Part shown: in pieces, positions 1 through 64,000 of the stretch
Position numbering within the stretch: position 1 is the stretch's first letter
How the letters are laid out: every line of letters begins with the position of its first letter
Source of the DNA: Pseudomonas tohonis
GTDB taxonomy: Bacteria; Pseudomonadota; Gammaproteobacteria; Pseudomonadales; Pseudomonadaceae
Assembly: GCF_012767755.2 (NCBI RefSeq)
Contig: NZ_AP023189.1
Location: 310,001 to 374,000, forward strand
Direction of reading: 5' to 3'
DNA length: 64,000 nt
Program-made: the position numbers and the translations under genes
Notes under the pieces: model-generated
What the model was told of the DNA's origin: nothing
The model's database searches: none
Seen by the model: the letters and a program-made list of their open reading frames with translations, nothing else

Positions 1-55
1 TAGAGCTTTATCCGTCGAATACTAAGATTCTAGGTAGAGCTGCGCCGCCAGTTCG

Positions 56-2332
56 TTACATCAGTGCGGTCTCCATCGGTGCCATGCTGGCTACTAGTAG
101 TCGAGTATCTCCGTCATCAAAGATTACCCTCAGGACTCGATCATCAATCCACTTTTCGATAGTCCCCGTACCGAACACTGCATGAATGACCTTAGTCCCA
201 GCTTCTGCTCCCAGAATGCCTTGATGTGTATTTGCGGCTATTGAGGCCTGGGGGCGCTGTACATAGTGCCAATCCTGTGAGAAGGGGAATGTTGCGAAGT
301 AAGCGTTTGCAATCTGTGGGCGCTCTATTTCTCCAGGGGCTTCAAAGCGTTTTTCTTCGATCGCCGCTCCAGCGTGTCGGGCTAGGGCGATATCCATCTC
401 CCAGAGAAAGCAGGAGACTGAGCTGATTGCAGGGTCAGGATCGGTTGGGGTAGCAGTCTCAAGGATGCGCTGAAACTCTGGGTCACTGGGGTGAGCAATG
501 AACACCTCATCAACGGCACGAGTGATAGCTACATAGAAAAGCCGACGCTCTGCCTCAATCTCTTCGTTGCTAAGACGGTCGCGAGGAAAACCGCCTCTCA
601 CCAACCCAGGTACAAAGACTCGGGACCATTGGGCTCCTTTAGCACGATGGATAGAGCTGATCCATACGTGTGCAGTAGTGGGTGGCTCCACCGCAGATGA
701 GTCAATGAGAGGGTCAAGGCTGTCCAGGAACTCGTCGATGGTGCCCTCATGCCGGCTGGCTATGGTTCGAAATGCCTGAACGTTTGCCATGACAGCTGTT
801 GCTTGGTCTAGGGTAGGCGACTGTTTTTCAATGTTTCGTTCGAACTCCGTTGCCAGCAGGTAGCGATCAAGCACTGTAATAACTTTTTCGTGGGGGGCCG
901 TAGAGGTTGCGAGAATCTCAAGTAAGTCAGCACGATCACGAATTTGGTTCGCTTGGAAATCTTTGGTCTGCGGGGTGATGGTAGAGCGGATAGCCTCCAC
1001 AAGTCGCTCGGGATGATGCACTACTAACTCTATAACGCGATTTAATGCTGCCTTGTCCAGATAGAGAGTAGGTCGGTACAGCAAGCTCTTGATGACGTAT
1101 CGCAATTGATCACCTTCTAGGGATCTCCAGCGACCGCTGGCCAGTTGAAGAACACCGAGCAGTGCACTGATTTCTGGAATTCGCATCAGAGGTGGTCGGC
1201 CATATACGTGGTAAGGAATCCCTCGCTGATGCAAGTCCAGTTCTAGGGTGACGCTGAGATCATAGGTTCTGACCAGCACTGCAATATCTTGGAGCGCGAC
1301 CCCAGCGGTGAGTTGTTGTGCTACGTGCTCGCCGAGGTCAGCTAAACCCAGGGTAAGTGGCAAGCAATGGATGCGTGTAAGCGGAGCTTTCTCATTGGAG
1401 ATACTGATCTTGGGGTTACGGTTTTTATTGTGGGTGATCAGCTGGCTGGCCGCGATTGAAAGTGCGTGACCGAAGCGGAATGTGTGGGGCAGGGTATATC
1501 GGGTGGCATGCGGGAAGTCCTGTTCGAAGCCGCGGATGAGATAGTCCGGTTCCGCGCCGCGCCAATCGTAGATAGCTTGATCTTCGTCTCCGACCAGCAT
1601 TACTTGAGCTCTATCGCCGGCGAGAATCTTCAGTAGTTCGATCTGAATACCATTCATGTCCTGAGCCTCATCCACTATCAGATGGTCAACTCGGTTCTGG
1701 ACATAGCGTTGCGCTAGAGGCCGCCTCAGCATCAGCTTGACTGGGTCATAGAGTTGATCTTCAAAGAATCTGATTTTCAGTTGTGCACGGCGACTTTCAA
1801 AAAGATGGAACGCTTCGGGATACCCTTTGGCGATCGAGCCATAACTGTATCTCTCGAATACCTCCTCAGGCCTGTTCGTGCTCGACTTGACCAGCATCAG
1901 GAAGGAGATAAAACCGTCTACCTGCTCCTTGTCTGGGGCAACGTTGCTTCCGTTGATAGCTTTGAACACATGAGTGAACGCCTCTCTGGCAATCTTTGTC
2001 CGTAGGTGATCCTTGGATTCTATCCTCGCCTCTGGAAGCAACCCGTGCTGGACGAGTAGATTTACGATTTTGTTGCCCATCGAGTTGAACGTTCTGATCT
2101 CGGGCGCAGTGCCTTGCACTGCTTGTTCGAAGCGTCGCCGAAACGATAGTGCTGCATCCTTGTTGAACATGACGACGGCGATGTGTCTTGGGCTTATGTC
2201 GCGTAGGAGGTGCCGAACCCGGCCTACCAGTGTTTCGGTTTTTCCCGATCCTGCCACTGCGGCCACGACTGCATGCCCGGCTGAGTGTTCAATGACCTGA
2301 AGTTGTTCTTTGGTGTATGTCCGCTCTGACAT
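56..2332 (-). CDS. UvrD/Rep-like superfamily 1A DNA helicase
   Basis: This 758-residue protein is predicted to be an ATP-driven 3'-5' DNA translocase. The SF1A motifs appear in order: Walker A AVAGSGKTET near residue 25, Walker B HLIVDEAQD, motif III GDEDQAIYDWRG, motif V SSIHRAKGAQW and motif VI RRLFYVAITRA with its arginine finger, so the enzyme looks complete. The last 60 residues (KVIHAVFGTGTIEKW onward) resemble the Tudor-like C-terminal module of UvrD/PcrA that contacts RNA polymerase or partners. The gene stands alone and its upstream neighbour is a c-di-GMP phosphodiesterase, so no partner nuclease is visible; one could lie left of the window. Being on a defence island, it may serve phage defence rather than housekeeping repair, but that is inference. 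The family call is secure and the role is unknown. Confidence 0.9.
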   Translation of the reverse strand: MSERTYTKEQLQVIEHSAGHAVVAAVAGSGKTETLVGRVRHLLRDISPRHIAVVMFNKDAALSFRRRFEQAVQGTAPEIRTFNSMGNKIVNLLVQHGLLPEARIESKDHLRTKIAREAFTHVFKAINGSNVAPDKEQVDGFISFLMLVKSSTNRPEEVFERYSYGSIAKGYPEAFHLFESRRAQLKIRFFEDQLYDPVKLMLRRPLAQRYVQNRVDHLIVDEAQDMNGIQIELLKILAGDRAQVMLVGDEDQAIYDWRGAEPDYLIRGFEQDFPHATRYTLPHTFRFGHALSIAASQLITHNKNRNPKISISNEKAPLTRIHCLPLTLGLADLGEHVAQQLTAGVALQDIAVLVRTYDLSVTLELDLHQRGIPYHVYGRPPLMRIPEISALLGVLQLASGRWRSLEGDQLRYVIKSLLYRPTLYLDKAALNRVIELVVHHPERLVEAIRSTITPQTKDFQANQIRDRADLLEILATSTAPHEKVITVLDRYLLATEFERNIEKQSPTLDQATAVMANVQAFRTIASRHEGTIDEFLDSLDPLIDSSAVEPPTTAHVWISSIHRAKGAQWSRVFVPGLVRGGFPRDRLSNEEIEAERRLFYVAITRAVDEVFIAHPSDPEFQRILETATPTDPDPAISSVSCFLWEMDIALARHAGAAIEEKRFEAPGEIERPQIANAYFATFPFSQDWHYVQRPQASIAANTHQGILGAEAGTKVIHAVFGTGTIEKWIDDRVLRVIFDDGDTRLLVASMAPMETALM

Positions 2333-2758
2333 CGCCAGCGTTCCGCTCTGAACAAGAAGCCCAATCTTATACAGCAGTAGGGTCTAACGAGCCTCACCTC
2401 GACTTCCACTAGGTCGGCATCAGTCAGGAACGGTATGGTGTCAGAGACACACGTACGCCTTTCTAGCCCATCACAAAAAAGACAGCTGACGTGTTGCTTG
2501 GTCATCGACAGTTCGGCGAATAAGGTCGCGATGCCCTAGGGATGGTTCCACCATGATTGCTCATCAAGTCTAATGAAAGACAAAATGTCTAATGTCACTA
2601 TGTTGATGAAGACGCGTAGGATTCGTGAGCCTCATAGAGGGAGCGCTAAACTCTTTCTGCGCTTTCGAGTGTTAAGAAACGGAAGACTTGCATTGGAGGC
2701 TGCGTCGGGCTCGGCCCTCAAGTGATACCAAGGCGCAGGCTGCCGTATCCTCTGGGCA
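2333..2758. other. Intergenic stretch without a supported gene
   Basis: These 426 bases separate the helicase start from the stop of the HD-GYP gene, both on the minus strand, and must hold the helicase promoter. A minus-strand open frame from 2505 runs into the helicase and begins with a CLFC cysteine pair, but it lacks a convincing ribosome site and overlaps the helicase by about 100 bases, so I did not call it. No strong hairpin or repeat was seen. Confidence 0.5.
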
Positions 2759-3985
2759 TCAGAGATTGCCCGGGACCATCAGCCCTTTACGACGGTACGC
2801 CTCGATATCGATGCCAAAAACCCCACTCCCATGCACCTCTCGAACTCGGCAGGTTCTGCAAACAGCTGCATCTGCCAAGTCTACGACCCTCTCCTTGCAT
2901 GGCTTCTTCTCAGCGTCTCGGACAATCAAAATCTTAGGCTTGAGCTTGTTGCCTGCAGGGCAGCCGATAATGATGCCAACCTCGCCAGTGCTTAGCTCTG
3001 CGATCTCTCCTGGTGGGTAGATGCCGATCATTCGGATGAAGCACCCCACAATCGCTTCATCGAAATGGCTGTTGACCGCCTCCAGCAGGATGCGCAAGGA
3101 CTCCAGACTGGACTTTCCCTTGCTATAGACACGATCACTATTGATGGCGTCGTAGCTGTCTGCCACTGCGACGATTTTGGCAAAGTAGGGAATCCTGGCG
3201 GCATCTAGTCCACGCGGATAGCCTTTGCCGTCCACCCGCTCATGGTGTGAGTAGGCAACATCGACGGTTGCTGGCGTGATCTGCTGGTTGCTCATGAGGA
3301 GCTTTCGCCCTTCCGCAGCATGACTCTGCATGATCCTCAACTCTTCGGCCGTCAGCGCTCCTGGCTTATTGAGGATCTCGTTGGGCACCTTCAGCTTGCC
3401 TACGTCATGGAGCATGCCGCAGACACCGATCTGCTCCAACTGGTAGGCCGGTATACCGAGCTCTCTACCCAGCGCAATCGATAGGATGGAGACTCTCAGC
3501 GAGTGTTCGGCGGTGTAGTCATCGCTGTTTTTTATACGAGCCAACCAGAGCATGGCGGCCGGATTTCGCAGGATGCTTTCGACGCAGTCCTTGACCACTG
3601 CTTTGACTGCAACGACATCCAACTCCTCCCCCATCTTCACTGCGTTGAGGATACGCAGCGACTCCTCATGCGCGGCCTCCCAGACAAGTGAGGCTCGCTC
3701 CATCTCCACCGAGAAGTCGACCTTGCCGATTGCCGGAACGAGGATATCTGACTGGGCGAGGTTCTCCGTCAGTTGCTTTTGCACTCCAAGCGAACGGCGG
3801 GCATCAACCCAAACGTAGTTACAGACTTCCTGCAGCAGTCGGATCTCTTGCTGCTGGCGAATGCGAAAACCCTGAAAAAGAAAGTTTGTGTCCGTCCATG
3901 GGCGATCCAACTCCGCCACATACATGCCGATGGTCAGCTGTGCTGTTTCGACTTTGATGCGGTCCATCTTGGCGCTATCAGCCAT
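2759..3985 (-). CDS. HD-GYP domain c-di-GMP phosphodiesterase with DUF3391
   Basis: The 408-residue protein is predicted to hydrolyse the second messenger cyclic di-GMP. The N-terminal 130 residues match the DUF3391 module found ahead of HD-GYP domains (VETAQLTIGMYVAELDRPW). The catalytic domain shows the metal-binding HDVGKLKVP and the signature HHERVDGKGYPRGL, followed by the ADSYDA segment, so it looks active. No membrane segment is evident, so it is cytoplasmic. The start at 3985 (MADSAK) is preferred over an upstream in-frame codon at 4033 because a GGAG lies about 7 bases before it. With the GGDEF protein at 15952-17538, the island carries both a maker and a breaker of c-di-GMP, which may bear on the adhesin module between them. 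Codon 3967 is an alternative start. Confidence 0.92.
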   Translation of the reverse strand: MADSAKMDRIKVETAQLTIGMYVAELDRPWTDTNFLFQGFRIRQQQEIRLLQEVCNYVWVDARRSLGVQKQLTENLAQSDILVPAIGKVDFSVEMERASLVWEAAHEESLRILNAVKMGEELDVVAVKAVVKDCVESILRNPAAMLWLARIKNSDDYTAEHSLRVSILSIALGRELGIPAYQLEQIGVCGMLHDVGKLKVPNEILNKPGALTAEELRIMQSHAAEGRKLLMSNQQITPATVDVAYSHHERVDGKGYPRGLDAARIPYFAKIVAVADSYDAINSDRVYSKGKSSLESLRILLEAVNSHFDEAIVGCFIRMIGIYPPGEIAELSTGEVGIIIGCPAGNKLKPKILIVRDAEKKPCKERVVDLADAAVCRTCRVREVHGSGVFGIDIEAYRRKGLMVPGNL

Positions 3986-4248
3986 GAGGGCACTCCAAAG
4001 ACAGCGATAAGCGATGTCAATTAGCCACTGCACTAGCCCTCGCGAGCCAATTACTTTTGTCTATAGCTAAGTCGAGGCAAATAGATACTGCCGATGGCTG
4101 GTTTCAGCATGGAAAGCCCCAGGCTGAAACGACATTACCTCTACGATACCTCTACAAAAAGGGACAAGTGTTTAAATATCTCCTACCATCATTCATCAGC
4201 TTCAACGCCGATACTAGAGCGTTGCATCACCATCATGAAGGAAGCCAA

Positions 4249-4512
4249 ATGTTTGGGCGCGCTGCAGAGATCAAGGAGAACACGCCTCTTCACCGAGGCG
4301 AGGCCTTCGTTAGCTTCGTTGCCCTTTCCGGCTATGAAACTATCGTTCGCGACGACATAGTCCTCTGCCAGCTTGAGAATGGTGTCTATGAGCTTCGATC
4401 GAAGCGACAGCAAGTTGGGTTCCGTGTTCTCGTGACGAGCGACACCGGGAAGTCTTGGAAAGGTATCGTGGTTGAGCAGCTACCCGGAATCACCCGATTT
4501 GTGCAGAGGTAG
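4249..4512 (+). CDS. Small hypothetical protein, paralogue 1 of 3
   Basis: An 87-residue soluble protein of unknown function. The start at 4249 is chosen over 4057 because AGGAAG lies just upstream and similarity to the next gene begins after it. It shares a pattern with the two genes that follow: an early GEAFVSF segment, a middle hydrophobic strand with an acidic residue, TDTGKSWKGIVVEQLPG-like residues near the end, and a terminal TRFVQR. The composition suggests a small beta-rich fold. It is the first of a tightly spaced plus-strand series (26 bases to the next) and is probably co-transcribed with it. It has no signal peptide and no recognised domain. Confidence 0.6.
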   Translation: MFGRAAEIKENTPLHRGEAFVSFVALSGYETIVRDDIVLCQLENGVYELRSKRQQVGFRVLVTSDTGKSWKGIVVEQLPGITRFVQR

Positions 4513-4537
4513 TACAGAAACCAGCAAGGAGGCCAGC

Positions 4538-4786
4538 ATGGTTGGGGAGCACCGCGACATCAAACTGTTCGAAGGCAAGGCCTTTGTCAGCTTTGTTAAT
4601 AAGGACATCATTTACGACATAGAGGGGCTGGACGTTATTCTGCTCGCTGAGGAGTCGTGCATTGCACTCAAATCCCACAAGCAAAGAACCGCAGTCAGCG
4701 TAATCATCAGTACAGACGACGGCCAGACATGGCAAGGAACAGTGGTGGAGCAAGTGCCAGGAGTTACCAGATTCTTTCAGCGCTAA
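4538..4786 (+). CDS. Small hypothetical protein, paralogue 2 of 3
   Basis: An 82-residue protein that is a clear paralogue of the preceding gene. Matching blocks are EGKAFVSF (GEAFVSF in copy 1), TDDGQTWQGTVVEQVPG (TDTGKSWKGIVVEQLPG) and the final TRFFQR (TRFVQR). The start at 4538 has a strong AGGAGG six bases upstream. Its function is unknown. Tandem duplication followed by divergence is the simplest explanation. A weak hairpin (4829-4849, stem AGCGCCG/CGGCGCT) lies downstream but lacks a T-run. Confidence 0.62.
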   Translation: MVGEHRDIKLFEGKAFVSFVNKDIIYDIEGLDVILLAEESCIALKSHKQRTAVSVIISTDDGQTWQGTVVEQVPGVTRFFQR

Positions 4787-4973
4787 ATCTCTGACACGCA
4801 TGTGGCAGAGCTTCGTTGTTGAAGCCCAAGCGCCGTATCAAGCGGCGCTAGATCTAACCGAACTCTACCTGTAATCCCCCCATGACTGCCTCTCGCCTGC
4901 ACGTGGCTAGAGAGCATGGCTGCCAAAGCTTGCCACTGGTCTACCCTCCATGAATGACATGGAGGGCACCGGT

Positions 4974-5258
4974 ATGATCATCTACGAAGGACAAGCCACT
5001 CTCACCTACCCCGGCCAGCACGGTGATCTACTCGGCATCTTTCAGCGACGTACACGAATTATCCTTGAGCAAACGGAGCCCGGCTTCTACGACATCACCT
5101 GTGGCGCAGATCTCAGCAGCGCCAGCGATTTGATAGTCACCGTGCCAACCGGTCAGTCCTACGAAGGCAGGGTTGTAATCAGAGCTGGTAATAAGGCAAC
5201 AATCGCAACCAAGAGCAGAATCTGGTTCCAACGTATACAGGGAGTGAGACATGGGTAA
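4974..5258 (+). CDS. Small hypothetical protein, divergent paralogue 3 of 3
   Basis: A 94-residue protein whose layout follows the two genes before it: an early EGQATLTY, a central IILEQTEPG strand, TVPTGQSYEGRVVI corresponding to the T-DGxxWxGxVV block, and RIWFQR near the end. It is more diverged, with insertions. Start 4974 is favoured over 4950 because GGAGGG lies eight bases upstream. The stop overlaps the next start by eight bases, suggesting translational coupling. Function is unknown. Confidence 0.55.
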   Translation: MIIYEGQATLTYPGQHGDLLGIFQRRTRIILEQTEPGFYDITCGADLSSASDLIVTVPTGQSYEGRVVIRAGNKATIATKSRIWFQRIQGVRHG

Positions 5259-5448
5259 CGACGTGCATTTCTGGATCGCGCTTGAAGCAGTATTCGGAGC
5301 AGCAATAGTTACCGGAGCAGATCCTGAACACTTGAGGCGTACAGCTCTCGCAATCGTTCACGAGCTGGAAGATGGGGAGCGCTCAGACAAGGTTGGCAAG
5401 ATCATTCAGTCTGCCAGCCGATTAGAGCATCTTGGCGTTCAGGCATGA
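5251..5448 (+). CDS. Small hypothetical protein
   Basis: A 65-residue, probably helical protein (LRRTALAIVHELEDGERSD and similar). It begins inside the end of the previous gene with a GGGAGTGAG ribosome site, so it is likely translated from the same message. There are no transmembrane segments beyond one mildly hydrophobic N-terminal stretch (FWIALEAVFGAAIV). No family is recognised. The short length and coupling to the paralogue cluster suggest an accessory or partner protein, but nothing in the sequence proves this. Confidence 0.5.
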   Translation: MGNDVHFWIALEAVFGAAIVTGADPEHLRRTALAIVHELEDGERSDKVGKIIQSASRLEHLGVQA

Positions 5449-5526
5449 GACCTATAGGCGCTATTTGCTCAGTCCGAAAGCGACAGCAACTGCGCGAAGA
5501 TGTGGCGCATGCCTCGAGGATCAAGG

Positions 5527-5733
5527 ATGAATAGTTGGAAAGTCACTTATGAGATGCAAGGCGAAACCCGAGATATTGAGGTTTCCGCCAGCGCGATACC
5601 TAGCAAAGAAGCTATCGCCTTTGCGGTGTACTCGGATGCTTTTCCCGGAGCGGCTGCCCCTGACGGCGCATCCTCTATTGACGAATGGCTTTTTGTCAGT
5701 GGAATCGTGGTACGCAACATCACACTGATATAA
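5527..5733 (+). CDS. Small hypothetical protein
   Basis: A 68-residue protein starting MNSWKVTYEMQGETRD, preferred over an upstream in-frame ATG at 5500 because GAGGATCAAGG precedes it. The alternating strand-like pattern (WKVTYEM, TRDIEVSA) and a central PSKEAIAFAVY helix suggest a small alpha/beta fold. It is the last gene of the plus-strand small-gene series and converges on the tpsB-like gene. Function unknown. Confidence 0.5.
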   Translation: MNSWKVTYEMQGETRDIEVSASAIPSKEAIAFAVYSDAFPGAAAPDGASSIDEWLFVSGIVVRNITLI

Positions 5734-5801
5734 CCGGTTGTCGGTGAAGCCTGCATTCCACCCAATCAGACCTATTCTCAATAACGTCCTTGCTGAGGGA
5801 C

Positions 5802-5837
5802 AGGCCGCCCTGTCATCCCCCGTATGCGGGGCGGCCT
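5802..5837. terminator. Stem-loop between convergent genes
   Basis: AGGCCGCC at 5802-5809 pairs with GGCGGCCT at 5830-5837, and a second, partly exclusive CCCCG/CGGGG hairpin lies inside. It sits between the last small plus-strand gene and the end of the minus-strand tpsB, where a shared terminator is expected. No clear T-run follows on either strand, so an intrinsic terminator is only plausible. Confidence 0.4.
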
Positions 5838-5884
5838 TCACGGTTCCAGACCTTATCCTCTCCCTTCCGATAAGCAGTCATCCC

Positions 5885-7648
5885 TCAGAAAAGCTTGATG
5901 AAGTTCAGGTAGAGGCGCGGCTCCTTGCCGTTGTCGCCGTCCAGTTCTTCCGCCGAAACCGAGCGCGTCAGCGGGAAGGCCAGCTCGGGCGACAGGTACA
6001 TGTCAGGCGCGACCTGCAGGTGTACACCTAACCCGGCGGACGCCAGGCTTTCGCTGCTGGTTTCGCGCGGCTCCTCGTTCCAGACCTTGCCGACGTCCCA
6101 ATAGGCGTAGTACTGGGTGGGTAGCTCGTGGTCACCGATCCGGTGCTGGCGGTTGTACTGCAGCTCGACCTTGCCGGCGAGGCCGTTGTCACCGGCGATC
6201 TCCGAGGGGTCGTAGCCACGGCCGAACTGGCTGCCGCCGACGCCGAACTGTTCCGGTGTCAGCAGCGCATCGCCGAAGGATGTCTGCCCGCTAATGGCCA
6301 GGTAGAGGTTGAGGCCCGGGGTGATCCAGCCCAGGTCCTGGATGCGCTGGGCATCCAGCTGCAGGCGGGTGAAGTCGGTCTGGCCGCCTGTGCGCGAGGG
6401 ATTGAGCCGTTGCTCACTGCTGGCGCCCAGCACGTCCAGGCCCTGGCTCAGCTCGCCCTTGAGCAGGTTGCGGCCGCCATGGCTGTCGCTGTAGTCCCAG
6501 CTTGCGCCAAGGCGCAGGGCGCGGATACGGTCGTCGCTGGAGGGCGCAAGGTCAGGCTCGTCGAGGTATTCCGAGCGGCCGTTGTACCAGCTGAAAGCCA
6601 CCGAGGTCTTGAAGGTTTCCGCGCGGCTGCGCACCCAGGGATGGGTCAGGCGTACGGCGAAGGTGTCACCGCTGCTGTTGGCGTTCAGCACGCTCCAGGT
6701 ATCGGCGCGGCCGTCGTTGTGCTGGGCAAGGAAGCTGAGCATCGTGCCTTGTCCGCCCACCGGCAGTTCGTACTGCCCTTCGTAAAAGGCCATCTTGTCG
6801 CCTTCGAGCGAGCGGCCGTAACGCAGCGAGAGCTGATCACCGATGCCGGTGAGGTCGTTGATGCCGATGCCGCCGTAGCCCTGCCAGGGGCCGAAGTAGC
6901 GGCTGTCGCGGTTGTCGAAGCCGATGAAGCCTTCGACCCTACGCTGCTTGTTGGCAATATCGAGGTCGGTACCTTCGCGATCCTGGGAAGCAGAGAGCGT
7001 GCCGTGGGCTTCATTGCCGGGCAGGTCGTTCATCAGCAGCAGGTTGCGCTCCAGGGTCTGTCCCCTGATCGGTACCTCCTGCTCGATGTTCTGCGCATAG
7101 CGCTCCATGGCGCGGCTGGTCGGCCCCTGGATCTTGACCTGGTTGACCCGGCCCTCGATCACGCGGATATGCAGCTCGCCGCCCTCCAGGCGCTGGGCGG
7201 GTACCAGGGTGCGTGCCAGGAGAAAACCGGCCTGGCGATAGCGCTGGGTGATTCGACCCGCCACGTCATTGACTTCGGCCAGGGTGACGGTGCGCCCCTC
7301 CAGCCCGGCCAGTAGCGTCTGGAAGGTGCCTGCGGGGTAGCTGGTGACGCCATCGAGCACCACCCGGGTGACGGCGAAGGCCGCATCGGTCTTGAGCTCG
7401 GGCTCGGCGGGCGGCACGTCACGCAGGCGTGGCTGATCGGGAGTGATGGTGCTGGGCGGCAGTTCCAGGGTGCCGGGCATCTCGCTGGGTGAAGAGCGCA
7501 TGCCACTGGCATCCGGCACCTGCACGCGGCCGGGGTCAAGTGTGGGCAAGGGAGCGGCCCAGGCCACGGGCGGCAGGGAGCCACACAGTAGCAGGGTGCA
7601 GAGGCCCACCGTAAGGGCACGGAGTGGGGAGAAGTTCGAGGTTTTCAT
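5885..7648 (-). CDS. Two-partner secretion outer-membrane transporter (TpsB, ShlB/FhaC family)
   Basis: A 587-residue Omp85-superfamily beta-barrel predicted to export the TpsA protein encoded just upstream across the outer membrane. A signal peptide ends near AWAAP (about residue 32). A proline-rich linker follows, then POTRA-like segments (residues about 90-250, including GGELHIRVIEGRVNQV and the conserved LNDLPG-like MNDLPGNEA). A C-terminal barrel has the typical FGVGGSQFGRGYDPSEIAGD signature, probably the FxGG..RGY lid-lock region, and ends in a phenylalanine (FIKLF), as outer-membrane proteins do. Length is normal for ShlB/FhaC/CdrB-type proteins. It lies six bases after tpsA, so the two form an operon. 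The high G+C differs from neighbouring island genes, suggesting a separate origin for this module. Confidence 0.95.
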   Translation of the reverse strand: MKTSNFSPLRALTVGLCTLLLCGSLPPVAWAAPLPTLDPGRVQVPDASGMRSSPSEMPGTLELPPSTITPDQPRLRDVPPAEPELKTDAAFAVTRVVLDGVTSYPAGTFQTLLAGLEGRTVTLAEVNDVAGRITQRYRQAGFLLARTLVPAQRLEGGELHIRVIEGRVNQVKIQGPTSRAMERYAQNIEQEVPIRGQTLERNLLLMNDLPGNEAHGTLSASQDREGTDLDIANKQRRVEGFIGFDNRDSRYFGPWQGYGGIGINDLTGIGDQLSLRYGRSLEGDKMAFYEGQYELPVGGQGTMLSFLAQHNDGRADTWSVLNANSSGDTFAVRLTHPWVRSRAETFKTSVAFSWYNGRSEYLDEPDLAPSSDDRIRALRLGASWDYSDSHGGRNLLKGELSQGLDVLGASSEQRLNPSRTGGQTDFTRLQLDAQRIQDLGWITPGLNLYLAISGQTSFGDALLTPEQFGVGGSQFGRGYDPSEIAGDNGLAGKVELQYNRQHRIGDHELPTQYYAYWDVGKVWNEEPRETSSESLASAGLGVHLQVAPDMYLSPELAFPLTRSVSAEELDGDNGKEPRLYLNFIKLF

Positions 7649-7654
7649 GATGGA

Positions 7655-10600
7655 TCACTCGCCTCCTTTCGGTTGCGACTGGAGATCACGCGGGATGACG
7701 CTGCGGTTGAAGTCCGGGAGCTGGAAGCGCCCGTTCTGGAACAGCCCGTTGGCGTAGTTGAGGAGATCGGTCTTGTCCGGCAGTTGCTCTTGCGCCGTGC
7801 CATAAGCGCGGGGCTTGCAGACCAGCTGCACGCTGTAGCTGCGCACCACGGCCGGGGTCACCGAGTGGTTGGCCACCACCGAGGACGGGGATTCGGTGGG
7901 CGTGCAGCGCTCGCTCGCGTTGCCTTGGGCGGGGATGCCGACCGGGGGCGAAGGAGCGGCGGCCGGAGGCAGCGGGGGGGCCACCGGGCCGTGGATGGCA
8001 AGGTTGCCGTCGACGACCGTGACCTGGTAGTTGGCGCTGACCAGGCGGGTGCCGTCCTGCTCGAAGATGCGGTAGTTACCGGCGGCCTCGCCCGGGGCGC
8101 GGGCCAGGCTGAAATCGCGTTGGTCCTGGTCGAACTTCCAGCCCTCGGCCTGGTAGGTCAGCGCTGGGTCCTGTTCGCCGGCAGCCTTGCTCTTGTCGTC
8201 GATGTGCACGACCAGGGGCGCCGGGGTAATTACCAGGCGCGCCTCGCCGAGGCGGACTTCATAGCGCCGCGAGAGGAAGCTGCCGGTAGACAGTTGACCT
8301 TCGATGCCGTAGCTGCCGACATCGCTGCTGGCGCTGGCCGCCGTGGAGAGTTCCACGCTGTGTGCGAAACGGTCCTGCTGCAATTGACGGTCGACGAACT
8401 CGTCGAGCGCCCTGGCGGCCAGCGCGTTGTCGCGGCTGGTCAACTCCGAGTGGGTCAGCGTCGGGTTGGCGTCTCCGTAGACACGGCTCTGGTCGTGCAC
8501 CTGGATGTTCAGGTTGGCCTTGTTGGCGCTGAGGTCGGCGGTGGCGCTGCGGTCCTGGTTGGCGAGGAAGTGCACCTGGGCATTTTCGAGCAGCGGCGTG
8601 CGCACGCTGTTGTCCCAGACTTTGTCGTCCTGCAGCCAGGCCAGGGTCGCCCTGACTTCGGTGGTACTCCCGCCCAGGGCGATGACCAGTTGTTCGGAGC
8701 CATGGCCGGCCGGGTCGTGCTGAATCTCTTCGTGGATCTGCGCGCCGGGGATTTCGTAGCCCGAAACGCCCCAGCCATAGGTGGTGCCATTGCGCACCGC
8801 GATCATGGCGATCCCCTGGTGGGCATCGAAGCTGAAGTTGGCCGGCGCCTCGCTGCTTTCCACGAAGCCACTGCCGGTGTCCTTGTAGAAGCGCGCCAGG
8901 GTCTCGGGGTTGTCCTTGTCGGGAACCACTTTCCACTGCACGCCGTTGGCGTCGGTGAAGGCCAGGCCGTTGACCAGGAAGTCCGAGCTGTCCGGGTAGT
9001 CGCCGATGGGATGGCTGGCACCGGCCGAATCCGTGTAGCTCACCAGGGGGCGGCCGTCCTTGTCGACATAGCCGGTGGCCTCGAATACGAGGTAGTCGAA
9101 GGCCTGGCCGTCGATGGAGAGCAGCACGTCCTTGTCGGCGATGCCGTTGACGTCGGCGTGCAGGCTGCGGGTTCCCAGGTGCTCGACCTGCTGCACGCTG
9201 ACCCCGGCCATGTGTTGCGGCACGCTGCCGTAGGGCGAAGCCACGCTGCCCAGGTTGGCGCTGCCGCTGGCGTTGGTCTGGTGGAATACGAAGCGGCCGT
9301 TGGTGGCGGCGCCCGCGAGTGTGCCAGCGAAGTTCAGGGCGCTGTCCATCACCACGCTGGCGCCGCGCACGGCGACCTTGTCCGCCAGGACGGCGGTGCC
9401 GGCCTCCTGGCGAATGCTCGCGGTGTTGGAGGTGTCGATCCACAGGGTGCCCTTGCCGAGGTCGATGATAGCGCGCCCCAGCATGGCCAGGTCTCCGCTC
9501 TGGCCTGCGGTTGTGTTGCGCAGGGTCACGTCCCCGGTGGCGTCGATGAACAGGTTGCCGTCCTTGAGCAGGATCGGCGCGCTGATGGTGACCGAGCCGC
9601 TGGCGTTGCTCTTGTCCTGCCCCTCGTATGAGGTCAGCGTGCCTACCGCGCCCTTGGCGATCAGCACCAGGGTGTGCGGGTTGCCCGAGGCGTCGGTGGC
9701 CTGACTGACGATGATGGGGGCGTTGATATTGATCGCCTGGCTGGCGTCGATACGCACGTTGCCCCGGGTCAGGCCATCGGCGATCACGCTGGCGGCCGCG
9801 TCGTCGACATCCACTGTCTCCGGGTCCAGCAGCCAGGTGCCGGGCGTCTTGCCGGAGACATCGACCCGGGCCTGGGCGTCGATGCTCAGCGTACGGCCGG
9901 AGGTTTCCACCACACCGCCGCGCTCGCCGCCCTTGGCACTGGCGTCGCCGGCGAAGTTGGTGCTGCCATCGGACCACACCACCACCTTGCCGCCCGCCAC
10001 GGCGCCATCCGCTTTCAGCTGGGCACCCTGGGCGACATTGGTGGTACGGGAGGCGGGTTCGCTGCCCTGGCCCTGGAGGCTGCCACCCACCAGTACCGCC
10101 CCCCCCTGGCCCTGGGTGCCGGAGGCGTCCAGTTTCGCAGTGCCGGCAAGCTCCACGTTATCGCCCAGGACCTTGATGCTGCCGCCGTCGCGCCCCTGTG
10201 CGGAGAGACTGCCCTGCACCCGGGTGTGTTCGGCATTGCCGAGCACGATGGTGCCGCCGTCGTCACTCACCGAGTCAGCCGAGAGGGTGCCGCCGCTGCT
10301 GATGACCGATTCCAGGTGCTCGGCCGCACGCGCTGCGCTCATGACCACCACTCCCGAACCGACCTCAATCTGCCCGCTGTTGTAAACCCCACCGCGCAGC
10401 GCGGGGTCGACGGAGTTCGCGGCTGCCGCCTGGCCGCCAACCGCCAGGCTCACCAGGCCGTCGCCGTGGAAGTCCAGCGTCGCCTGCGGGCCGGTGGCCA
10501 GGTTGACCTGGCCCTTGCGCGCCTGAATGACGCCGGCGTTTTCCACCTGCGCCCCCAGCAGCGTCACCAGCCCGTGGTCAGCCGCGGTGATGGCGCCGTC

Positions 10601-11113
10601 GTTGCGCACCAGGCCCTTGAGCTGGATGTCCAGCTTGCCTGTCTTGGCGAATTGCTCCAGTTGCGCTTCGGTGACCATGCCGGCACCGGCTACCAGCGCG
10701 CGGGTGGCGACCTTGGCGTTGGGGCCGAACCAGATGCCGTTGGGATTCAGTAGAACCAGCTTGCCGTTGGAGGTGAGCACGCCGTAGATGGCGGAAGGGT
10801 TGGCACCGGTGACACGGTTGAGGGTCACCGAGCTGCCGTCAGGTTGCTGGAAGTGCACCCGGTTGTCCGGGCCGATGCTGAAGTCCTTCCAGTTGATCAC
10901 GGTGGTGGGCGTACCGGTGTCGATGCGCATGCTCGAACCATCGGTCGAGATGCTCGCAGCGCCGGAAACCACATCCTGTATTTGCGGCAGGGTGTCCGCG
11001 TTGGCCAGATAGGTGATGCCCAGGCCTAGCAGCACGGCGCAGCACAGGCGGCTGAGTGGTGCGAAGGGGCCATCCGCGAGCAGCGGAAGGTGTTTGGGAA
11101 GCAGGCGTTTCAT
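7655..11113 (-). CDS. Two-partner secretion exoprotein (TpsA, filamentous-haemagglutinin-type adhesin with MBG-like domains)
   Basis: A 1152-residue secreted beta-helix protein, compact for an adhesin of this class. An extended signal peptide ends near YLANA (about residue 39). The TPS domain follows with the hallmark NRVTGANPSAIYG and LLNPNGIWFGPNA, which contain the NPNG motif recognised by TpsB. Glycine/alanine/valine-rich beta-helical sequence fills residues about 150-650. Near residues 880-1060 are two MBG-like modules (VYGDANPTL and a related DDKSKAAGEQDPALTY). The C-terminus has a proline-rich spacer and two cysteines 28 residues apart (ERCTPT...QLVCKP), reminiscent of the disulfide hooks that hold HMW1 and CdrA on the surface. 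A surface-retained adhesin in biofilm or contact is likely. The cargo function is inferred, as no toxin or protease domain is visible. Confidence 0.92.
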   Translation of the reverse strand: MKRLLPKHLPLLADGPFAPLSRLCCAVLLGLGITYLANADTLPQIQDVVSGAASISTDGSSMRIDTGTPTTVINWKDFSIGPDNRVHFQQPDGSSVTLNRVTGANPSAIYGVLTSNGKLVLLNPNGIWFGPNAKVATRALVAGAGMVTEAQLEQFAKTGKLDIQLKGLVRNDGAITAADHGLVTLLGAQVENAGVIQARKGQVNLATGPQATLDFHGDGLVSLAVGGQAAAANSVDPALRGGVYNSGQIEVGSGVVVMSAARAAEHLESVISSGGTLSADSVSDDGGTIVLGNAEHTRVQGSLSAQGRDGGSIKVLGDNVELAGTAKLDASGTQGQGGAVLVGGSLQGQGSEPASRTTNVAQGAQLKADGAVAGGKVVVWSDGSTNFAGDASAKGGERGGVVETSGRTLSIDAQARVDVSGKTPGTWLLDPETVDVDDAAASVIADGLTRGNVRIDASQAININAPIIVSQATDASGNPHTLVLIAKGAVGTLTSYEGQDKSNASGSVTISAPILLKDGNLFIDATGDVTLRNTTAGQSGDLAMLGRAIIDLGKGTLWIDTSNTASIRQEAGTAVLADKVAVRGASVVMDSALNFAGTLAGAATNGRFVFHQTNASGSANLGSVASPYGSVPQHMAGVSVQQVEHLGTRSLHADVNGIADKDVLLSIDGQAFDYLVFEATGYVDKDGRPLVSYTDSAGASHPIGDYPDSSDFLVNGLAFTDANGVQWKVVPDKDNPETLARFYKDTGSGFVESSEAPANFSFDAHQGIAMIAVRNGTTYGWGVSGYEIPGAQIHEEIQHDPAGHGSEQLVIALGGSTTEVRATLAWLQDDKVWDNSVRTPLLENAQVHFLANQDRSATADLSANKANLNIQVHDQSRVYGDANPTLTHSELTSRDNALAARALDEFVDRQLQQDRFAHSVELSTAASASSDVGSYGIEGQLSTGSFLSRRYEVRLGEARLVITPAPLVVHIDDKSKAAGEQDPALTYQAEGWKFDQDQRDFSLARAPGEAAGNYRIFEQDGTRLVSANYQVTVVDGNLAIHGPVAPPLPPAAAPSPPVGIPAQGNASERCTPTESPSSVVANHSVTPAVVRSYSVQLVCKPRAYGTAQEQLPDKTDLLNYANGLFQNGRFQLPDFNRSVIPRDLQSQPKGGE

Positions 11114-11215
11114 GTCGTCACTCCTTGCCGGCCCAGTGCGCCCATGCGCGGGCCGTTACCTGAGCCAATGCTCGGGCGGAGGGACGGGAGAGACGATCAG
11201 GGAATCCTGAAGACG

Positions 11216-11235
11216 CTGTAGTGCACGCACTACAG
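11216..11235. promoter_or_regulatory. Perfect inverted repeat upstream of tpsA
   Basis: CTGTAGTG-CACG-CACTACAG is an 8-bp perfect inverted repeat with a 4-base centre. It lies just after the regulator stop codon and about 100 bases before the tpsA start. It could be an operator for the NarL-type regulator encoded next door, which would be expected to bind dyad sites. It could also be a short transcription-pausing hairpin after the regulator gene; no T-run follows. Confidence 0.45.
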
Positions 11236-11242
11236 GGAAGGG

Positions 11243-12943
11243 TCAGGCGATGGGCAGGGCCAGGGGCAGGTCGAGCTCCAGGTGCAGCGACGGGATGCCA
11301 GCGTCCGATACGCTGCGCTCCAGGGTACCGCCCATCAACAGGGCCAGTCGCCTGGCCAGCACGCCGTGGATGTCCAGCGGGTCATCGTCGGCGCGGGTCG
11401 AGCTCAGGTCCAGAGTCCACCGCAGCCTGCCGTGTCCGGCCCGCGCCAGCGACTCACGCAGCTCGGCGTCGGGCCCGAGGGGCGCGGCATGCCTGAGCAG
11501 GGCCTCCAGCAGTTGCCGGTAGCGCGCCGGATCGACCCAGGCCAGCGCCGGGTGCGCGCTGGGTCGGTGCTGCAGAGTGGCCGGCCGGCCCCGGCTGGCC
11601 TGCGCTTCACTGAACTCGCCCAGTGCTTGTTGGGTCAGCAGGTGCAGATCCGTTCTCTGCGGTCGCAGTGGCAGGTGGCCGTACCGGCAGCGCACGCTGT
11701 CGAGCATGGCCCGTACCTGCTGTTGCAGATCCTCAATGTCGAGGCGTGCCTGTGCCAGTGTCTGGTCGCTGGGCGCTTGCTGATCGAAGCTCTGCAGCAG
11801 GCGGTCCAGCTCGGCCAGGCGCTGCGCCAGGCATTCCCCGGAGCGCTCCAGGTAATGGGCCGCCGTGCGTCGCTCCACGTCGCGTCGCTGCTGGGCATCG
11901 ACCAAGGTAGAAATATCCTGCTCGTGCTCGGTGCGATCGACGAAGGAACAGAGCATGCCAACCAGCGTGCCCTGCTGGTTGTGACAGGGAGCTCCCCAGA
12001 CGTGCAGCACCTTGTTCCGCCCCAGATACTGAACCTCGATTTCCTGGCTGAATGAGCGCTGCTCGCTGAACGCCCGCAGGTAACCCTGGTGCAAGCGCAG
12101 GGCATCCTCCGGTGCTAGCGCCTGCACATCCGTCAGCAGGGTTCCCTTGGCCTGCTCGGGCGTCATCCCGTTGAAGCCGAGGTGCTCGTGGTTGCAGGCC
12201 AGCAGCCGCCCCGTGGCATCACGCATCGCCATGGGAACTGGCAAGGCGCCGAACAACTGGTGGAACTGCGTGGCGATATCGGCTTTCTCGCCGGTTGCGT
12301 GGCTGGATGGCAGCGCCGGCGCCAGGCCGATACGCCAGGCGATCTCCAGTAGCTCGGCCAGCGAGCCGGCGTTGAGCTTCTGCTGCAGCCGGGCCTTGTA
12401 GGTACTGACGGTACGATCACTCAGGGAGAGCTCGTCGGCGATGCGCTTGTTGCCGAAGCCCGCCGCCAGGTAGCGCAGCACACTCAGCTCACGTGGGGAC
12501 AGGCTCTGCAACTGCGCATCCTCCGACAGCAGGACTACCGTGGGCGCCAGGGTGCCCAGTGTCTGGCTCGGGAAGTAGCCGTGGCCTCGCAGCAGTGTGG
12601 AGATGGCGTCGCGCAGGCTCGCCAGGGGTTCTTCCTTGCCGACGAAGCCGGTGGCCCCGGCCTGCAGGCAGACCCCGGCGAAGTGCTCACTGCTCTGTGC
12701 GGTCAGAACTAGGATGGCGATGCGGCTTTCCCGCTGGCGCAGGCGGCGGACCACCTCCAGCCCGGAGAGCCTGGGCAGGGCAAGGTCGAGAATGAGCAGG
12801 TCGGGGAGCAGGCGCAGGCAGTCCTGCAGGGCATCGGTACCGTCGTCCCGCTCGGCGACGACCTCGTGCCCCATCTCGCCGAGCAACTGCCGGAGGGCAT
12901 GGCGAACGATGGGTTGTTCATCGGCGATCACGACTCGGCGCAT
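11243..12943 (-). CDS. Response regulator fused to LuxR-type HTH, PAS and degenerate histidine-kinase domains
   Basis: A 566-residue hybrid. Residues 1-120 are a receiver domain with acidic D8/E9, phospho-acceptor D53 (LLILDLALPR), the threonine in LVLTAQ and the lysine in GFVGKEE. A LuxR/NarL helix-turn-helix follows (about 147-205; SPRELSVLRYLAAGFGNKRI). Residues about 230-345 form a PAS-like domain (LPVPMAMRDATGRLLACN). A long helical segment and a GHKL-like tail come last. The tail keeps the final LALLMGGTLERSVSDAG strand-helix but lacks the phospho-accepting H-box and the N-box asparagine (LLEALLRHA) and has no DxGxG. This is the reverse order of a normal hybrid kinase and looks like a regulator with a pseudokinase sensor tail. 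It lies directly upstream of and codirectional with tpsA-tpsB, so it probably controls them. Confidence 0.85.
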   Translation of the reverse strand: MRRVVIADEQPIVRHALRQLLGEMGHEVVAERDDGTDALQDCLRLLPDLLILDLALPRLSGLEVVRRLRQRESRIAILVLTAQSSEHFAGVCLQAGATGFVGKEEPLASLRDAISTLLRGHGYFPSQTLGTLAPTVVLLSEDAQLQSLSPRELSVLRYLAAGFGNKRIADELSLSDRTVSTYKARLQQKLNAGSLAELLEIAWRIGLAPALPSSHATGEKADIATQFHQLFGALPVPMAMRDATGRLLACNHEHLGFNGMTPEQAKGTLLTDVQALAPEDALRLHQGYLRAFSEQRSFSQEIEVQYLGRNKVLHVWGAPCHNQQGTLVGMLCSFVDRTEHEQDISTLVDAQQRRDVERRTAAHYLERSGECLAQRLAELDRLLQSFDQQAPSDQTLAQARLDIEDLQQQVRAMLDSVRCRYGHLPLRPQRTDLHLLTQQALGEFSEAQASRGRPATLQHRPSAHPALAWVDPARYRQLLEALLRHAAPLGPDAELRESLARAGHGRLRWTLDLSSTRADDDPLDIHGVLARRLALLMGGTLERSVSDAGIPSLHLELDLPLALPIA

Positions 12944-12997
12944 GGTTCAGTGCTTCCATTCAATTCCCCGTTTCAAGAGAGGTGATGGAGCAACACA

Positions 12998-13462
12998 TCA
13001 CCGTGGAAGGGGTGAGCCTCCTTCCGGCTCGTCCAGCAACTGCCGGATCTCCAAGGCTAGGGCTACCGCTTTCTCCGCCTCGTTCTGCGCGATGTGTGCT
13101 TTGCCTGGATCCAGAACACCGAGTTCAAGCGCCTTACCATGGATGAGGTCACGCTGAACAATCCGCAGTTGCCTGGCCCTGTTCAATATCGCGTCTTCCG
13201 TGATGCCCAACGCCCGCAGTTTCGCTTCAAAGACGACGGAGTCATTGTAGTTACGGCCAAGGCGTCGCCGACCATGGTGATAAAGAGTGGCCTCCAGATA
13301 GCTCCAACTGGACGTTATAGCGACAACGGCCTGCCTGATGGATGTTCGCTTAAAAGTGGCCGAGTCAGCGGATGCATCAGTTCTGAGGAGTGCTGATCGG
13401 GCTGAACGGTGTTTCTCAAGCGCATCCGTGGCCGCGTCGATAAGAGCATCCCTGTTATCCAT
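12998..13462 (-). CDS. HEPN-like hypothetical protein
   Basis: A 154-residue, mostly helical protein. The start at 13462 (MDNRDALIDAA) is chosen for the GAGAGG upstream; an in-frame start at 13531 would add 23 residues. The segment SWSYLEATLYHHGRRRLG and the later LRIVQRDLIHGKAL resemble the helices and the R-x-H region of HEPN-fold proteins, but spacing of the Rx4-6H motif is not canonical (QRDLIHG), so RNase activity cannot be claimed. It follows the TPS regulator on the same strand. Identity is uncertain; a HEPN-type defence or toxin component is one possibility. Confidence 0.5.
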   Translation of the reverse strand: MDNRDALIDAATDALEKHRSARSALLRTDASADSATFKRTSIRQAVVAITSSWSYLEATLYHHGRRRLGRNYNDSVVFEAKLRALGITEDAILNRARQLRIVQRDLIHGKALELGVLDPGKAHIAQNEAEKAVALALEIRQLLDEPEGGSPLPR

Positions 13463-13848
13463 TGAGCTGCCTCTCTGCCAAAGTGGTAGAAATTTATGAT
13501 GCTCAAACATCAGCACTGGGTCTGGCCGCATCTAATTGTGCGCCCGTAAGCCAGCGGAATTCTCAGCATAGCTCCGGAATCTTCTCTCACATGAGGTGCT
13601 CCATCCGGCGCCATGGCGTTGTGGATTCAGTCATTTCTTCGCAGTGATCAAGAGCCTTATCGCTTGAAGCCGGCGCTTGCCGTTGGTATTGGTAGCCGGC
13701 ATTCTCTGGCGAGCAACTGCTTATCTTCCACTGGGCAGCGGTGCGGATGACCAGAGAGTGTTCAGCGACTCAACGTCATAGTGCGGTGGTCCTTAAGGTG
13801 ACAGGGATGCCCCTTTATCTACTCACCAAATGGTTCTAGGGGGCTAGG
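13463..13848. other. Intergenic region between divergent genes
   Basis: About 386 bases between the HEPN-like gene (minus) and the XRE regulator (plus). It should hold promoters for both. Short open frames here lack ribosome sites. An AT-richer stretch near 13800-13840 precedes the regulator start. No repeat worth reporting was seen. Confidence 0.4.
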
Positions 13849-14169
13849 GTGCTGATTCGAAGCGGTTTTGGAGAACGCCTAAAGAGCGAGCGAATCCGAC
13901 TGGGACTATCACAACGAGAGATGGGTCTTTTCGGCGAGGTAACTCAGAATACTCAACGTGCTTACGAGAGTGGGAAACGTACCCCTGACATCCAGTATTT
14001 GGAAAATCTTGAGCGCAACAACATAGATATCATGTACGCGCTATCAGGAAGGCGGGAGCAAGAGAACTGCCTGAGAGAGGATGAGAATGAATTGGTATGG
14101 CTGTATAGAACCCTACCTGAAGCACTTAAGTCGAAAGTGGCTCGAATAATCTCGGCCCTGAACGACTAG
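13849..14169 (+). CDS. XRE-family helix-turn-helix regulator
   Basis: A 106-residue transcription factor. Residues 7-65 form a Cro/C1-type helix-turn-helix (FGERLKSERIRLGLSQREMG, then the recognition helix TQNTQRAYESGKRTPD and YLENLERNNIDIMYALSG). The remaining 40 residues are helical and acidic, probably for dimerisation (LYRTLPEALKSKVARI). The start is a GTG after GGGGGCTAGG; no better ATG is available. It precedes the membrane protein at 14213 by 43 bases and is probably co-transcribed with it. Its regulated targets are unknown. Confidence 0.85.
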   Translation: MLIRSGFGERLKSERIRLGLSQREMGLFGEVTQNTQRAYESGKRTPDIQYLENLERNNIDIMYALSGRREQENCLREDENELVWLYRTLPEALKSKVARIISALND

Positions 14170-14212
14170 TGCCTGCAAGAAAGCATGACTCTGAAATACT
14201 GAGGCAATAGCA

Positions 14213-14914
14213 ATGCTCCCCTCGATCTACGCACGCTCCAATCCAAAGCGCGAGAAACTGCGAAAGGTCCGTGCCCGAGTAGGGATGGGAATGGTTGCCG
14301 CTCTATCGGTTTTGGCTGGGATGACGGATGCCATTGGCCTGATGGCGCTCGGTGACTTTGTGTCTTTCATGAGTGGCAACACCACCAGGTTGGCGGTTGC
14401 GATCAGCAGTGGGGATGTCATAGCCGGAGGCAGGTTGGTGATTGCTGTTCTGAGCTTTGTAGGCGGGAACGCACTGGGAGTAGTGCTGGCACATTTTGCG
14501 GGGAGACGCTCAACCTTTCTGTTGGCACTGGTTTCAATCTTGCTGGCCATATCTGCGTTGCTTCCAGAAGGCGCACGGATCATCGCTTTGATAGGAGCCA
14601 CCACCGCCATGGGCATGCTGAATGCAGTCGTGGAACAGGTTAACGGTATGCCGATAGGGCTGACTTACGTAACAGGAGCCCTCTCCCGGTTCGGAAGAGG
14701 ACTGGGCCGATGGCTTCTGGGTCGGCGCCATAATGGCTGGCGAGTACAACTGGTGCCTTGGTCGGGGATGTTGGTAGGCGCCATTATTGGGGCCTGTCTA
14801 GGCTCTAAACTCGGCTTGCCCGCCATGCTCTTCAGTGCCTTATCAGCTTGCCTGCTGACTGTCGCATCGCTTTTTGTACCGGCGTCATGGCAACGAGGCT
14901 ACAAGCTTGGTTAA
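14213..14914 (+). CDS. YoaK/DUF1275 family membrane protein
   Basis: A 233-residue integral membrane protein with about six hydrophobic helices. It shows the family hallmark GMTDAIGLMALGDFVSFMSGNTTRLAVAI-type N-terminal pair (residues 34-62; the sequence resembles the D-x-F-S-x-M-T/S-G-N-T pattern of DUF1275), and later MGMLNAVVEQ and LTYVTGALSRFG. The function of the family is not established; it is sometimes annotated as a transporter. G+C is lower than the core genome. It lies in a likely two-gene unit with the XRE regulator. Confidence 0.88.
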   Translation: MLPSIYARSNPKREKLRKVRARVGMGMVAALSVLAGMTDAIGLMALGDFVSFMSGNTTRLAVAISSGDVIAGGRLVIAVLSFVGGNALGVVLAHFAGRRSTFLLALVSILLAISALLPEGARIIALIGATTAMGMLNAVVEQVNGMPIGLTYVTGALSRFGRGLGRWLLGRRHNGWRVQLVPWSGMLVGAIIGACLGSKLGLPAMLFSALSACLLTVASLFVPASWQRGYKLG

Positions 14915-14949
14915 AGAGGCATGCTATGCAGATTCAGTGCGCAGCGCTG

Positions 14950-15252
14950 TCACTCTTTCCAGCCATAGTCTTGCGGGTATCGGATCGCGAATATACAGGC
15001 ACGAGCAGAGACATCCCCGTTTTTGTACTCGACTATTTCGTAAGGCTGTTCGTGGCCAGGCACCATTGCACACACATTCTTAGCCATCCGGTACCGAGTG
15101 CCATGGAGTGCCTTTTCCACATCTACTGCGCTTAGATTTTTCCTCCGGGACCTGTTGATGGCTTGAGCGATCTCCTCAACGTGATGGTACTGCTGAGGGT
15201 CTAACTGCCCCTTGTTTAGCAAAAAGCGGAATACTTGCGTATCTGTGTCCAT
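14950..15252 (-). CDS. Hypothetical protein
   Basis: A 100-residue soluble protein (MDTDTQVFRFLLNKGQ...). The ATG at 15252 is supported by an AGGAG nine bases upstream; a GTG two codons earlier is too close to that site. An N-terminal helical half resembles a small winged-helix pattern (HHVEEIAQAINRSRRKNLSA), followed by a beta-like C-terminal half with two cysteines. No family is recognised. It converges with the YoaK gene. Confidence 0.5.
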   Translation of the reverse strand: MDTDTQVFRFLLNKGQLDPQQYHHVEEIAQAINRSRRKNLSAVDVEKALHGTRYRMAKNVCAMVPGHEQPYEIVEYKNGDVSARACIFAIRYPQDYGWKE

Positions 15253-15366
15253 AGTCACTCACTCCTGTTGTCGCCGCATCGACAGAGAAGGTTTCCTGAG
15301 CAAAATCACCGCGCATCAGTATAGGCAGATGCCTAACATCTGCCAGTCCACTATGACATTAGATAG

Positions 15367-15597
15367 CTACGGGGTTGGATGAGCGCGAATGGAGAACTCT
15401 CCCGTTCCTGGTCGGTGAGTACAATACTCGACGACATGATCAACACCTTTCATCTTGGCCATATGTAAAGCAGTCTCGCGTGAGCCCACAACCGCAATGA
15501 GGGACCAAGGTTCCCGTTGGATTACCGCCCATCCCAGTACACAGTTCTCATCTTGGGGGTCGGCCACCAGTGTTTTACTGCAAATAACCATCTGCAT
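15367..15597 (-). CDS. Small hypothetical protein
   Basis: A 76-residue protein with an AAGGAA ribosome site directly before its ATG. Strand-rich beginning (MQMVICSKTLVADP) and a central WSLIAVVGSRETALHMAKMKG that could be a strand-helix unit; two cysteines. It lies 22 bases after the next small minus-strand gene and may share its transcript. Function unknown. Confidence 0.5.
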   Translation of the reverse strand: MQMVICSKTLVADPQDENCVLGWAVIQREPWSLIAVVGSRETALHMAKMKGVDHVVEYCTHRPGTGEFSIRAHPTP

Positions 15598-15618
15598 GGT
15601 TCCTTATATTTGGGGCGC

Positions 15619-15864
15619 TTATTTCTGTATGGGCTGACGGTTGCTAGAATTTATTTCAATAAGAAGCCTTCCCGAGCGCCCCCTCAAGCGTATGCGTGTA
15701 ATGTAAGGCGCTACTATTCTCATCGTTTCAGGGTCGCACACCATGTAGGCACTACCTTTTCTGATAAGCTTCCTCTGAAGAATAAGCGCAATAAGAAGCG
15801 TTTTGGCGATAGGGCGACAATTGAAGATTGCTGAGTGTTTTTTGACTTTTCTAAATTTAGCCAT
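15619..15864 (-). CDS. Small basic hypothetical protein
   Basis: An 81-residue, strongly basic protein (MAKFRKVKKHSAIFN, later RIRLRGRSGRLLIEINSS). GGAGGG lies eight bases before the ATG, a good start. The charge suggests nucleic-acid contact, but no motif is recognised. It is the first of two or three small minus-strand genes between the diguanylate cyclase and the YoaK gene. Confidence 0.5.
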   Translation of the reverse strand: MAKFRKVKKHSAIFNCRPIAKTLLIALILQRKLIRKGSAYMVCDPETMRIVAPYITRIRLRGRSGRLLIEINSSNRQPIQK

Positions 15865-15951
15865 GTTCTATTCCCTCCAGCGCATCAGATGTTCTGGTAC
15901 TTAAGCACGGCAAATTATCTAAAATCACAGTCGCCCAGTGGAGCTGTTACG

Positions 15952-17538
15952 CTACTCGGCAACCGATGGGCAGACCTCAATACTCTCCCCAGCATATTGA
16001 AGATCAACAACGACCCTGTTACGCCCAGTCTGCTTGGCGTGATAAAGAAGCTCGTCAGCCTTCTTGAGTGTTAAAGGAGTACTTGCGTTGAGCATCGAAC
16101 ATGTCACTCCCAATGAAACCGTAATGTAGCCAACCGGATCAATATAGCTTGTCGCGATGGTGCTTCTAATCCGCTCTGCAGCATCTGCTGCCGCCGTAAG
16201 GGGGGTGTCAGGAAGTAATATGAAAAATTCCTCTCCCCCCACTCTGCATGGCAGGTCCTTTGCCCTGCATGTATTTTTGAGAATGGCGGCTACTTGTTGA
16301 AGTGCTGAGTCTCCTACGTCGTGACCAAACGTGTCATTGACTCGTTTGAAGTGATCAATATCCAGACTTATTGCGGAAAACGGAGCTCCCGTAGCCTGCC
16401 AAATCTCCAGAATATCCTCAAAAGCTCTTCGGTTGGCCAACTGAGTAAGTGAATCACTTTTGGCCTGATGATCTAGAGTGCCAATTTGCTGCTGCATTGA
16501 CTCAACGCCTGCTAGCAGTGCGATTCGTATTTTCCATGCCTCTTGATACCAAGCTCTGATCTTAAGGATATGGTTGACACCACTAAGGTTGGACGCACTT
16601 TCTGAAAGTTGCTGCAGCGGAAGACTGATTTTAGTGGCAACCCACCAGATAAAAAACAGCCCCAGTAGGCTCGTCGGAATAATAGTGATCATCTGCTTAT
16701 AGATCAGCTCATTAACAGAATTTTCCACTTCCTCAAGCGGCTGCTGAGACACCACACCCCAGCCACTTATTGTCACGCGAGCATAACCTGCCAACATTTC
16801 GCGCCCCTGCGAGTTTGTAGCCTGCACGGATCCGCTGTCATTTTTTAATAAGGCCTCAACAACGGGGCTGTTGTTGGCAATTTCACCTATGCGCTCCGCC
16901 TGTGGGTGCGAAAGTATCCGTCTCTTATCGTCGACAAGATAAACGTACGAATTATCACGATAGAAATGATGGTTTATTATTGTGTTAAGCGAGTTTTGAA
17001 CCCCTAGGTAGATCGTACCTCCAATCAACCCAAGATACTTGCCGCCATCACCCCAGATAGGATATGAGACAAAAATAATAAGATTGCCTTTGAGCGACCA
17101 GTAAGCTCTGCTCACCATCTCACGGCGCTGTTCAATAGGTTCAAGTGAAAGGAGTTTCTGCCCGATAATCTTAAGGTTGTCTGGTTGGGTTGCGATTATG
17201 ACCCCAGCTTCGTTGGTCACGATTACCGTGTTGAAGCTCCCATCCTGCCGAACTAGACGATCAGCTTCCGCACTCATGATCTCGGCGCTCGGGCTAGCAC
17301 CTATCATCTCCGCGCTATACTTGAGCTTGTCTAGGTCGGATATGAGGCTCTCATTAATACTGATTGCTATTTTTGCCGCGTAAGCGCTATTCGACTCCAG
17401 TGCATTTTGTATAAGTGTCTGCTTCTGAATGCGGTAAGTCACTAGGAGATCATTGAGAACAGTTGCAGCCACTGAGAAAAAGGCGAATAAAAGAATGATA
17501 CTCTTTAAGTTTAGCTTCGGAGATGGCCCATAGGGCAT
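15952..17538 (-). CDS. Membrane-bound diguanylate cyclase with Cache-type sensor (GGDEF)
   Basis: A 528-residue inner-membrane enzyme predicted to make cyclic di-GMP from two GTP. A first membrane helix (residues about 12-31) is followed by a periplasmic double-Cache-like sensor of about 270 residues (YVYLVDDKRRILSHPQ, GWGVVSQQPLEEVENSV). A second helix (TSLLGLFFIWWVATKI) leads to a linker and a C-terminal GGDEF domain. The active site reads GGEEF, and the product-inhibition I-site RxxD (RAKD) lies five residues before it, so it should be both active and feedback-controlled. The start MPYGPS at 17538 puts the first helix at the usual distance; in-frame alternatives lie at 17589 and 17637. Low G+C fits acquisition with the island. 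Confidence 0.92.
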   Translation of the reverse strand: MPYGPSPKLNLKSIILLFAFFSVAATVLNDLLVTYRIQKQTLIQNALESNSAYAAKIAISINESLISDLDKLKYSAEMIGASPSAEIMSAEADRLVRQDGSFNTVIVTNEAGVIIATQPDNLKIIGQKLLSLEPIEQRREMVSRAYWSLKGNLIIFVSYPIWGDGGKYLGLIGGTIYLGVQNSLNTIINHHFYRDNSYVYLVDDKRRILSHPQAERIGEIANNSPVVEALLKNDSGSVQATNSQGREMLAGYARVTISGWGVVSQQPLEEVENSVNELIYKQMITIIPTSLLGLFFIWWVATKISLPLQQLSESASNLSGVNHILKIRAWYQEAWKIRIALLAGVESMQQQIGTLDHQAKSDSLTQLANRRAFEDILEIWQATGAPFSAISLDIDHFKRVNDTFGHDVGDSALQQVAAILKNTCRAKDLPCRVGGEEFFILLPDTPLTAAADAAERIRSTIATSYIDPVGYITVSLGVTCSMLNASTPLTLKKADELLYHAKQTGRNRVVVDLQYAGESIEVCPSVAE

Positions 17539-17867
17539 GACACGGCACCCTTGATGATTTTGAAGGTCGAATTCTATTCGAGCAGCCATGTAAGGCTTAG
17601 CTCGCCCTTCTTGATGTATTAAGCCTTCTTTTACCAAAACAGCTCACGGTTAGCCACGAGCAATGTCTAAAGCACCCTCAAGGTTTACTTTCCAACATTG
17701 CTGTAGCCAACGCTAGCTTGGTAGTTTTACCTGTGTTGAGAGGTGCTAGCCAGTGGGGCACGTCGCCCTAAAGAATGACTTAAACGATTAATCGCCAATT
17801 GTCTACGATGCTAGACGCGAGCTCTTAGGTCGTCGTGTGGACATTGGAGCGCCTCCCTGGCCAGCTC

Positions 17868-19322
17868 TTAGATCTTGAATCGCCCTACCATCTCATTTAA
17901 GCGAGCTGCAAGCTGCGAGAGTTGGTAGCTGGCTGTGCTTGCTTGGTTCGCTCCTGCAATAGTCTGCATTGACAGGTCACGGATATTGATGAGGCTACGG
18001 TCAACCTCCTTAGCCACAGATGCCTGTTCTTCTGTCGCACTGGCAATCAGTAGATTACGCTCGCTAATCTGTGTGATGGAGTGAGTGATCTCGTCCAGTG
18101 CTTGCCCTGCCGATTCCGCCATCGTCATGGTACTCATGGCGCTGTCACGGCTGTTTAGCATGGCGCGCACGGACTGTTCAGTTTCCGTCTGGATCAAGCC
18201 AATCATTTTCTCGATTTCAAGCGTCGACTGCTGACTGCGCTGCGCCAGCATACGGACTTCGTCGGCCACCACGGCAAAGCCCCGCCCTTGCTCTCCCGCA
18301 CGTGCCGCTTCAATGGCAGCATTCAGGGCCAGGAGATTGGTCTGATCCGCTATTGAGCGGATGACGTCCAGTACGGAACTGATTTCGCGGATGTTTTCGG
18401 CAAGAGCGCTGATCTTGCTGGATGTCTCATCTACTTCGGTTGCTAATACGCTGATCGCGTCCACCGTGCGACGCATCTCCCGACGTCCTACCTCCGCACT
18501 TTGGCTGGATTGGTTGGAGGCTTCGGAGGTGTTCACAGCATTGCGGGCGACCTCGTCGACTGCAGAGGTCATCTGGTTTACGGCAGTGGCGGCCATTTCT
18601 ATTTCGGCATTCTGTTGAGTCAGTGCCTTAGATTCGTTCAGCGTGACGGAGTTGAGCTCGCTGGCAGTGGCGGCGAGTTGCTGGGAGGAGTCCGCCATAC
18701 CATGCACGGCTTGGCGCAAACTCTCCTGCATCTTGTTCAGTGCTTCTTGTAATTGGGATAGCTCGTCTGCCCCATACGCAACGCACTGACTTACAAGATC
18801 CCCTGAGGCGATCTGCTGTGCGAAGTCGACTGCCTCGCCCAACGGCTTAACGATACTGCGAGTAAGCAGCATCGCAAGCAGCACGACCATCGCGAGCGTC
18901 AACACAATGCAAACGAATAGGATCATCTTCGCGGAATTGAACACGGTGCCACTTTGTGTGGAGGCACGAAGCGCTTCCTGCTCGTGGTAGTGGGTCAGCT
19001 CGCTCAATGCGGTCGCCATTGCATTGGCTTGAGCATTCATATCCCGATTGACAACCTCTTTCGCATCGCTTGCGCGCTGCGACTGCATCAACTCAACCAC
19101 TTGAGTGTGGCTATTGAGATAGGCGCGCTCAGCAGAGTCGAAAGCATCGTAGAGGGTCTGTTGCTTCTGCCCACTGACGGTTTTGCTGTAGGCGCTCTGG
19201 AACTTATCGAGGTTCTGATGAAGCTCCTGGATGCGCTGCAGGTCGTCCAGCAACGCTCGATCATCCTTTTCCAGGAGAAGACGCAGTGTAAGAGTGCGCA
19301 GTCGGTACAGGTTTTGGCTCAC
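17868..19322 (-). pseudogene. Methyl-accepting chemotaxis protein truncated at its N-terminus by the IS
   Basis: What remains (484 residues) has part of a four-helix-bundle ligand domain, a membrane helix (MILFVCIVLTLAMVVLLAML), a HAMP domain (RSIVKPLGEAVDFAQQIASG) and a full signalling hairpin (ISSVLDVIRSIADQTNLLAL, ARAGEQGRGFAVVADEVR). A normal chemoreceptor begins with a cytoplasmic tail and a first membrane helix. Here the frame opens with a GTG exactly at the left edge of the IS3-family element, in the middle of the first periplasmic helix (LYRLRTLTLRLLL). About 50-60 residues including TM1 are gone, and no upstream piece is found on the other side of the IS. The protein, if made, could not be inserted correctly. 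Confidence 0.88.
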
Positions 19323-19372
19323 TGAATCGCCCCGGGTTTCGTGGAGGCCCCAACTCTTGAGAAGATGAGGCC

Positions 19373-19696
19373 ATGAGAAAGACTACGACCTACTCCCCCG
19401 AAGTCCGTGAACGTGCTGTGCGCATGGTTCTGGAACACCTGAACGACTACCCCTCCGAGTGGGCGGCCATTGAGGCCATTGCGCCGAAAATCGGCTGCGC
19501 AGCGCAAACCCTGCATGGCTGGATTCGCCGCCAGCAGACCGATGCCGGTCAGCGCCCTGGTCAGACCAGCGAAGAGCGCGAGCGCATAAAGGCCCTGGAG
19601 CGCGAGAACCGCGAGCTGCGCAAAGCCAACGAGATTCTGCGCCTGGCCAGTGCGTATTTTGCCCAGGCGGAGCTCGACCGCCGCACCAAATCCTGA
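19373..19696 (+). CDS. IS3-family transposase OrfA (helix-turn-helix subunit)
   Basis: A 107-residue protein with an N-terminal helix-turn-helix ([31 protein letters not shown]) and a leucine-zipper-like C-terminal helix ([20 protein letters not shown]). This is the terminal-repeat-binding part of the transposase. It is normally joined to OrfB by -1 frameshifting. The reading frame is intact. Confidence 0.93.
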
Positions 19697-20595
19697 GGGC
19701 ATTTGTCGATCAGCATCGTGACCGTCTCGGGGTCGAGTCGATCTGCCGTGTCTTGCAGATCGCCCCGTCCGGTTACCGCAGGCACGCGGCTCAGCAGCGC
19801 AACCCGGCATTACGTTGCTGCCGTGCTCGACGCGATGACGCATTGATCCTGGAAATCCAGCGTGTATGGGACACCAACATGCAGTGTTATGGCGCGATGA
19901 AGGTCTGGAAGCAGCTCCGGCGAGAAGGCACCGAGGTGGCCAGATGCACGGTGGAGCGGTTGATGCGTCGGGCTGGATTACAGGGCATCAGGCGCGGCCA
20001 GGTCATGCGAACAACGGTGGCCGGCGACAAGTCGCTCTGTCCGCTGGATCGTGTGCAGCGCCAGTTCCATGCCGACCGTCCAAATCAGCTGTGGGTGTCG
20101 GACTTCACGTACGTGTCGACCTGGCAGGGCTGGCTGTATGTGGCCTTCGTGATTGACGTGTTTGCGCGGCGGATCGTTGGCTGGCGAGTCAGTACCAGCA
20201 TGAAGACCGACTTCGTGCTGGATGCTCTGGAGCAAGCCCTGTATGCCCGCCAGCCGCATTGCACGGGTGGTCTGATCCATCACAGCGACCGTGGCAGCCA
20301 GTATGTCTCGATCCGCTACACCGAGCGGCTGGCAGAGGCCGGTATTGAACCCTCGGTTGGCAGCAAGGGCGACAGCTACGACAACGCCTTGGCTGAGACT
20401 ATCAACGGGCTGTACAAGGCCGAGCTGATTTACCGCCAGTCGTGGAAGAGCCGCGAGGCTGTTGAGATGGCGACCTTGAAATGGGTGCACTGGTACAACC
20501 ACCAGCGCCTGTTGAGCTCAATCGGCTATATCCCGCCTGCGGAGGCTGAGGCAAACTTCCACCAGCAACAAGCAGGTCAGGCCATGGCGGCCTGA
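19693..20595 (+). CDS. IS3-family transposase OrfB (DDE integrase catalytic subunit)
   Basis: The -1 frame relative to orfA is open through the end of orfA and reads [20 protein letters not shown] from 19693, the usual OrfB beginning. There is no good start codon, so expression by frameshift as an OrfAB fusion is likely; an isolated TTG start at 19753 is the alternative. The rve core shows the first aspartate in WVSDFTYV, the second in [12 protein letters not shown] and the glutamate in [15 protein letters not shown]. The DDE triad is therefore complete and the element may be mobile. Confidence 0.9.
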
Positions 20596-20596
20596 C

Positions 20597-22324
20597 TTAA
20601 ACGAAACGGCCTCCACAAAAGCCGGGGCGATTCACGTAGTCGTACATTCGGTAGTCGCTTTCTTCTTCGTCCATCACCACTATGACGCGTTCGAACTGCG
20701 CTCCCTTCACGCCGTGCTGCGTGGCATAGGGGGAGCCTTCTGAGACATAGCGTTCATAGGGCAAAAGCTCTTGCGCAGAGCAATTGAGGAACTTGGCCAT
20801 TGCCGCGTCCGAGGATAATCCTTCAGCCGGAACTGCATCAGCAGCCTCGGACTCCTGAACGGCGTCAGCAACATCTCTGAAAAACCCAAGAACACGCGCA
20901 TAGCGCTCATCGAACTTGAAAAGACCCGTGTCACAGAGATGGAGAGCTATGTCACCAATGGTGGTCCCTGCCTCATCCAGCATGGCCACAAGTCTCGATA
21001 CAGCAGCATGCAGCTCTCGCAATACATCCACGGCACGTTGGCGGGTCAGAGCCGCAGGCGCCAGGCGCGGGCTGAACTCCCGGAGCAGGTTTATAGCCGC
21101 GAACTCATTGCCGGCCTTCACAGCTGCAATGATCGGTAGCGCAAAACTTAGGAAGGGTCGAACGGGCCAGCCGGTGCCGTCCTGCATCCCCTGCTTCATG
21201 GCATCCGACGTCTTGTCGTTCAGCGCCGAGTAGATGCCGCCGAAGCCGAGCCGGTTTGCCGCCATGCGGTGCACGATGACAAGAATCTTGACTGCGATGT
21301 CTGGGGTTGTCCAACCATCGTCGTTGTTCGTCGCCGAGCTCCACGCCCGGACTCTTGCCAAGGCCTCGGTTCGGTTCAGCGTGTTCGGCAAGACGAACAT
21401 CCGGGCCGACCCCTCCACCAGCTTGAGGCCCCCATCGACCCTCTCGTGCAGCCCGCGGACTTGCTCCATACCGTCGCCCTGCGCGCGCACGGCATTGGCG
21501 ACGTCAAGGATCTGCTTGGCGCAGCGAAAGTTCTCCGGCTTCGTGATGGCCCTCCAATGGTCCTCAAGCTGGATGTCCCCTGCGCCTCTCATGAAGATCG
21601 ACTGCATCGGGTCGCCGAAAAAACCAAGGCAGAACTTGCCCTGCATCTGGGCTTCCACTTCCTTGAAAGACTTCACCACGCCCGGGAACGTGTCCTGACT
21701 CTCGTCGATAAACACGAACGGGTAGCTCAGCGCCACGACCCGTCGAAACAGCGGGCGGTTTTGTAGCAGGAAGTCGGCGAGCTGAAGGATGTCCTCGTGG
21801 CCGAGTATGCCCTTGGCGTAGTCACTGCCCATGCCGTAGTTGAACGTCCTGACGCCGGCCACAGCCTCTAGGCTTCGGGCATAGCGCTCTTGGTCGGCCT
21901 TGTTCCTGTCTCGCGTGGTCTGCCGGACACGCGAGCTGTAATTCTCAAACTCTTCTTTAAGATCGGAAATCCGCCTGCGGATGTCGTTCTGCAGCCAAAC
22001 CTTGATGTCGGCCTGAAACGTCTTGGCAATAGACCAGTAAAAGCTGTGGATGGTCGAGACATGAACCAGCGGGTCATCGTTGACGTCCGCCAGGATTTCA
22101 TTGGCGGCAAGGTCGGTATACGTGATGCACGCGACCTTCTGCTTCCTCGCCCGCATGCTGGCGCCGTGCTCCGACATCACCCAGTCCAGCGCCTTGATGA
22201 GGGAGGTGGTCTTGCCGGAACCTGCCCCAGCACGAACCACGAAGGGCTGCGGAGGCGTCGCGGCAATGCATGCGTGGATCTCGCGGTCGGCGTCGGTATC
22301 TGGGCTATCAATTCGTCTGCTCAT
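20597..22324 (-). pseudogene. UvrD-like helicase (GajB/class-2 OLD partner) truncated by the IS
   Basis: The first 563 codons encode an SF1 helicase paired with the OLD nuclease upstream (ATGA overlap). Motifs seen are Walker A VRAGAGSGKTTSL, motif Ia CITYTDLAANEI, Walker B FVFIDESQDTFPG, motif III FFGDPMQSIF and motif V ATQHGVKGAQFERV. The native frame ends at YDY. The last 11-12 residues (VNRPGFCGGRFV) are read from the IS3 right end before a stop inside the IS. Motif VI with its arginine finger (usually a YVxxSRA-type segment) should follow here and is missing, so ATP-coupled unwinding is probably lost. The 3' part is nowhere in the window. Confidence 0.88.
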
Positions 22325-24738
22325 GCCGTCTGTCCCGGGGCAACAATGACAGCGACAACATCGGCTGCAGTCGGCTCAATAGTCGCGACCTCGGTGGCGA
22401 TGGCGGCGTCCGCCTCAAGCTCGTGGGCCACTTTGGCTTCGAGCCAAGCCAAGGCCTCGGCGATGTACGCGGGAACCTTCCAGCCATTGAGCGGCCCGCT
22501 TGCGAGGACCTCCAGCGCAAAGCGGGTCTTGTCGAAGTTCTTGCTGACCACCCTATCGTGTAACTTCTCAGCCAGTTCTTCGGGGCTGCTCGGTGCGCGC
22601 CTGAGCTTGAGGCCGACCGCCCGGTTGGCCTCAGCCTGGCACCAGTCCGCGTTCTCAAGACCAAAGGCCTCCTCAAGGGTGCGGCCGCAGAGCTGCGATG
22701 TCTTCGCCCCCACCGTCACCGAAACCTTGGTCTGATAGGCCACCCGAACCTCAGCGTTTGAATCCTCAGCCAGCGACAGCGTCTTTTGCTCCGCCGTGAC
22801 TTCCCAGAGCTCTTTAATCGACCGCTTCTTCGGGATCCAGCTGATGAGGGTTTGGTTGGACGTGACGGCACCTTCCACGTGTGCATGGCAGGTGCTGCCA
22901 CGCTTCTTGGACTTTTTCTTGCCACCCGGTTCTGCCTCGTCGTCGTCCTCAAGCTCGAAGGGCTTCAGGTCGTCGTCCTCGTCATCTCCGTCAACGGCTC
23001 CCTCCGCGCCTGTGTCTTGTGCGGCGGCCTTCTCGGCGTCCGTCTTGACCTTCACGCTGTCCAAATCCGTGATGACCAGTGTTGTGAGCCCAATGAAGGC
23101 GATCAGCTCCTGAAACCGATGTGCGAACGCGCCACCGACTTCAAGGATGGTTAGGGCGGAAGAACGCAGGCGCTTGGCCGCCAACTCGATCATTGCAGGC
23201 AGGAGCAGACGCTCGACGTTGCCTTCCACCAGTATCACCGCATCGGAAAAAAAGAGATCGCAGTGCGTCAGCTTCAAATACCGCTGCAGGAATTCGCGCG
23301 CTGGAGCGTCTGACGCGCCCGTTTTGAATAGCGACAGATTGCGCACGTCCGTGTGATGGCCCAAGTGGTCGCTGACGCGGCGGAAGTACCGAATAGGCGA
23401 GAATCCGCGTTCATAGAGGATGTGCGGGGAATGCGTGGTGATGACGAGCTGCGTGTGGAAAAAAGTCGTGTGATCGTTAGCGTCCTCAAGGAGGCGCAAA
23501 ACGTTCCTGATGAAGACCTGCTGAATCTGCGCGTGCAGGTGCGCCTCAGGCTCCTCAATGAAGACCAAATGAAGTGGAGCTCGCCTGTCCTCCTCGGCTT
23601 TCCACTGCTCGTGCAGGTCGAGTAGCTCAACCACCATGTAGACCAGGTTCTTGAAACCCAGGCCGTTGTAGCTGTCTGGCAGTTGGGCGGAAGCCACGCC
23701 CGGGATCACGTAGTGAACCTTGGCGTCTTGCCCCGGGACAGTAGTCGGATCCAAGGCCGCCCGAATCACAATCTCGGGATTGTTGACGCCCGGATAGCCA
23801 AGCTTGGCCAGGCGTTTGAGGGTGTCACTGAAGACTTCCTTCAGATGGAAGTTCAGCTCATTCTCCGAGGTATCGAGCGCCTTGAGAGCCGCATGGTCGT
23901 CGCCACGCTTCTCTAGGTTGCGGTGATAAAACCTGCTCAGGCGCCGAGACAAGCTCTCGGCGCGATCAGAGCTACCGGCATCCGGGTCATCGAGGTGCCG
24001 CTGCGCGCGCAGGAAATCGACCCTCACCAACGACTTGAGAATGGCCGCACCGCCCGGGTCCTTGCCTAGGGGTAGCGGCTCGTAGTCGGCCTCCTTTGCC
24101 TGATAGCCGACAAAAGCCCGCTCATCGAGCACGTAGTAGCGGAAGGTGTATTCCTTGCTCAGCTCCTTGGTGAGGTACTTCGTCAGGCTTTCCGGCCAAG
24201 GCTTGTACTCGCCGGCTTCGGCCACCACCGCAGCCGCGTCTTCCGCGCCCGCCTCCACGGCTTGCTCCCCGGCGGCCTTGCGCTTGGCCGCAAGCGCGAC
24301 AGCTGCGTTGTTGGCCTTCTCATGTAGCTCATGGAACTTCCAGACGAGCTCGTGGGCATCCCGAGGCTCGAACGCCACCCGGATCCCGACGCACTTGCCG
24401 TCCCACTCAGTGCTCGGCAGCAGCGACATCGCAGTGGCAAGGTCGTCTTCACCGACGCGGAACCAGAGATCCAAGAGGATGGACGGTAACCTTTTGGGCG
24501 CATCCTCATCGCCAGGAGGAGTTCTGCCGACCGCGTCGATCTCAGCCCACAGCGCCGCACTGAAGTCAAAGAGCTCGAACTTCTTCACTTCGCCGCGGAG
24601 CATTGAGTACAGTCCTTGGACAGCGGACGTCTTCCCGCTGTTGTTGGCGCCGACAAAGATAGAAATTTCTTCATCGAGCTCGATGACAACATCGCGCAGC
24701 CGGCGGTAGTTCTGCAGCCGATATGCCTGTAACTTCAT
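22321..24738 (-). CDS. OLD-family ATP-dependent endonuclease (ATPase-Toprim; Gabija GajA-like)
   Basis: An 805-residue nuclease of the OLD family. The ABC-type ATPase has Walker A VGANNSGKTS near residue 30-40, a split head with signature-side motifs, Walker B LVFIEEPEAHLHAQIQ and H-loop ITTHSPHIL. The C-terminal Toprim domain has the metal-binding glutamate in VILVEGNVERL and the DxD in LVITDLDSVK. A very acidic-then-basic low-complexity insertion (residues about 570-620, DGDDEDDD ... KKKSKKRG) follows the DxD, and the protein is longer than GajA (about 580). Start ATG at 24738 has AGAGG upstream; the GTG six bases earlier is less likely. Pairing with a UvrD helicase marks class-2 OLD or Gabija-like anti-phage systems. 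With its helicase truncated, the pair may be inactive. Confidence 0.88.
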   Translation of the reverse strand: MKLQAYRLQNYRRLRDVVIELDEEISIFVGANNSGKTSAVQGLYSMLRGEVKKFELFDFSAALWAEIDAVGRTPPGDEDAPKRLPSILLDLWFRVGEDDLATAMSLLPSTEWDGKCVGIRVAFEPRDAHELVWKFHELHEKANNAAVALAAKRKAAGEQAVEAGAEDAAAVVAEAGEYKPWPESLTKYLTKELSKEYTFRYYVLDERAFVGYQAKEADYEPLPLGKDPGGAAILKSLVRVDFLRAQRHLDDPDAGSSDRAESLSRRLSRFYHRNLEKRGDDHAALKALDTSENELNFHLKEVFSDTLKRLAKLGYPGVNNPEIVIRAALDPTTVPGQDAKVHYVIPGVASAQLPDSYNGLGFKNLVYMVVELLDLHEQWKAEEDRRAPLHLVFIEEPEAHLHAQIQQVFIRNVLRLLEDANDHTTFFHTQLVITTHSPHILYERGFSPIRYFRRVSDHLGHHTDVRNLSLFKTGASDAPAREFLQRYLKLTHCDLFFSDAVILVEGNVERLLLPAMIELAAKRLRSSALTILEVGGAFAHRFQELIAFIGLTTLVITDLDSVKVKTDAEKAAAQDTGAEGAVDGDDEDDDLKPFELEDDDEAEPGGKKKSKKRGSTCHAHVEGAVTSNQTLISWIPKKRSIKELWEVTAEQKTLSLAEDSNAEVRVAYQTKVSVTVGAKTSQLCGRTLEEAFGLENADWCQAEANRAVGLKLRRAPSSPEELAEKLHDRVVSKNFDKTRFALEVLASGPLNGWKVPAYIAEALAWLEAKVAHELEADAAIATEVATIEPTAADVVAVIVAPGQTA

Positions 24739-25075
24739 GAGCACCTCTTCCTAAGTGTTGCCGGGGCAGTTTGGTACTGAGCACGCCGGCCGGCAGCTTT
24801 CCTTTTAGCGCTCGCGCTTTTTCCCGGCTGCTGAACCTAACAGCATCCATGTATGGATGCCGAACGTCCTGCGTTTGCTAACCGGGTCTTTGGTCTGGCA
24901 AGTCATTGCGTCATGACCGCGCGCCGCAGCTGGATCGCTGGCAGTAGTCGTCCCACATCAGGCCAGGTCCGTGGCATGCCGTCAATTTGACATTTCAGTG
25001 CCGCAGAGGCATATGAGATGGCGTTGTGCGGTCTAGCTAGGCCTTTACCTGGCTACGCCGCGGAGGGTATGAACA
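24739..25075. promoter_or_regulatory. Divergent promoter region with an inverted repeat (OLD pair / Wadjet-like operon)
   Basis: These 337 bases separate the divergently read OLD gene and the four-gene Wadjet-like operon and must carry both promoters. CATCCAT (24844-24850) and ATGGATG (24853-24859) make a perfect 7-bp dyad with a 2-base centre, a candidate operator. A strong ribosome site (GGAGGG, 25062-25067) stands eight bases before the operon's first ATG. No regulator gene adjoins, so any factor binding the dyad is unknown. Confidence 0.5.
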
Positions 25076-26539
25076 ATGGATTTGTTCGAGGACGACTTAC
25101 CGTCTGAGGCACTGGGCGCCACCTTAAGCCCGCTGGTCTCACCGCTCGAAACACCGCCCGACCTACCGGTGGAGGTTCGACTTGTCGCGGCCGTCTCGCG
25201 CCTGCTCGACTTCCACCAGGCACGAAGCTCTGGCAGCAATGTCTCGGTTCCCGAAGTGCCTGAGACGGCGGCGCACAACCTTCATCTCGCCATCTCCTTG
25301 ATCACTGCGCTTGGGCAGTGGGAACTGGATCAAGGTCAGGCTCTGGTCTCGCTCAAGCAGCTACGACAGCTCGCGAGCGAGGATGTGCAGTCGGTCGATG
25401 AGGCAACCCTGGAACACTGCGTATTGTCGCTCTCGCATCCGCGCGAAATCCGCTTCGGAGTCAAGACTACAGAGGGAATTGGCGTCGCGAGTACGAGCGA
25501 TACCACACCGCTCCTCATTTTCGACAGCAGCCTACGACAAGTGGGCCTGACCGATAACGCTCGAATGTTCATTCGTGTCGCCGAGCTCAAGGACAGCTGG
25601 CTCTACAGCGACCTTGATGCCCAGCGTCTGCTGGCCGCACTTGAGAGGCGTCAGTTTGCGGATATCCCCCGCTTCTGCCGGGAGATGCTTCGAGACCTTG
25701 CGACTAAGGCTCGGCAAATCGCTGATGTTTCCGAACGCCCTGCGTACACCGACCTGCGAGATGGGCTAATTCGAGAAGGTGCCACCATTAGCAGCGCTCT
25801 TCGGGAAGCTACGGGCCTTGTAGATAAGGCAATGCGGTACCTGTTCTCACCGCCCGTAGTAGATGCTTTTGAGCTGTGGAAGGCCTCTAACGGCATCTCT
25901 TACGAGTTGAGCAACCTTCAGGCGGAAATGGAAAGGGTTCTCCAGGCGACGGAGAGCCTTTCACGGAGGTTCGTGCACTTTTTGACTGAAGCGCAGCAGG
26001 CGCAAACAGTCCGTAGCCCATCAATTGGCTTCCTGGAGCTCGTCAACTCCCTACATTCGCGAACAGATGGGTTCCTTGAGCAACTCGAGGCTGCAACTGC
26101 CGACTTTGTCCCTTGGGCCCCCGATCTCGCCTTCTTCAGCCCTGACCTCGTCGCCGGCGAAGTCAGCCTATCGAAGCTCTATGTCCAGAGCCTCCCTGCT
26201 CCGCCCAAGCTGTCGTTCCGCCAGACCGACCAGGTAGATGACCACGCTGAGCAAGTGCACGAGTTTTTGCTGCGCAATGCCAAGCTGATAGTCAGTTCGC
26301 TGAAGTCAGGCCCCAAACCGCTTGAGGAGCTGCTGCGGCTTGAAGGGCTGGTCTACGAGGGGGCGGAAGGTCTTGCCGATTTCACGGGGGCCTATTCCTA
26401 CCCCGAAGTCTTCGATGTGGGCGAGCAAAGTATTCGTGTCTTGCATCAGGACGAGCTGATCGAAGTATTTTCGGACAGCTCTGTTCTGGTCACCAGCAAT
26501 CCGATTTTGTCTCTGGAGGTGCCTGATGTCCCCAGCTGA
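25076..26539 (+). CDS. Wadjet/MksF-like kleisin subunit (JetA-like)
   Basis: A 487-residue protein, first gene of a tightly overlapping four-gene operon. Its place and size match JetA/MksF, the kleisin that bridges the heads of the SMC partner. It is mostly alpha-helical: an N-terminal helical/winged-helix region (VRLVAAVSRLLDFHQA, ALVSLKQLRQLASEDVQ), a long central helical stretch (about 200-340, LQAEMERVLQATESLSRRFV) and a C-terminal winged-helix-like tail (LLRLEGLVYEGAEGLADF). No enzymatic motif is seen. I assign it from operon position, predicted architecture and partners, not a direct family match, because its sequence is well diverged from the JetA (DUF3375) proteins I know. It overlaps the next gene by 14 bases. 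Confidence 0.68.
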   Translation: MDLFEDDLPSEALGATLSPLVSPLETPPDLPVEVRLVAAVSRLLDFHQARSSGSNVSVPEVPETAAHNLHLAISLITALGQWELDQGQALVSLKQLRQLASEDVQSVDEATLEHCVLSLSHPREIRFGVKTTEGIGVASTSDTTPLLIFDSSLRQVGLTDNARMFIRVAELKDSWLYSDLDAQRLLAALERRQFADIPRFCREMLRDLATKARQIADVSERPAYTDLRDGLIREGATISSALREATGLVDKAMRYLFSPPVVDAFELWKASNGISYELSNLQAEMERVLQATESLSRRFVHFLTEAQQAQTVRSPSIGFLELVNSLHSRTDGFLEQLEAATADFVPWAPDLAFFSPDLVAGEVSLSKLYVQSLPAPPKLSFRQTDQVDDHAEQVHEFLLRNAKLIVSSLKSGPKPLEELLRLEGLVYEGAEGLADFTGAYSYPEVFDVGEQSIRVLHQDELIEVFSDSSVLVTSNPILSLEVPDVPS

Positions 26540-27374
26540 GCAAGGCTTCGTGTTCTCAATACTACTCAAGCATCGGGAACTCTCCACTCGGCCCATAGGG
26601 CGCTCGGCATATCCAGATGAGATACGTGCTGCTCGGATCTTGTTCGATTGCAGGCAGTCGGTGCTTGATGACTTCGACGAGTTTCTCTCCGGTCAGGGGT
26701 TGGGATTGCGTGTCCTGGACGGCATCGCAGACCTGGGTGTTCCTGACCAGAGCGGGCGCCCGATCGTTTACTACATCCTCTGTCGCCGATTTGGAGAGGA
26801 GTCGCCGTCCTACGTTGACGCCAAAGCGTTCTTTTCTGATTTCCGTGATCGTCGTCGAGAACGGAATGCTGATGATGAGGCGGTGGAGCTGAACAAAAGC
26901 TCTTCGGTCTTTTGGATCGCGAGGCTTTGGCTGACCCTTCAGTACTTCTTCTACGATCGGATCGATCGACCCGTCGGTAATCTCTACAACTGGCGCAATG
27001 CTCTGGTGAAAGAGGCCGACTTCATTATTCAGCTCAAGACCGATGTCGAGACGATGGGGAATACCGGCCGTCCAGAAGGCGAAGCGGGCTTGCTCTGGGA
27101 TGACTACTGGCAGAAGCGAGCGAGCATCCCTCAGATTGCGCGACGGTTCTTCAAGCTCATGAAGCAATACCGAATGATCGAACAGACCGACCAGGACGGT
27201 ATTTGGCGTCAGTCACTAGTGGCAGCCGTGGACATGTCCGGTATTGCTGATCGGTCCTTGCGCTATCTGATGCCAGCGGCAGATCAAGCATTTCTGACTC
27301 GAGCTCAATCGCTGATTAATGGCTACGAGGAGCTTTCCGTAGGAGAAGACGATGCCCCTGATTCACGCGTTTGA
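26526..27374 (+). CDS. Wadjet/MksE-like KITE subunit (JetB-like)
   Basis: A 282-residue protein beginning with GGAGGTG five bases before its ATG. It is in the slot and size range of JetB/MksE (KITE, tandem winged-helix) subunits, which dimerise and load on the kleisin. The aromatic helix RLWLTLQYFFYDRIDRP and the later RRFFKLMKQYRMIEQTDQDG fit winged-helix repeats. It is longer than typical JetB proteins (about 200), with an acidic C-terminal tail (SVGEDDAPDS). The end overlaps the SMC gene by 23 bases, so the two are translationally coupled. The assignment is mainly contextual. Confidence 0.65.
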   Translation: MSPAEQGFVFSILLKHRELSTRPIGRSAYPDEIRAARILFDCRQSVLDDFDEFLSGQGLGLRVLDGIADLGVPDQSGRPIVYYILCRRFGEESPSYVDAKAFFSDFRDRRRERNADDEAVELNKSSSVFWIARLWLTLQYFFYDRIDRPVGNLYNWRNALVKEADFIIQLKTDVETMGNTGRPEGEAGLLWDDYWQKRASIPQIARRFFKLMKQYRMIEQTDQDGIWRQSLVAAVDMSGIADRSLRYLMPAADQAFLTRAQSLINGYEELSVGEDDAPDSRV

Positions 27375-30300
27375 GGTCTCAAACTTCCTGAACCATCGAC
27401 GCAAAGCTCCCTGGAGGCCAGACTGGCCCTGCAATCGCTTCTTGCTGGGTGGCTACCATGCCGCGCTCAACATCCCTAACGGACGTGGCAAGAGCACGAT
27501 GGTGTTGATGATACTGGCGATGCTGGCCGGCAAGACCAAGAAGCTCAATGAGCTGATGCGAAAGCATGCCGCACCAGAATCTTACGGTGCGTTCACGCAC
27601 CTACGTATCGAGATCACGCACCGCAACCCGGGCCACGAGGACCTGCTGCAGGAACTCATTGGCCCCAGTGACGGCGAAAGAATGGTCTTCGGTATGTATG
27701 GCAATGCTAGGGACGGCAGGACTTTCGATTTCTATGCATACCGGGGAACGTTTGATGACTGCCCCCTGGGTATAGAAAGTGGCCGAATTACCGACATAGT
27801 GACTCGCGAAGAGTTTTTGGAGTGTTTGAGGAAGCGCCCAGGCCTGTTTCCCTCCAACCAGAAAGAGCGACAAGACGAGGAGTGGCGGCGTTTCATCTCT
27901 GAGCACTTTGACGCTGCATCGATTCTGCAGCAGTACGCCTACCAGGCCGCGAACGCTGCGGAAGGCTCAAGCACCTACTTCGAGGTGGAGTCGAAGACGG
28001 GCAACTACAGCGCTCAGCTGTTCTACAAGCACCTCGCTCCCGAGCTGCTCGCAGATGTGATGGGTAGCTACGGCGAGGAGGATGAGCGTGGAATCGAAGA
28101 CACGATCCATGAAAAGGCTAGCAGCGTGGTCCGGGCACGCAAGCGAACCAAAGAGACCGCGCGCGAACTAGATGAGGCCGAACGAGTTCTTGAGCGCCTT
28201 AGAGATCTTGACGAAGAGGTGCAGAAAATTGAGGCCGCACAAGCGGATTTGCACGCCACGCGGCGGCCCTTGATCGAAGAGCTTTGCGTTCTTGAAGACG
28301 CCGTGCTCAAGAATCCGATCCCAGGCTCTCCCCGTCCTCCTGCGGTAGAGGATCCAGATCTGTTCCACTACATGCTTCTGCAGCGCGAGGAATGGTGGAT
28401 CACCGACCAGGGGCTCGCATCCTTGCTGAATGAGCCGGTAAGGGCTCTTAATCAGCGAGTGGTACGGGTCTTGAGTGCACGACCGGATACGAAAGCGCAG
28501 AAATCACAAGCTATTGATTTGTCTTGTAACCTTCCTCGTTTTATCCCTGCTCGTGGCGGCCATCCTGCGAAGCTTTACAACCTGCCTGATGCGATCACGC
28601 TTTGCTTCGACGCGATGAGTGATGAAGCAGCGTCTGATCGCGAGGCAGTGATCACACAGTTGAATGCAGCCTTCGCTTGGGCAAGGGATCACGCGGACAC
28701 CAACCCAGCCCGTCGTGAAATCCGGAACAGCAATTTGCAGCGAGCGGCTATCGCTGTGCAGAACCGTACCCTGGAGGAAGAAGCCGGGGCGCTCCAAGGA
28801 CGATCTACGGAGCTAAGTCATGAGGAGTCGGGGCTCAGAAGCGGCGGTGTAGCGTGGGAGATGCTTCAGAAAAGCGGCTACTTCAGTGAACAGGAGCTGG
28901 CCAACCCCGCAGGTACGGAAGCGGCAGTAACAGAAGAGTTATTGCGCGCGAACCGGGACTTCGATCATCACAACAGGGTCACGTCAGAGCATCAGTCAAC
29001 CTTCTTGAAGTGGCAAGAATTCCAGGCTGAGCACGGTGAGGATGTTTCACCCGGTATTCTGGTAGCCGACTTGGAGCGCGAGGAGGTCGAGGCTAGGCAA
29101 CAATTAGAGGAGGCAGACGGTAAGCAAGAGGCCCAAGCAAGCCTTGTCGCTAGGCTGGTCCAGCAGCACAAGCGAGCCAAATCCGATTTCGAGCGGCTTC
29201 GAGAGAGTCACTCCACGGTGACCCACTACCTCCCCGACACTCGAGTTTTCCATGAAATTTTCGCAGGCGAGTCTGCGAAGGGGCTGGAGCAGCAAGTCCA
29301 CAGAGAGCTCGATGAGGCAAAGTCTAAGCGGGACCACTATTCTGATGAGTTGAGGTCACTCGCCGGAGCTATCAAAGCGCTGGAAACGTTCAGCCAAACG
29401 TATCCAAATAGCGACCCTGCTCAATGGCTTCACGCTCGAGCAGCCGAGAGAAAACAGCTAGGCGAGCGAGAAACGTCCATTCGTCTCGCATTGGGTCGCA
29501 GGAAGGAATTGCTGGCGCGTGCAGAAACGCATTGGCAGGCTGGGACATCGTTTGGTCTGCGCTTCGAGGGAGCTACGACCGAGGGTTTGGAAGCGCAGGT
29601 ACAGCGTGAGCTCGAACACGCTCAAATTTCGCTCCGCCAGAATGAGCAAACCTTGGCAGCCCTCCAGCCCGACCTGGCGGCGATCGAGCAATTTCAGCAG
29701 CACTTCCCCAGCGCGCACCCTGGTGAGTGGCTTGCGTATCGATCTCAAAAGAAGACTCACGCCGACGAAGTGATATCCGCAAACGGGCTGCGTTTGGACT
29801 CTATGCTCGCTCAGCGGCACGTCGTTGCCGAGCATCGCGATGGGGCAGAGGCCTACGACTCCTACTTCCTGAATGAAGATCCATACGGTCTGATAGGCAG
29901 GATTGGAGCAGAGCTCGCATCCGCGAAGCTTCGGCGAGAAGACGCCCTAGGTGCTTTGACTCACATCCAAGCAGAGCTTGATGCAGTGGAGGTGTTTAGG
30001 TCTGAGGTGGTTGGCCTGGAGCCGGGGCTCTGGCTTGAACAATGGCGTGCATCTCGCTCAGCTGCAGAGCAGGCGCTGGCTGAGATGCGCGACGAGTATG
30101 AGCGCGTTGGTGAGCGGCGCCGTATCCTCGACAAGGATCCGGTGGTACCGAGCTCGACCGCACGTGCTGCTATGGATGTTGCGGGAACTACTGCTCAGCC
30201 ACTTTACGCCTTTATTGATTCGCTTGAGCTCGGCGAAGCGCGCAAGGAAACGGTTCTATCACTGTTCTCTGCTTTGATTTTTGCCCCGGTGCTTCACAGT

Positions 30301-33123
30301 GTCGAGGCTGCAGCCGAAGTCGCAGGGCGCCTGGCTCAGGCAGAAATCGATGTCCCCGTACTTGTGGCAGGCCCGCTTGGTGAGTTCTGCCGAAGCGGCT
30401 CGATTTCTTATCAAGATGGTGTGGCCGTCACTTGGCTCGTCGGTGTCAAAACCTGGCCGGTGGCTTGTTTGCTGGACCCTGGTCTTCTGCAGCAAGAGCG
30501 TGCTCGACTTGATGTTTTGCTCAGTGAGCTGCGGGCCCAGATTGACGAGCTTCAGGCGCGCATTGATCGATTCGTTGCAGAGGAGCTTTTCGCTCAAACT
30601 GCAGAGCAGGCGCGAGATGCGATTTTGCGTCGAATTCCTGAGCGCGGTGCGGAGCTTAAAGCCTTCATCCAAGGGCTGGATGAGGATCTTCCCAGGCTCG
30701 AAAGGCGTGCCTCAGTGGAAGCTAAACAGGCCATTGAGTCTCGGCTGATTACCACTGAAACGCTCGGTCTTACGTCCAATGCTGGCTGGGATTCCATTCT
30801 GCATTCTGTGGCCGAGTTGGCTCGTCTTGTCGAGGGGCTTCAAGCAGGTATTGATGAGGCCCAGGCCGTACTCGTCGAACTTGAGCGGGACGCTGATCAG
30901 GAAGTCAATGCTGCAGTCGCTGCGAAGGCCATAGACGAAGGTAAGGCCCGTCAGGCTGAACAGCTACGTGGTTCCATATCCCGACTCCACTCTGAATTGC
31001 CTGCACTGGAAGATAGGGCGTCGAAAGATGCCCGGCTTTCCATTCGTGCCATGGCAAGCCTTCAAGATTTGCTCCAACTCTCTCCTGACGCCTCCTGGGT
31101 AGTCGTTCTGGAAGCGCGTACCCGGGTCGACGAGGATATAGCTGTCCAGGACGCGAAGCTGCAGGACGTTCTCCAATCCATCGAGCGATGGGATCAGACT
31201 TCGCTGATTGAGCCCGTCGCGCGTGAAGCAGCAGCAGCTATCGAGAATAGGGTCCCTGAGCAGCATACGACGTTGCTCGCGCTCGCCCAGGAGCTTGACC
31301 AAGTCATGCCCCGGCTGGAGACGCGAGCATCGTTCGATGCCATTACTTCCATTCGGGCGATGTGTGCCGTTGAAGAGGCATTGCAGGGTAGGTCGCCTGA
31401 TGAGCTGAGCCTGACGATCCAGGAAGCCAGTACCAAATTCGATGTCCTTACTGTTGATCTCTCTGACCACGAGTCAGTGTTCGAGACGCTGGTGCAATTT
31501 AGGAAACGAAGTCAGGAACGGCTTGTTAAGGCCCTTGAGCAGGCCCGTCAGATTGATGGCTTGAGTCGTCTACAAAGCTTTGCGGATCACCCTGAGCATG
31601 GCCCGGACTTCATGGCGAAGGCTGACGAAGTAAGGGGCCAGCTTGAGCGTGCTCGTGAGTACGCTCAGCGCAGAGCTGCATTTGATTTCGAGGGTGTGGC
31701 GCAGTTTGTGGCGAGTGGTGGGAACGTCAGGCTGGCAGCCATTCAGGCAGAGCTTGGGCTCGCAGGAGATCGCCTTCAGGCGATTGCAGCACTTCTGAAA
31801 GAGAACCAGACGAAGGATGAGCAACTGCGTGCTGAACAGGAGACCCTTCGAAGGGCGGAGCGGCTCATCGACGAGTCGATCATACAAGTGCGGCGTGGCT
31901 ACTTGGAGCGCAAGAAAGTAATACCTGAACCGGTCTCAATAAGCCCCGAGCAGTTACGTAACCATGAGCTCTATCGGGCGCTCCACCCGGCGGGTGACTC
32001 CTCTCATATGGGCCTTGCCCGAAGCATGGATCAGGCCTGTGAGTTGTTGTCGTCCGGAGAGGCTGAGCAGTTGCGGCAACGCTACAGCGAGGCTGGAAAA
32101 GGCCTTCAGCTTCACATGGAGAGTTTCATCAAGCTTACCGATAAGATATTGGGCGACTCTCACCTCAAGTTGCCTGAGGTGGCACGTACCCAGCTACGGC
32201 AAGCGCGCGAGAACCCGCCACTGGTCACTGTGATGCTGCAGGCCAGCCAGGTGTCATTCGATGAGAACATGAAGGTCAACAGGATTGCTGATGAGCACCT
32301 GGCTGAGGAGCGTGCCGGACTCAGTAGCTGGCTGACAAATTTCACGCTACGACTGCCTGACAACCTCAAAACACTGCGTACCATTCTCGCGCCTAAAGTT
32401 GATCAGACGTCCAAGGCTGTAACTCGAGCTGGGTTCCACGTTGATGCCAAGGTCATCGATTCAGAGGGTGTCCAGGCGCTGATCGAGTCGATTATCCAGG
32501 ACGTTGAGAATTACGAGGATAACGAGCTGGCCAAAGAGTCTTCTGTGCGCGATCACCTAAGACAAAGTCTGCGCGACGACATCCGCAGAAACTTCTATCA
32601 GAAAGTGATTGTGAATCCCCGCATCTACCTCGTTCTGCCAGCTATGAGCGAGGCCCCCCTCGAGATGGAACGCGACATGGCGAGCTCTGGCCAGGGGATT
32701 GCCATTACCTTCCTCTGGATCCTACGGCTTTCAGAGTTCATAACGGAGAGGGAGATCCGCCGGCAAACCGTTGGGCGAGCGCAGCGTCAGCGGCTGCGCG
32801 ATCGGTCCACAGGCTTCACTATCCTAGATGGTGCATTTTCCCACCTGTCCTCGAAAAGCTTGATTGATGAAACCTTGAAGGGCATTGAGGATACTACGGG
32901 GCGATTCCAGCTGATTGTCACTGTCCATGATCCCGCCTATCAGAACGATTTCAATCGATTCCCCGCTCTGGTAGTGGCCAGAGAGATGCAAGGGCATTAC
33001 ATGCGTGCTTGGTCTCACCTGAATGAAGTTGGCGAGAGAGATGTTTTAGGGCAAGAGACCCTCGCCACTTTTCAGGCCATCCGGGTGGCTCGTACAGCTA
33101 AAGCAGCGGAGGAAGGTCGGTGA
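27352..33123 (+). CDS. Giant SMC-family ATPase (JetC/MksB-like) with repeat-expanded arms
   Basis: A 1923-residue SMC-like protein, far larger than usual JetC/MksB (about 900-1300). The N-terminal head has Walker A NIPNGRGKST (G44-T49). The C-terminal head has signature SSGQG (1778-1782) and a Walker B-like TILDGAFSHLS (D1826), where G1827 replaces the usual catalytic Glu. Between them are a first arm (about 250-930), a globular hinge (about 935-1043, VAGPLGEFCRSGSISYQDGV) and a second arm (1044-1700). The first arm has three gapless 101-residue repeats starting G644, G745 and G846, with WL at repeat positions 49-50. The second arm has three repeats 103 apart, marked by LPRLERRAS-type motifs (P1114, P1217, P1320). 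Residues about 324-420 look like a RhuM-type helix-turn-helix module. It should extrude or compact DNA and, with the Toprim partner, destroy plasmids; this follows from Wadjet systems. Confidence 0.85.
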   Translation: MPLIHAFEVSNFLNHRRKAPWRPDWPCNRFLLGGYHAALNIPNGRGKSTMVLMILAMLAGKTKKLNELMRKHAAPESYGAFTHLRIEITHRNPGHEDLLQELIGPSDGERMVFGMYGNARDGRTFDFYAYRGTFDDCPLGIESGRITDIVTREEFLECLRKRPGLFPSNQKERQDEEWRRFISEHFDAASILQQYAYQAANAAEGSSTYFEVESKTGNYSAQLFYKHLAPELLADVMGSYGEEDERGIEDTIHEKASSVVRARKRTKETARELDEAERVLERLRDLDEEVQKIEAAQADLHATRRPLIEELCVLEDAVLKNPIPGSPRPPAVEDPDLFHYMLLQREEWWITDQGLASLLNEPVRALNQRVVRVLSARPDTKAQKSQAIDLSCNLPRFIPARGGHPAKLYNLPDAITLCFDAMSDEAASDREAVITQLNAAFAWARDHADTNPARREIRNSNLQRAAIAVQNRTLEEEAGALQGRSTELSHEESGLRSGGVAWEMLQKSGYFSEQELANPAGTEAAVTEELLRANRDFDHHNRVTSEHQSTFLKWQEFQAEHGEDVSPGILVADLEREEVEARQQLEEADGKQEAQASLVARLVQQHKRAKSDFERLRESHSTVTHYLPDTRVFHEIFAGESAKGLEQQVHRELDEAKSKRDHYSDELRSLAGAIKALETFSQTYPNSDPAQWLHARAAERKQLGERETSIRLALGRRKELLARAETHWQAGTSFGLRFEGATTEGLEAQVQRELEHAQISLRQNEQTLAALQPDLAAIEQFQQHFPSAHPGEWLAYRSQKKTHADEVISANGLRLDSMLAQRHVVAEHRDGAEAYDSYFLNEDPYGLIGRIGAELASAKLRREDALGALTHIQAELDAVEVFRSEVVGLEPGLWLEQWRASRSAAEQALAEMRDEYERVGERRRILDKDPVVPSSTARAAMDVAGTTAQPLYAFIDSLELGEARKETVLSLFSALIFAPVLHSVEAAAEVAGRLAQAEIDVPVLVAGPLGEFCRSGSISYQDGVAVTWLVGVKTWPVACLLDPGLLQQERARLDVLLSELRAQIDELQARIDRFVAEELFAQTAEQARDAILRRIPERGAELKAFIQGLDEDLPRLERRASVEAKQAIESRLITTETLGLTSNAGWDSILHSVAELARLVEGLQAGIDEAQAVLVELERDADQEVNAAVAAKAIDEGKARQAEQLRGSISRLHSELPALEDRASKDARLSIRAMASLQDLLQLSPDASWVVVLEARTRVDEDIAVQDAKLQDVLQSIERWDQTSLIEPVAREAAAAIENRVPEQHTTLLALAQELDQVMPRLETRASFDAITSIRAMCAVEEALQGRSPDELSLTIQEASTKFDVLTVDLSDHESVFETLVQFRKRSQERLVKALEQARQIDGLSRLQSFADHPEHGPDFMAKADEVRGQLERAREYAQRRAAFDFEGVAQFVASGGNVRLAAIQAELGLAGDRLQAIAALLKENQTKDEQLRAEQETLRRAERLIDESIIQVRRGYLERKKVIPEPVSISPEQLRNHELYRALHPAGDSSHMGLARSMDQACELLSSGEAEQLRQRYSEAGKGLQLHMESFIKLTDKILGDSHLKLPEVARTQLRQARENPPLVTVMLQASQVSFDENMKVNRIADEHLAEERAGLSSWLTNFTLRLPDNLKTLRTILAPKVDQTSKAVTRAGFHVDAKVIDSEGVQALIESIIQDVENYEDNELAKESSVRDHLRQSLRDDIRRNFYQKVIVNPRIYLVLPAMSEAPLEMERDMASSGQGIAITFLWILRLSEFITEREIRRQTVGRAQRQRLRDRSTGFTILDGAFSHLSSKSLIDETLKGIEDTTGRFQLIVTVHDPAYQNDFNRFPALVVAREMQGHYMRAWSHLNEVGERDVLGQETLATFQAIRVARTAKAAEEGR
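29281..30153 (+). repeat. Three 101-codon repeats in the first arm of the SMC protein
   Basis: Protein-level repeats begin at residues 644, 745 and 846. In their first 50 residues they align without gaps: GLEQQVHREL, GLEAQVQREL and GLIGRIGAEL; then L at shared positions, an E/AxF near 35-37 and WL at 49-50. The third is cut short by the hinge. The DNA has diverged, so the duplications are old. Confidence 0.85.
30622..31548 (+). repeat. Three 103-codon repeats in the second arm of the SMC protein
   Basis: Repeat cores LPRLERRAS, LPALEDRAS and MPRLETRAS have their prolines at residues 1114, 1217 and 1320, exactly 103 apart. Upstream helices and the downstream SIRAM / AIESR segments also line up. 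The repeats mirror the three in the first arm across the hinge. Repeat boundaries are approximate. Confidence 0.8.
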
Positions 33124-34220
33124 GTATTGACGACCGGATACCAGAGCTGCAGGCAGCGATTTGGAAGCGCCTCGGGAAAGGAGCGTACTTGAGACCAGCC
33201 GGCCTGCTGGAAAAACTGGGGAAGGATCTGGGCCTTCACCATAGCGATGTCCGGCGTGGATTTATCAGGCTCAAGGAGCAGGGCTGGCTGGATAACGTGG
33301 CCGCCAATGGTGAGCCTATTGGTCAAGTCAGAGTCCTGGCTAGCAGGCCATCGGCTATCGAGTCAGACTCATTGTTAGTTTGGCGTTCGGCATTGCAGCG
33401 CAGCGCGCTGGATAGGGACTCGCAAGTACTGCTTGAGTCCCTGCACCTCGCAACAGACGGATTGTCTCCTGAGATGCTCGATCGGCTCGCAGCGGGTCTT
33501 GGCCGACTGCGAAAGGAGCTTAGCCAGCCTACGGATGAGTCAGCCTTCGTTATCAGTACCAAGTACCTGCTTGGATCGTCGAAAGTTGTTGGCAAGCTCC
33601 CGGTTGCTCCGATGCGCCAGTTCTGTCCAGCGTTATTCGCTCAGCCTGACCGTATCCCTTATGTGGTGACTGCCGGGCCGGCACTGCCCGAGCGGGTTGT
33701 GCTCATTGAAAACCCTTGGGCGTTTGAACGTGCCATTGAAGCTGGGTTGGCTGAGCGCTGTGCACTGATTGCGACATTTGGATACGGGCTTTCCAGGAGC
33801 GGTGAGGCGTATGGAAAACAGCTGCAGAGCCTCTTGAGCGGTAGTTGGGCGGACCTGATCCAACTGCGGAGAAATCCAGAAGTAGCTGAACTCTGCAGCT
33901 TGCTCACGCATCCGGTCATCGAATTCTGGGGGGATTTCGACCTGGAGGCGTTCCGGATCTATCGGAGTCTCCTTAAACGCTTGCCTCAGCTGGTGCTCAG
34001 CCCCCTTTACACAGCGCTGCGAGACCACCTGCTGAATGGAGAAGGACATGAGTACCATGCGATTACCGCAAAGGAAGGTCAGGCGCCCCTAGGGGGTGAC
34101 GAGTTTGCGGATATGCCAGAGCTTCGAAAGCTCGCTGAGTTGTGCGCGGTCCGAGGCCTTGATCAGGAGTTTCTCTCGCTGCCAGAAATCGCTGTCCTAG
34201 GCACTTGTGAGAGGAGCTAA
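33120..34220 (+). CDS. Wadjet-like Toprim nuclease (JetD/MksG-like)
   Basis: A 366-residue protein whose GTG start overlaps the SMC stop by four bases. The N-terminal 70 residues are winged-helix-like (GLLEKLGKDLGLHHSDVRRG), as in JetD. The C-terminal half is a Toprim fold: the glutamate E197 in VVLIENPWAFERA and the acidic pair D272 and D274 in EFWGDFDLEAFRIYR, followed by a helix, matching the metal sites of the JetD/Spo11-like nuclease. It should cut DNA loops trapped by the SMC partner. Closing the operon in A-B-C-D order strengthens the Wadjet assignment. It is the most recognisable of the four besides the SMC. Confidence 0.78.
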   Translation: MSIDDRIPELQAAIWKRLGKGAYLRPAGLLEKLGKDLGLHHSDVRRGFIRLKEQGWLDNVAANGEPIGQVRVLASRPSAIESDSLLVWRSALQRSALDRDSQVLLESLHLATDGLSPEMLDRLAAGLGRLRKELSQPTDESAFVISTKYLLGSSKVVGKLPVAPMRQFCPALFAQPDRIPYVVTAGPALPERVVLIENPWAFERAIEAGLAERCALIATFGYGLSRSGEAYGKQLQSLLSGSWADLIQLRRNPEVAELCSLLTHPVIEFWGDFDLEAFRIYRSLLKRLPQLVLSPLYTALRDHLLNGEGHEYHAITAKEGQAPLGGDEFADMPELRKLAELCAVRGLDQEFLSLPEIAVLGTCERS

Positions 34221-34497
34221 ATCAAGAGCCGGCGAGAATTTATAACTCGTTGATATCTATTGTGATCTTGCTTTTGGGGTAGTCTAAAACCGACTCTCTC
34301 GAGGCCTATAGGAAAACCAGCCTGGATAGGCCCCGGCTTTCTAGAGACCGTCCTGTTGAAGAGTCTTACGCTTTGGTTGTGGCTGTTGCAGACCGCATAA
34401 CTAGGACGCACAGCTCTGCATCCAGATTCAGGCTGTGATCGCACAGCAGGTGCACACCAGTAACTGTCATGCCCATATGCCTGGGCATGCGTTGTTG
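34221..34497. promoter_or_regulatory. Region after the Wadjet-like operon with an inverted repeat
   Basis: No gene is supported in these 277 bases. CATGCCCA (34468-34475) and TGGGCATG (34482-34489) form a perfect 8-bp dyad with a 6-base loop, close to the stop codon of the small minus-strand frame. It may be a terminator stem without T-run or an operator. An AT-rich stretch directly follows the jetD-like stop. Confidence 0.35.
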
Positions 34498-34716
34498 TCA
34501 CAGATGGCGGGTCGTTGTTTGGACTTCCTCAAGTCGGAAGTAGCGGTCTCCAGACTTGAGTGCTGGGAACGCCTTGCAGTTCGCATAAGCCTGGCTGTAT
34601 GAGACGTTGCCTCCCTGAATGTCGAAGACTATGTCCGCTGATCCATAGGATGGCCGGTGACTGAGATTATCGAGAGCCCCCATCTCTCCGCTTTCCTCGG
34701 CTGCCTTGATAACCAC
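34498..34716 (-). CDS. Small hypothetical protein, possibly a gene remnant
   Basis: A 72-residue frame with a GTG start and GGAG six to seven bases upstream. The sequence YGSADIVFDIQGGNVSYSQAY looks protein-like and strand-rich, and RYFRLEEVQTTTRHL ends it. No family is recognised. It lies between the Wadjet-like operon and the TIR gene and could be the end of a lost gene rather than a functional one. Confidence 0.3.
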   Translation of the reverse strand: MVIKAAEESGEMGALDNLSHRPSYGSADIVFDIQGGNVSYSQAYANCKAFPALKSGDRYFRLEEVQTTTRHL

Positions 34717-34869
34717 ACCGTGCTCCGTTTTGTTTGTCTGTGGCAGGCGAGTTGCGGTTACGCTGACTTGGGATTGTAGTTACCAGGAAATCACAATTCA
34801 GGAGGCTTTATATTAGGCGCAAAACAGGCCGTAAGATCGGGCCATCGCCGATCAGCTGGAGTAGCCATC

Positions 34870-35823
34870 TTGCCGAATGTATTTTTCTCATACTGTCACG
34901 CTGACGAAGCGCTGCGAGATCAGCTTGAGAAGCAGCTCGCCATGCTAAAACGGCAAGGAGTCATCGAGACCTGGCATGATCGAAGGATCCATGCTGGCCA
35001 GGAAATCGATACTGCCATTGATGAGCATATCAACAGCGATGAGATCATCTTGTTGTTGGTCAGCCCGGACTTCATCGCTTCGGACTATTGCTACAACATC
35101 GAGATGAATCGGGCTATGGAGCGCCATCATGCGGGGGAAGCGATCGTCATCCCGGTAATCCTGCGCGCATGCGATTGGCACTACGCGCCATTCGGCAAAC
35201 TGCTTGGCACTCCTCAGGATGGAAAGCCGGTAACGCAGTGGCCTGACAGGGATGAGGCGTTCCTGCAGGTGGCGAAAGAGGTCCGTAAAGCGGCTGAAAA
35301 GTTGCGCAGCACTCATGCGAAAGCTAGCCCGCAAGCTGCTCGAGTCGAACTAATTACCCCTCAACAGGCAGTACCTAGCGGACCGCGATCAAGCAACCTT
35401 CGCCTGGCCAAGACGTTCACTCAGCTGGACAAAGACCGATTCCAGATTGATACCTTCGAATACATCGCCCGCTATTTCGAAAACTCTCTGCAGGAGCTCC
35501 AGGCACGAAACCCAGGCTTCGAGGGCGTGTTTCGTCGTGTCGACGCCAATAGGTTCTCCGCGACCATCTACAAAGATGGCCAAGACGTTGCGAGAGCAAC
35601 AGTCTTCGTTGGGGGGCAGATGGGGGCGGGGATCTACTACAGCCAAGGCGCTTCGTTCAGTGGCAACTCGTACAACGAAATGCTTACGGTGCAAGCGGAT
35701 GACCAGTCTCTCTATCTCACCAGCTTGGGGATGACCTTCCGTAGGGGGCAGGACCAGAAGCTGTCCCAGGAAGGCGCCGCTGAACTGCTGTGGGAAACCG
35801 TCATCGCCCCTCTTCAGCGTTGA
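34870..35823 (+). CDS. TIR-domain protein (probable NAD+-cleaving defence effector)
   Basis: A 317-residue protein. Residues 1-140 are a TIR domain: the start VFFSYCHADEALRDQLEKQL, the DRRIHAGQEID box, IILLLVSPDFIASDYC and the likely catalytic glutamate E78 in CYNIEMNRAM, then VIPVILRACDW. A low-complexity linker leads to a C-terminal domain (about 180-317; TFEYIARYFENSLQEL, GIYYSQGASFSGNSYNEML), which is not recognised and may sense a ligand or oligomerise. The start is TTG with GGAG eight bases upstream. TIR enzymes often kill the infected cell by consuming NAD+. No Thoeris ThsA/ThsB or CBASS partner is adjacent, so it may act alone. Assignment of the TIR fold is secure; the trigger is unknown. 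Confidence 0.88.
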   Translation: MPNVFFSYCHADEALRDQLEKQLAMLKRQGVIETWHDRRIHAGQEIDTAIDEHINSDEIILLLVSPDFIASDYCYNIEMNRAMERHHAGEAIVIPVILRACDWHYAPFGKLLGTPQDGKPVTQWPDRDEAFLQVAKEVRKAAEKLRSTHAKASPQAARVELITPQQAVPSGPRSSNLRLAKTFTQLDKDRFQIDTFEYIARYFENSLQELQARNPGFEGVFRRVDANRFSATIYKDGQDVARATVFVGGQMGAGIYYSQGASFSGNSYNEMLTVQADDQSLYLTSLGMTFRRGQDQKLSQEGAAELLWETVIAPLQR

Positions 35824-36293
35824 GCTGACGACTGCCAGTGGGGGCTGAAGAGAAATCCTTGAGCCAGAAATGACAAAGGCGGCCTCAGAGGACGCCTCAA
35901 ACCATGTTTCGTCACCGGTATCTATAGCCGGGAGAGGAAGCTCATGGGCAGAGGCTCAGGATACCACTTGCGGAGCTTCTGCTGCTGGTTCATGACGACC
36001 GAAAGGAGTTGGCTGGTGTCGCTGAGCCGGCGCTTCCGGCTGCGGTTTAAGGCTGTTTCTGAAGCATTCTTGGGTCATAGAGGAAGTCCTCTTCCTCTAT
36101 GACCTTGATGCCAGGCCAGGCGGGATAGCGTGAGTTGATCACTAGTTTCTTCTGAGCAGGCAGCATGGCAGAGGTCTCATCAGGCGCCAAGTGAGTGCCC
36201 GACTGCAGCCAGGCTGAGCCAAAGTCCACGCTCGGAGTGTCTGCCGGCTTTGTCCCGTCACAGAGAGAGCTCGAAGGTTGGCGTGGTTACTAT
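35824..36293. other. Gene-poor spacer with a possible gene remnant
   Basis: About 470 bases between the TIR and AbiEi-like genes. A minus-strand open frame at 36047-36229 (60 codons, GTG start, no ribosome site) reads AWPGIKVIEEEDFLYDPRM and looks protein-like, perhaps the end of a decayed gene, but no start signal supports it. A 13-bp perfect hairpin lies within it (listed separately). Near 35875-35905 an imperfect GGCGGCC/GGACGCC hairpin follows the TIR gene and could end its transcript. Confidence 0.4.
36074..36103. repeat. 13-bp perfect inverted repeat
   Basis: GTCATAGAGGAAG (36074-36086) pairs perfectly with CTTCCTCTATGAC (36091-36103) around a 4-base TCCT loop. This is the longest perfect hairpin noticed in the island. 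It could be a terminator stem, a recombination or transposon site, or an RNA structure. No T-run follows on either strand. Confidence 0.7.
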
Positions 36294-36330
36294 TTGACCA
36301 ATGTCAGAAAGTGGAATAGATTTCTGACAT
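36294..36330 (+). promoter_or_regulatory. Promoter with a 10-10-10 operator for the AbiEi-like gene
   Basis: ATGTCAGAAA (36301-36310) and TTTCTGACAT (36321-36330) are perfect inverted halves separated by ten bases. A -35 element TTGACC (36294-36299) and a -10 element TAGATT (36317-36322) are 17 bases apart, so the dyad overlaps the core promoter. The gene starts 27 bases downstream. AbiEi antitoxins repress their own promoters through inverted repeats, and this arrangement fits that exactly. Confidence 0.72.
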
Positions 36331-36356
36331 CGAAAGAACACACCGGCTCGAAAGCG

Positions 36357-36950
36357 ATGAAAACTCTTCCTCAAACCATCTTGGAGCAAAGCAGGCAGCT
36401 GCCCGAGGGGGGGATGCTGGCCGCAAAGGATTTTCTTCATCTCGGAAGTCGGGCTGCAGTGGACCAGGCATTTTCCAGACTGGCCAAAGCTGGGCTGCTT
36501 CTTCGCGTGGTGCGTGGACTGTATGTGGCGCCAGTTACGAGCAGGTTTGGGACAAGGGCTCCGGCGCTAGAGAAGGTCGTCCAGGCTCTGGCTCAAAAGA
36601 CCCAAGACGTAATCACAGACAGTGGCGCGCGAGCAGCTAACGGCCTTGGGCTGACCACCCAGGTACCTGTTATGTCTGTGTTCTTCACCCGCGGGCGAGG
36701 GCGCACGCTCACGTTGGGCAAGTCGAAGGTCGAGATCAGGCGCGTTCCTAAGTGGATGCTCTCGCTCGGTGCGACGCGCCCTGGGGCGGTAATTCGGGCG
36801 CTCGCTTGGTTAGGTGAGGCGCATATAAGTCATGCGATGGAAAAGCTGCGCAAGCTGCTATCCCCGGCGGATTGGCAGGAGCTGCGCTCTGTCCGGCATT
36901 TACTTCCGTTCTGGATGGCTATGGCGATCAGTCGTGATGTGGTCTGGTAG
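36357..36950 (+). CDS. AbiEi/DUF6088-family antitoxin-like regulator
   Basis: A 197-residue protein of the type IV antitoxin AbiEi/DUF6088 group. It has an N-terminal winged helix (GGMLAAKDFLHLGSRAAVDQ, LLRVVRGLYVAP) and a C-terminal region with ITDSGARAANGLGLTTQVPV and IRALAWLGEAHISHAMEKL. The start at 36357 is placed just after the operator; the longer frame from 36195 would include the promoter and is rejected. The ribosome site is weak. AbiEi normally neutralises the nucleotidyltransferase toxin AbiEii, but no such gene follows, so this is a solitary member, common for DUF6088. It probably represses its own promoter. Confidence 0.82.
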   Translation: MKTLPQTILEQSRQLPEGGMLAAKDFLHLGSRAAVDQAFSRLAKAGLLLRVVRGLYVAPVTSRFGTRAPALEKVVQALAQKTQDVITDSGARAANGLGLTTQVPVMSVFFTRGRGRTLTLGKSKVEIRRVPKWMLSLGATRPGAVIRALAWLGEAHISHAMEKLRKLLSPADWQELRSVRHLLPFWMAMAISRDVVW

Positions 36951-37020
36951 CTGGCCCGGTCTACGCTTAGCTAGGAGTCAGGACATGAGTTGTGGCTCTA
37001 TGCCTTCTGGGGAGGTGACT

Positions 37021-37248
37021 ATGACAATGCCCAACGAGCGCTCTCGGGCAGTGGTGAATACGCGGGAATTCCTTGTCGCGCTTTCTCGAGATGGCACCCT
37101 GCCGGAGAAGGTGCGCCACGACGCTAAATTCCTCTTGCGGCATTATCCAACATTGGACGACGTCATCCTGGCCGGGAAAATTGAGGAGCAGGCTGAGACG
37201 TTGCCCATCGGGGTAATGGGGCCTGTCTTCAGCTCGTCGCTGAAGTGA
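37021..37248 (+). CDS. BPSL0761-family small protein
   Basis: A 75-residue protein matching the BPSL0761 family pattern (MTMPNERSRAVVNTREFLVA, LPEKVRHDAKFLLRHYP). The start at 37021 has GGGGAGGTG just upstream; the longer frame back to 36832 overlaps the antitoxin-like gene and is not used. The family occurs in accessory regions of proteobacteria and its function is unknown. The helical, charged first half and 70-base distance from the AbiEi-like gene might suggest a unit, but its partner status is unproven. Confidence 0.75.
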   Translation: MTMPNERSRAVVNTREFLVALSRDGTLPEKVRHDAKFLLRHYPTLDDVILAGKIEEQAETLPIGVMGPVFSSSLK

Positions 37249-37286
37249 GCGTGCAAAGGGATCGAATGAAGCAGCGGAATCTCGCG

Positions 37287-39092
37287 TCAGCGCGGGCGGC
37301 GAGACCTAGTCGATCGTGGTGCCGCTTGAGGTTGGCTGAACAGTCGGCTCAGAAAATCATCCGCAAACAGTTCCGGATGTTTCCAGTCGATTTGGATTTT
37401 ATGATTGTGTTTGCATCGGCCCCATTGCAAATTGTCCCGAGCCGTTGAGCGCATGAGTGCATCGGAACCAGTGGGGTCTGCAAAACCCAGTAAAAGTTCG
37501 TAGAGAAGCCCTTCTGGGATTTCATCTTCCGACTCTGTCCAAATGACGCCAGTTGAAATAGCTTGGTTCAATCGCATTTGTAGCTCGAATACGTATCGAA
37601 CCTTACCGTCGAACTCGACCCTGGCCATGACAGCTACACGTTGCCGTACTTTAAGTTCGTCGCTGTAAAGCCAGGCTTTATCTTTGCCATCGTGCGTCGA
37701 GGGAAGTAAGCAAAGCGGGATCCGATTATTTTTGTCTATAGCTAGTTCTTTGGGCTGAAATCCCTCAGTGAGAAAGCAGACCTCCGCTAGCTCGTACTCA
37801 TGCGCTTTGAACAAAATTATCGCTGTTGCGATGCTTTGATTCTGCACATCATTCGAAGTTAGCTGAAAGTTCTCGAGCTCCTTGTCTTTCTCTGTGGTGC
37901 CTGCAGGATTTTTTGCTTTTCCTCTGACTTCAGCTTTACGTTTCTTTTCTGAGTCGGGGCCGCCAGGTGCAGTAGTGGCCACTTCAACAGATACATTTTT
38001 TTTGACGTATTTTCCGCCTTCCTTCTCAGTCGGATCTGGCTTCGGCGAGCGTTTGACGGGAATTTTCTTTAGGCCTGGAAAGCGCTGGTCAATGTGCGGT
38101 GCATACACCGGGCTTCTAGCCTTCCTACGGTCCACGCCTTCATCAATAATCTGTTCGGCGGGCTCAATGTTGTTCAGTGCCAAGGGGACCATTTCTGAAC
38201 CCCTTCCTGTTGACGTAGTGCTAGATCTCCCATCCCGGTCCCATTCTATGGAACCAATAGCGGGTACCCAGTCACAGCTTAATATTTGAGTAACTAGAAG
38301 TCGATTTTTGCCAATATTCCTGCCGAGCAGTTTAAAGCCGACTTTTCCTTCCGTTGGAGGAGCCGCCCGTATAGGCCATCGCTTAGACGATTGGCCGTCA
38401 GGTCCCCTGTCTGTGAAAATGGCTTTTGCTGCTCCGAGGGCATATTCATCGAAGAGCAACGCCGCCAAAAAATCTACTATCTGCTCAGGTACACCCTTCT
38501 TTAACCAGATTTTTTTATGCGGGCCAGTTGTAACGGATTTTTCTTTGTCATAAATGCTGAGCTCTGGATTAAGAATGTGCTCGCTAAGTACAAGCTCCGT
38601 CAGGAATGTTGAGTTCGCATAGAAGAAAAGAAAAATGTCTACGGATGGAATAATGACGCCGTAGCGGTCACCGTTATGGCCTATGCCCATATAAACCGTT
38701 TCGTTATCTTCCTCTGCGCTTGATTTTGTTCTTGGGATTATTGCCTCTGAGTTTTCTTCAGCAAAGCGTTTGAAGAACGTCAGATTTGCGCGAGAGAGAT
38801 CAAGGGTGAGGCGTTTCTTTCTGGCCTCCACCAACTGGTAGTCGGTGCGAAGCAGGAACCCATCGCGTATGAGCCCATTTCGCCTCAGCGACGGCAGGTC
38901 GCCTATCGGCACAGGGACGATATCATCCGCCTCCTGCCTCGGTTGCTCACCGGGCTCCGTTACCTTTCCGATGACGACTTCGAGCCGCAGATCTTCCACG
39001 TCCGCATAGCTCTGCTTCACCAAGTACCTAAAGTTCTTGATGCGCCATAGGCCGTCCTTGTGGAGTTGTTCGTGATAAACCTCGCGGGTCAT
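37287..39092 (-). CDS. TnsE-like protein at the island end (tentative)
   Basis: A 601-residue protein encoded against the comM boundary, reading inward. From memory of Tn7 TnsE (538 residues), several blocks line up in order: RYGVIIPSVDIFLFFYANS with the TnsE IPQLELARSLFLINS region; PEQIVDFLAALLFDEYALG with the LEQSAVVQLLVWLF region; WPIRAAPPTEGKVGFKLLGR with the DPPPMQGWKLHVKGR region; a variable charged middle (about 330-420, many K/E/P); and a C-terminal domain (ATAIILFKAHEYELAEVCFL ... VRYVFELQMR, ending near WKHPELF). TnsE directs Tn7 to replicating or conjugating DNA. TnsA/B/C/D are absent from this window, and the gene sits at the extreme end, unlike Tn7. Low G+C. I treat the match as plausible, not proven. 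Confidence 0.45.
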   Translation of the reverse strand: MTREVYHEQLHKDGLWRIKNFRYLVKQSYADVEDLRLEVVIGKVTEPGEQPRQEADDIVPVPIGDLPSLRRNGLIRDGFLLRTDYQLVEARKKRLTLDLSRANLTFFKRFAEENSEAIIPRTKSSAEEDNETVYMGIGHNGDRYGVIIPSVDIFLFFYANSTFLTELVLSEHILNPELSIYDKEKSVTTGPHKKIWLKKGVPEQIVDFLAALLFDEYALGAAKAIFTDRGPDGQSSKRWPIRAAPPTEGKVGFKLLGRNIGKNRLLVTQILSCDWVPAIGSIEWDRDGRSSTTSTGRGSEMVPLALNNIEPAEQIIDEGVDRRKARSPVYAPHIDQRFPGLKKIPVKRSPKPDPTEKEGGKYVKKNVSVEVATTAPGGPDSEKKRKAEVRGKAKNPAGTTEKDKELENFQLTSNDVQNQSIATAIILFKAHEYELAEVCFLTEGFQPKELAIDKNNRIPLCLLPSTHDGKDKAWLYSDELKVRQRVAVMARVEFDGKVRYVFELQMRLNQAISTGVIWTESEDEIPEGLLYELLLGFADPTGSDALMRSTARDNLQWGRCKHNHKIQIDWKHPELFADDFLSRLFSQPQAAPRSTRSRRPR

Positions 39093-39136
39093 CTGAGCAA
39101 TCTATTCTCATAAAAAGAGCACGATATTCTCAGATG
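39090..39136. repeat. Short repeats in the island end
   Basis: CATCTGAG (39090-39097) and CTCAGATG (39129-39136) are inverted copies that include the start codon of the TnsE-like gene. TATTCTCA is repeated directly at 39103-39110 and 39125-39132, spaced 22 bases, as transposase binding sites in Tn7 ends often are. The comM remnant starts 34 bases farther on. These may be part of the element's end. Confidence 0.4.
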
Positions 39137-39165
39137 CCAAAACCGCTATCAAATATTAAAACATC

Positions 39166-39399
39166 TTAGACCTTGGGCAGGTCGGCGGGAGCGAGGTTGA
39201 GGGTGATACGGCGCAGCGGGAATTCGAAGCCGCTGGTGAGGATGGCGCTGCGGACGCGGTCCTTGCTCTCCTTCACCGCCGTCTCCGGCAGGCCGACCAG
39301 GGCCAGCGAGGGCAGGCCGTTGGTCAGGTGCGCCTCGACCGTGACGGCCGGCGCTTCCACGCCCACCTGGGCGCGGCTGTGGACGAGGGCCAGGGACAT
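39166..39399 (-). pseudogene. comM: comM 5' fragment, interrupted by the island
   Basis: The 77 codons encode the N-terminus of ComM/YifB (MSLALVHSRAQVGVEAPAVT, GLPETAVKESKDRVRSAI, FPLRRITLNLAPADLPK). The intact protein is about 500 residues with an AAA+ Mg-chelatase-type domain. Here the sequence leaves the family after DLPK: a valine codon and a stop follow, in foreign AT-rich DNA, so the break is near 39169-39171. ComM is a hexameric helicase that extends recombination during natural transformation; no active product can be made. Position next to ubiK and glnK-amtB is the normal pseudomonad location. The other fragment should lie beyond the left edge of the window. Confidence 0.93.
39169..39171. 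mobile_element. Right boundary of the genomic island in comM
   Basis: comM-type coding sequence and core-like base composition stop here, with an abrupt change to AT-rich DNA on the island side. The boundary is placed where the ComM frame diverges after ...LPK. No target duplication can be checked because the other end is outside the window. There is no tRNA gene at the junction. Confidence 0.8.
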
Positions 39400-39433
39400 G
39401 ATCACTCCTTGATCGCTGTCACCGGCCGCCGGG

Positions 39434-39697
39434 TCATTCGGTCGGCGGCGGTGTCGGCGTGGCTTCGAGCTCGGCGACCTTGGCTTCCAGGGCCTCGAGG
39501 CGGGCGCGGGTACGGGCGAGGACGGCCATCTGGCTGTCGAATTCCTCGCGGCTGACCAGGTCGAGCTTGCTGAAGGCGCTCTGCAGCAGGGCTTTGAACT
39601 GGGTTTCGAATTCGGCGCGCGGCAGCGGGGTATCACCGCTGAACAGGCGGGAGGCGTGGGCACCGAGGGCGTCTAGCAGGGCTTTGGGCGGCAGCAT
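39434..39697 (-). CDS. ubiK: UbiK family (YqiC) ubiquinone biosynthesis accessory factor
   Basis: An 87-residue protein with a long coiled coil at the C-terminal half (MAVLARTRARLEALEAKVAE) and the characteristic EFETQFKALLQSAFSKLDLV. UbiK assists aerobic ubiquinone synthesis with UbiJ at the membrane. It lies 34 bases before the comM start codon on the same strand, the usual order, and would have been co-transcribed with comM before the insertion. Confidence 0.92.
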   Translation of the reverse strand: MLPPKALLDALGAHASRLFSGDTPLPRAEFETQFKALLQSAFSKLDLVSREEFDSQMAVLARTRARLEALEAKVAELEATPTPPPTE

Positions 39698-39798
39698 GAT
39701 GGACTTCCATGGACAGGCGGTGCGCAGTCTACCACGGGCGGTGGCAGGCCGATCCGGATGGACGGCGCACGATTTTTGAGCAACGGCCGATCATCCGC

Positions 39799-39815
39799 TG
39801 CGCCAAGTTGGTGCG
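39799..39815 (+). promoter_or_regulatory. NtrC binding site upstream of glnK
   Basis: TGCGCCA-AGT-TGGTGCG closely fits the NtrC dyad TGCACCA-N3-TGGTGCA, with one mismatch per half. It lies about 77 bases upstream of the sigma-54 element, a typical enhancer distance for glnK-amtB. Confidence 0.75.
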
Positions 39816-39891
39816 TGTCGCCGGTGCCGCAACGGGCGCCGAGGGGGCATACGGCCAGTATCTGCTTGAAAAGAAGCGCTTTTGATGGAGC

Positions 39892-39907
39892 TGGCAAGCT
39901 TTCTGCT
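39892..39907 (+). promoter_or_regulatory. Sigma-54 (-24/-12) promoter of glnK-amtB
   Basis: TGGCAAGCTTTCTGCT has the invariant GG (39893-39894) and GC (39905-39906) ten bases apart, matching TGGCAC-N5-TTGCW. It precedes glnK by about 200 bases. With the NtrC site upstream it predicts induction under nitrogen limitation. Spacing leaves a long leader, so a second promoter nearer the gene is possible. The 409-base stretch 39698-40106 holds no convincing gene. Confidence 0.75.
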
Positions 39908-39920
39908 TTAGGGCTCATGA

Positions 39921-40445
<525 letters not shown>

Positions 40446-40479
40446 GCCTCCGAACCCCAACGCCCCAGGAGAAAACAAC

Positions 40480-41799
40480 ATGACTCTGCGTAAAGCCGCA
40501 GGGCTAGGAGCCCTTTTGTCCCTCGTCACCCCCGGCCTGGCCATGGCCGCCGACGAGGTTGTGCTGAACAGTGGTGATACCGCGTGGATGCTGACCGCGA
40601 CCGCGCTGGTGCTGTTCATGACCATCCCCGGCCTGGCGCTGTTCTACGGCGGCATGGTGCGTTCCAAGAACATCCTCTCGGTGATGATGCAGTGCTTCGC
40701 CATCACCGGCCTGATCAGCATCCTCTGGGTCATCTACGGCTACAGCCTGGCCTTCGACACCACCGGGATGGAACAGGGCGTCGTCAACTTCAACTCCTTC
40801 GTCGGTGGCTTCGGCAAGGCCTTCCTGTCCGGCCTGACCGTCGACAGCCTGACCTCCGCCTTCCCTGAAAGCGTGTTCATCACCTTCCAGATGACCTTCG
40901 CCATCATCACCCCGGCCCTGATCGTCGGTGCCTTCGCCGAGCGCATGAAGTTCTCCGCGATGCTGATCTTCATGGCCATCTGGTTCACCCTGGTCTACGC
41001 GCCGATCGCCCACATGGTGTGGAGCGGCAACGGTGGCCTGATGTGGGACTGGGGCGTACTGGACTTCGCGGGCGGCACCGTGGTGCACATCAACGCCGGT
41101 GTCGCCGGTCTGGTGGCCTGCCTGGTTCTGGGCAAGCGCAAGGGCTACCCGACCACCCCGATGGCCCCGCACAACCTGGGCTACACCCTGGTCGGCGCCG
41201 CCATGCTGTGGATCGGCTGGTTCGGCTTCAACGCCGGCTCCGCGGTCGCCGCCAACGGCACCGCCGGCATGGCCATGCTGGTGACCCAGATCGCCACCGC
41301 CGCCGCCGCCCTGGGCTGGATGTTCGCCGAGTGGCTGACCCACGGTAAGCCGAGCGCCCTGGGCATCGCTTCCGGCGTGGTCGCAGGCCTGGTCGCCATC
41401 ACCCCGGCTGCCGGTACCGTCGGCCCGATGGGTGCCCTGATCATCGGCCTGGCCGCTGGCGTCCTGTGCTTCTTCAGCGCCACCAGCCTCAAGCGCAAGC
41501 TGGGCTACGACGACTCCCTGGACGCCTTCGGCGTGCACGGCATCGGCGGCATCATCGGCGCGCTGCTGACCGGTGTGTTCGCGGCCCCGGCCCTGGGTGG
41601 CTTCGGCACCGTCGAAGACATCGCCAGCCAGGTGTTCATCCAGTTCAAGGGCGTCGCCTTCACCGTGATCTACACCGCTGTCGTGACCTTCGTGATCCTC
41701 AAGGTCCTGGACCTGGTGATCGGCCTGCGTGTAAGCGAAGAGGAAGAGACCGTAGGCCTCGACCTGGCGCAGCACAACGAGCGCGGCTACAACCTGTAA
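40480..41799 (+). CDS. amtB: Ammonium transporter AmtB
   Basis: A 439-residue channel for ammonia/ammonium in the inner membrane. It begins with a signal sequence (TPGLAMAAD cleavage region), followed by 11 hydrophobic helices. Family motifs include FYGGMVRSKNILS, FAIITPALIVGAFAERMKFS, GGTVVHINAGVAGL and DAFGVHGIGGIIGALLTG, with the pore histidines of the HIN and HGI segments. The start at 40480 has AGGAGAAA upstream. It pairs with GlnK, which plugs it when nitrogen is ample. Confidence 0.98.
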   Translation: MTLRKAAGLGALLSLVTPGLAMAADEVVLNSGDTAWMLTATALVLFMTIPGLALFYGGMVRSKNILSVMMQCFAITGLISILWVIYGYSLAFDTTGMEQGVVNFNSFVGGFGKAFLSGLTVDSLTSAFPESVFITFQMTFAIITPALIVGAFAERMKFSAMLIFMAIWFTLVYAPIAHMVWSGNGGLMWDWGVLDFAGGTVVHINAGVAGLVACLVLGKRKGYPTTPMAPHNLGYTLVGAAMLWIGWFGFNAGSAVAANGTAGMAMLVTQIATAAAALGWMFAEWLTHGKPSALGIASGVVAGLVAITPAAGTVGPMGALIIGLAAGVLCFFSATSLKRKLGYDDSLDAFGVHGIGGIIGALLTGVFAAPALGGFGTVEDIASQVFIQFKGVAFTVIYTAVVTFVILKVLDLVIGLRVSEEEETVGLDLAQHNERGYNL

Positions 41800-41806
41800 G
41801 CGGCGG

Positions 41807-41828
41807 GGCCCGGCCCAAGTGCCGGGCC
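41807..41828 (+). terminator. Hairpin after amtB
   Basis: GGCCCGGC (41807-41814) and GCCGGGCC (41821-41828) form a perfect 8-bp stem with a CCAAGT loop immediately after the amtB stop. Only GTTCC follows, so it may be a weak terminator or an RNA-stabilising stem. A much better terminator follows about 100 bases on. Confidence 0.55.
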
Positions 41829-41927
41829 GTTCCACGGCGGCCCGGTGCCGCCGGACCTGGGGCCCTGGCTCGCTCGAGGTTGCCGTCGCCACGCGGCGTC
41901 GGCAGAGATTGCAACACGAGCCACGAA

Positions 41928-41956
41928 GGGCGCCCGCAAGGCGCCCTTTGCTTTTT
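41928..41956 (+). terminator. Rho-independent terminator before yjbQ
   Basis: GGGCGCC (41928-41934) pairs with GGCGCCC (41940-41946) around CGCAA, followed by TTTGCTTTTT. It ends the glnK-amtB transcript and insulates yjbQ. Confidence 0.88.
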
Positions 41957-42007
41957 CTGGAGCCGCGCTAGAATGCGCGCCGGACGACTTCGCAGCGGGA
42001 GACGCGC

Positions 42008-42433
42008 ATGTGGCAGCAGACACTGATCACCCTTGGCGCGCGACCGCGGGGCTTTCATCTGGTGACCGATGAACTGCTTGCGAACTTGCCGGAACTGCGA
42101 CGCTGTCGTGTCGGTCTGTTGCACCTGTGGCTGCAGCACACATCGGCATCACTGACCGTCAATGAGAATGCCGACCCCTCCGTGAGGCGCGATTTCGAGC
42201 GATTCTTCAATCGCCTCGTGCCCCAGGGGGAAGGTGGCTACGAACATGACTACGAAGGCCCGGATGACCTGCCGGCGCATTTCAAGTCGAGCCTGCTGGG
42301 CTGCCAGCTGACGCTGCCGATACAGGAAGGGCGGCTCGCGCTGGGGACCTGGCAGGGCATCTACCTGGGGGAACATCGCGATCATGGCGGTGCACGTCGG
42401 GTAGTCGCCACGCTCAATGGCGAGGCGATCTGA
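42008..42433 (+). CDS. yjbQ: YjbQ (UPF0047) secondary thiamine-phosphate synthase-type protein
   Basis: A 141-residue protein of the YjbQ/UPF0047 family. It shows [64 protein letters not shown] and the final [16 protein letters not shown]. The conserved H, D and E residues may bind metal. Some homologues complement thiamine-phosphate synthase mutants; the main role is unsure. It is preceded by the terminator and a short spacer containing the ATG, in the same order as in P. aeruginosa (next to amtB). Confidence 0.92.
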
Positions 42434-42509
42434 TTTTTTTCCAGTGGCGTTAGCGCGCTGGCGCGGCTGGGCTATAACTAACCTGCTTTGGCAAGACAAG
42501 AGGTAGAAC

Positions 42510-42833
42510 ATGAGCGACGAAGATCTGGAACAAGACGAGCTCGAGGCATCCGACGAGGATGAGGGCGAGGAGCTCGCCGCAGCCGAAGACAGCGACGACG
42601 GCGACAGCGAAAGCGACAGTGAATCCCCCGCGCCTGCCGGCAAGAGCAAGAAGGCGGCGGTAGAGGTCGAGGAACTGCCGAGCATCGAAGCCAAGCAGAA
42701 GGAGCGCGATGCGCTCGCACGGGCCATGGAGGAATTCCTGGCGCGTGGCGGCAAGGTGCAGGAGGTCGAGCCCAACGTGGTCGCCGACCCGCCGAAGAAG
42801 CCCGACAGCAAGTACGGCAGCCGTCCCATCTGA
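42510..42833 (+). CDS. sutA: SutA, RNA polymerase-associated regulator of slow growth
   Basis: A 107-residue, extremely acidic disordered protein (MSDEDLEQDELEASDEDEGE) with a helical middle (SIEAKQKERDALARAMEEFL) and a flexible tail (DPPKKPDSKYGSRPI). It matches SutA of Pseudomonas, which binds RNA polymerase and raises transcription of ribosomal and housekeeping genes in slow-growing cells. Good ribosome site AGAGGTAG upstream. It stands alone between yjbQ and a terminator. Confidence 0.93.
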   Translation: MSDEDLEQDELEASDEDEGEELAAAEDSDDGDSESDSESPAPAGKSKKAAVEVEELPSIEAKQKERDALARAMEEFLARGGKVQEVEPNVVADPPKKPDSKYGSRPI

Positions 42834-42848
42834 GGTTCGTCGCCCCAT

Positions 42849-42876
42849 GAAGAAGCCCGCGTTCAGCGGGCTTTTT
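42849..42876. terminator. Bidirectional terminator between sutA and the HAD gene
   Basis: AAGCCCGC (42853-42860) pairs with GCGGGCTT (42866-42873) around GTTCA, flanked by a T-run on the plus strand (CTTTTTC). It separates convergent genes. Confidence 0.88.
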
Positions 42877-42892
42877 CATGGGCGCCGGGTAC

Positions 42893-43597
42893 TCAGCCCG
42901 GGGTGTTCCAGCGGCCCAGCAGGGCCGGCAGTTCCGCCAGGCTGCGAATTTCCGCGTCAGGATCGGTCTCGCCCTCCCAGGGCTTGCCCTGCGGGTTGAA
43001 CCAGATGGCGCGCATCCCGGCGTTGCGTGCGCCGTGGATGTCGTCGCTGGGGTGGTCGCCGATGTGGACCGCCCGCTCGGCCGCGACCCCGGCGCGTTTC
43101 AGGGCTTCCTCGAAGGGGTGCGGGTCGGGCTTGCCGACGCCCAGCTCCTCGGCGCACAGGGCGAACTGGAAGTAGTCGGCCAGTCCCAGGCGGCGCACAT
43201 CGGCGTTGCCGTTGGTGATCACCGCCAGGCGATAGCGGTTGGCGAGAATCTCCAGGGTCGGGTGCACCTCGGGGAACAGGTCGATGCGGTGGCGTGCCTC
43301 GAGGAAGACCTCGAAGCCGCGGCTGGCCAGGGTGCCCGCCTCGTCACGGGGATAACCGGCCTCTTCCAGTGCATGGAAGAGGATGCGCCGGCGCAGCTCG
43401 CTGAGACGGTGCTTGAGCCCGGGCTCGTCCGCCAGCAGCCGCGCGCGGATCGCCCACAGGTGCTCGATGGGCACCGGGCCCAGCTTCGGTGCCTGCAGCG
43501 CCAGCCACTCGCGCAGCGCCGCCTCGGCGCCGTGCATCACGGTGGCGACGTCCCAGAGGGTGTCGTCGAGGTCGAAGGTGATCAGCTGGATGCTCAT
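42893..43597 (-). CDS. HAD-superfamily phosphatase (YigB-like)
   Basis: A 234-residue HAD hydrolase. Motif I is FDLDDTLWD (nucleophile aspartate), motif II is AVITNGNAD, and motifs III/IV are [14 protein letters not shown] and [18 protein letters not shown] helical cap lies after motif I, so it belongs to subgroup IA. YigB-type enzymes dephosphorylate small molecules such as FMN; the substrate here is not defined. The start overlaps the xerC stop by four bases. Position directly after xerC is the same as yigB after xerC in enterics. Confidence 0.9.
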
Positions 43598-44493
43598 TCG
43601 TCGCTCGCCTTGTTCCGCTTGGCCCGGGGATGGGCCTTGTCATAGACCGCCGCGAGGTGCTGGAAGTCCAGGTGGGTGTAGATCTGCGTGGTGGAGATGT
43701 CCGCATGGCCGAGCAGTTCCTGCACGGCGCGCAGGTCCTGGGACGACTCCAGCATGTGGCTGGCGAAGGAGTGGCGCAGCATGTGCGGATGCAGGTGCTG
43801 GCCCAGCTCGCGCACCCCGGCGGCGCGCACGCGCAACTGGATGGCGCGCGGCCCCAGGCGGCGCCCGGTGCGGCCGATGAACACGGCGCCGTCCTGCGGG
43901 TTGGCCAGGGCGCGCAGTGGCAACCATTGTTCCAGCGCCTGCCGGGCCATGCGTCCGACCGGCAGCTCGCGCACCTTGTTGCCCTTGCCGTGCACGCGCA
44001 CGCTGCCGTCGGCCAGGTCGAGGCCGTCGAGGTTCAGGCCCACCAGCTCGGACAGGCGCAGGCCGGAGGAATAGAACAGTTCGAGGATCGCCTGGTCGCG
44101 GCGGGCGATGAAGTCGTCTTCGACCGCGCCGTCCAGCAGCTGCTGGGCGCGATCGGCGTCGAGGGTCTTGGGCAGGCGGCGCTCGCCCTTGGGCGCGCTG
44201 AGCCCGCTGGCCGGGTCGTGGCGGCAGACGCCTTCGCGTACCAGGTAGCGGTAGAGCCCCCGTACCGCGGAGAGCAGGCGTGCCAGGCTGCGGCTCGACT
44301 GCCCCTGCTGGTGCAGCCGGGCGACCATGCTGCGCAGGGTGCGCGGGTCGAGCGCGGACCAGTCGGCGACGGCGAAGGCCTCGCAAAGGGCGACGACCTT
44401 GCCCAGGTCGCGACGGTAGCCGTCGAGGGTATGGGGGGAAACCTGGCGCTCGCTGCGCAGGTGCTCAATATAGCGGTCCAGATCGGCGTTCAT
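43594..44493 (-). CDS. xerC: Tyrosine recombinase XerC
   Basis: A 299-residue site-specific recombinase that, with XerD, resolves chromosome dimers at dif. The N-terminal SAM-like core-binding domain ([20 protein letters not shown]) is followed by the catalytic domain: arginine in [15 protein letters not shown], lysine in [44 protein letters not shown] with the nucleophilic tyrosine. Known as sss in Pseudomonas. Translationally linked to the HAD gene. The gene is core and has no role in the island boundary. Confidence 0.96.
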
Positions 44494-44528
44494 CCGTCTA
44501 CTCCTGCCGCTGTGCCGTCGCCCGCCGC

Positions 44529-45230
44529 CTACCTCACCGAACGCAGCGGGGAGGCGAAGAGGGGCAGCACACGGGCCAGGACCTCGGCGATGTAGCCGAG
44601 GAACAGGGTGCCCAGCGAGCTCTTGTAGTGCTGCGGATCATGGCTGCCGATGGCCAGGATGCCGTGCTGGCCCTGGTGGTTGAGGGAGACCACGGCGGCG
44701 GAGCCGACCCTGGCGCCCTCTTCCTTGCCGAAGAGGAATTCCAGCTCATGGGCACGCAGCACGCCGCAGATGGTCTTGCCGGCGACCAGCAGGCCGCCGA
44801 CGGCCTGTTGCGCTTCCACGCTGGTGACGCTGCGGCCTACCGGCAGGGTGCTGTCGCTGAACAGGATGAGGCTGACGAAGGGCACCTGGAACTCGTGGCG
44901 CAGGCTGTCTTCCACCGCGCTGACCACCTCTTCCAGGGTGCCGGCGTCGAGCAGGTCGAGCACCAGGCGGCGGGTCTTGTCGAACAGCCGGTCGTTGTCC
45001 CGGGCGACGTCCATCAGCTGCGAGAGCCGATGGCGCATCTCGATGTTGCGCTCGCGCAGCAGCTTGACCTGGCGCTCCACCAGGGAGACGGCCTCGCCCG
45101 GCTGGTGCGGGATGCGCAGTTCGGGGATCAGCTCCTCGTGGTCGACGAAGAACTCCGGGTGGTGCCGCAGGTAGGCGGCGACCGTCTCGGCCTCGAGGTG
45201 CTGAGGCGGTTCCTGGTGCTTGTCACTCAT
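44529..45230 (-). CDS. DUF484 family protein
   Basis: A 233-residue protein of the DUF484 family, with GAF-like structure. It starts with a conserved helical leader ([20 protein letters not shown]) and coiled coil ([20 protein letters not shown]), then a GAF fold ([18 protein letters not shown]). Its function is unknown. It lies between dapF and xerC in the standard pseudomonad and enteric order dapF-DUF484-xerC-yigB, probably one transcript. Confidence 0.93.
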
Positions 45231-45243
45231 GCTCGCTGCTCGC

Positions 45244-46074
45244 TCATAGGCGGACCTGCCCTTCGTACACGCGTACGGCGGGTCCGGTCATCATCACGGA
45301 CTGGTCCGGGCCGGCCCATTCGATGGACAGCTTGCCACCCGGCAGCTCCAGTTGCACGGGCGAGTCCATCCAGCCCTGGCGGATGGCGGCGACCGCGGCG
45401 GCGCAGGCGCCGGTGCCACAGGCCTGGGTTTCCCCCGCACCACGCTCCCACACGCGCAGGCGCGCCTGGTGGCGGTCGATGACCTGGAGGAAGCCGACGT
45501 TGACCCGCTGCGGGAAGCGCGGGTGGTGCTCGATCTTCGGGCCCAGCTCGTGGACCGGGGCGCTGCCGATGTCGTCGACCCGCAGCACCGCATGGGGATT
45601 GCCCATGGACAGGGCGGCCAGCTCGACCTGGCGACCGTCGACCTCGACGGCGTAGCTCAGCGCCTCGGCGTCGGCGACGAAGGGGATCTGCTGGGGCGCC
45701 AGGCGGGGCGGGCCCATGTCGACGCGGACCTGGCCATCGGCGCGCACGTCCAGCTCGATGATCCCGCTCTTGGTCTCGACGCGGATCTGCTTCTTCACCG
45801 TCAGGCGCTTGTCCAGCACGAAGCGGGCGAAGCAGCGGGCGCCGTTGCCGCACTGTTCGACCTCCGAGCCATCGGCGTTGAAGATGCGGTAGCGGAAGTC
45901 GACGTCCGGGTTGGTCGGCGCCTCGACGATCAGCAGCTGGTCGAAACCGATGCCGGTGTGGCGATCGCCCCATTGCTTGGCGTGCTTGGGCTGGATGTGC
46001 GCGTGCTGGCTGACCAGGTCGAGGACCATGAAGTCATTGCCCAGGCCGTGCATCTTGGTGAAACGCAGCAGCAT
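45244..46074 (-). CDS. dapF: Diaminopimelate epimerase
   Basis: A 276-residue enzyme that converts LL- to meso-diaminopimelate for lysine and peptidoglycan. The two catalytic cysteines are in [13 protein letters not shown] and [12 protein letters not shown], and the start is [19 protein letters not shown]. It acts right after lysA in the operon (the lysA stop and dapF start are four bases apart), consistent with lysine biosynthesis. Confidence 0.98.
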
Positions 46075-46078
46075 GGGT

Positions 46079-47326
46079 TCACTCCGGTAGCAGGCTTTCG
46101 CCGGCGTAGAGTTCCTCGACGGTCTCGCGACGGCGGACCTCGTATGCCCGCTCGCCGTCCACCAGCACCTCGGCGGCGCGGCCGCGGGTGTTGTAGTTGG
46201 AGCTCATGACGAAGCCATAGGCACCGGCGGAGCGCACGGCCAGCAGGTCGCCTTCGGCCAGCGCCAGTTCGCGGTCCTTGGCGAGGAAGTCGCCGGTCTC
46301 GCAGATGGGGCCGACCAGGTCGTAGCGGCGCTTCTCGCCATCGCGAGGCTCGACCGGGACCACGTCCATCCAGGCCTGGTACAGGGCCGGGCGGATCAGG
46401 TCGTTCATGGCCGCGTCGATGATCGCGAAGTCCTTGTGCTCGGTGTGCTTGAGGTATTCCACCTGGGTCAGCAGCACGCCGCCGTTGGCGACGATGTAGC
46501 GGCCCGGTTCGAAGACCAGGGTCAGCTCGCGCCCGGCGATGCGCTCGCGCACGGCCTTGATGTAGTCGCCGGCGACCGGCGGCTGCTCGTCCTTGTAGCG
46601 CACGCCCAGGCCGCCGCCGAGGTCCAGGTGGCGGATGTGCACGCCCTGGGTGGCGAGGCGGTCGATCAGCGCCAGCAGGCGGTCGAGGGCATCGAGGAAG
46701 GGCGGCAGCGAGGTCAGCTGGGAGCCGATGTGGCAGTCGACACCGATCACGTCCAGGTTCGGCAGCGAGGCGGCGCGCAGGTAAACGGCCTCGGCCTGCT
46801 CGATGGCGATGCCGAACTTGTTCTCTTTCAGGCCGGTGGAGATGTAGGGGTGGGTGCCGGCGTCCACATCGGGGTTCACCCGCAGGGAGACCGGGGCCTG
46901 CATGTCCATCTCGGCAGCGACGACCTGCAGGCGCTCGAGTTCCTCGGTGGACTCGACGTTGAAGCAGTGCACGCCCACTTCCAGGGCGCGGCGCATGTCG
47001 TCACGGCTCTTGCCGACGCCGGAGAAGACGATGCGGTCGGCGCGGCCACCGGCGGCGAGCACGCGTTCCAGTTCGCCGCTGGAGACGATGTCGAAGCCCG
47101 AGCCCAGGCGCGCCAGGAGGTTCAGCACGCCGAGGTTGGAGTTGGCCTTGACCGCATAGCAGACCAGGTGCGGGACGCCCGACAGGGCATCGGCATAGGA
47201 GCGGTACTGCGCCTCGATGTGGGCGCGGGAGTAGACGTAGGTGGGCGTGCCGAAGCGCGAGGCGATGGCGGACAACGCCACGCCCTCCGCGAACAGCTCA
47301 CCGTCGCGGTAAGTGAAGGCGTCCAT
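46079..47326 (-). CDS. lysA: Diaminopimelate decarboxylase
   Basis: A 415-residue PLP enzyme (fold III) that makes L-lysine from meso-DAP. Substantial family motifs include the PLP lysine in [49 protein letters not shown] and the catalytic [13 protein letters not shown], and the C-terminal [26 protein letters not shown] is chosen as start; an in-frame extension to 47425 crosses lppL and is not real. lppL-lysA-dapF is a known pseudomonad order. Confidence 0.97.
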
Positions 47327-47336
47327 CAGCGCCCCC

Positions 47337-47465
47337 TCAGTGCGAATGTTCGGCGGAAGACGGCTTGGATTCGTCCGGCAGATACAGCGGGCCCTTCTGG
47401 CCGCAACCGGCGAGCAGGCAGGCAACGGCGACGAGCGCGACGAAAGGGGTGAGCAGTCGCTTCAT
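47337..47465 (-). CDS. lppL: Small lipoprotein LppL
   Basis: A 42-residue lipoprotein: signal peptide [20 protein letters not shown] ending at the lipobox LLAGC, then a mature peptide beginning [13 protein letters not shown], a pattern found in many lysA-adjacent LptM/YifL-type lipoproteins. Ends a few bases before lysA. It is too short for standard prediction but is conserved here. YifL/LptM-type proteins assist LptD assembly; that link is inferred. Confidence 0.9.
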
Positions 47466-47616
47466 GGCGAAATCCTTGAAGAAAGCGTGAATTGCCCGGG
47501 AGTATACCGACCGCCCGGCGCCTTGCCTATGCGCCGGAAAACCCGCCGGACGTGGCTTGCGGCTAGCCAATCGGCCCTTCGCGGGCCTAGGATTGGCGCC
47601 CAAAAACGGAGGCCGA

Positions 47617-48660
47617 ATGGACCTATCCACCCCGCTGGCCAGCTCGGTTTCGGTGGCCTACCTGCAAGGCCTGGTCGATCACCTGGCGCGCCAGGGCATC
47701 GAGCCTGCCGAGCTGCTGGCGCACGTCCAGCTGACCCCGGCCATCCTCGGCCAGCGCGACCAGCGCATCGCCGCCAGCGCCTACCTCGAGCTGCTCGCCC
47801 AGGGCATCCGCCTGACCGGCGACACGCGGCTCGGCCTGCACCTGGGCGAAGCGGTGCGGCCCGGCTACTACGGTGTGCTTGGTTACCTGCTGATGAGCTG
47901 CGCGACCCTGGCCGATGCCCTGCACCGCCAGGCGCGCTATGCGGCGCTGGTGGGCAACCTGGGGCGGGTCGACCTGGCCGACGAGCCGGAGCGCCCGGGC
48001 CATGAGCCGCTGGTGGTGCATAGCTGGGAGCCCTTGCTGCCGCAGCAGCGCGAGCAGGTGGCGGAGGAGTCCCTCGCCGGCTGGGTGACCTTCGGGCGCT
48101 GGATCAGCGGCCTGGACATCCCGCCGACCGAGGTGCGTTTCCAGCATGCCGCGCCGGCCGATCTCACCGAGTACCAGCGGATCTTCCGCTGCCCGGTGCT
48201 GTTCGGCCAGGCTGACAACGCACTGGTCTTCCCCCGTCGCCTGCTGGCCACTCCCCTCGGCCAGGCCGATGCCCAGGTGCGGCAGATGCTCGATGCCTAC
48301 GCCGATCGCCTGCTGGGCGAGATCAACCGGGGCAACAGCGTGCTCGACCGGGCCCGGGTCATCCTCGCCGGCCAGCTGTCGGAGCAGGGCCCCGACCTGG
48401 AGCGCCTGGCCGAGGCATTGGCGCTGAGTCCGCGTACACTGCAGCGTCGCCTGCGCGAGGCCGGCCTGTCGTTCAGCCAGCTGGTGGACGAGACGCGCCA
48501 GCAGCTGGTGCTGCATTATCTGCGCGATCCGGCGCTGGAACTCGCCGATATCGCCTTCTTCGTCGGTTTCAGCGAGCCCGGTTCGCTGGCCCGAGCCTTC
48601 CGTCGCTGGACCGGGCAGAGCCCCGGCGAGTACCGGCGCCATTTGTCACCCTTTCCCTGA
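47617..48660 (+). CDS. AraC-family transcriptional regulator (OruR-like)
   Basis: A 347-residue regulator. An N-terminal arabinose-binding-type domain of about 190 residues is followed by an AraC helix-turn-helix pair ([20 protein letters not shown] and [20 protein letters not shown]). GGAGG precedes the ATG. It is divergent from the lppL-lysA-dapF operon and 10 bases before cyaY. The general pattern resembles OruR/ArgR-like regulators of amino-acid use, but the target is unknown. Confidence 0.9.
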
Positions 48661-48670
48661 GGAGCCCCCA

Positions 48671-49003
48671 ATGAGTTTGAGCGAAGCGCGTTTCCACGAT
48701 CTGATCGATGCCGCTCAGGAAGCCATCGAAGACATCTTCGACAGCAGCGACCTGGACGTCGACCTGGAGAACAGCGCAGGCGTCCTGACCATCCGTTTCG
48801 AGAACGGCACCCAGGTCATCCTCAGCCGCCAGGAATCGCTGCGCCAGCTGTGGGTGGCGGCGCGTTCCGGCGGTTTCCACTTCGACTACGACGAGGCCGC
48901 CGGCCTGTGGATCTGCGACACCAGCGAGGAGCCCCTGGGCGAACTGCTGGGCCGCGTGACCCGCGAGCAGTCCGGTGAAGAACTTGAGTTCGAAGAGCTC
49001 TGA
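48671..49003 (+). CDS. cyaY: Frataxin-like iron-sulfur assembly protein CyaY
   Basis: A 110-residue frataxin homologue that binds iron and modulates Fe-S cluster assembly by IscS. The acidic iron-binding helix is present (AQEAIEDIFDSSDLDVDLEN), followed by strands GVLTIRFENGTQVILSRQE, LRQLWVAARSGGFHF and YDEAAGLWICD. The ribosome site GAGGAGC is just before ATG. The 3' end overlaps the DUF1289 gene. Confidence 0.96.
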   Translation: MSLSEARFHDLIDAAQEAIEDIFDSSDLDVDLENSAGVLTIRFENGTQVILSRQESLRQLWVAARSGGFHFDYDEAAGLWICDTSEEPLGELLGRVTREQSGEELEFEEL

Positions 49004-49181
49004 GGAGCCCGACCCCCGGGCCTCGCCCTGCATCCGCAGGTGCTGCCTGGACGACACCGACGTTTGCGTCGGATGCGGACGCACCCTGGGTGAGATCCTG
49101 GAGTGGAACGAAGCAGGCGATGAACGTCGCCGGCAGATCCGCGAGCAGGCTGCTCGGCGCGTGCGCCAGCGCGCCCGCTGA
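48975..49181 (+). CDS. DUF1289 family small cysteine-rich protein
   Basis: A 68-residue protein with the DUF1289 pattern: PCIRRCCLDDTDVCVGCGRT followed by LGEILEWNEA. The cysteines could bind a metal, possibly Fe-S or zinc. The GTG start at 48975 overlaps cyaY by 29 bases; it is the only start that includes the family core with a reasonable leader, though the exact codon is uncertain. Overlap with cyaY suggests shared expression. Confidence 0.82.
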   Translation: MKNLSSKSSEEPDPRASPCIRRCCLDDTDVCVGCGRTLGEILEWNEAGDERRRQIREQAARRVRQRAR

Positions 49182-49260
49182 CCGCCCGGTCTTGCCAACA
49201 GCGCCCGCACTGACGTAGTGTCGGTCGGGCCGGTGCTCGAACGCATCGGCTCACAGATCT

Positions 49261-49294
49261 GAAACCCCGCCTTCGGGCGGGGTTTCGCTTTTTT
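49261..49294 (+). terminator. Rho-independent terminator after cyaY-DUF1289
   Basis: GAAACCCCGCC (49261-49271) pairs perfectly with GGCGGGGTTTC (49276-49286) with a TTCG tetraloop, followed by GCTTTTTT. A textbook terminator. Confidence 0.95.
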
Positions 49295-49325
49295 GAGCCA
49301 AGGATTCAGGAGTTTCGGATTTGCC

Positions 49326-49733
49326 ATGAGCACTCAACCCTCGATCATCATCACCCGCCTCGACCTGCAGCGACTGGAGCGTCTGCTCGATGAACTGGAG
49401 GACTTCGGCCCCGGCGCCGAGGCGCTGGAGCGGGAGCTCGCTCGCGCCCAGGTGGTGGGCCACGAGGAGGTACCGCCGGGCGTAGTGACCATGAATACCC
49501 GCGTGCACTGTCGTGAAGAGGGAAGCGGCAAGGACTACCACCTGACCCTGGTCTACCCGCAGGACGCCGGTGGCGAAGGCACCGTCTCCATCCTCGCGCC
49601 CATCGGCAGCGCGCTGCTCGGCCTGTCCGTGGGCCAGCACATCGACTGGCCGGCGCCGGGTGGCAAGACCCTCAAGCTGCAATTGCTGGCGGTCGAGTAC
49701 CAGCCCGAGGCGGCTGGCGAATACGATCGCTGA
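49326..49733 (+). CDS. rnk: Nucleoside diphosphate kinase regulator Rnk
   Basis: A 135-residue GreA/GreB-fold protein. N-terminal short coiled coil (LDLQRLERLLDELEDF) and C-terminal FKBP-like domain (YHLTLVYPQDAGGEGTVSIL, SALLGLSVGQHIDWPAPGG). Rnk influences nucleotide kinase levels and binds RNA polymerase. The start at 49326 is chosen for alignment with the family MSTQPSIIITRLD; upstream AGGAG is slightly far. Next to cyaA, as in P. aeruginosa. Confidence 0.93.
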   Translation: MSTQPSIIITRLDLQRLERLLDELEDFGPGAEALERELARAQVVGHEEVPPGVVTMNTRVHCREEGSGKDYHLTLVYPQDAGGEGTVSILAPIGSALLGLSVGQHIDWPAPGGKTLKLQLLAVEYQPEAAGEYDR

Positions 49734-49760
49734 TCGACGACCTGGCCGCCTCCCCGGCGG

Positions 49761-52607
49761 TCAGGCCTTGTTCAGGGCCTGGTTGAGCTGCTTTTCGAGC
49801 TCGGCCTTGTAGCGCAGGTAATGAACCGTCTGCGCATGGCCCTCGCCGAGGACCCGCGACAGGTCCAAGTCGGTGATGTAGCAGGGGTAACGCTCGGCCT
49901 CGCTGCGCTGCGAGAGGATGTGCCGGGCCACGGAGGCGAACAGCTCGCCGCCGTATTCCAGTTCCGAGAATTCCCGATGGTTGCAATAGAGCGTGACGTG
50001 GACGCGATCCGCGTCCAGCGGCTCGACGATCGCCTGCACGTCGTAGAACGGATGGCTGACCGGTGCCTGCGGCGCGGCGCGGCGCTCGACCTGCTGCGCG
50101 CGCTGCGGGGGTGAGGGCAGCACTTCGTAATAGAGGATCTCCAGGTCGCTCGGTGGCGTCGGGCTGTCCAGGGGCAGCAGGGCGTTGCGTCGGTAGAGCA
50201 CCGATTGCAGGAAGCGTTGCAGCGGTGTGAGCAGGCTCTGCTGGTCGCGGAACGGCTGGCGCTGGCGCCACAGGGCGTTGTGCTCGTCGAGCAGGGTCAG
50301 TTCGGCACTGTCGCCGTCCTGGCGGAAGAACACCTGGATGCAGTTCGGCCGGCCCAGCGGCAGGATCAGCGCCAGGTCCTCGCCTTCCAGGGCGTAGCGG
50401 TCGAGGAACAGCGGGCTGTAGGTCGGCAGGTCCTCGCCCAGGTGTTCCAGCAGCGCCGGTAGGTCATCCAGGGCGGTGTGGCTGACCTGCCCGGGCAGCA
50501 GCTCCAGCACGTGGTACTGCTGGCGGACCTGCAGCAGGTAGCGGGTGGTGTCGGGGCTGCCCAGGTGCGCCAGGGCGTCACGGAACAGCTCTTCCACGCG
50601 TTGGGCGATGGCCTGGGCGCGGTTGCGGCAGAAGCAGCGCACGCGCAGGTTCGGCTGCATGTCCGCAGGCGTCGCGTTGAGGAAGTCGCGCAGGCAGTCC
50701 AGCGGGGCGAAGGGGCCGTCGTAGCGGGTCACCAGCAGCTCGTTCCAGCTGTTCAGGGTGACCTGGTCGATGGTCAGCACCAGGTTGTCGCGCACGCCGG
50801 AGTAACCCAGGGAGTCGGTGCGCTCGGTGGTCATGTGCACGTTCATCTGGCTGTGCTGCTTGAGCGGGTCGACGCCGACGTTGATCAGCAGCAGCACCTC
50901 GCTGGGCGCGCTGGCACGCAGCAGCGCGGCCTCGCCCACCGGCGGCAGCGGCAGCGGAATGCACTGCTGCAGGCTGGCGATCAGGTTGGACAGCTCGAAC
51001 TCGGACAGGTCGCTGGTGCCGGGGTTCAGGGACAGGCGCGTGCTGGGGTCGATCACACCGTTGCGGTGACACCAGGCGAGCAGCTCGATCAGCTCGCGGG
51101 CGCGCTTGATCGGCGCGAAGTCGCGCCACTCCTGGGCATTCAGGCTGCCCGGGAAGAGCGCCCACTGGGTCTCGCCCTGGGCCTCCGGGCTGGGGCACTG
51201 CACCAGGGTCAGGGTGTCCTCGGCCAGGTCCGGGGCGATGCCGGGGTTGATGAATTCCACCTTGCCGGCCTTGCGTTCGAAGGCGGCATAGAGGCGCCGG
51301 CCGAGCACGCCGAGATCGCGGCTGTTGAGCGAGCTGATGGCGTGCTGGCTGCGGCCGAACTCGGAAAGGAAGCGATAGCTGTAGGTCAGCTCGTTGACCA
51401 GCGCGCGGCGCTCGGCGCCGACCTGGCGCACTTTCCACTGGCTGCGGCTGTCGAGCATGGCCAGCTGCCGCGCATCCCACTGCCACTCGCGGGTCAGGCG
51501 CTCGAACAGCAGGCGTTGCCAGCTCTTGCGGCGGTTGCGCGGTGGGCGGCTGAGCTTCTTGTTGACCTTGAGGTAGAGGCAGCGGCGGATCAGCTCCAGG
51601 CGCTCGCGGTCGCCGCGCGCCGTCAGGTATTCCTCCAGGCGGCGGTACACGACTATGTAGGGGTCGAGCTCGTCGAGGTCGAGGTGGTTGGCGTAGACGG
51701 CGTGCTTGAAGCGCAGCGACAGGCAGTGCACCCGCGGGTGCTCGCTGGCGTAGACCTCGGTGAGCAGCAGCTTGAGCACCGACTTGTAGGGCGACTCGAT
51801 GCCCTTGAACAGCTGCCACATGCCGGCACCGATGAACTCGCCCACCGGGATGTGCGCCAGGTGGCCCAGGTCCAGCACCTCCTCGGCACGGATGAAGCGA
51901 CGTGACAGCAGTTTCTCGGTGTACTCGGCGTAGCGCCCTTCCTCGTAGACCGGCACCAGCCACCAGAGCGGCGTACGCCCGGCGAGCCAGATGGCGGTGC
52001 GGTAGAACTCGTCCAGCAGCAGGTAGTGCTGGGTGGTGCCGCAGTCGTCGGAAGTGAGCTGGGTTTCGCGGTCGCCGACCACGAAGCGCTGGGGGTCGAT
52101 GAGGAAGAAGTGCGCCTCGGTGCCCTGGGTCGCGGCCCAGGTTTCCAGTTGCTCGCACTTGCGGCGCAGTTCGGCCACCTCGGCGGCGGAGAGGTCCGGT
52201 GCGTGGCAGACCCAGAGGTCCATGTCGCTCTGCTCGGCCTGCGCCACCGTGCCCAGGCTGCCCATCAGGAACAGGCCGTGGATCGGCATCGGCGGGTTGC
52301 CCCGGCGTGCCTTGTAGGCGAAGGAGCGAGTCAGGCGCTGGACTTCGGCCAGCACTTCGTCGTCGGGCTCGTAGTTGGACAGGCCCGCAGGCGTCTGCCC
52401 GGACACGTAGCCGGGCAGCAGCGGATGGTTGACGTGGAACAGCAGCGGCAACAGGCGCAGCACCAGCTGCTGGCGCGTGGAAAGGCCCTGCATGGCGCGC
52501 TCCAGGCGCCCAGCGTTGACCTTGAGGAAGCGCGCGCGCAGCTGCGCGAGGACCTTGCGGTCGATGCCGTCATCGATGTCGGGGCGGATTTCCTGGGTGC
52601 GCGTCAT
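49761..52607 (-). CDS. cyaA: Class I adenylate cyclase CyaA
   Basis: A 948-residue class I adenylate cyclase that makes cAMP for Vfr/CRP control. The catalytic N-terminal half has GSLGTVAQAEQSDMDLWVCH with the metal-binding GSxG...DxD, and HFFLIDPQRFVVGD. The C-terminal half is the regulatory region of the family. The length matches that in Pseudomonas and enterics. Convergent with rnk. The start ATG at 52607 (MTRTQEIRPDIDDGI) is well placed. Confidence 0.97.
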   Translation of the reverse strand: MTRTQEIRPDIDDGIDRKVLAQLRARFLKVNAGRLERAMQGLSTRQQLVLRLLPLLFHVNHPLLPGYVSGQTPAGLSNYEPDDEVLAEVQRLTRSFAYKARRGNPPMPIHGLFLMGSLGTVAQAEQSDMDLWVCHAPDLSAAEVAELRRKCEQLETWAATQGTEAHFFLIDPQRFVVGDRETQLTSDDCGTTQHYLLLDEFYRTAIWLAGRTPLWWLVPVYEEGRYAEYTEKLLSRRFIRAEEVLDLGHLAHIPVGEFIGAGMWQLFKGIESPYKSVLKLLLTEVYASEHPRVHCLSLRFKHAVYANHLDLDELDPYIVVYRRLEEYLTARGDRERLELIRRCLYLKVNKKLSRPPRNRRKSWQRLLFERLTREWQWDARQLAMLDSRSQWKVRQVGAERRALVNELTYSYRFLSEFGRSQHAISSLNSRDLGVLGRRLYAAFERKAGKVEFINPGIAPDLAEDTLTLVQCPSPEAQGETQWALFPGSLNAQEWRDFAPIKRARELIELLAWCHRNGVIDPSTRLSLNPGTSDLSEFELSNLIASLQQCIPLPLPPVGEAALLRASAPSEVLLLINVGVDPLKQHSQMNVHMTTERTDSLGYSGVRDNLVLTIDQVTLNSWNELLVTRYDGPFAPLDCLRDFLNATPADMQPNLRVRCFCRNRAQAIAQRVEELFRDALAHLGSPDTTRYLLQVRQQYHVLELLPGQVSHTALDDLPALLEHLGEDLPTYSPLFLDRYALEGEDLALILPLGRPNCIQVFFRQDGDSAELTLLDEHNALWRQRQPFRDQQSLLTPLQRFLQSVLYRRNALLPLDSPTPPSDLEILYYEVLPSPPQRAQQVERRAAPQAPVSHPFYDVQAIVEPLDADRVHVTLYCNHREFSELEYGGELFASVARHILSQRSEAERYPCYITDLDLSRVLGEGHAQTVHYLRYKAELEKQLNQALNKA

Positions 52608-52695
52608 GGAGCTTCTGCCGGGTGGATGGGCACAGCCTACCAGCCGGCGAAGCGGCCGGGCAGGGTTGTGCCCGGGTTATCGGCGCGGACGCGTT

Positions 52696-52947
52696 TCAGC
52701 TTGAATGGACGGGCTCGGTGGTGAGGATGGTGAGCAGGCTCTGGGCGTGTTCGGCGGCGTCCAGCCCGAGGCTGGTGAGGTAGCCGCCATCGGGCTGGGT
52801 GATGAGTTTCTTCTGGTGGAGACGGGTGACCGCGCCTATGACCTTGGACGAGGCGTTGTTGTGCACCTTGAGTCCCTCCTGGGTGTTGTCCAGGTTGAAC
52901 AGGGTCAGCAGTTCCAGTTCGGCGATCAGCTCGGGGGTATACGACAT
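52696..52947 (-). CDS. TIGR02647 family DNA-binding-type protein
   Basis: An 83-residue protein with a winged-helix-like fold (MSYTPELIAELELLTLFNLD, KVIGAVTRLHQKKLITQPDGG). It matches the TIGR02647 family common in gammaproteobacteria, function unknown. A GGAGTC site is upstream. It lies between cyaA and a solute-binding protein gene. Confidence 0.88.
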   Translation of the reverse strand: MSYTPELIAELELLTLFNLDNTQEGLKVHNNASSKVIGAVTRLHQKKLITQPDGGYLTSLGLDAAEHAQSLLTILTTEPVHSS

Positions 52948-53019
52948 GGTGACTCCTGGGCTTCTGGTGGGCCCGCCTTCGTGCGGGCGGGTGTGACGGA
53001 TCAGTGTAGTAGGCCGGGC

Positions 53020-53805
53020 TCAGTCTGCCGGGTAGATCGCCTCGCCGTATTGCCAGCGGTCAAGGATCGCCTGGTATCGACCGTCTTCCTGGATGCGCTG
53101 CATGCCCTGGTCGAAACGCTGCAGCAGCCAGCCGGCCCGTGCTGCGCTGCGCGAGAACGACAGGTACAGCTCCGGCTGGTGCACCGTGCCCACGGCCTGG
53201 AAGCTGCCGGCGAGCTCGGGGTGCTCGCGCAGCAGCTCGGCGGTGGTGGCGCGGTAGGCCACCACGTAGTCGACGCGGCCGTGCTGCAGCATCAGAAAGC
53301 CGTTGAGGTCCTTGCGCACCGGCACCCGCTCCAGGGTGCGCAGGGCATCGAAGCGGGCGCCGTACTCGTAGCCGATGGTCACGGCCACCCGCGCGCCCTC
53401 CAGGCCTTGCAGGTCCACCACCGGGGTGGCCCGGTCGACACGCGACCAGAGCAGGATGTCGTCGCGGAACAACGGGTGCCGCGGCAACTGGTAGGCCTCG
53501 GCGATACGTGCGTCCGGCGCGGTGTTGAAACAGCCCGCCAGCTTGCCCTGGAGGGCGAGCTGCATGCAGCGGGAGTAGGGATAGGGCACGAGCTCCACCG
53601 GGGTGTCGACGGCGGCGAAGGCGGCCAGCACGATCTCCGCCGACATGCCGCGCACCGCGCCATCGCGGAACGCAGTGAAGGGGTACCAGTCGTCCTCGGC
53701 GCCGATCTGCAGCGGCTCGGCATGGACGCCTGCGGCCAGCAGGAGCAGCAGGCCGGAGAGCGCCCGGCGGACGAGGCGGGTGACGCGCAGCGGGCTCGAA
53801 CTCAT
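53020..53805 (-). CDS. Periplasmic substrate-binding protein (SBP_bac_3 type)
   Basis: A 261-residue protein with a signal peptide ending near GVHAEP, followed by a family-3 binding fold (GAEDDWYPFTAFRDGAVRGM, ARVAVTIGYEYGARFD, RVDYVVAYRATTAELL, FSRSAARAGWLLQRFDQGM). Typically binds amino acids or similar polar ligands. No permease or ATPase gene adjoins, so it may be an orphan or signal-transducing binding protein. Confidence 0.87.
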   Translation of the reverse strand: MSSSPLRVTRLVRRALSGLLLLLAAGVHAEPLQIGAEDDWYPFTAFRDGAVRGMSAEIVLAAFAAVDTPVELVPYPYSRCMQLALQGKLAGCFNTAPDARIAEAYQLPRHPLFRDDILLWSRVDRATPVVDLQGLEGARVAVTIGYEYGARFDALRTLERVPVRKDLNGFLMLQHGRVDYVVAYRATTAELLREHPELAGSFQAVGTVHQPELYLSFSRSAARAGWLLQRFDQGMQRIQEDGRYQAILDRWQYGEAIYPAD

Positions 53806-53883
53806 GGGGGCCTGGACCTCGACGACGCTCGGGTGGGATGGCGCGATGCTAGGGCCTGTTGCGATGGGTGATCCCGGCGTGGA

Positions 53884-54174
53884 TCAAGTTTCCTCGTCGT
53901 CTTCTTCGCTGTCGTCCGGCAGCTCGGGCAGCGCCCTGAGGGCGGCTTCGTACCAGGCCAGGTCGAAGGGCTGGTCCTGCTCCAGGCGACCGATCGCCCG
54001 AGCCAGCACCAGGGCCATGAGCTGGACGCTCTCCTCGCGCTCGTAGCCCACCAGGGTCAGCTTGTTCAGGGTGGCCTTGGCTGCCGGCGGGTTGTCGGCT
54101 TCCAACTGGTTCTCGATGGCCTGGATCAGGGTTTCCTCGGCGAAGGCTTCTTCGCTGTCGTCGTGCTCGCTCAT
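53884..54174 (-). CDS. Acidic hypothetical protein
   Basis: A 96-residue, strongly acidic helical protein (MSEHDDSEEAFAEETLIQAI, ending PDDSEEDDEET). Conserved at this place in pseudomonads by synteny to argH/cyaA. The helical hairpin pattern LIQAIENQLEADNPPAAKATL recalls a tetratricopeptide-like unit. ATG at 54174 is preferred over upstream frames because AGGAGAAGCGCC precedes it. Confidence 0.72.
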   Translation of the reverse strand: MSEHDDSEEAFAEETLIQAIENQLEADNPPAAKATLNKLTLVGYEREESVQLMALVLARAIGRLEQDQPFDLAWYEAALRALPELPDDSEEDDEET

Positions 54175-54309
54175 GGCGCTTCTCCTCGTTGTGCAGGCAC
54201 GCAGTGTGCCACGGCGTGCCCCTCCATTCACTGCCCTGATCCTGCTGGCGCGGCCCGGGGGGCGGGTCTATAAGGACGGACGCCCACCCCGCACGGCCAG
54301 GAGGCCCCC

Positions 54310-54975
54310 ATGCTCAAGCTCCACGGTTTTTCCGTCAGCAACTACTACAACATGGTCAAGCTGGCGCTGCTGACCAAAGGCATTCCCTTCGAGGAGGTGC
54401 TGGTCCATGGCAGCCAGGAGCCGGCGTTCCTCGCCATCAGCCCGCGCGGCAAGGTGCCGGTGCTGGAGACCGAGCAGGGCTTCATCAACGAGACCGGCGC
54501 CATCCTCGAATACCTGGAAGAACGCTTCCCCCAGCGTCCGCTGCTGCCGGCCGATCCCTACCAGCGTGGCGTGGTCCGTGCGCTGGTTCGTGAGATCGAG
54601 CTGTACATCGAGCTGCCGGCGCGCAGCTGTTATCCACAGGCCTTCTTCGGCATGCCGCTGCCGGAGGCGATCCGCGAGAAGGGCAAGGCCGAGCTGCTGG
54701 CCGGGGTCGCCGCGCTGGCGCGTCACGGCCGCTTCGCGCCCTATGTGGCGGGCGACTCCATGAGCTTCGCCGACCTGTATTTCCTCTACAGCATCGACCT
54801 CGCCTGCGAGGTGGCGCAGAAGCTGTTCGCCACCGACCTGCTGGCGGACTTGCCCGACGCCCGCGCGCTGCTGGCCAAGCTCGGCGCCGAAGCCCATGTG
54901 CAGCGCATCGCCGCCGACAAGGCGCGGGAGATGCCCGGCTTCCTCGAGGCGGTCAAGGCCCGCGCACGGGGCTGA
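54310..54975 (+). CDS. Glutathione S-transferase family protein
   Basis: A 221-residue GST. The N-terminal thioredoxin-like domain has MLKLHGFSVSNYYNMVKLAL, RGKVPVLETEQGFINETGAI (glutathione-binding VPVLE and ExxAI), and the helical C-terminal domain ends in GFLEAVKARA. The S/Y at the active position near residue 9-13 would bind glutathione. The substrate is unknown. GGAGG-like bases lie before ATG. Confidence 0.93.
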   Translation: MLKLHGFSVSNYYNMVKLALLTKGIPFEEVLVHGSQEPAFLAISPRGKVPVLETEQGFINETGAILEYLEERFPQRPLLPADPYQRGVVRALVREIELYIELPARSCYPQAFFGMPLPEAIREKGKAELLAGVAALARHGRFAPYVAGDSMSFADLYFLYSIDLACEVAQKLFATDLLADLPDARALLAKLGAEAHVQRIAADKAREMPGFLEAVKARARG

Positions 54976-54984
54976 GGTTCGGTT

Positions 54985-55557
54985 TCAGCGGGGCAGGCTG
55001 TCCAGCCAGGCGTCGAGTTCCGCTCGCGACTCCAGCCTGATGAAGCGGATCCCGGCGTTGGCCGGGTCCCGCTGCTCGGCGGCGAAGCGCTCGCGGTAGA
55101 TCGCGTGGCGGGTCCAGGCCCAGAGGATGATCGAGCGCCCCGGGTCCAGGCTCAGCAGGTTGCGCAGGCGTTCGCGGTTGCCGTTCCAGAGCGTCTTGCG
55201 CAGCAACAGGCGGCCCAGGGTGCGGGTGATGACCTGGCGCATCACGACCGGGCGCGGGAGGTCGAGCCAGACCACCGTATCGGCGCGGGAAAGTGTCAGC
55301 GGGCGTACCGCCGAGTAGGCGCCTTCGACGACCCAGCGTGGCGCCTGCAGGGCGGCCTCGACCCGCGCGCGGAATTCGGCGCGGGGCAGGGGCTGCCACC
55401 CGGGCTGGTGGAAGATCGCGTCGAGCTCGATATGCGGGCAGCCCAGGCGCGCGGCCAGGCGGCGCGCCAGGTGCGTCTTGCCCGAGCCCGAGCAGCCGAC
55501 GATGGAAATGCGCTGGCCGACCGGCGTCGGCCAGGTGTCGGGGGTGTGGTCCTGCAT
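54985..55557 (-). CDS. P-loop NTPase, adenylate-kinase-like
   Basis: A 190-residue kinase-like protein of the topology-modulation/AAA_18 kind. Walker A RISIVGCSGSGKTHLARRLA, then PHIELDAIFHQPGW, WVVEGAYSAVRPLTLSRADT, and WLDLPRPVVMRQVITRTLGR. Many such proteins are annotated as adenylate kinase or FlaR-like; substrate unproven. The start at 55557 has AGGG upstream with good spacing, and 55563 is an alternative. Confidence 0.85.
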   Translation of the reverse strand: MQDHTPDTWPTPVGQRISIVGCSGSGKTHLARRLAARLGCPHIELDAIFHQPGWQPLPRAEFRARVEAALQAPRWVVEGAYSAVRPLTLSRADTVVWLDLPRPVVMRQVITRTLGRLLLRKTLWNGNRERLRNLLSLDPGRSIILWAWTRHAIYRERFAAEQRDPANAGIRFIRLESRAELDAWLDSLPR

Positions 55558-55591
55558 GGTCATCCCTGCCGGTCGCGGGGCGACCTCGTGA

Positions 55592-56986
55592 TCAGCGTGC
55601 GGCGAGCAGCGCCTTGCCACGAGCGACGGCGGCGCGAACCTGGTTCGGTGCCGTGCCGCCGATGTGGTCGCGGGCATTGACCGAGCCTTCCAGGGTCAGC
55701 ACGGCGAAGACGTCGTCGTCGATCTGGTCGCTGAACCGGCGCAGTTCGTCGAGGCTCATCTCCGCCAGGTCCTTGCCGGAGTCGACGCCGTACTTCACCG
55801 CGTGGCCGACGATCTCGTGGCAGTCGCGGAAGGGCAGGCCCTTGCGCACCAGGTAGTCGGCGAGATCGGTGGCGGTGGAGAAGCCGCGGCGGGCCGCCTC
55901 GCGCATCACCGCGTGGCGCGGCTTGATCGCCGGGATCATGTCGGCGAAGGCGCGCAGGGAGTCACGCAGGGTGTCGGCGGCGTCGAACAGCGGCTCCTTG
56001 TCCTCCTGGTTGTCCTTGTTGTAGGCCAGCGGCTGGCCCTTCATCAGGGTCAGCAGGCCGGTCAGGGCGCCGAACACGCGGCCGGACTTGCCCCTTACCA
56101 GTTCGGGCACGTCGGGGTTCTTCTTCTGCGGCATGATCGAGGAGCCGGTGCAGAAGCGGTCGGGCAGGTCGATGAACTGGAACTGGGCGCTGGTCCAGAG
56201 CACCAGTTCTTCGGAGAAGCGCGACAGGTGCATCATCGCCAGGGAGGCGGCGGCGCAGAATTCGATGGCGAAGTCGCGGTCGGACACGCCGTCCAGCGAG
56301 TTGCCGCCGACGGCGTCGAAGCCCAGCAGGCGGCAGGTGACTTCGCGCTGGATCGGGTAGGTGGTGCCGGCCAGGGCGGCGCTGCCCAGCGGCATGCGGT
56401 TGACGCGCTTGCGGCAGTCGACCAGGCGCTCGTGGTCACGGCTGAGCATTTCGAACCAGGCCAGCAGGTGGTGGCCGAAGGTCACCGGCTGCGCGGTCTG
56501 CAGGTGGGTGAAGCCGGGCATGATGGTGTCCGCTTCACGCTCGGCCTGTTCCAGCAGGCCCTGCTGCAGGCGGGTGATCTCGCCGAGGATGATGTCGATC
56601 TCGTCACGCAGCCAGAGGCGGATGTCGGTGGCCACCTGGTCGTTGCGCGAGCGGCCGGTGTGCAGCTTCTTGCCGGTGATGCCGATGCGGTCGGTCAGGC
56701 GCGCTTCGATGTTCATGTGCACGTCTTCCAGGTCGACGCGCCATTCGAAGGTGCCGGCCTCGATCTCGGTCTGGATTTCCTTCAGGCCCTTCTCGATGGC
56801 GTCGCGCTCGTCCGCGGTCAGCACGCCGGCTTCGGCCAGCATGGTGGCGTGGGCGATGGAGCCCATGATGTCGTGGCGATACAAGCGCTTGTCGAAGTCG
56901 ACGGAGGCGGTGAAGCGGGCGACGAAGGCGTCGACGGGCTCGCTGAAGCGGCCACCCCAGGACTGGTTGGTCTTGTCGGTGCTCAT
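55592..56986 (-). CDS. argH: Argininosuccinate lyase
   Basis: A 464-residue enzyme that splits argininosuccinate to arginine and fumarate. Start [20 protein letters not shown]; signature [20 protein letters not shown] (residues about 280-300) with the catalytic serine; [33 protein letters not shown] near the end. The frame extends to 57118 but ATG 56986 fits the family. It is transcribed away from fimS/algZ as in P. aeruginosa. Confidence 0.98.
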
Positions 56987-57212
56987 GAGTGGGCTCGGTG
57001 CTGGAGGTGAAGGAAGGCCGATGGCCGAAAAATTACCGGCGATAATAACAGCGTTGCTGGTGAAACCGGCGCGTCCCGTCCGAGCGACCTGCCGGTCGGC
57101 GTTTGTAGCCTGCTTCACAGTTTTTCATCTCCAGCAGCATTTCGGTGCTTTATTTCGCCCGGCCGGAGCGCTCTGGCTTGCCGCCCGGCGGGCGCTTACG
57201 GAAACTGCCCGG

Positions 57213-58295
57213 ATGCCTGACGACAGCCGCAACAAGGCGCGCCCCGCCGCGTCCATCGACGATTTCTTCCTGCCCGAGCTGTGCCTGCCGGAGGCGCTGC
57301 TCGGCCTCGTGCTGCTCGCCGAGCTGCTGGTGATGGTACTGGTGCTGGCCGAGCCCATGCTGCCCAACTTCGACTGGGTGCGCCTGGCGCTGACCTCGCT
57401 CTTCGTGCAGTGGATCGTGCTGCTTTCCGCCGCCCTGCTGTGTCGGCTGCGTCCGTTGCTGGCGCGCATCAGTGCGGCGCTGGCGGGGATCATCTGCTGC
57501 CTGATCGTGGTCGGCCTCACCCTCACCTGCACCGCCGTGGCCGACTACTACGACCTGGGCGGGCCGCTGCCGCGCGCCGGCGAGGTCAACCTCTACCTGC
57601 GCCATGGGCTGATCAGCCTGATCATGTCGGCGCTGCTGCTGCGCTACTTCTACCTGCAGAGCCAGTGGCGCCGGCAGCAGCAGGCCGAGCTGCGCGCGCG
57701 CATCGAATCGCTGCAGGCGCGCATCCGCCCGCACTTCCTGTTCAACAGCCTGAACAGCATCGCCAGCCTGGTGGCCATCGATCCGTACAAGGCCGAGCAG
57801 GCGGTGCTCGATCTTTCCGACCTGTTCCGCGCCAGCCTGGCCAAGCCCGGCACCCTGGTCAGCTGGGCCGAGGAGCTGGAACTGGCGAAACGATATTTGT
57901 CGATCGAGCAATATCGTCTCGGAGAACGGCTACAGTTGGATTGGCAGGTAGACGAAGTGCCCGATGATTTGCCGATTCCACAACTGACCCTGCAACCCCT
58001 GCTGGAGAATGCCCTCATCTATGGCATTCAACCGCGTATAGAAGGGGGACTGGTGCGGGTGGAAGCCGAGTACAGGGATGGTGTGTTCCTGCTCTGCGTG
58101 AGCAACCCGTTCGACACGGGTGCGGAACCCCAGCCTTCACGCGGAACCCACCAGGCACTGACGAATATTGATGCCCGACTTACGGCACTTTTCGGCTCCA
58201 GAGCCAGTCTCAGCGTGGAGCGCCGTGACGGTCGCCACTTCACCTGTCTACGCTATCCTTGTGCGAGACTCACGCAGGAAGCCCGAGCAATATGA
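57213..58295 (+). CDS. algZ: Sensor kinase FimS/AlgZ
   Basis: A 360-residue inner-membrane protein with several hydrophobic helices in its N-terminal half (PEALLGLVLLAELLVMVLVL, LAGIICCLIVVGLTLTC, LISLIMSALLLRYFYLQ), followed by an unorthodox LytS-type kinase domain: IRPHFLFNSLNSIASL (phospho-histidine), VSWAEELELAKRYLSIEQYR, LQPLLENALIYG (N-box). It works with AlgR in twitching, alginate and type III secretion control. The stop overlaps the algR start. MPDDSR at 57213 gives a length close to the 358 residues of the P. aeruginosa protein. Confidence 0.95.
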   Translation: MPDDSRNKARPAASIDDFFLPELCLPEALLGLVLLAELLVMVLVLAEPMLPNFDWVRLALTSLFVQWIVLLSAALLCRLRPLLARISAALAGIICCLIVVGLTLTCTAVADYYDLGGPLPRAGEVNLYLRHGLISLIMSALLLRYFYLQSQWRRQQQAELRARIESLQARIRPHFLFNSLNSIASLVAIDPYKAEQAVLDLSDLFRASLAKPGTLVSWAEELELAKRYLSIEQYRLGERLQLDWQVDEVPDDLPIPQLTLQPLLENALIYGIQPRIEGGLVRVEAEYRDGVFLLCVSNPFDTGAEPQPSRGTHQALTNIDARLTALFGSRASLSVERRDGRHFTCLRYPCARLTQEARAI

Positions 58296-59038
58296 ATGTC
58301 CTGATCGTCGATGACGAACCCCTTGCCCGAGAGCGTCTCAGCCGCCTGGTCGGCGACCTCGACGGATACCGAGTTCTGGAGCCCGCCGCCACCAATGGCG
58401 AAGAGGCTCTGACCCTGATCGACAGCCTGAAACCGGATGTCGTGTTGCTCGACATCCGCATGCCAGGGCTCGATGGCCTGCAGGTGGCCGCGCGGCTCTG
58501 TGAGAAGGAAGCGCCGCCCGCGGTGATCTTCTGCACCGCCCATGACGAGTTCGCCCTGGATGCCTTCCAGGTGAGCGCCGTGGGATACCTGGTCAAGCCG
58601 GTGCGGCCGGAGTCACTGGCCGAGGCCCTGAAGAAGGCCGAGCGCCCGAACCGGGTGCAGCTGGCGGCGCTCACCCGCCCCGCCGCGGAGAGCGGGACCG
58701 GGCCGCGTTCGCACATCAGCGCCAGGACCCGCAAGGGCATCGAGCTGATCCCCCTGGACCAGGTCATCTACTTCATCGCTGACCACAAGTACGTGACCCT
58801 GCGTCACGAGCACGGCGAGGTCCTGCTGGACGAACCGCTGAAGGCGCTGGAGGACGAGTTCGGCGATCGCTTCGTGCGCATCCACCGCAACGCCCTGGTC
58901 GCCCGCGAGCGCATCGAGCGCCTGCAACGCACCCCGCTCGGGCACTTCCAGCTGTTCCTCAAGGGCCTCAACGGCGATGCGCTGACGGTCAGCCGGCGCC
59001 ACGTCGCCGGAGTGCGCAAGCTGATGCACAACCTCTAG
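58292..59038 (+). CDS. algR: Response regulator AlgR (LytTR type)
   Basis: A 248-residue regulator: receiver domain (VLIVDDEPLARERLSRLV, VVLLDIRMPGLDG with the phospho-acceptor D54, GYLVKPVRP) and LytTR DNA-binding domain (SARTRKGIELIPLDQVIYFI, FGDRFVRIHRNALVARERIE). Matches P. aeruginosa AlgR in length and domain order. It follows algZ with four-base overlap and precedes hemC. Confidence 0.97.
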   Translation: MNVLIVDDEPLARERLSRLVGDLDGYRVLEPAATNGEEALTLIDSLKPDVVLLDIRMPGLDGLQVAARLCEKEAPPAVIFCTAHDEFALDAFQVSAVGYLVKPVRPESLAEALKKAERPNRVQLAALTRPAAESGTGPRSHISARTRKGIELIPLDQVIYFIADHKYVTLRHEHGEVLLDEPLKALEDEFGDRFVRIHRNALVARERIERLQRTPLGHFQLFLKGLNGDALTVSRRHVAGVRKLMHNL

Positions 59039-59134
59039 GACGCATGGCCGCAGACGCCGGGTGGTCGCCCGCGCGCCTGCGGCTGTCTTGCCTGTTATCA
59101 TTCCGGGCAGTCCTGCTTCCGGAAGTCATCATCC

Positions 59135-60073
59135 ATGTCCCGCGAGATTCGCATCGCCACCCGCAAGAGTGCCCTGGCCCTGTGGCAGGCCGAGTTCGTC
59201 AAAGCCAGCCTGGAGAAGGCCCATCCCGGGCTCAAGGTCAGCCTGGTGCCCATGGTCAGCCGCGGCGACAAGCTGCTCGACGCCCCCCTGGCGAAGATCG
59301 GCGGCAAGGGCCTGTTCGTGAAGGAGCTGGAAACCGCCCTGCTGGAGAACGAGGCCGATATCGCCGTGCACTCCATGAAGGACGTGCCCATGGACTTCCC
59401 CGACGGCCTCGGCCTGTTCTGCATCTGCGAACGTGAAGACCCGCGCGATGCCTTCGTCTCCAACACCTTCGAAAGCCTCGACGCGCTGCCCGCCGGTGCC
59501 GTGGTCGGCACCTCCAGCCTGCGCCGCCAGGCCCAGCTGCTGGCGCGTCGCCCGGACCTGAAGATCCAGTTCCTGCGTGGCAACGTGAACACCCGCCTGG
59601 CCAAGCTCGACGCCGGCGAATACGACGCCATCATCCTCGCCGCCGCCGGCCTGATCCGCCTCGGCTTCCAGGAGCGCATCCGTTCCTCCATCAGCGTCGA
59701 CGACAGCCTGCCCGCCGGCGGCCAGGGCGCTGTGGGTATCGAATGCCGCACTGCCGACACCGAGATCCACGCCCTGCTGGCGCCCCTGCACCACCGCGAC
59801 ACCGCCCTGCGCGTCACCGCCGAGCGCGCCCTGAACAAGCGCCTCAATGGCGGCTGCCAGGTGCCCATCGCCTGCTACGCGATCCTCGAGGACGACCAGC
59901 TGTGGCTGCGCGGCCTGGTCGGCCAGCCCGACGGCGGCACCCTGCTGCGCGCTGAATCCCGCGCGCTGGCCAGCGACGCCGAGAGCCTTGGCGTGCGTGT
60001 CGCCGAAGACCTGCTGGGCCAGGGCGCAGAGGCCATCCTCCAGGCCGTCTATGGTGAGGCCGGCCACCCGTGA
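59135..60073 (+). CDS. hemC: Porphobilinogen deaminase (hydroxymethylbilane synthase)
   Basis: A 312-residue haem-pathway enzyme. [72 protein letters not shown] and the cofactor cysteine in [12 protein letters not shown]. It makes hydroxymethylbilane for hemD. It overlaps hemD by four bases in an operon. Confidence 0.98.
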
Positions 60074-60840
60074 CCGGCTGGCGCCTGCTGCTGACGCGCC
60101 CCGCCGACGACAGCGCCGTGCTGGGCGAGATCCTCGCCTCGCACGGCGTGCACAGCGCCAGCCTGCCACTGCTGGAGATCCAGCCGCTGGATGACGCCCC
60201 CGAACACCGCGCCACCCTCCTGGGCCTCGACCGCTATCGCGCGGTGATCGTGGTCAGCAAGCCCGCCGCCCGTCTCGGCCTCGAGCGCCTCGCGCGCCAC
60301 TGGCCGCAACCTCCCGGCCAGGTCCGCTGGTTCAGCGTCGGCGCCGCCACCGGCGAGGTGCTCACGGCTGCCGGCCTCGATGCCCACTGGCCGGAAAGCG
60401 GCGACGACAGCGAAGCCCTGCTGGCGCTGCCGGCATTCACCGAGGCGCTGGCCGCCCCGCACGCACGCGTGCTGATCATGCGTGGCGAGGGTGGCCGAGA
60501 ATTTCTCGCCGAGCGTTTGCGCGGCCAAGGCGTGACGGTGGACTATCTGGAACTCTACCGCCGCCGCCTGCCCGACTACCCGCCGCGCAGCCTGCAGCGG
60601 CTGATTCGAGCGGAACGCCTGAACGGCCTGGTGGTCAGCAGTGGGCAGGGTTTCGAGCACCTGAACGCACTGGCCGGGGATGATTGGCCCACCCTGGCCC
60701 GTCTACCCTTGTTCGTACCGAGCCCGCGCGTGGCCGAACTGGCGCGCGATGCGGGCGCGCAAGTCGTTGTGGACTGCCGGGGCGCCAGCGCCTCGGCCTT
60801 GCTGGCGGCGCTGGAGAATCAACCGGCCCCGGCCCCCTGA
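60070..60840 (+). CDS. hemD: Uroporphyrinogen-III synthase
   Basis: A 256-residue enzyme closing hydroxymethylbilane to uroporphyrinogen III. Family pattern: [107 protein letters not shown]. It overlaps hemC and is 16 bases before hemX. Confidence 0.95.
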
Positions 60841-60856
60841 TGCAAAGGATGGATAC

Positions 60857-62017
60857 GTGAGCGAAGCAGATCTGGCTAAAACCGAGCAGCAACCCCCGGC
60901 CTCCGAGCCCGTCATTCCTGCCACCGCCAAGCCGGCTTCCCGGGGCGGTGGCCTGGCCATCCTGGCATTGCTGGTGGGCGCCGCCGGCGTCGCCGTCGCC
61001 GGTTGGAGCCTGTGGCAGATACGCAGCCTCGAAGCCCGCGACCAGCAGCAGCTGAGCATGGTCGAGGACGCCCGTGGCCAGGCCCAGTCCCTGCAGCAGC
61101 GCGAGAAAAAACTCACCGAGCGCCTCGACCAGCTGCCCAGCGCCGAAGAACTGGACGAGCGCCGCCGCCTGCTGGCCGACCTGCAGGGCGACCAGCAGCG
61201 CCTGAGCCAGCGCCTGGAGACCGTTCTCGGTGCCAGCCGCAAGGATTGGCGCCTGGCCGAGGCCGAGCACCTGTTGCGCCTGGCCAGCCTGCGTCTCTCC
61301 GCGCTGCAGGACATCACCAGCGCCAAGGCCCTGGTGGAAGCGGCCGACGACATCCTCCGCGAGCAGGACGACCCCGCCGCGTTCGCCACCCGCGAGCAGC
61401 TCTCGCGCAGCCTCGAGGCGCTGCGCACCACGGCGCAACCGGACCGCACCGGGCTGTTCCTGCAACTCGGCGCGCTGCGCGAGCAGGCCACCCAGCTCAG
61501 CCCCCTGGCCCCGGCCTTCGAGGACAAGGGCGGCGTGCTGCGCAACATGGCCGCCGACGGCGACGGTGGCAGCTGGTGGGCCGAGTGGCTGGAAAAGCTC
61601 TCCCACTACTTCCGCATCCAGTTCGACGCCGACCAGAACATCAAGCCGCTGCTCGCCGGGCAAGGGCTGTCCCAGGTGCGCCTGGCCCTGTCGCTCGCCC
61701 TGGAGCAGGCGCAGTGGGCGGCACTGCACGGCCAGACCCAGGTCTATCGCCAGTCGCTGAAGCAGGCGCGTGATGTGCTGGATTCGCAGTTCAACGCCGA
61801 GAAACCGGAGAGCCGTGCATTGCTGGCGCGCATCGACGAACTCGCCACCCAGCCGGTCGAAGTGAAGACGCCCGACCTCGGTGCCTCCCTCGAAGCGCTC
61901 CAGGCCTACCTGCAGCGCAGCCAGCGTCTCGCCGATCCGAAGGCCGCCGCCGCGCCCGAGGCCGACCCGTCGCAGGACCCCGAAGCGGCGCCGCCGGTGG
62001 AGGGCCAGGGCCAATGA
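60857..62017 (+). CDS. hemX: HemX family membrane protein
   Basis: A 386-residue inner-membrane protein: acidic cytoplasmic lead, one membrane segment (GLAILALLVGAAGVAVAGWSL), coiled coil (QLSMVEDARGQAQSLQQREK) and a periplasmic helical domain. HemX stands in hemCDXY operons with an unsettled role, perhaps as scaffold or regulator. The start is GTG with AAAGGA ahead. It overlaps hemY by four bases. Confidence 0.93.
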   Translation: MSEADLAKTEQQPPASEPVIPATAKPASRGGGLAILALLVGAAGVAVAGWSLWQIRSLEARDQQQLSMVEDARGQAQSLQQREKKLTERLDQLPSAEELDERRRLLADLQGDQQRLSQRLETVLGASRKDWRLAEAEHLLRLASLRLSALQDITSAKALVEAADDILREQDDPAAFATREQLSRSLEALRTTAQPDRTGLFLQLGALREQATQLSPLAPAFEDKGGVLRNMAADGDGGSWWAEWLEKLSHYFRIQFDADQNIKPLLAGQGLSQVRLALSLALEQAQWAALHGQTQVYRQSLKQARDVLDSQFNAEKPESRALLARIDELATQPVEVKTPDLGASLEALQAYLQRSQRLADPKAAAAPEADPSQDPEAAPPVEGQGQ

Positions 62018-63246
62018 GACGGATCATCCTCGTCCTGCTGCTCCTGGCCGCTGCGGGCACCCTGGTGGGCATGGCCGTGGTCCAGCACCCCGGCTACGTA
62101 CTCTTCGCCTACAAGGGCTTCCGCTACGAGTCCAGCCTCTGGGCCTTCCTCGCCCTGGTCGCCGTGGTGGTGCTGCTGCTCTGGCTGGTGCGCGCGCTGC
62201 TGACCCTGGTGTTCGTCTCCGGCGGCGTGGTCAACCCCTGGTCCCGGCGCAACGCCCGCCGTCGGGTGCGCCTGGCCTCCGAGCAGGGCCTGCTGGACCT
62301 GGCCGAAGGCCGTTGGGCCCGCGCCCTGCGCCACCTGCGCCGTGCCGCCGAGGCCGACCCTCAGCCCTTGATGTACTACCTCGGTGCGGCCCGTGCGGCC
62401 AACCGCATCGGCCAGTACGAGGAGAGCGACCAGCTCCTCGAACGCGCCCTGGAGCGCCAGCCGCAGGCCGAGCTGGCCATCGCCCTGGCCCATGCCGAAC
62501 TGCAACAGGAGCGTGGCGAGACCGATGCCGCGCTGGAGACCCTCAAGGTCATGCAGGAGCGCCATCCGCGCCACCACCAGGTGCTGCGCCAGTTGCTCCA
62601 GCTGTATCGCCAGCGCGGTGACTCGGCGGCCCTGGTCGGCCTGCTGCCCGACCTGCGCAAGAACAAGGCGCTACCGGAATCCGAACTCAACCAGCTGGAG
62701 CTGAGCGTGTGGAGCGACCGCCTGGTGCACGCCGGGCAGGCCGGCCTCAACGAGGGCGAGACCGCGCTCAACCCGCTGATCCAGGCCTGGCAGCATCTTT
62801 CCGCCGCGCAGCGCGCCGAGCCACGCCTGGTGCTGGCGTTCGCCGACCAGCTGCGTCACCTGGGGGCCGAGCCCGAGGCCGAGGAGGCGGTGCGCATTGC
62901 CCTCAAGCGTGGCTATGACGACGCCCTGGTGCGCTTCTACGGACGCCTGCGTGGCGCCGATCCGGCGCGCCAGCTGCAGACCGCCGAAGCCTTCCTCAAG
63001 GACCACCCGACCGACCCGGCGCTGTTCCTCACCCTGGGCCGGCTGTGCCTGCAGAACAGCCTGTGGGGCAAGGCACGCGAGTATTTCGATACCGGCCTGA
63101 GCTTCTCCCGCGAGCCGGAGCTCTGCGCCGAGCAGGCGCGCCTGCTGGCGCAGATGGGCGAGCTGGAACGCAGCAACCAACTGTTCCAGGAAGGCCTGGT
63201 GCAGCACCTGCCCGCCCTGCCCCTGCCCGGCGAACGCGTCGCCTGA
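62014..63246 (+). CDS. hemY: HemY (TPR-containing membrane protein)
   Basis: A 410-residue protein with two membrane helices (IILVLLLLAAAGTLVGMAVV and LWAFLALVAVVVLLLWLV) and a series of TPR repeats in the remainder (ARALRHLRRAAEADPQPLMY, FLTLGRLCLQNSLWGKAREY). HemY of this type is not the protoporphyrinogen oxidase; it appears to be an assembly factor in the haem pathway. Last gene of the algR-hemCDXY direction; a terminator follows. Confidence 0.95.
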   Translation: MRRIILVLLLLAAAGTLVGMAVVQHPGYVLFAYKGFRYESSLWAFLALVAVVVLLLWLVRALLTLVFVSGGVVNPWSRRNARRRVRLASEQGLLDLAEGRWARALRHLRRAAEADPQPLMYYLGAARAANRIGQYEESDQLLERALERQPQAELAIALAHAELQQERGETDAALETLKVMQERHPRHHQVLRQLLQLYRQRGDSAALVGLLPDLRKNKALPESELNQLELSVWSDRLVHAGQAGLNEGETALNPLIQAWQHLSAAQRAEPRLVLAFADQLRHLGAEPEAEEAVRIALKRGYDDALVRFYGRLRGADPARQLQTAEAFLKDHPTDPALFLTLGRLCLQNSLWGKAREYFDTGLSFSREPELCAEQARLLAQMGELERSNQLFQEGLVQHLPALPLPGERVA

Positions 63247-63249
63247 TGT

Positions 63250-63272
63250 CGCGCCGCCGCCATGGCGGCGCG
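63250..63272. terminator. Bidirectional hairpin after hemY
   Basis: CGCGCCGCC (63250-63258) pairs with GGCGGCGCG (63264-63272) around GCCAT, followed by TCTTTC. It lies between convergent genes and probably serves both. Confidence 0.8.
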
Positions 63273-63276
63273 TCTT

Positions 63277-64000
63277 TCACGAACCCTCGTAGCTGATGCG
63301 GTAGATGGCTCCGGCCTGGTCGTCACTGACCAGCAGCGAGCCATCCGGCGCTACCAGCACGTCCGCCGGGCGCCCCCAGACCTCGCCATCCTCCAGCCAG
63401 CCTTCGGCGAACACGCTCTGGCGCTTGAGGCTGCCATCCTCGTTCAGTTCCACGCGCTTGATGCGGTAGCCGATCTTCTCGCTGCGGTTCCACGAGCCGT
63501 GCTCGGCGATGAACAGGTTGTCGCGGTACTCCGTCGGGAACTGGCTGCCGGTGTAGAAGCGCAGCCCGAGCGGCGCCACGTGCGGGCCGAGCCTGGCGAC
63601 CGGGGCGACGAAGTCCTCGCAGGGGCGTGTGCCGAACTCGGGGTCGGCGACACTGCCGGCGTGGCAGTAGGGAAAGCCGAAGTGCTGGTTGGGTGCGGTG
63701 ATGCGGTTGAGTTCGCAGTCCGGCGTGTCATCGCCGAGCAGGTCGCGGCCGTTGTCGCTGAACCACAGCTCGCCGGTCTTCGGATGCCAGTCGAACCCCA
63801 CGGTGTTGCGGATCCCCCGGGCCACCCGTTCCAGGTCGCTGCCGTCGGGGTTCATGCGGTGCAGTGCGGCGTAGCGATCGGGGTCGCGTTCGCAGACGTT
63901 GCAGGGCGCACCCACCGGCACGTAGAGCTTGCCGTCGGGGCCGAAGGCGATGAACTTCCAGCCGTGATGGGTTTCGGCGGGGAAGGACGGGCCGACCTGC
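63277..64000 (-). CDS. PQQ-dependent sugar dehydrogenase / sorbosone dehydrogenase family protein (partial)
   Basis: The C-terminal 240 residues of a six-bladed beta-propeller of the PQQ-dependent glucose/sorbosone dehydrogenase family. The gene continues past the right edge. Motifs include HRMNPDGSDLERVARGIRNT, VGFDWHPKTGELWFSDNGRD, FIAEHGSWNRSEKIGYRIKR and GRPADVLVAPDGSLLVSDDQ. Upstream in frame before the first methionine the sequence still reads family-like (GWKFIAFGPDGKLYVPVGA). A periplasmic sugar oxidation role is likely but the substrate is unknown. Confidence 0.9.
   Translation of the reverse strand, partial: QVGPSFPAETHHGWKFIAFGPDGKLYVPVGAPCNVCERDPDRYAALHRMNPDGSDLERVARGIRNTVGFDWHPKTGELWFSDNGRDLLGDDTPDCELNRITAPNQHFGFPYCHAGSVADPEFGTRPCEDFVAPVARLGPHVAPLGLRFYTGSQFPTEYRDNLFIAEHGSWNRSEKIGYRIKRVELNEDGSLKRQSVFAEGWLEDGEVWGRPADVLVAPDGSLLVSDDQAGAIYRISYEGS

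Follow-up and report, generated by a model that had tools for sequence, protein, structure and literature searches.

A Wadjet-like operon of Pseudomonas tohonis with a giant SMC subunit, paired arm repeats and no Walker B glutamate

What do the four overlapping genes at positions 25076 to 34220 of the P. tohonis window (the whole 64,000-nucleotide stretch analysed here, contig NZ_AP023189.1, positions 310,001 to 374,000) encode, and why is the third of them so large? A preliminary description read them as a kleisin-like protein, a KITE-like protein, an SMC ATPase and a Toprim nuclease, possibly forming a new Wadjet subtype. Re-checking the coordinates in the window confirmed four overlapping open reading frames in the order A-B-C-D, all on the forward strand: A (25076..26539, 487 aa), B (26526..27374, 282 aa), C (27352..33123, 1923 aa) and D (33120..34220, 366 aa), the last two overlapping by 4 bases. 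This is the kleisin-KITE-SMC-nuclease order of Wadjet (JetABCD) operons. Nine of 11 homologous loci (L003-L006, L008-L012) have A-B-C-D in the same order, and the other two meet a contig end, L007 having A-B-C up to it and L013 having D and the end of C. Purifying selection acts on each of the four genes, with dN of 0.06-0.20 and dS of 1.2-2.1 between the window and L003, and codon identity of 0.46-0.57 at position 3 and 0.80-0.96 at positions 1 and 2.

D matched the PADLOC JetD1 model PDLC00527 (E 1.8e-8) and, weakly, the JetD3 models (best E 0.0077). The three Toprim residues proposed for it, E197 (33708-33710), D272 (33933-33935) and D274 (33939-33941), give the E...DxD pattern of JetD and are all kept in 14 of 14 aligned family members. 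Among 12 rows treated as canonical JetD, their equivalents occur in 11, 12 and 12, respectively; the exception, L045, is a wrongly chosen ORF. The N-terminal part of D, where a Wadjet JetD carries a CAP domain, looks winged-helix-like by eye.

The other three genes were not recognised by family models. A, B and C matched 0 PADLOC families at E <= 1 (PADLOC 2.0.0), placing the system, as judged by sequence models, outside Wadjet types I-III as modelled there. Pfam gave A-C no match above its cut-off and NCBIfam gave none; both libraries hold Muk models, and neither recognised A-C as MukBEF or MksBEFG components. The preliminary description had found A and B too diverged to name by family; PADLOC 2023 and NCBIfam 2026 gave no match for A, B or C, and Pfam only matches below the cut-off. 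We think it quite unlikely that the operon is simply a type III Wadjet overlooked by the PADLOC models: such a system would fit the weak match of D to JetD3 and could escape a comparison set that holds no type III JetC, but D matches JetD1 better (E 1.8e-8), and PADLOC has no model that recognises A, B or C.

Predicted structure was more informative for A and B. The AlphaFold2 model of A (mean pLDDT 71.6, pTM 0.35) found as its best Foldseek match chain E of the Neobacillus vireti Wadjet-II JetABC structure (9qe0_E; E 8.5e-6, probability 1.00), followed by MukBEF and MukE-MukF chains. B, a predicted tandem winged-helix protein, best matched chains F and E of P. aeruginosa PA14 JetABC (E 4.8e-4 and 1.4e-3), then chain C of E. 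coli JetABC and MukE-MukF chains. The models thus suggest a JetA/MukF-like kleisin fold for A and a JetB/MukE-like KITE fold for B, where the matched chains were taken as JetA/MukF and JetB/MukE from chain lengths and entry titles. Predicted folds unlike kleisin and KITE would have spoken against the original assignment, and those obtained do resemble both. When the profiles of A and B were each compared with 13 ORFs, assigned as JetA or JetB from their place in the operon, no relationship emerged (hhalign probability 0.5 and 0.1).

The likeness of A and B to MukF and MukE chains also raises the possibility that the complex is a condensin of the MksBEF kind that organises the chromosome or an element, the nuclease having its role elsewhere. 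We regard this as rather unlikely. Foldseek ranks the Wadjet chains higher, D overlaps C by its few bases and follows it in the nine four-gene loci, and a patchy distribution with defence-type neighbours (see below) fits an accessory defence system. Since A and B have predicted kleisin and KITE folds, A-C match no model above cut-off, and those homologues of C that carry a name are labelled hypothetical or uncharacterized, the proposed new Wadjet subtype is the best reading and has held up, with the caution that the ATPase motif of C departs from the JetC compared.

At 1923 residues C is beyond known JetC sizes, as had been remarked; the JetC models that turned up in our PADLOC scans have 1093-1215 (JetC1) and 1361-1365 (JetC2) positions. 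Its N-terminal head matches a profile built from 16 JetC (hhalign probability 97.0, E 1.3e-10); the C-terminal head, searched by itself, yielded nothing beyond chance matches. We found 74 homologues of C; those named at source are labelled hypothetical or uncharacterized, so that we saw no close homologue of equal size already classed as a standard Wadjet. Two other regions are conserved, an insert of ~135 residues between the head and the distal arm (aa 320-455, 28309..28716, +; alignment A5) and the hinge region (aa 931-1050, 30142..30501, +; alignment A6), which is 82% identical to that of L003, compared with 59-63% in the arms. A PDB sequence search gave no confident match for either. Eukaryotic SMC chains also appeared as matches to the whole-C profile, mainly through coiled coil, and were not counted as relatives.

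Self-comparison of C showed paired tandem repeats beside the hinge, with three units of ~101 residues in the N arm (offsets 101 and 202) and three of ~103 in the C arm (offsets 103 and 206), all also marked by the unit profiles. On the forward strand the N-arm units are aa 637-737 (29260..29562), 738-838 (29563..29865) and 839-930 (29866..30141), the last adjoining the hinge, and the C-arm units are aa 1051-1153 (30502..30810, adjoining the hinge), 1154-1256 (30811..31119) and 1257-1359 (31120..31428). Coiled coils are weakly self-similar and the aligned copies within C are just ~24-33% identical, as would be expected if the repeats were a by-product of coiled-coil composition. We consider that explanation scarcely credible, as the repeat scores of 160 and 160 compare with a maximum of 54 in 20 heptad-phase-preserving shuffles, only two of 16 other JetC score above the maximum of their own null, with margins of 3 and 1 points (51 vs 48; 43 vs 42), and unit counts climb with protein length on both strands.

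This climb is seen among the homologues of C, which fall mainly into three length classes of about 1515, 1720 and 1923 aa. The N-side arm measures 313.2 (sd 0.6, n=61), 413.0 (sd 0, n=8) and 515.0 (sd 0, n=13) residues and the C-side arm 546.3 (sd 1.8), 649.4 (sd 0.7) and 749.0 (sd 0), a step of ~100 residues per strand with an sd within class of <=1.8. The N/C unit counts are 2/1, 3/2 and 4/3, as given by arm-unit profiles that were iterated on the C family itself and are therefore not independent of it. Two relatives found later, L102 and L103 (~25-27% identity), have arms of 316/552 and 317/549. In a distant relative both arm strands are lengthened by a different repeat of ~52/54 residues, and two others break the paired-arm rule. 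Support for the middle length class as one clade was 48/6, and a separate analysis gave two changes.

C has the Walker A, signature and Walker B aspartate expected of an SMC ATPase. Walker A (LNIPNGRGKSTM, 27466..27501, +) has invariant N43, G44, G46 and K47 in the family alignment, the ABC signature (RDMASSGQGIAIT, 32671..32709, +) invariant S1778 and G1780, and the H-loop (FQLIVTVHDPAYQNDFN, 32905..32955, +) an invariant H1859, a histidine absent by eye from the corresponding place in the 15 JetC found through JetD. In Walker B (TGFTILDGAFSHLSSKSLIDE, 32809..32871, +), D1826 is followed by G1827 in place of the catalytic glutamate of the JetC compared. The motif reads DG in 87 of 87 covering rows (85 of 85 family rows plus L102 and L103), and DE in all 16 JetC compared, comprising 15 of 15 found through JetD (eight typed JetC1, seven untyped) and one JetC2. 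The set was limited to these because genomes searched with the JetC2 model yielded a single full-length JetC2 among matches that were mostly weak and due to coiled coil, and none of ten regions reached through the JetD3 model held a recognisable type III JetC. Looking for an alternative catalytic acid, we found only E249, D352, D449 and D1826 invariant among the acids of C in 85 rows. Neither the missing glutamate nor the paired arm repeats featured in the preliminary description.

The persistence of glycine in all covering rows, back to relatives of ~25% identity, indicates that the glutamate loss is old and fixed. Together with the glutamate at this position in the 16 other JetC, it invites the idea that C is no motor but an ATP-binding clamp that barely hydrolyses, its long arms forming a passive ring that senses DNA geometry while D cuts the trapped DNA. 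We hold this to be possible but doubtful: a decaying ATPase would not be expected to keep its Walker A, signature and H-loop residues invariant, and the narrow arm lengths fit force transmission, which Burmann et al. (PMC5344682) tie to nucleotide hydrolysis.

The operon sits in a low-GC defence island. Of the ten 4-kb blocks that make up positions 1-40000 of the window, nine have a G+C of 0.53-0.60 (the exception being 8001-12000, at 0.675), compared with 0.66-0.71 past position 40000. Next to the operon, and outside the system itself, PADLOC identified a Gabija system on the reverse strand (20597..24744; gajA 22321-24744, gajB 20597-22324) and a ThsB-type TIR gene on the forward strand (34870..35823; PDLC00420, E 3.4e-163), and the window also holds an AbiEi neighbour. 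Among large neighbours selected from eight loci, 9 of 20 matched PADLOC families (E <= 1e-8), and these nine lay in six of the loci. Occurrence is patchy: counting its own genome, the system was found in 2 of 57 relatives and, in separate surveys, in 3 of 398, 4 of 369 (one weak) and 3 of 398. A scan of viral contigs gave no relative of C, and a search of a plasmid collection turned up two records from P. aeruginosa that match 10% of C.

We propose that the operon's product is probably an SMC-nuclease complex of Wadjet-like (JetABCD-type) design, belonging to a subtype not yet described, which would load on, reel in and cut circular DNA. The sequences and predicted folds show what kind of subunit each protein is, that the genes form an operon, that the Toprim residues are intact, that the arm repeats are paired and that Walker B has a glycine; beyond this we infer complex assembly, loop extrusion, circular-DNA cutting and plasmid restriction. 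Two C subunits would be closed by kleisin A with the KITE subunits B, and the complex would most likely be loaded onto invading circular DNA and then reel it until, with no more DNA to reel, D is recruited and cuts. The size of C is accounted for by its arms, in which a hinge-side antiparallel coiled-coil segment was duplicated twice on both strands, each round lengthening a strand by ~100 residues. Such regularity suggests a need for the arms to keep their length in register, as Burmann et al. 2017 (PMC5344682) proposed from engineered Smc. C would bind nucleotide through its kept Walker A and signature motifs without the usual Walker B glutamate, and may either hydrolyse through another residue or hydrolyse slowly and act mainly as an ATP-gated clamp.

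The odds seem to us even that the system is a fourth Wadjet type, with arm length selected in quanta of ~100 residues per strand and evolving by paired duplication on both strands, in two or more lineages whose repeat units differ, and heads that work without the Walker B glutamate and so have a power stroke or clamp unlike the JetC types compared. If this reading is true, the 1515/1720/1923-aa series is a ruler for arm length against step size and plasmid size cut-off. Members of the family occur in nature with one or two complete paired units of arm more or fewer, the motifs of head and hinge and the partner genes being retained, so that tuned arms, and the effect of arm length on the extrusion step and the plasmid size cut-off, become directly testable; the family could help show why SMC arms take certain lengths only. 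A glutamate loss fixed across an SMC clade would likewise allow a test of where in the SMC cycle the textbook catalytic base is required. The operon also likely adds a defence system that the annotation libraries used (PADLOC, NCBIfam, Pfam) miss.

How does this system compare with those already known? With MukBEF and MksBEFG it shares the predicted kleisin and KITE folds, and MksBEFG reportedly also includes a nuclease, MksG (PMC10123090); we know of no arm repeats or DG Walker B in either. By title and abstract, with subscription papers largely outside the search, we found no description of a further Wadjet type or of SMC arm length or arm duplication. Type I (E. coli GF4-3, P. aeruginosa PA14) resembles our system in the fold of B, in JetD1 being nearest to D and in the four-gene order. 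C differs in being ~1.6-1.75 times as long as the JetC compared, in having glycine for the Walker B glutamate and in its H-loop histidine. According to PMC10586767, an IFDR motif at the JetB N-terminus contacts JetD in type I; inspection of B's N-terminal part, and of the sequences aligned in A4, showed none. Type II (N. vireti, 9qe0) is alike in its large SMC and in chain E, by length JetA, being nearest to the predicted fold of A, but no model matches A-C, and a type II JetC (L086, 1392 aa) has, unlike C, a Walker B of DEAF and an arm repeat not above its null. The arm steps themselves have a precedent. According to Burmann et al. 2017 (PMC5344682), prokaryotic SMC arms have modes at 238, 341 and 515 aa, and possibly at 163 and 423, a spacing of ~100 residues that was then called puzzling. 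Those steps, as described there, are statistical across SMC sequences and recur in engineered Smc, whereas in the C family the same step takes the form of paired duplications that can be counted.

The preliminary description placed four overlapping genes in this region, and they were confirmed there: ORFs A (kleisin-like, 25076-26539), B (KITE-like, 26526-27374), C (the giant SMC, 27352-33123) and D (the Toprim nuclease, 33120-34220) run head to tail, each overlapping the next. The A-B-C-D order is found in nine of the 11 loci from the species-genome scan, with a further locus carrying A-B-C up to the contig end, and dN/dS between the window and locus L003 is ~0.05-0.16 for each gene. D matches JetD1 (PDLC00527, E 1.8e-8) and also Pfam JetD_C, below its cut-off; for A, B and C, neither PADLOC nor NCBIfam gave any match at E <= 1, and all Pfam matches fell below cut-off. 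In C, the Walker A, signature and H-loop residues N43, G44, G46, K47, S1778, G1780 and H1859 are invariant in 85 rows. The Walker B consensus of the family is D-G-[AL]-F-S-x-L-S, with Gly instead of the catalytic Glu in all 85 rows covering the site and in the additional homologues L102 and L103, whereas Glu holds this position in 15/15 JetC proteins compared (8 typed JetC1, 7 without a type) and in the JetC2 of locus L086. Because the models miss A-C and the Walker B Glu is absent, we did not assign the operon to an existing Wadjet type; it is Wadjet-like, falls outside the modelled types I-III and is a candidate for a fourth type. The best inference for its action is a Wadjet-like one, in which circular DNA would first be reeled in by the complex and then cut.

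The glycine Walker B is one new point, and the paired, quantised arms of C are the other. Comparing C with itself gave strong diagonals at offset 101 (residues 637-809) and offset 103 (1051-1242), and weaker ones at offsets 202 and 206. The repeat scores were 160 and 160 vs a maximum of 54 in 20 shuffles that kept heptad phase; by the same comparison two of 16 other JetC proteins scored above the maximum of their own null, with margins of 3 and 1 points, and none of four short-class members (about 1515 aa) tested did so. On the N side three units run up to the hinge, and on the C side three units start from it, so both sets cover the same stretch of the antiparallel arm. Units were counted with a profile per unit in 86 rows, some near-identical, made up of the window's C, the 74 homologues among the matches listed by a capped search (7990 candidates scored) and 11 locus proteins, the first N unit being a degenerate copy near residue 518. 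Counts (N/C) were 2/1 in 60/61 members with lengths of about 1500-1560 aa. Of the nine members of 1716-1734 aa, seven had 3/2 (P0019 has 2/2 and L044 2/1), and all 13 members of 1915-1923 aa had 4/3; L089 has 2/1, L090 3/1 and the truncated P0070 2/1. Between head and distal arm, C also carries an insert of ~135 residues (window 28309-28716), kept in the clade and less so in L089, that had no confident solved-structure match by sequence.

Arm lengths, taken between conserved residues and with P0070 dropped, fall into the same classes. The N side measures 313.2 residues in short members (sd 0.6, n=61), 413.0 in middle ones (sd 0, n=8) and 515.0 in long ones (sd 0, n=13); for the C side, the corresponding values are 546.3 (sd 1.8, range 541-551), 649.4 (sd 0.7) and 749.0 (sd 0). 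Successive class medians differ by 100 and then 102 residues for the N side, and by 102.5 and then 99.5 for the C side. Short-class homologues among the matches listed share 32-36% identity with C, and L102 and L103, found later at ~25-27% identity, have N/C arms of 316/552 and 317/549. The more distant L044 has arms of +102/+112 and different repeats (offsets 52 and 54, 43% identity), which on each strand lie ~80-200 residues away from the hinge. Its JetD is identical, over the stretch compared, to that of P. aeruginosa plasmid pPUV-6 (L001 11710-13798), where the JetD gene follows a relative of C present as a C-terminal fragment, in what seems to be a decayed copy. L089 and L090 depart from the pattern, with arms of +55/+68. 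L089 has no arm repeat above its null in self-comparison, and the 1644-aa SMC of L090 (locus 4018-8952) has a one-sided C-arm repeat (offset 69, score 75 vs null maximum 59), an exception to paired lengthening. In a head-only tree the two longer classes grouped together (100/99), and the longest class formed a single clade (100/100). Since short-class lengths lie on both sides of its root, placed on L044, L089, L090, L102 and L103, the short form would most simply be ancestral, with at least two lengthening events, although several long branches leave the details unsure. At the usual rise of about 0.15 nm per residue, the C-side arm of the window's protein, roughly 590 residues, is estimated at near 88 nm. 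Two papers put common SMC arms at about 50 nm (PMC5526789; PMC13370939).

In the window, the operon is flanked by Gabija genes and a full-length ThsB-type TIR gene (34870-35823; PDLC00420, E 3.4e-163), and ThsA is absent from the families shown for the scanned ORFs neighbouring the latter. Further on lie an AbiEi-like gene (36195-36950; PDLC02226, E 2.1e-57), a 138-aa ORF overlapping it (36832-37248) and, at the edge of the low-GC stretch, a 601-aa ORF (37287-39092), the two ORFs having no PADLOC or Pfam match at E <= 1e-4. G+C around the operon is mostly below that of the following 24 kb. A two-partner secretion pair, an ShlB-type transporter and a TPS-domain exoprotein with MBG domains, occupies 5885-11113. 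Across eight related loci, 20 neighbours were chosen with a bias to large ORFs; nine of them, in six of the eight loci, had a PADLOC match at E <= 1e-8 (Gabija, SIR2 and HerA, IetS, mad8, dCTPase and JAB/E1-E2 types); L005 and L009 had no such match among the chosen neighbours. Occurrence is rare: with the window's genome included each time, the family is present in 2/57 relatives, 2/18 of the genus, 4/369 of the class (one weak) and, in the phylum, 3/398 and again 3/398, the same three genomes. The window's genome also carries a complete-looking type I Wadjet (G000:C1 about 6554700-6561400; L043 6715-13418), with products of 502, 254, 1101 and 396 aa (JetC1 PDLC00511, E 0; JetD_C, E 4.9e-43; A and B assigned by position only), and the two systems are therefore probably not redundant.

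Stepwise arm lengths have a precedent in Burmann et al., who reported prokaryotic modes of 238, 341 and 515 residues, with 163 and 423 as possible further ones, and called it puzzling that specific lengths, in ~100 aa steps, are apparently permitted; engineered Smc was functional in certain length regimes only (PMC5344682). The same mechanical constraint may act on the arms of the C family. In contrast to those modes, the ~100-aa steps here are countable paired duplications inside one complex type.
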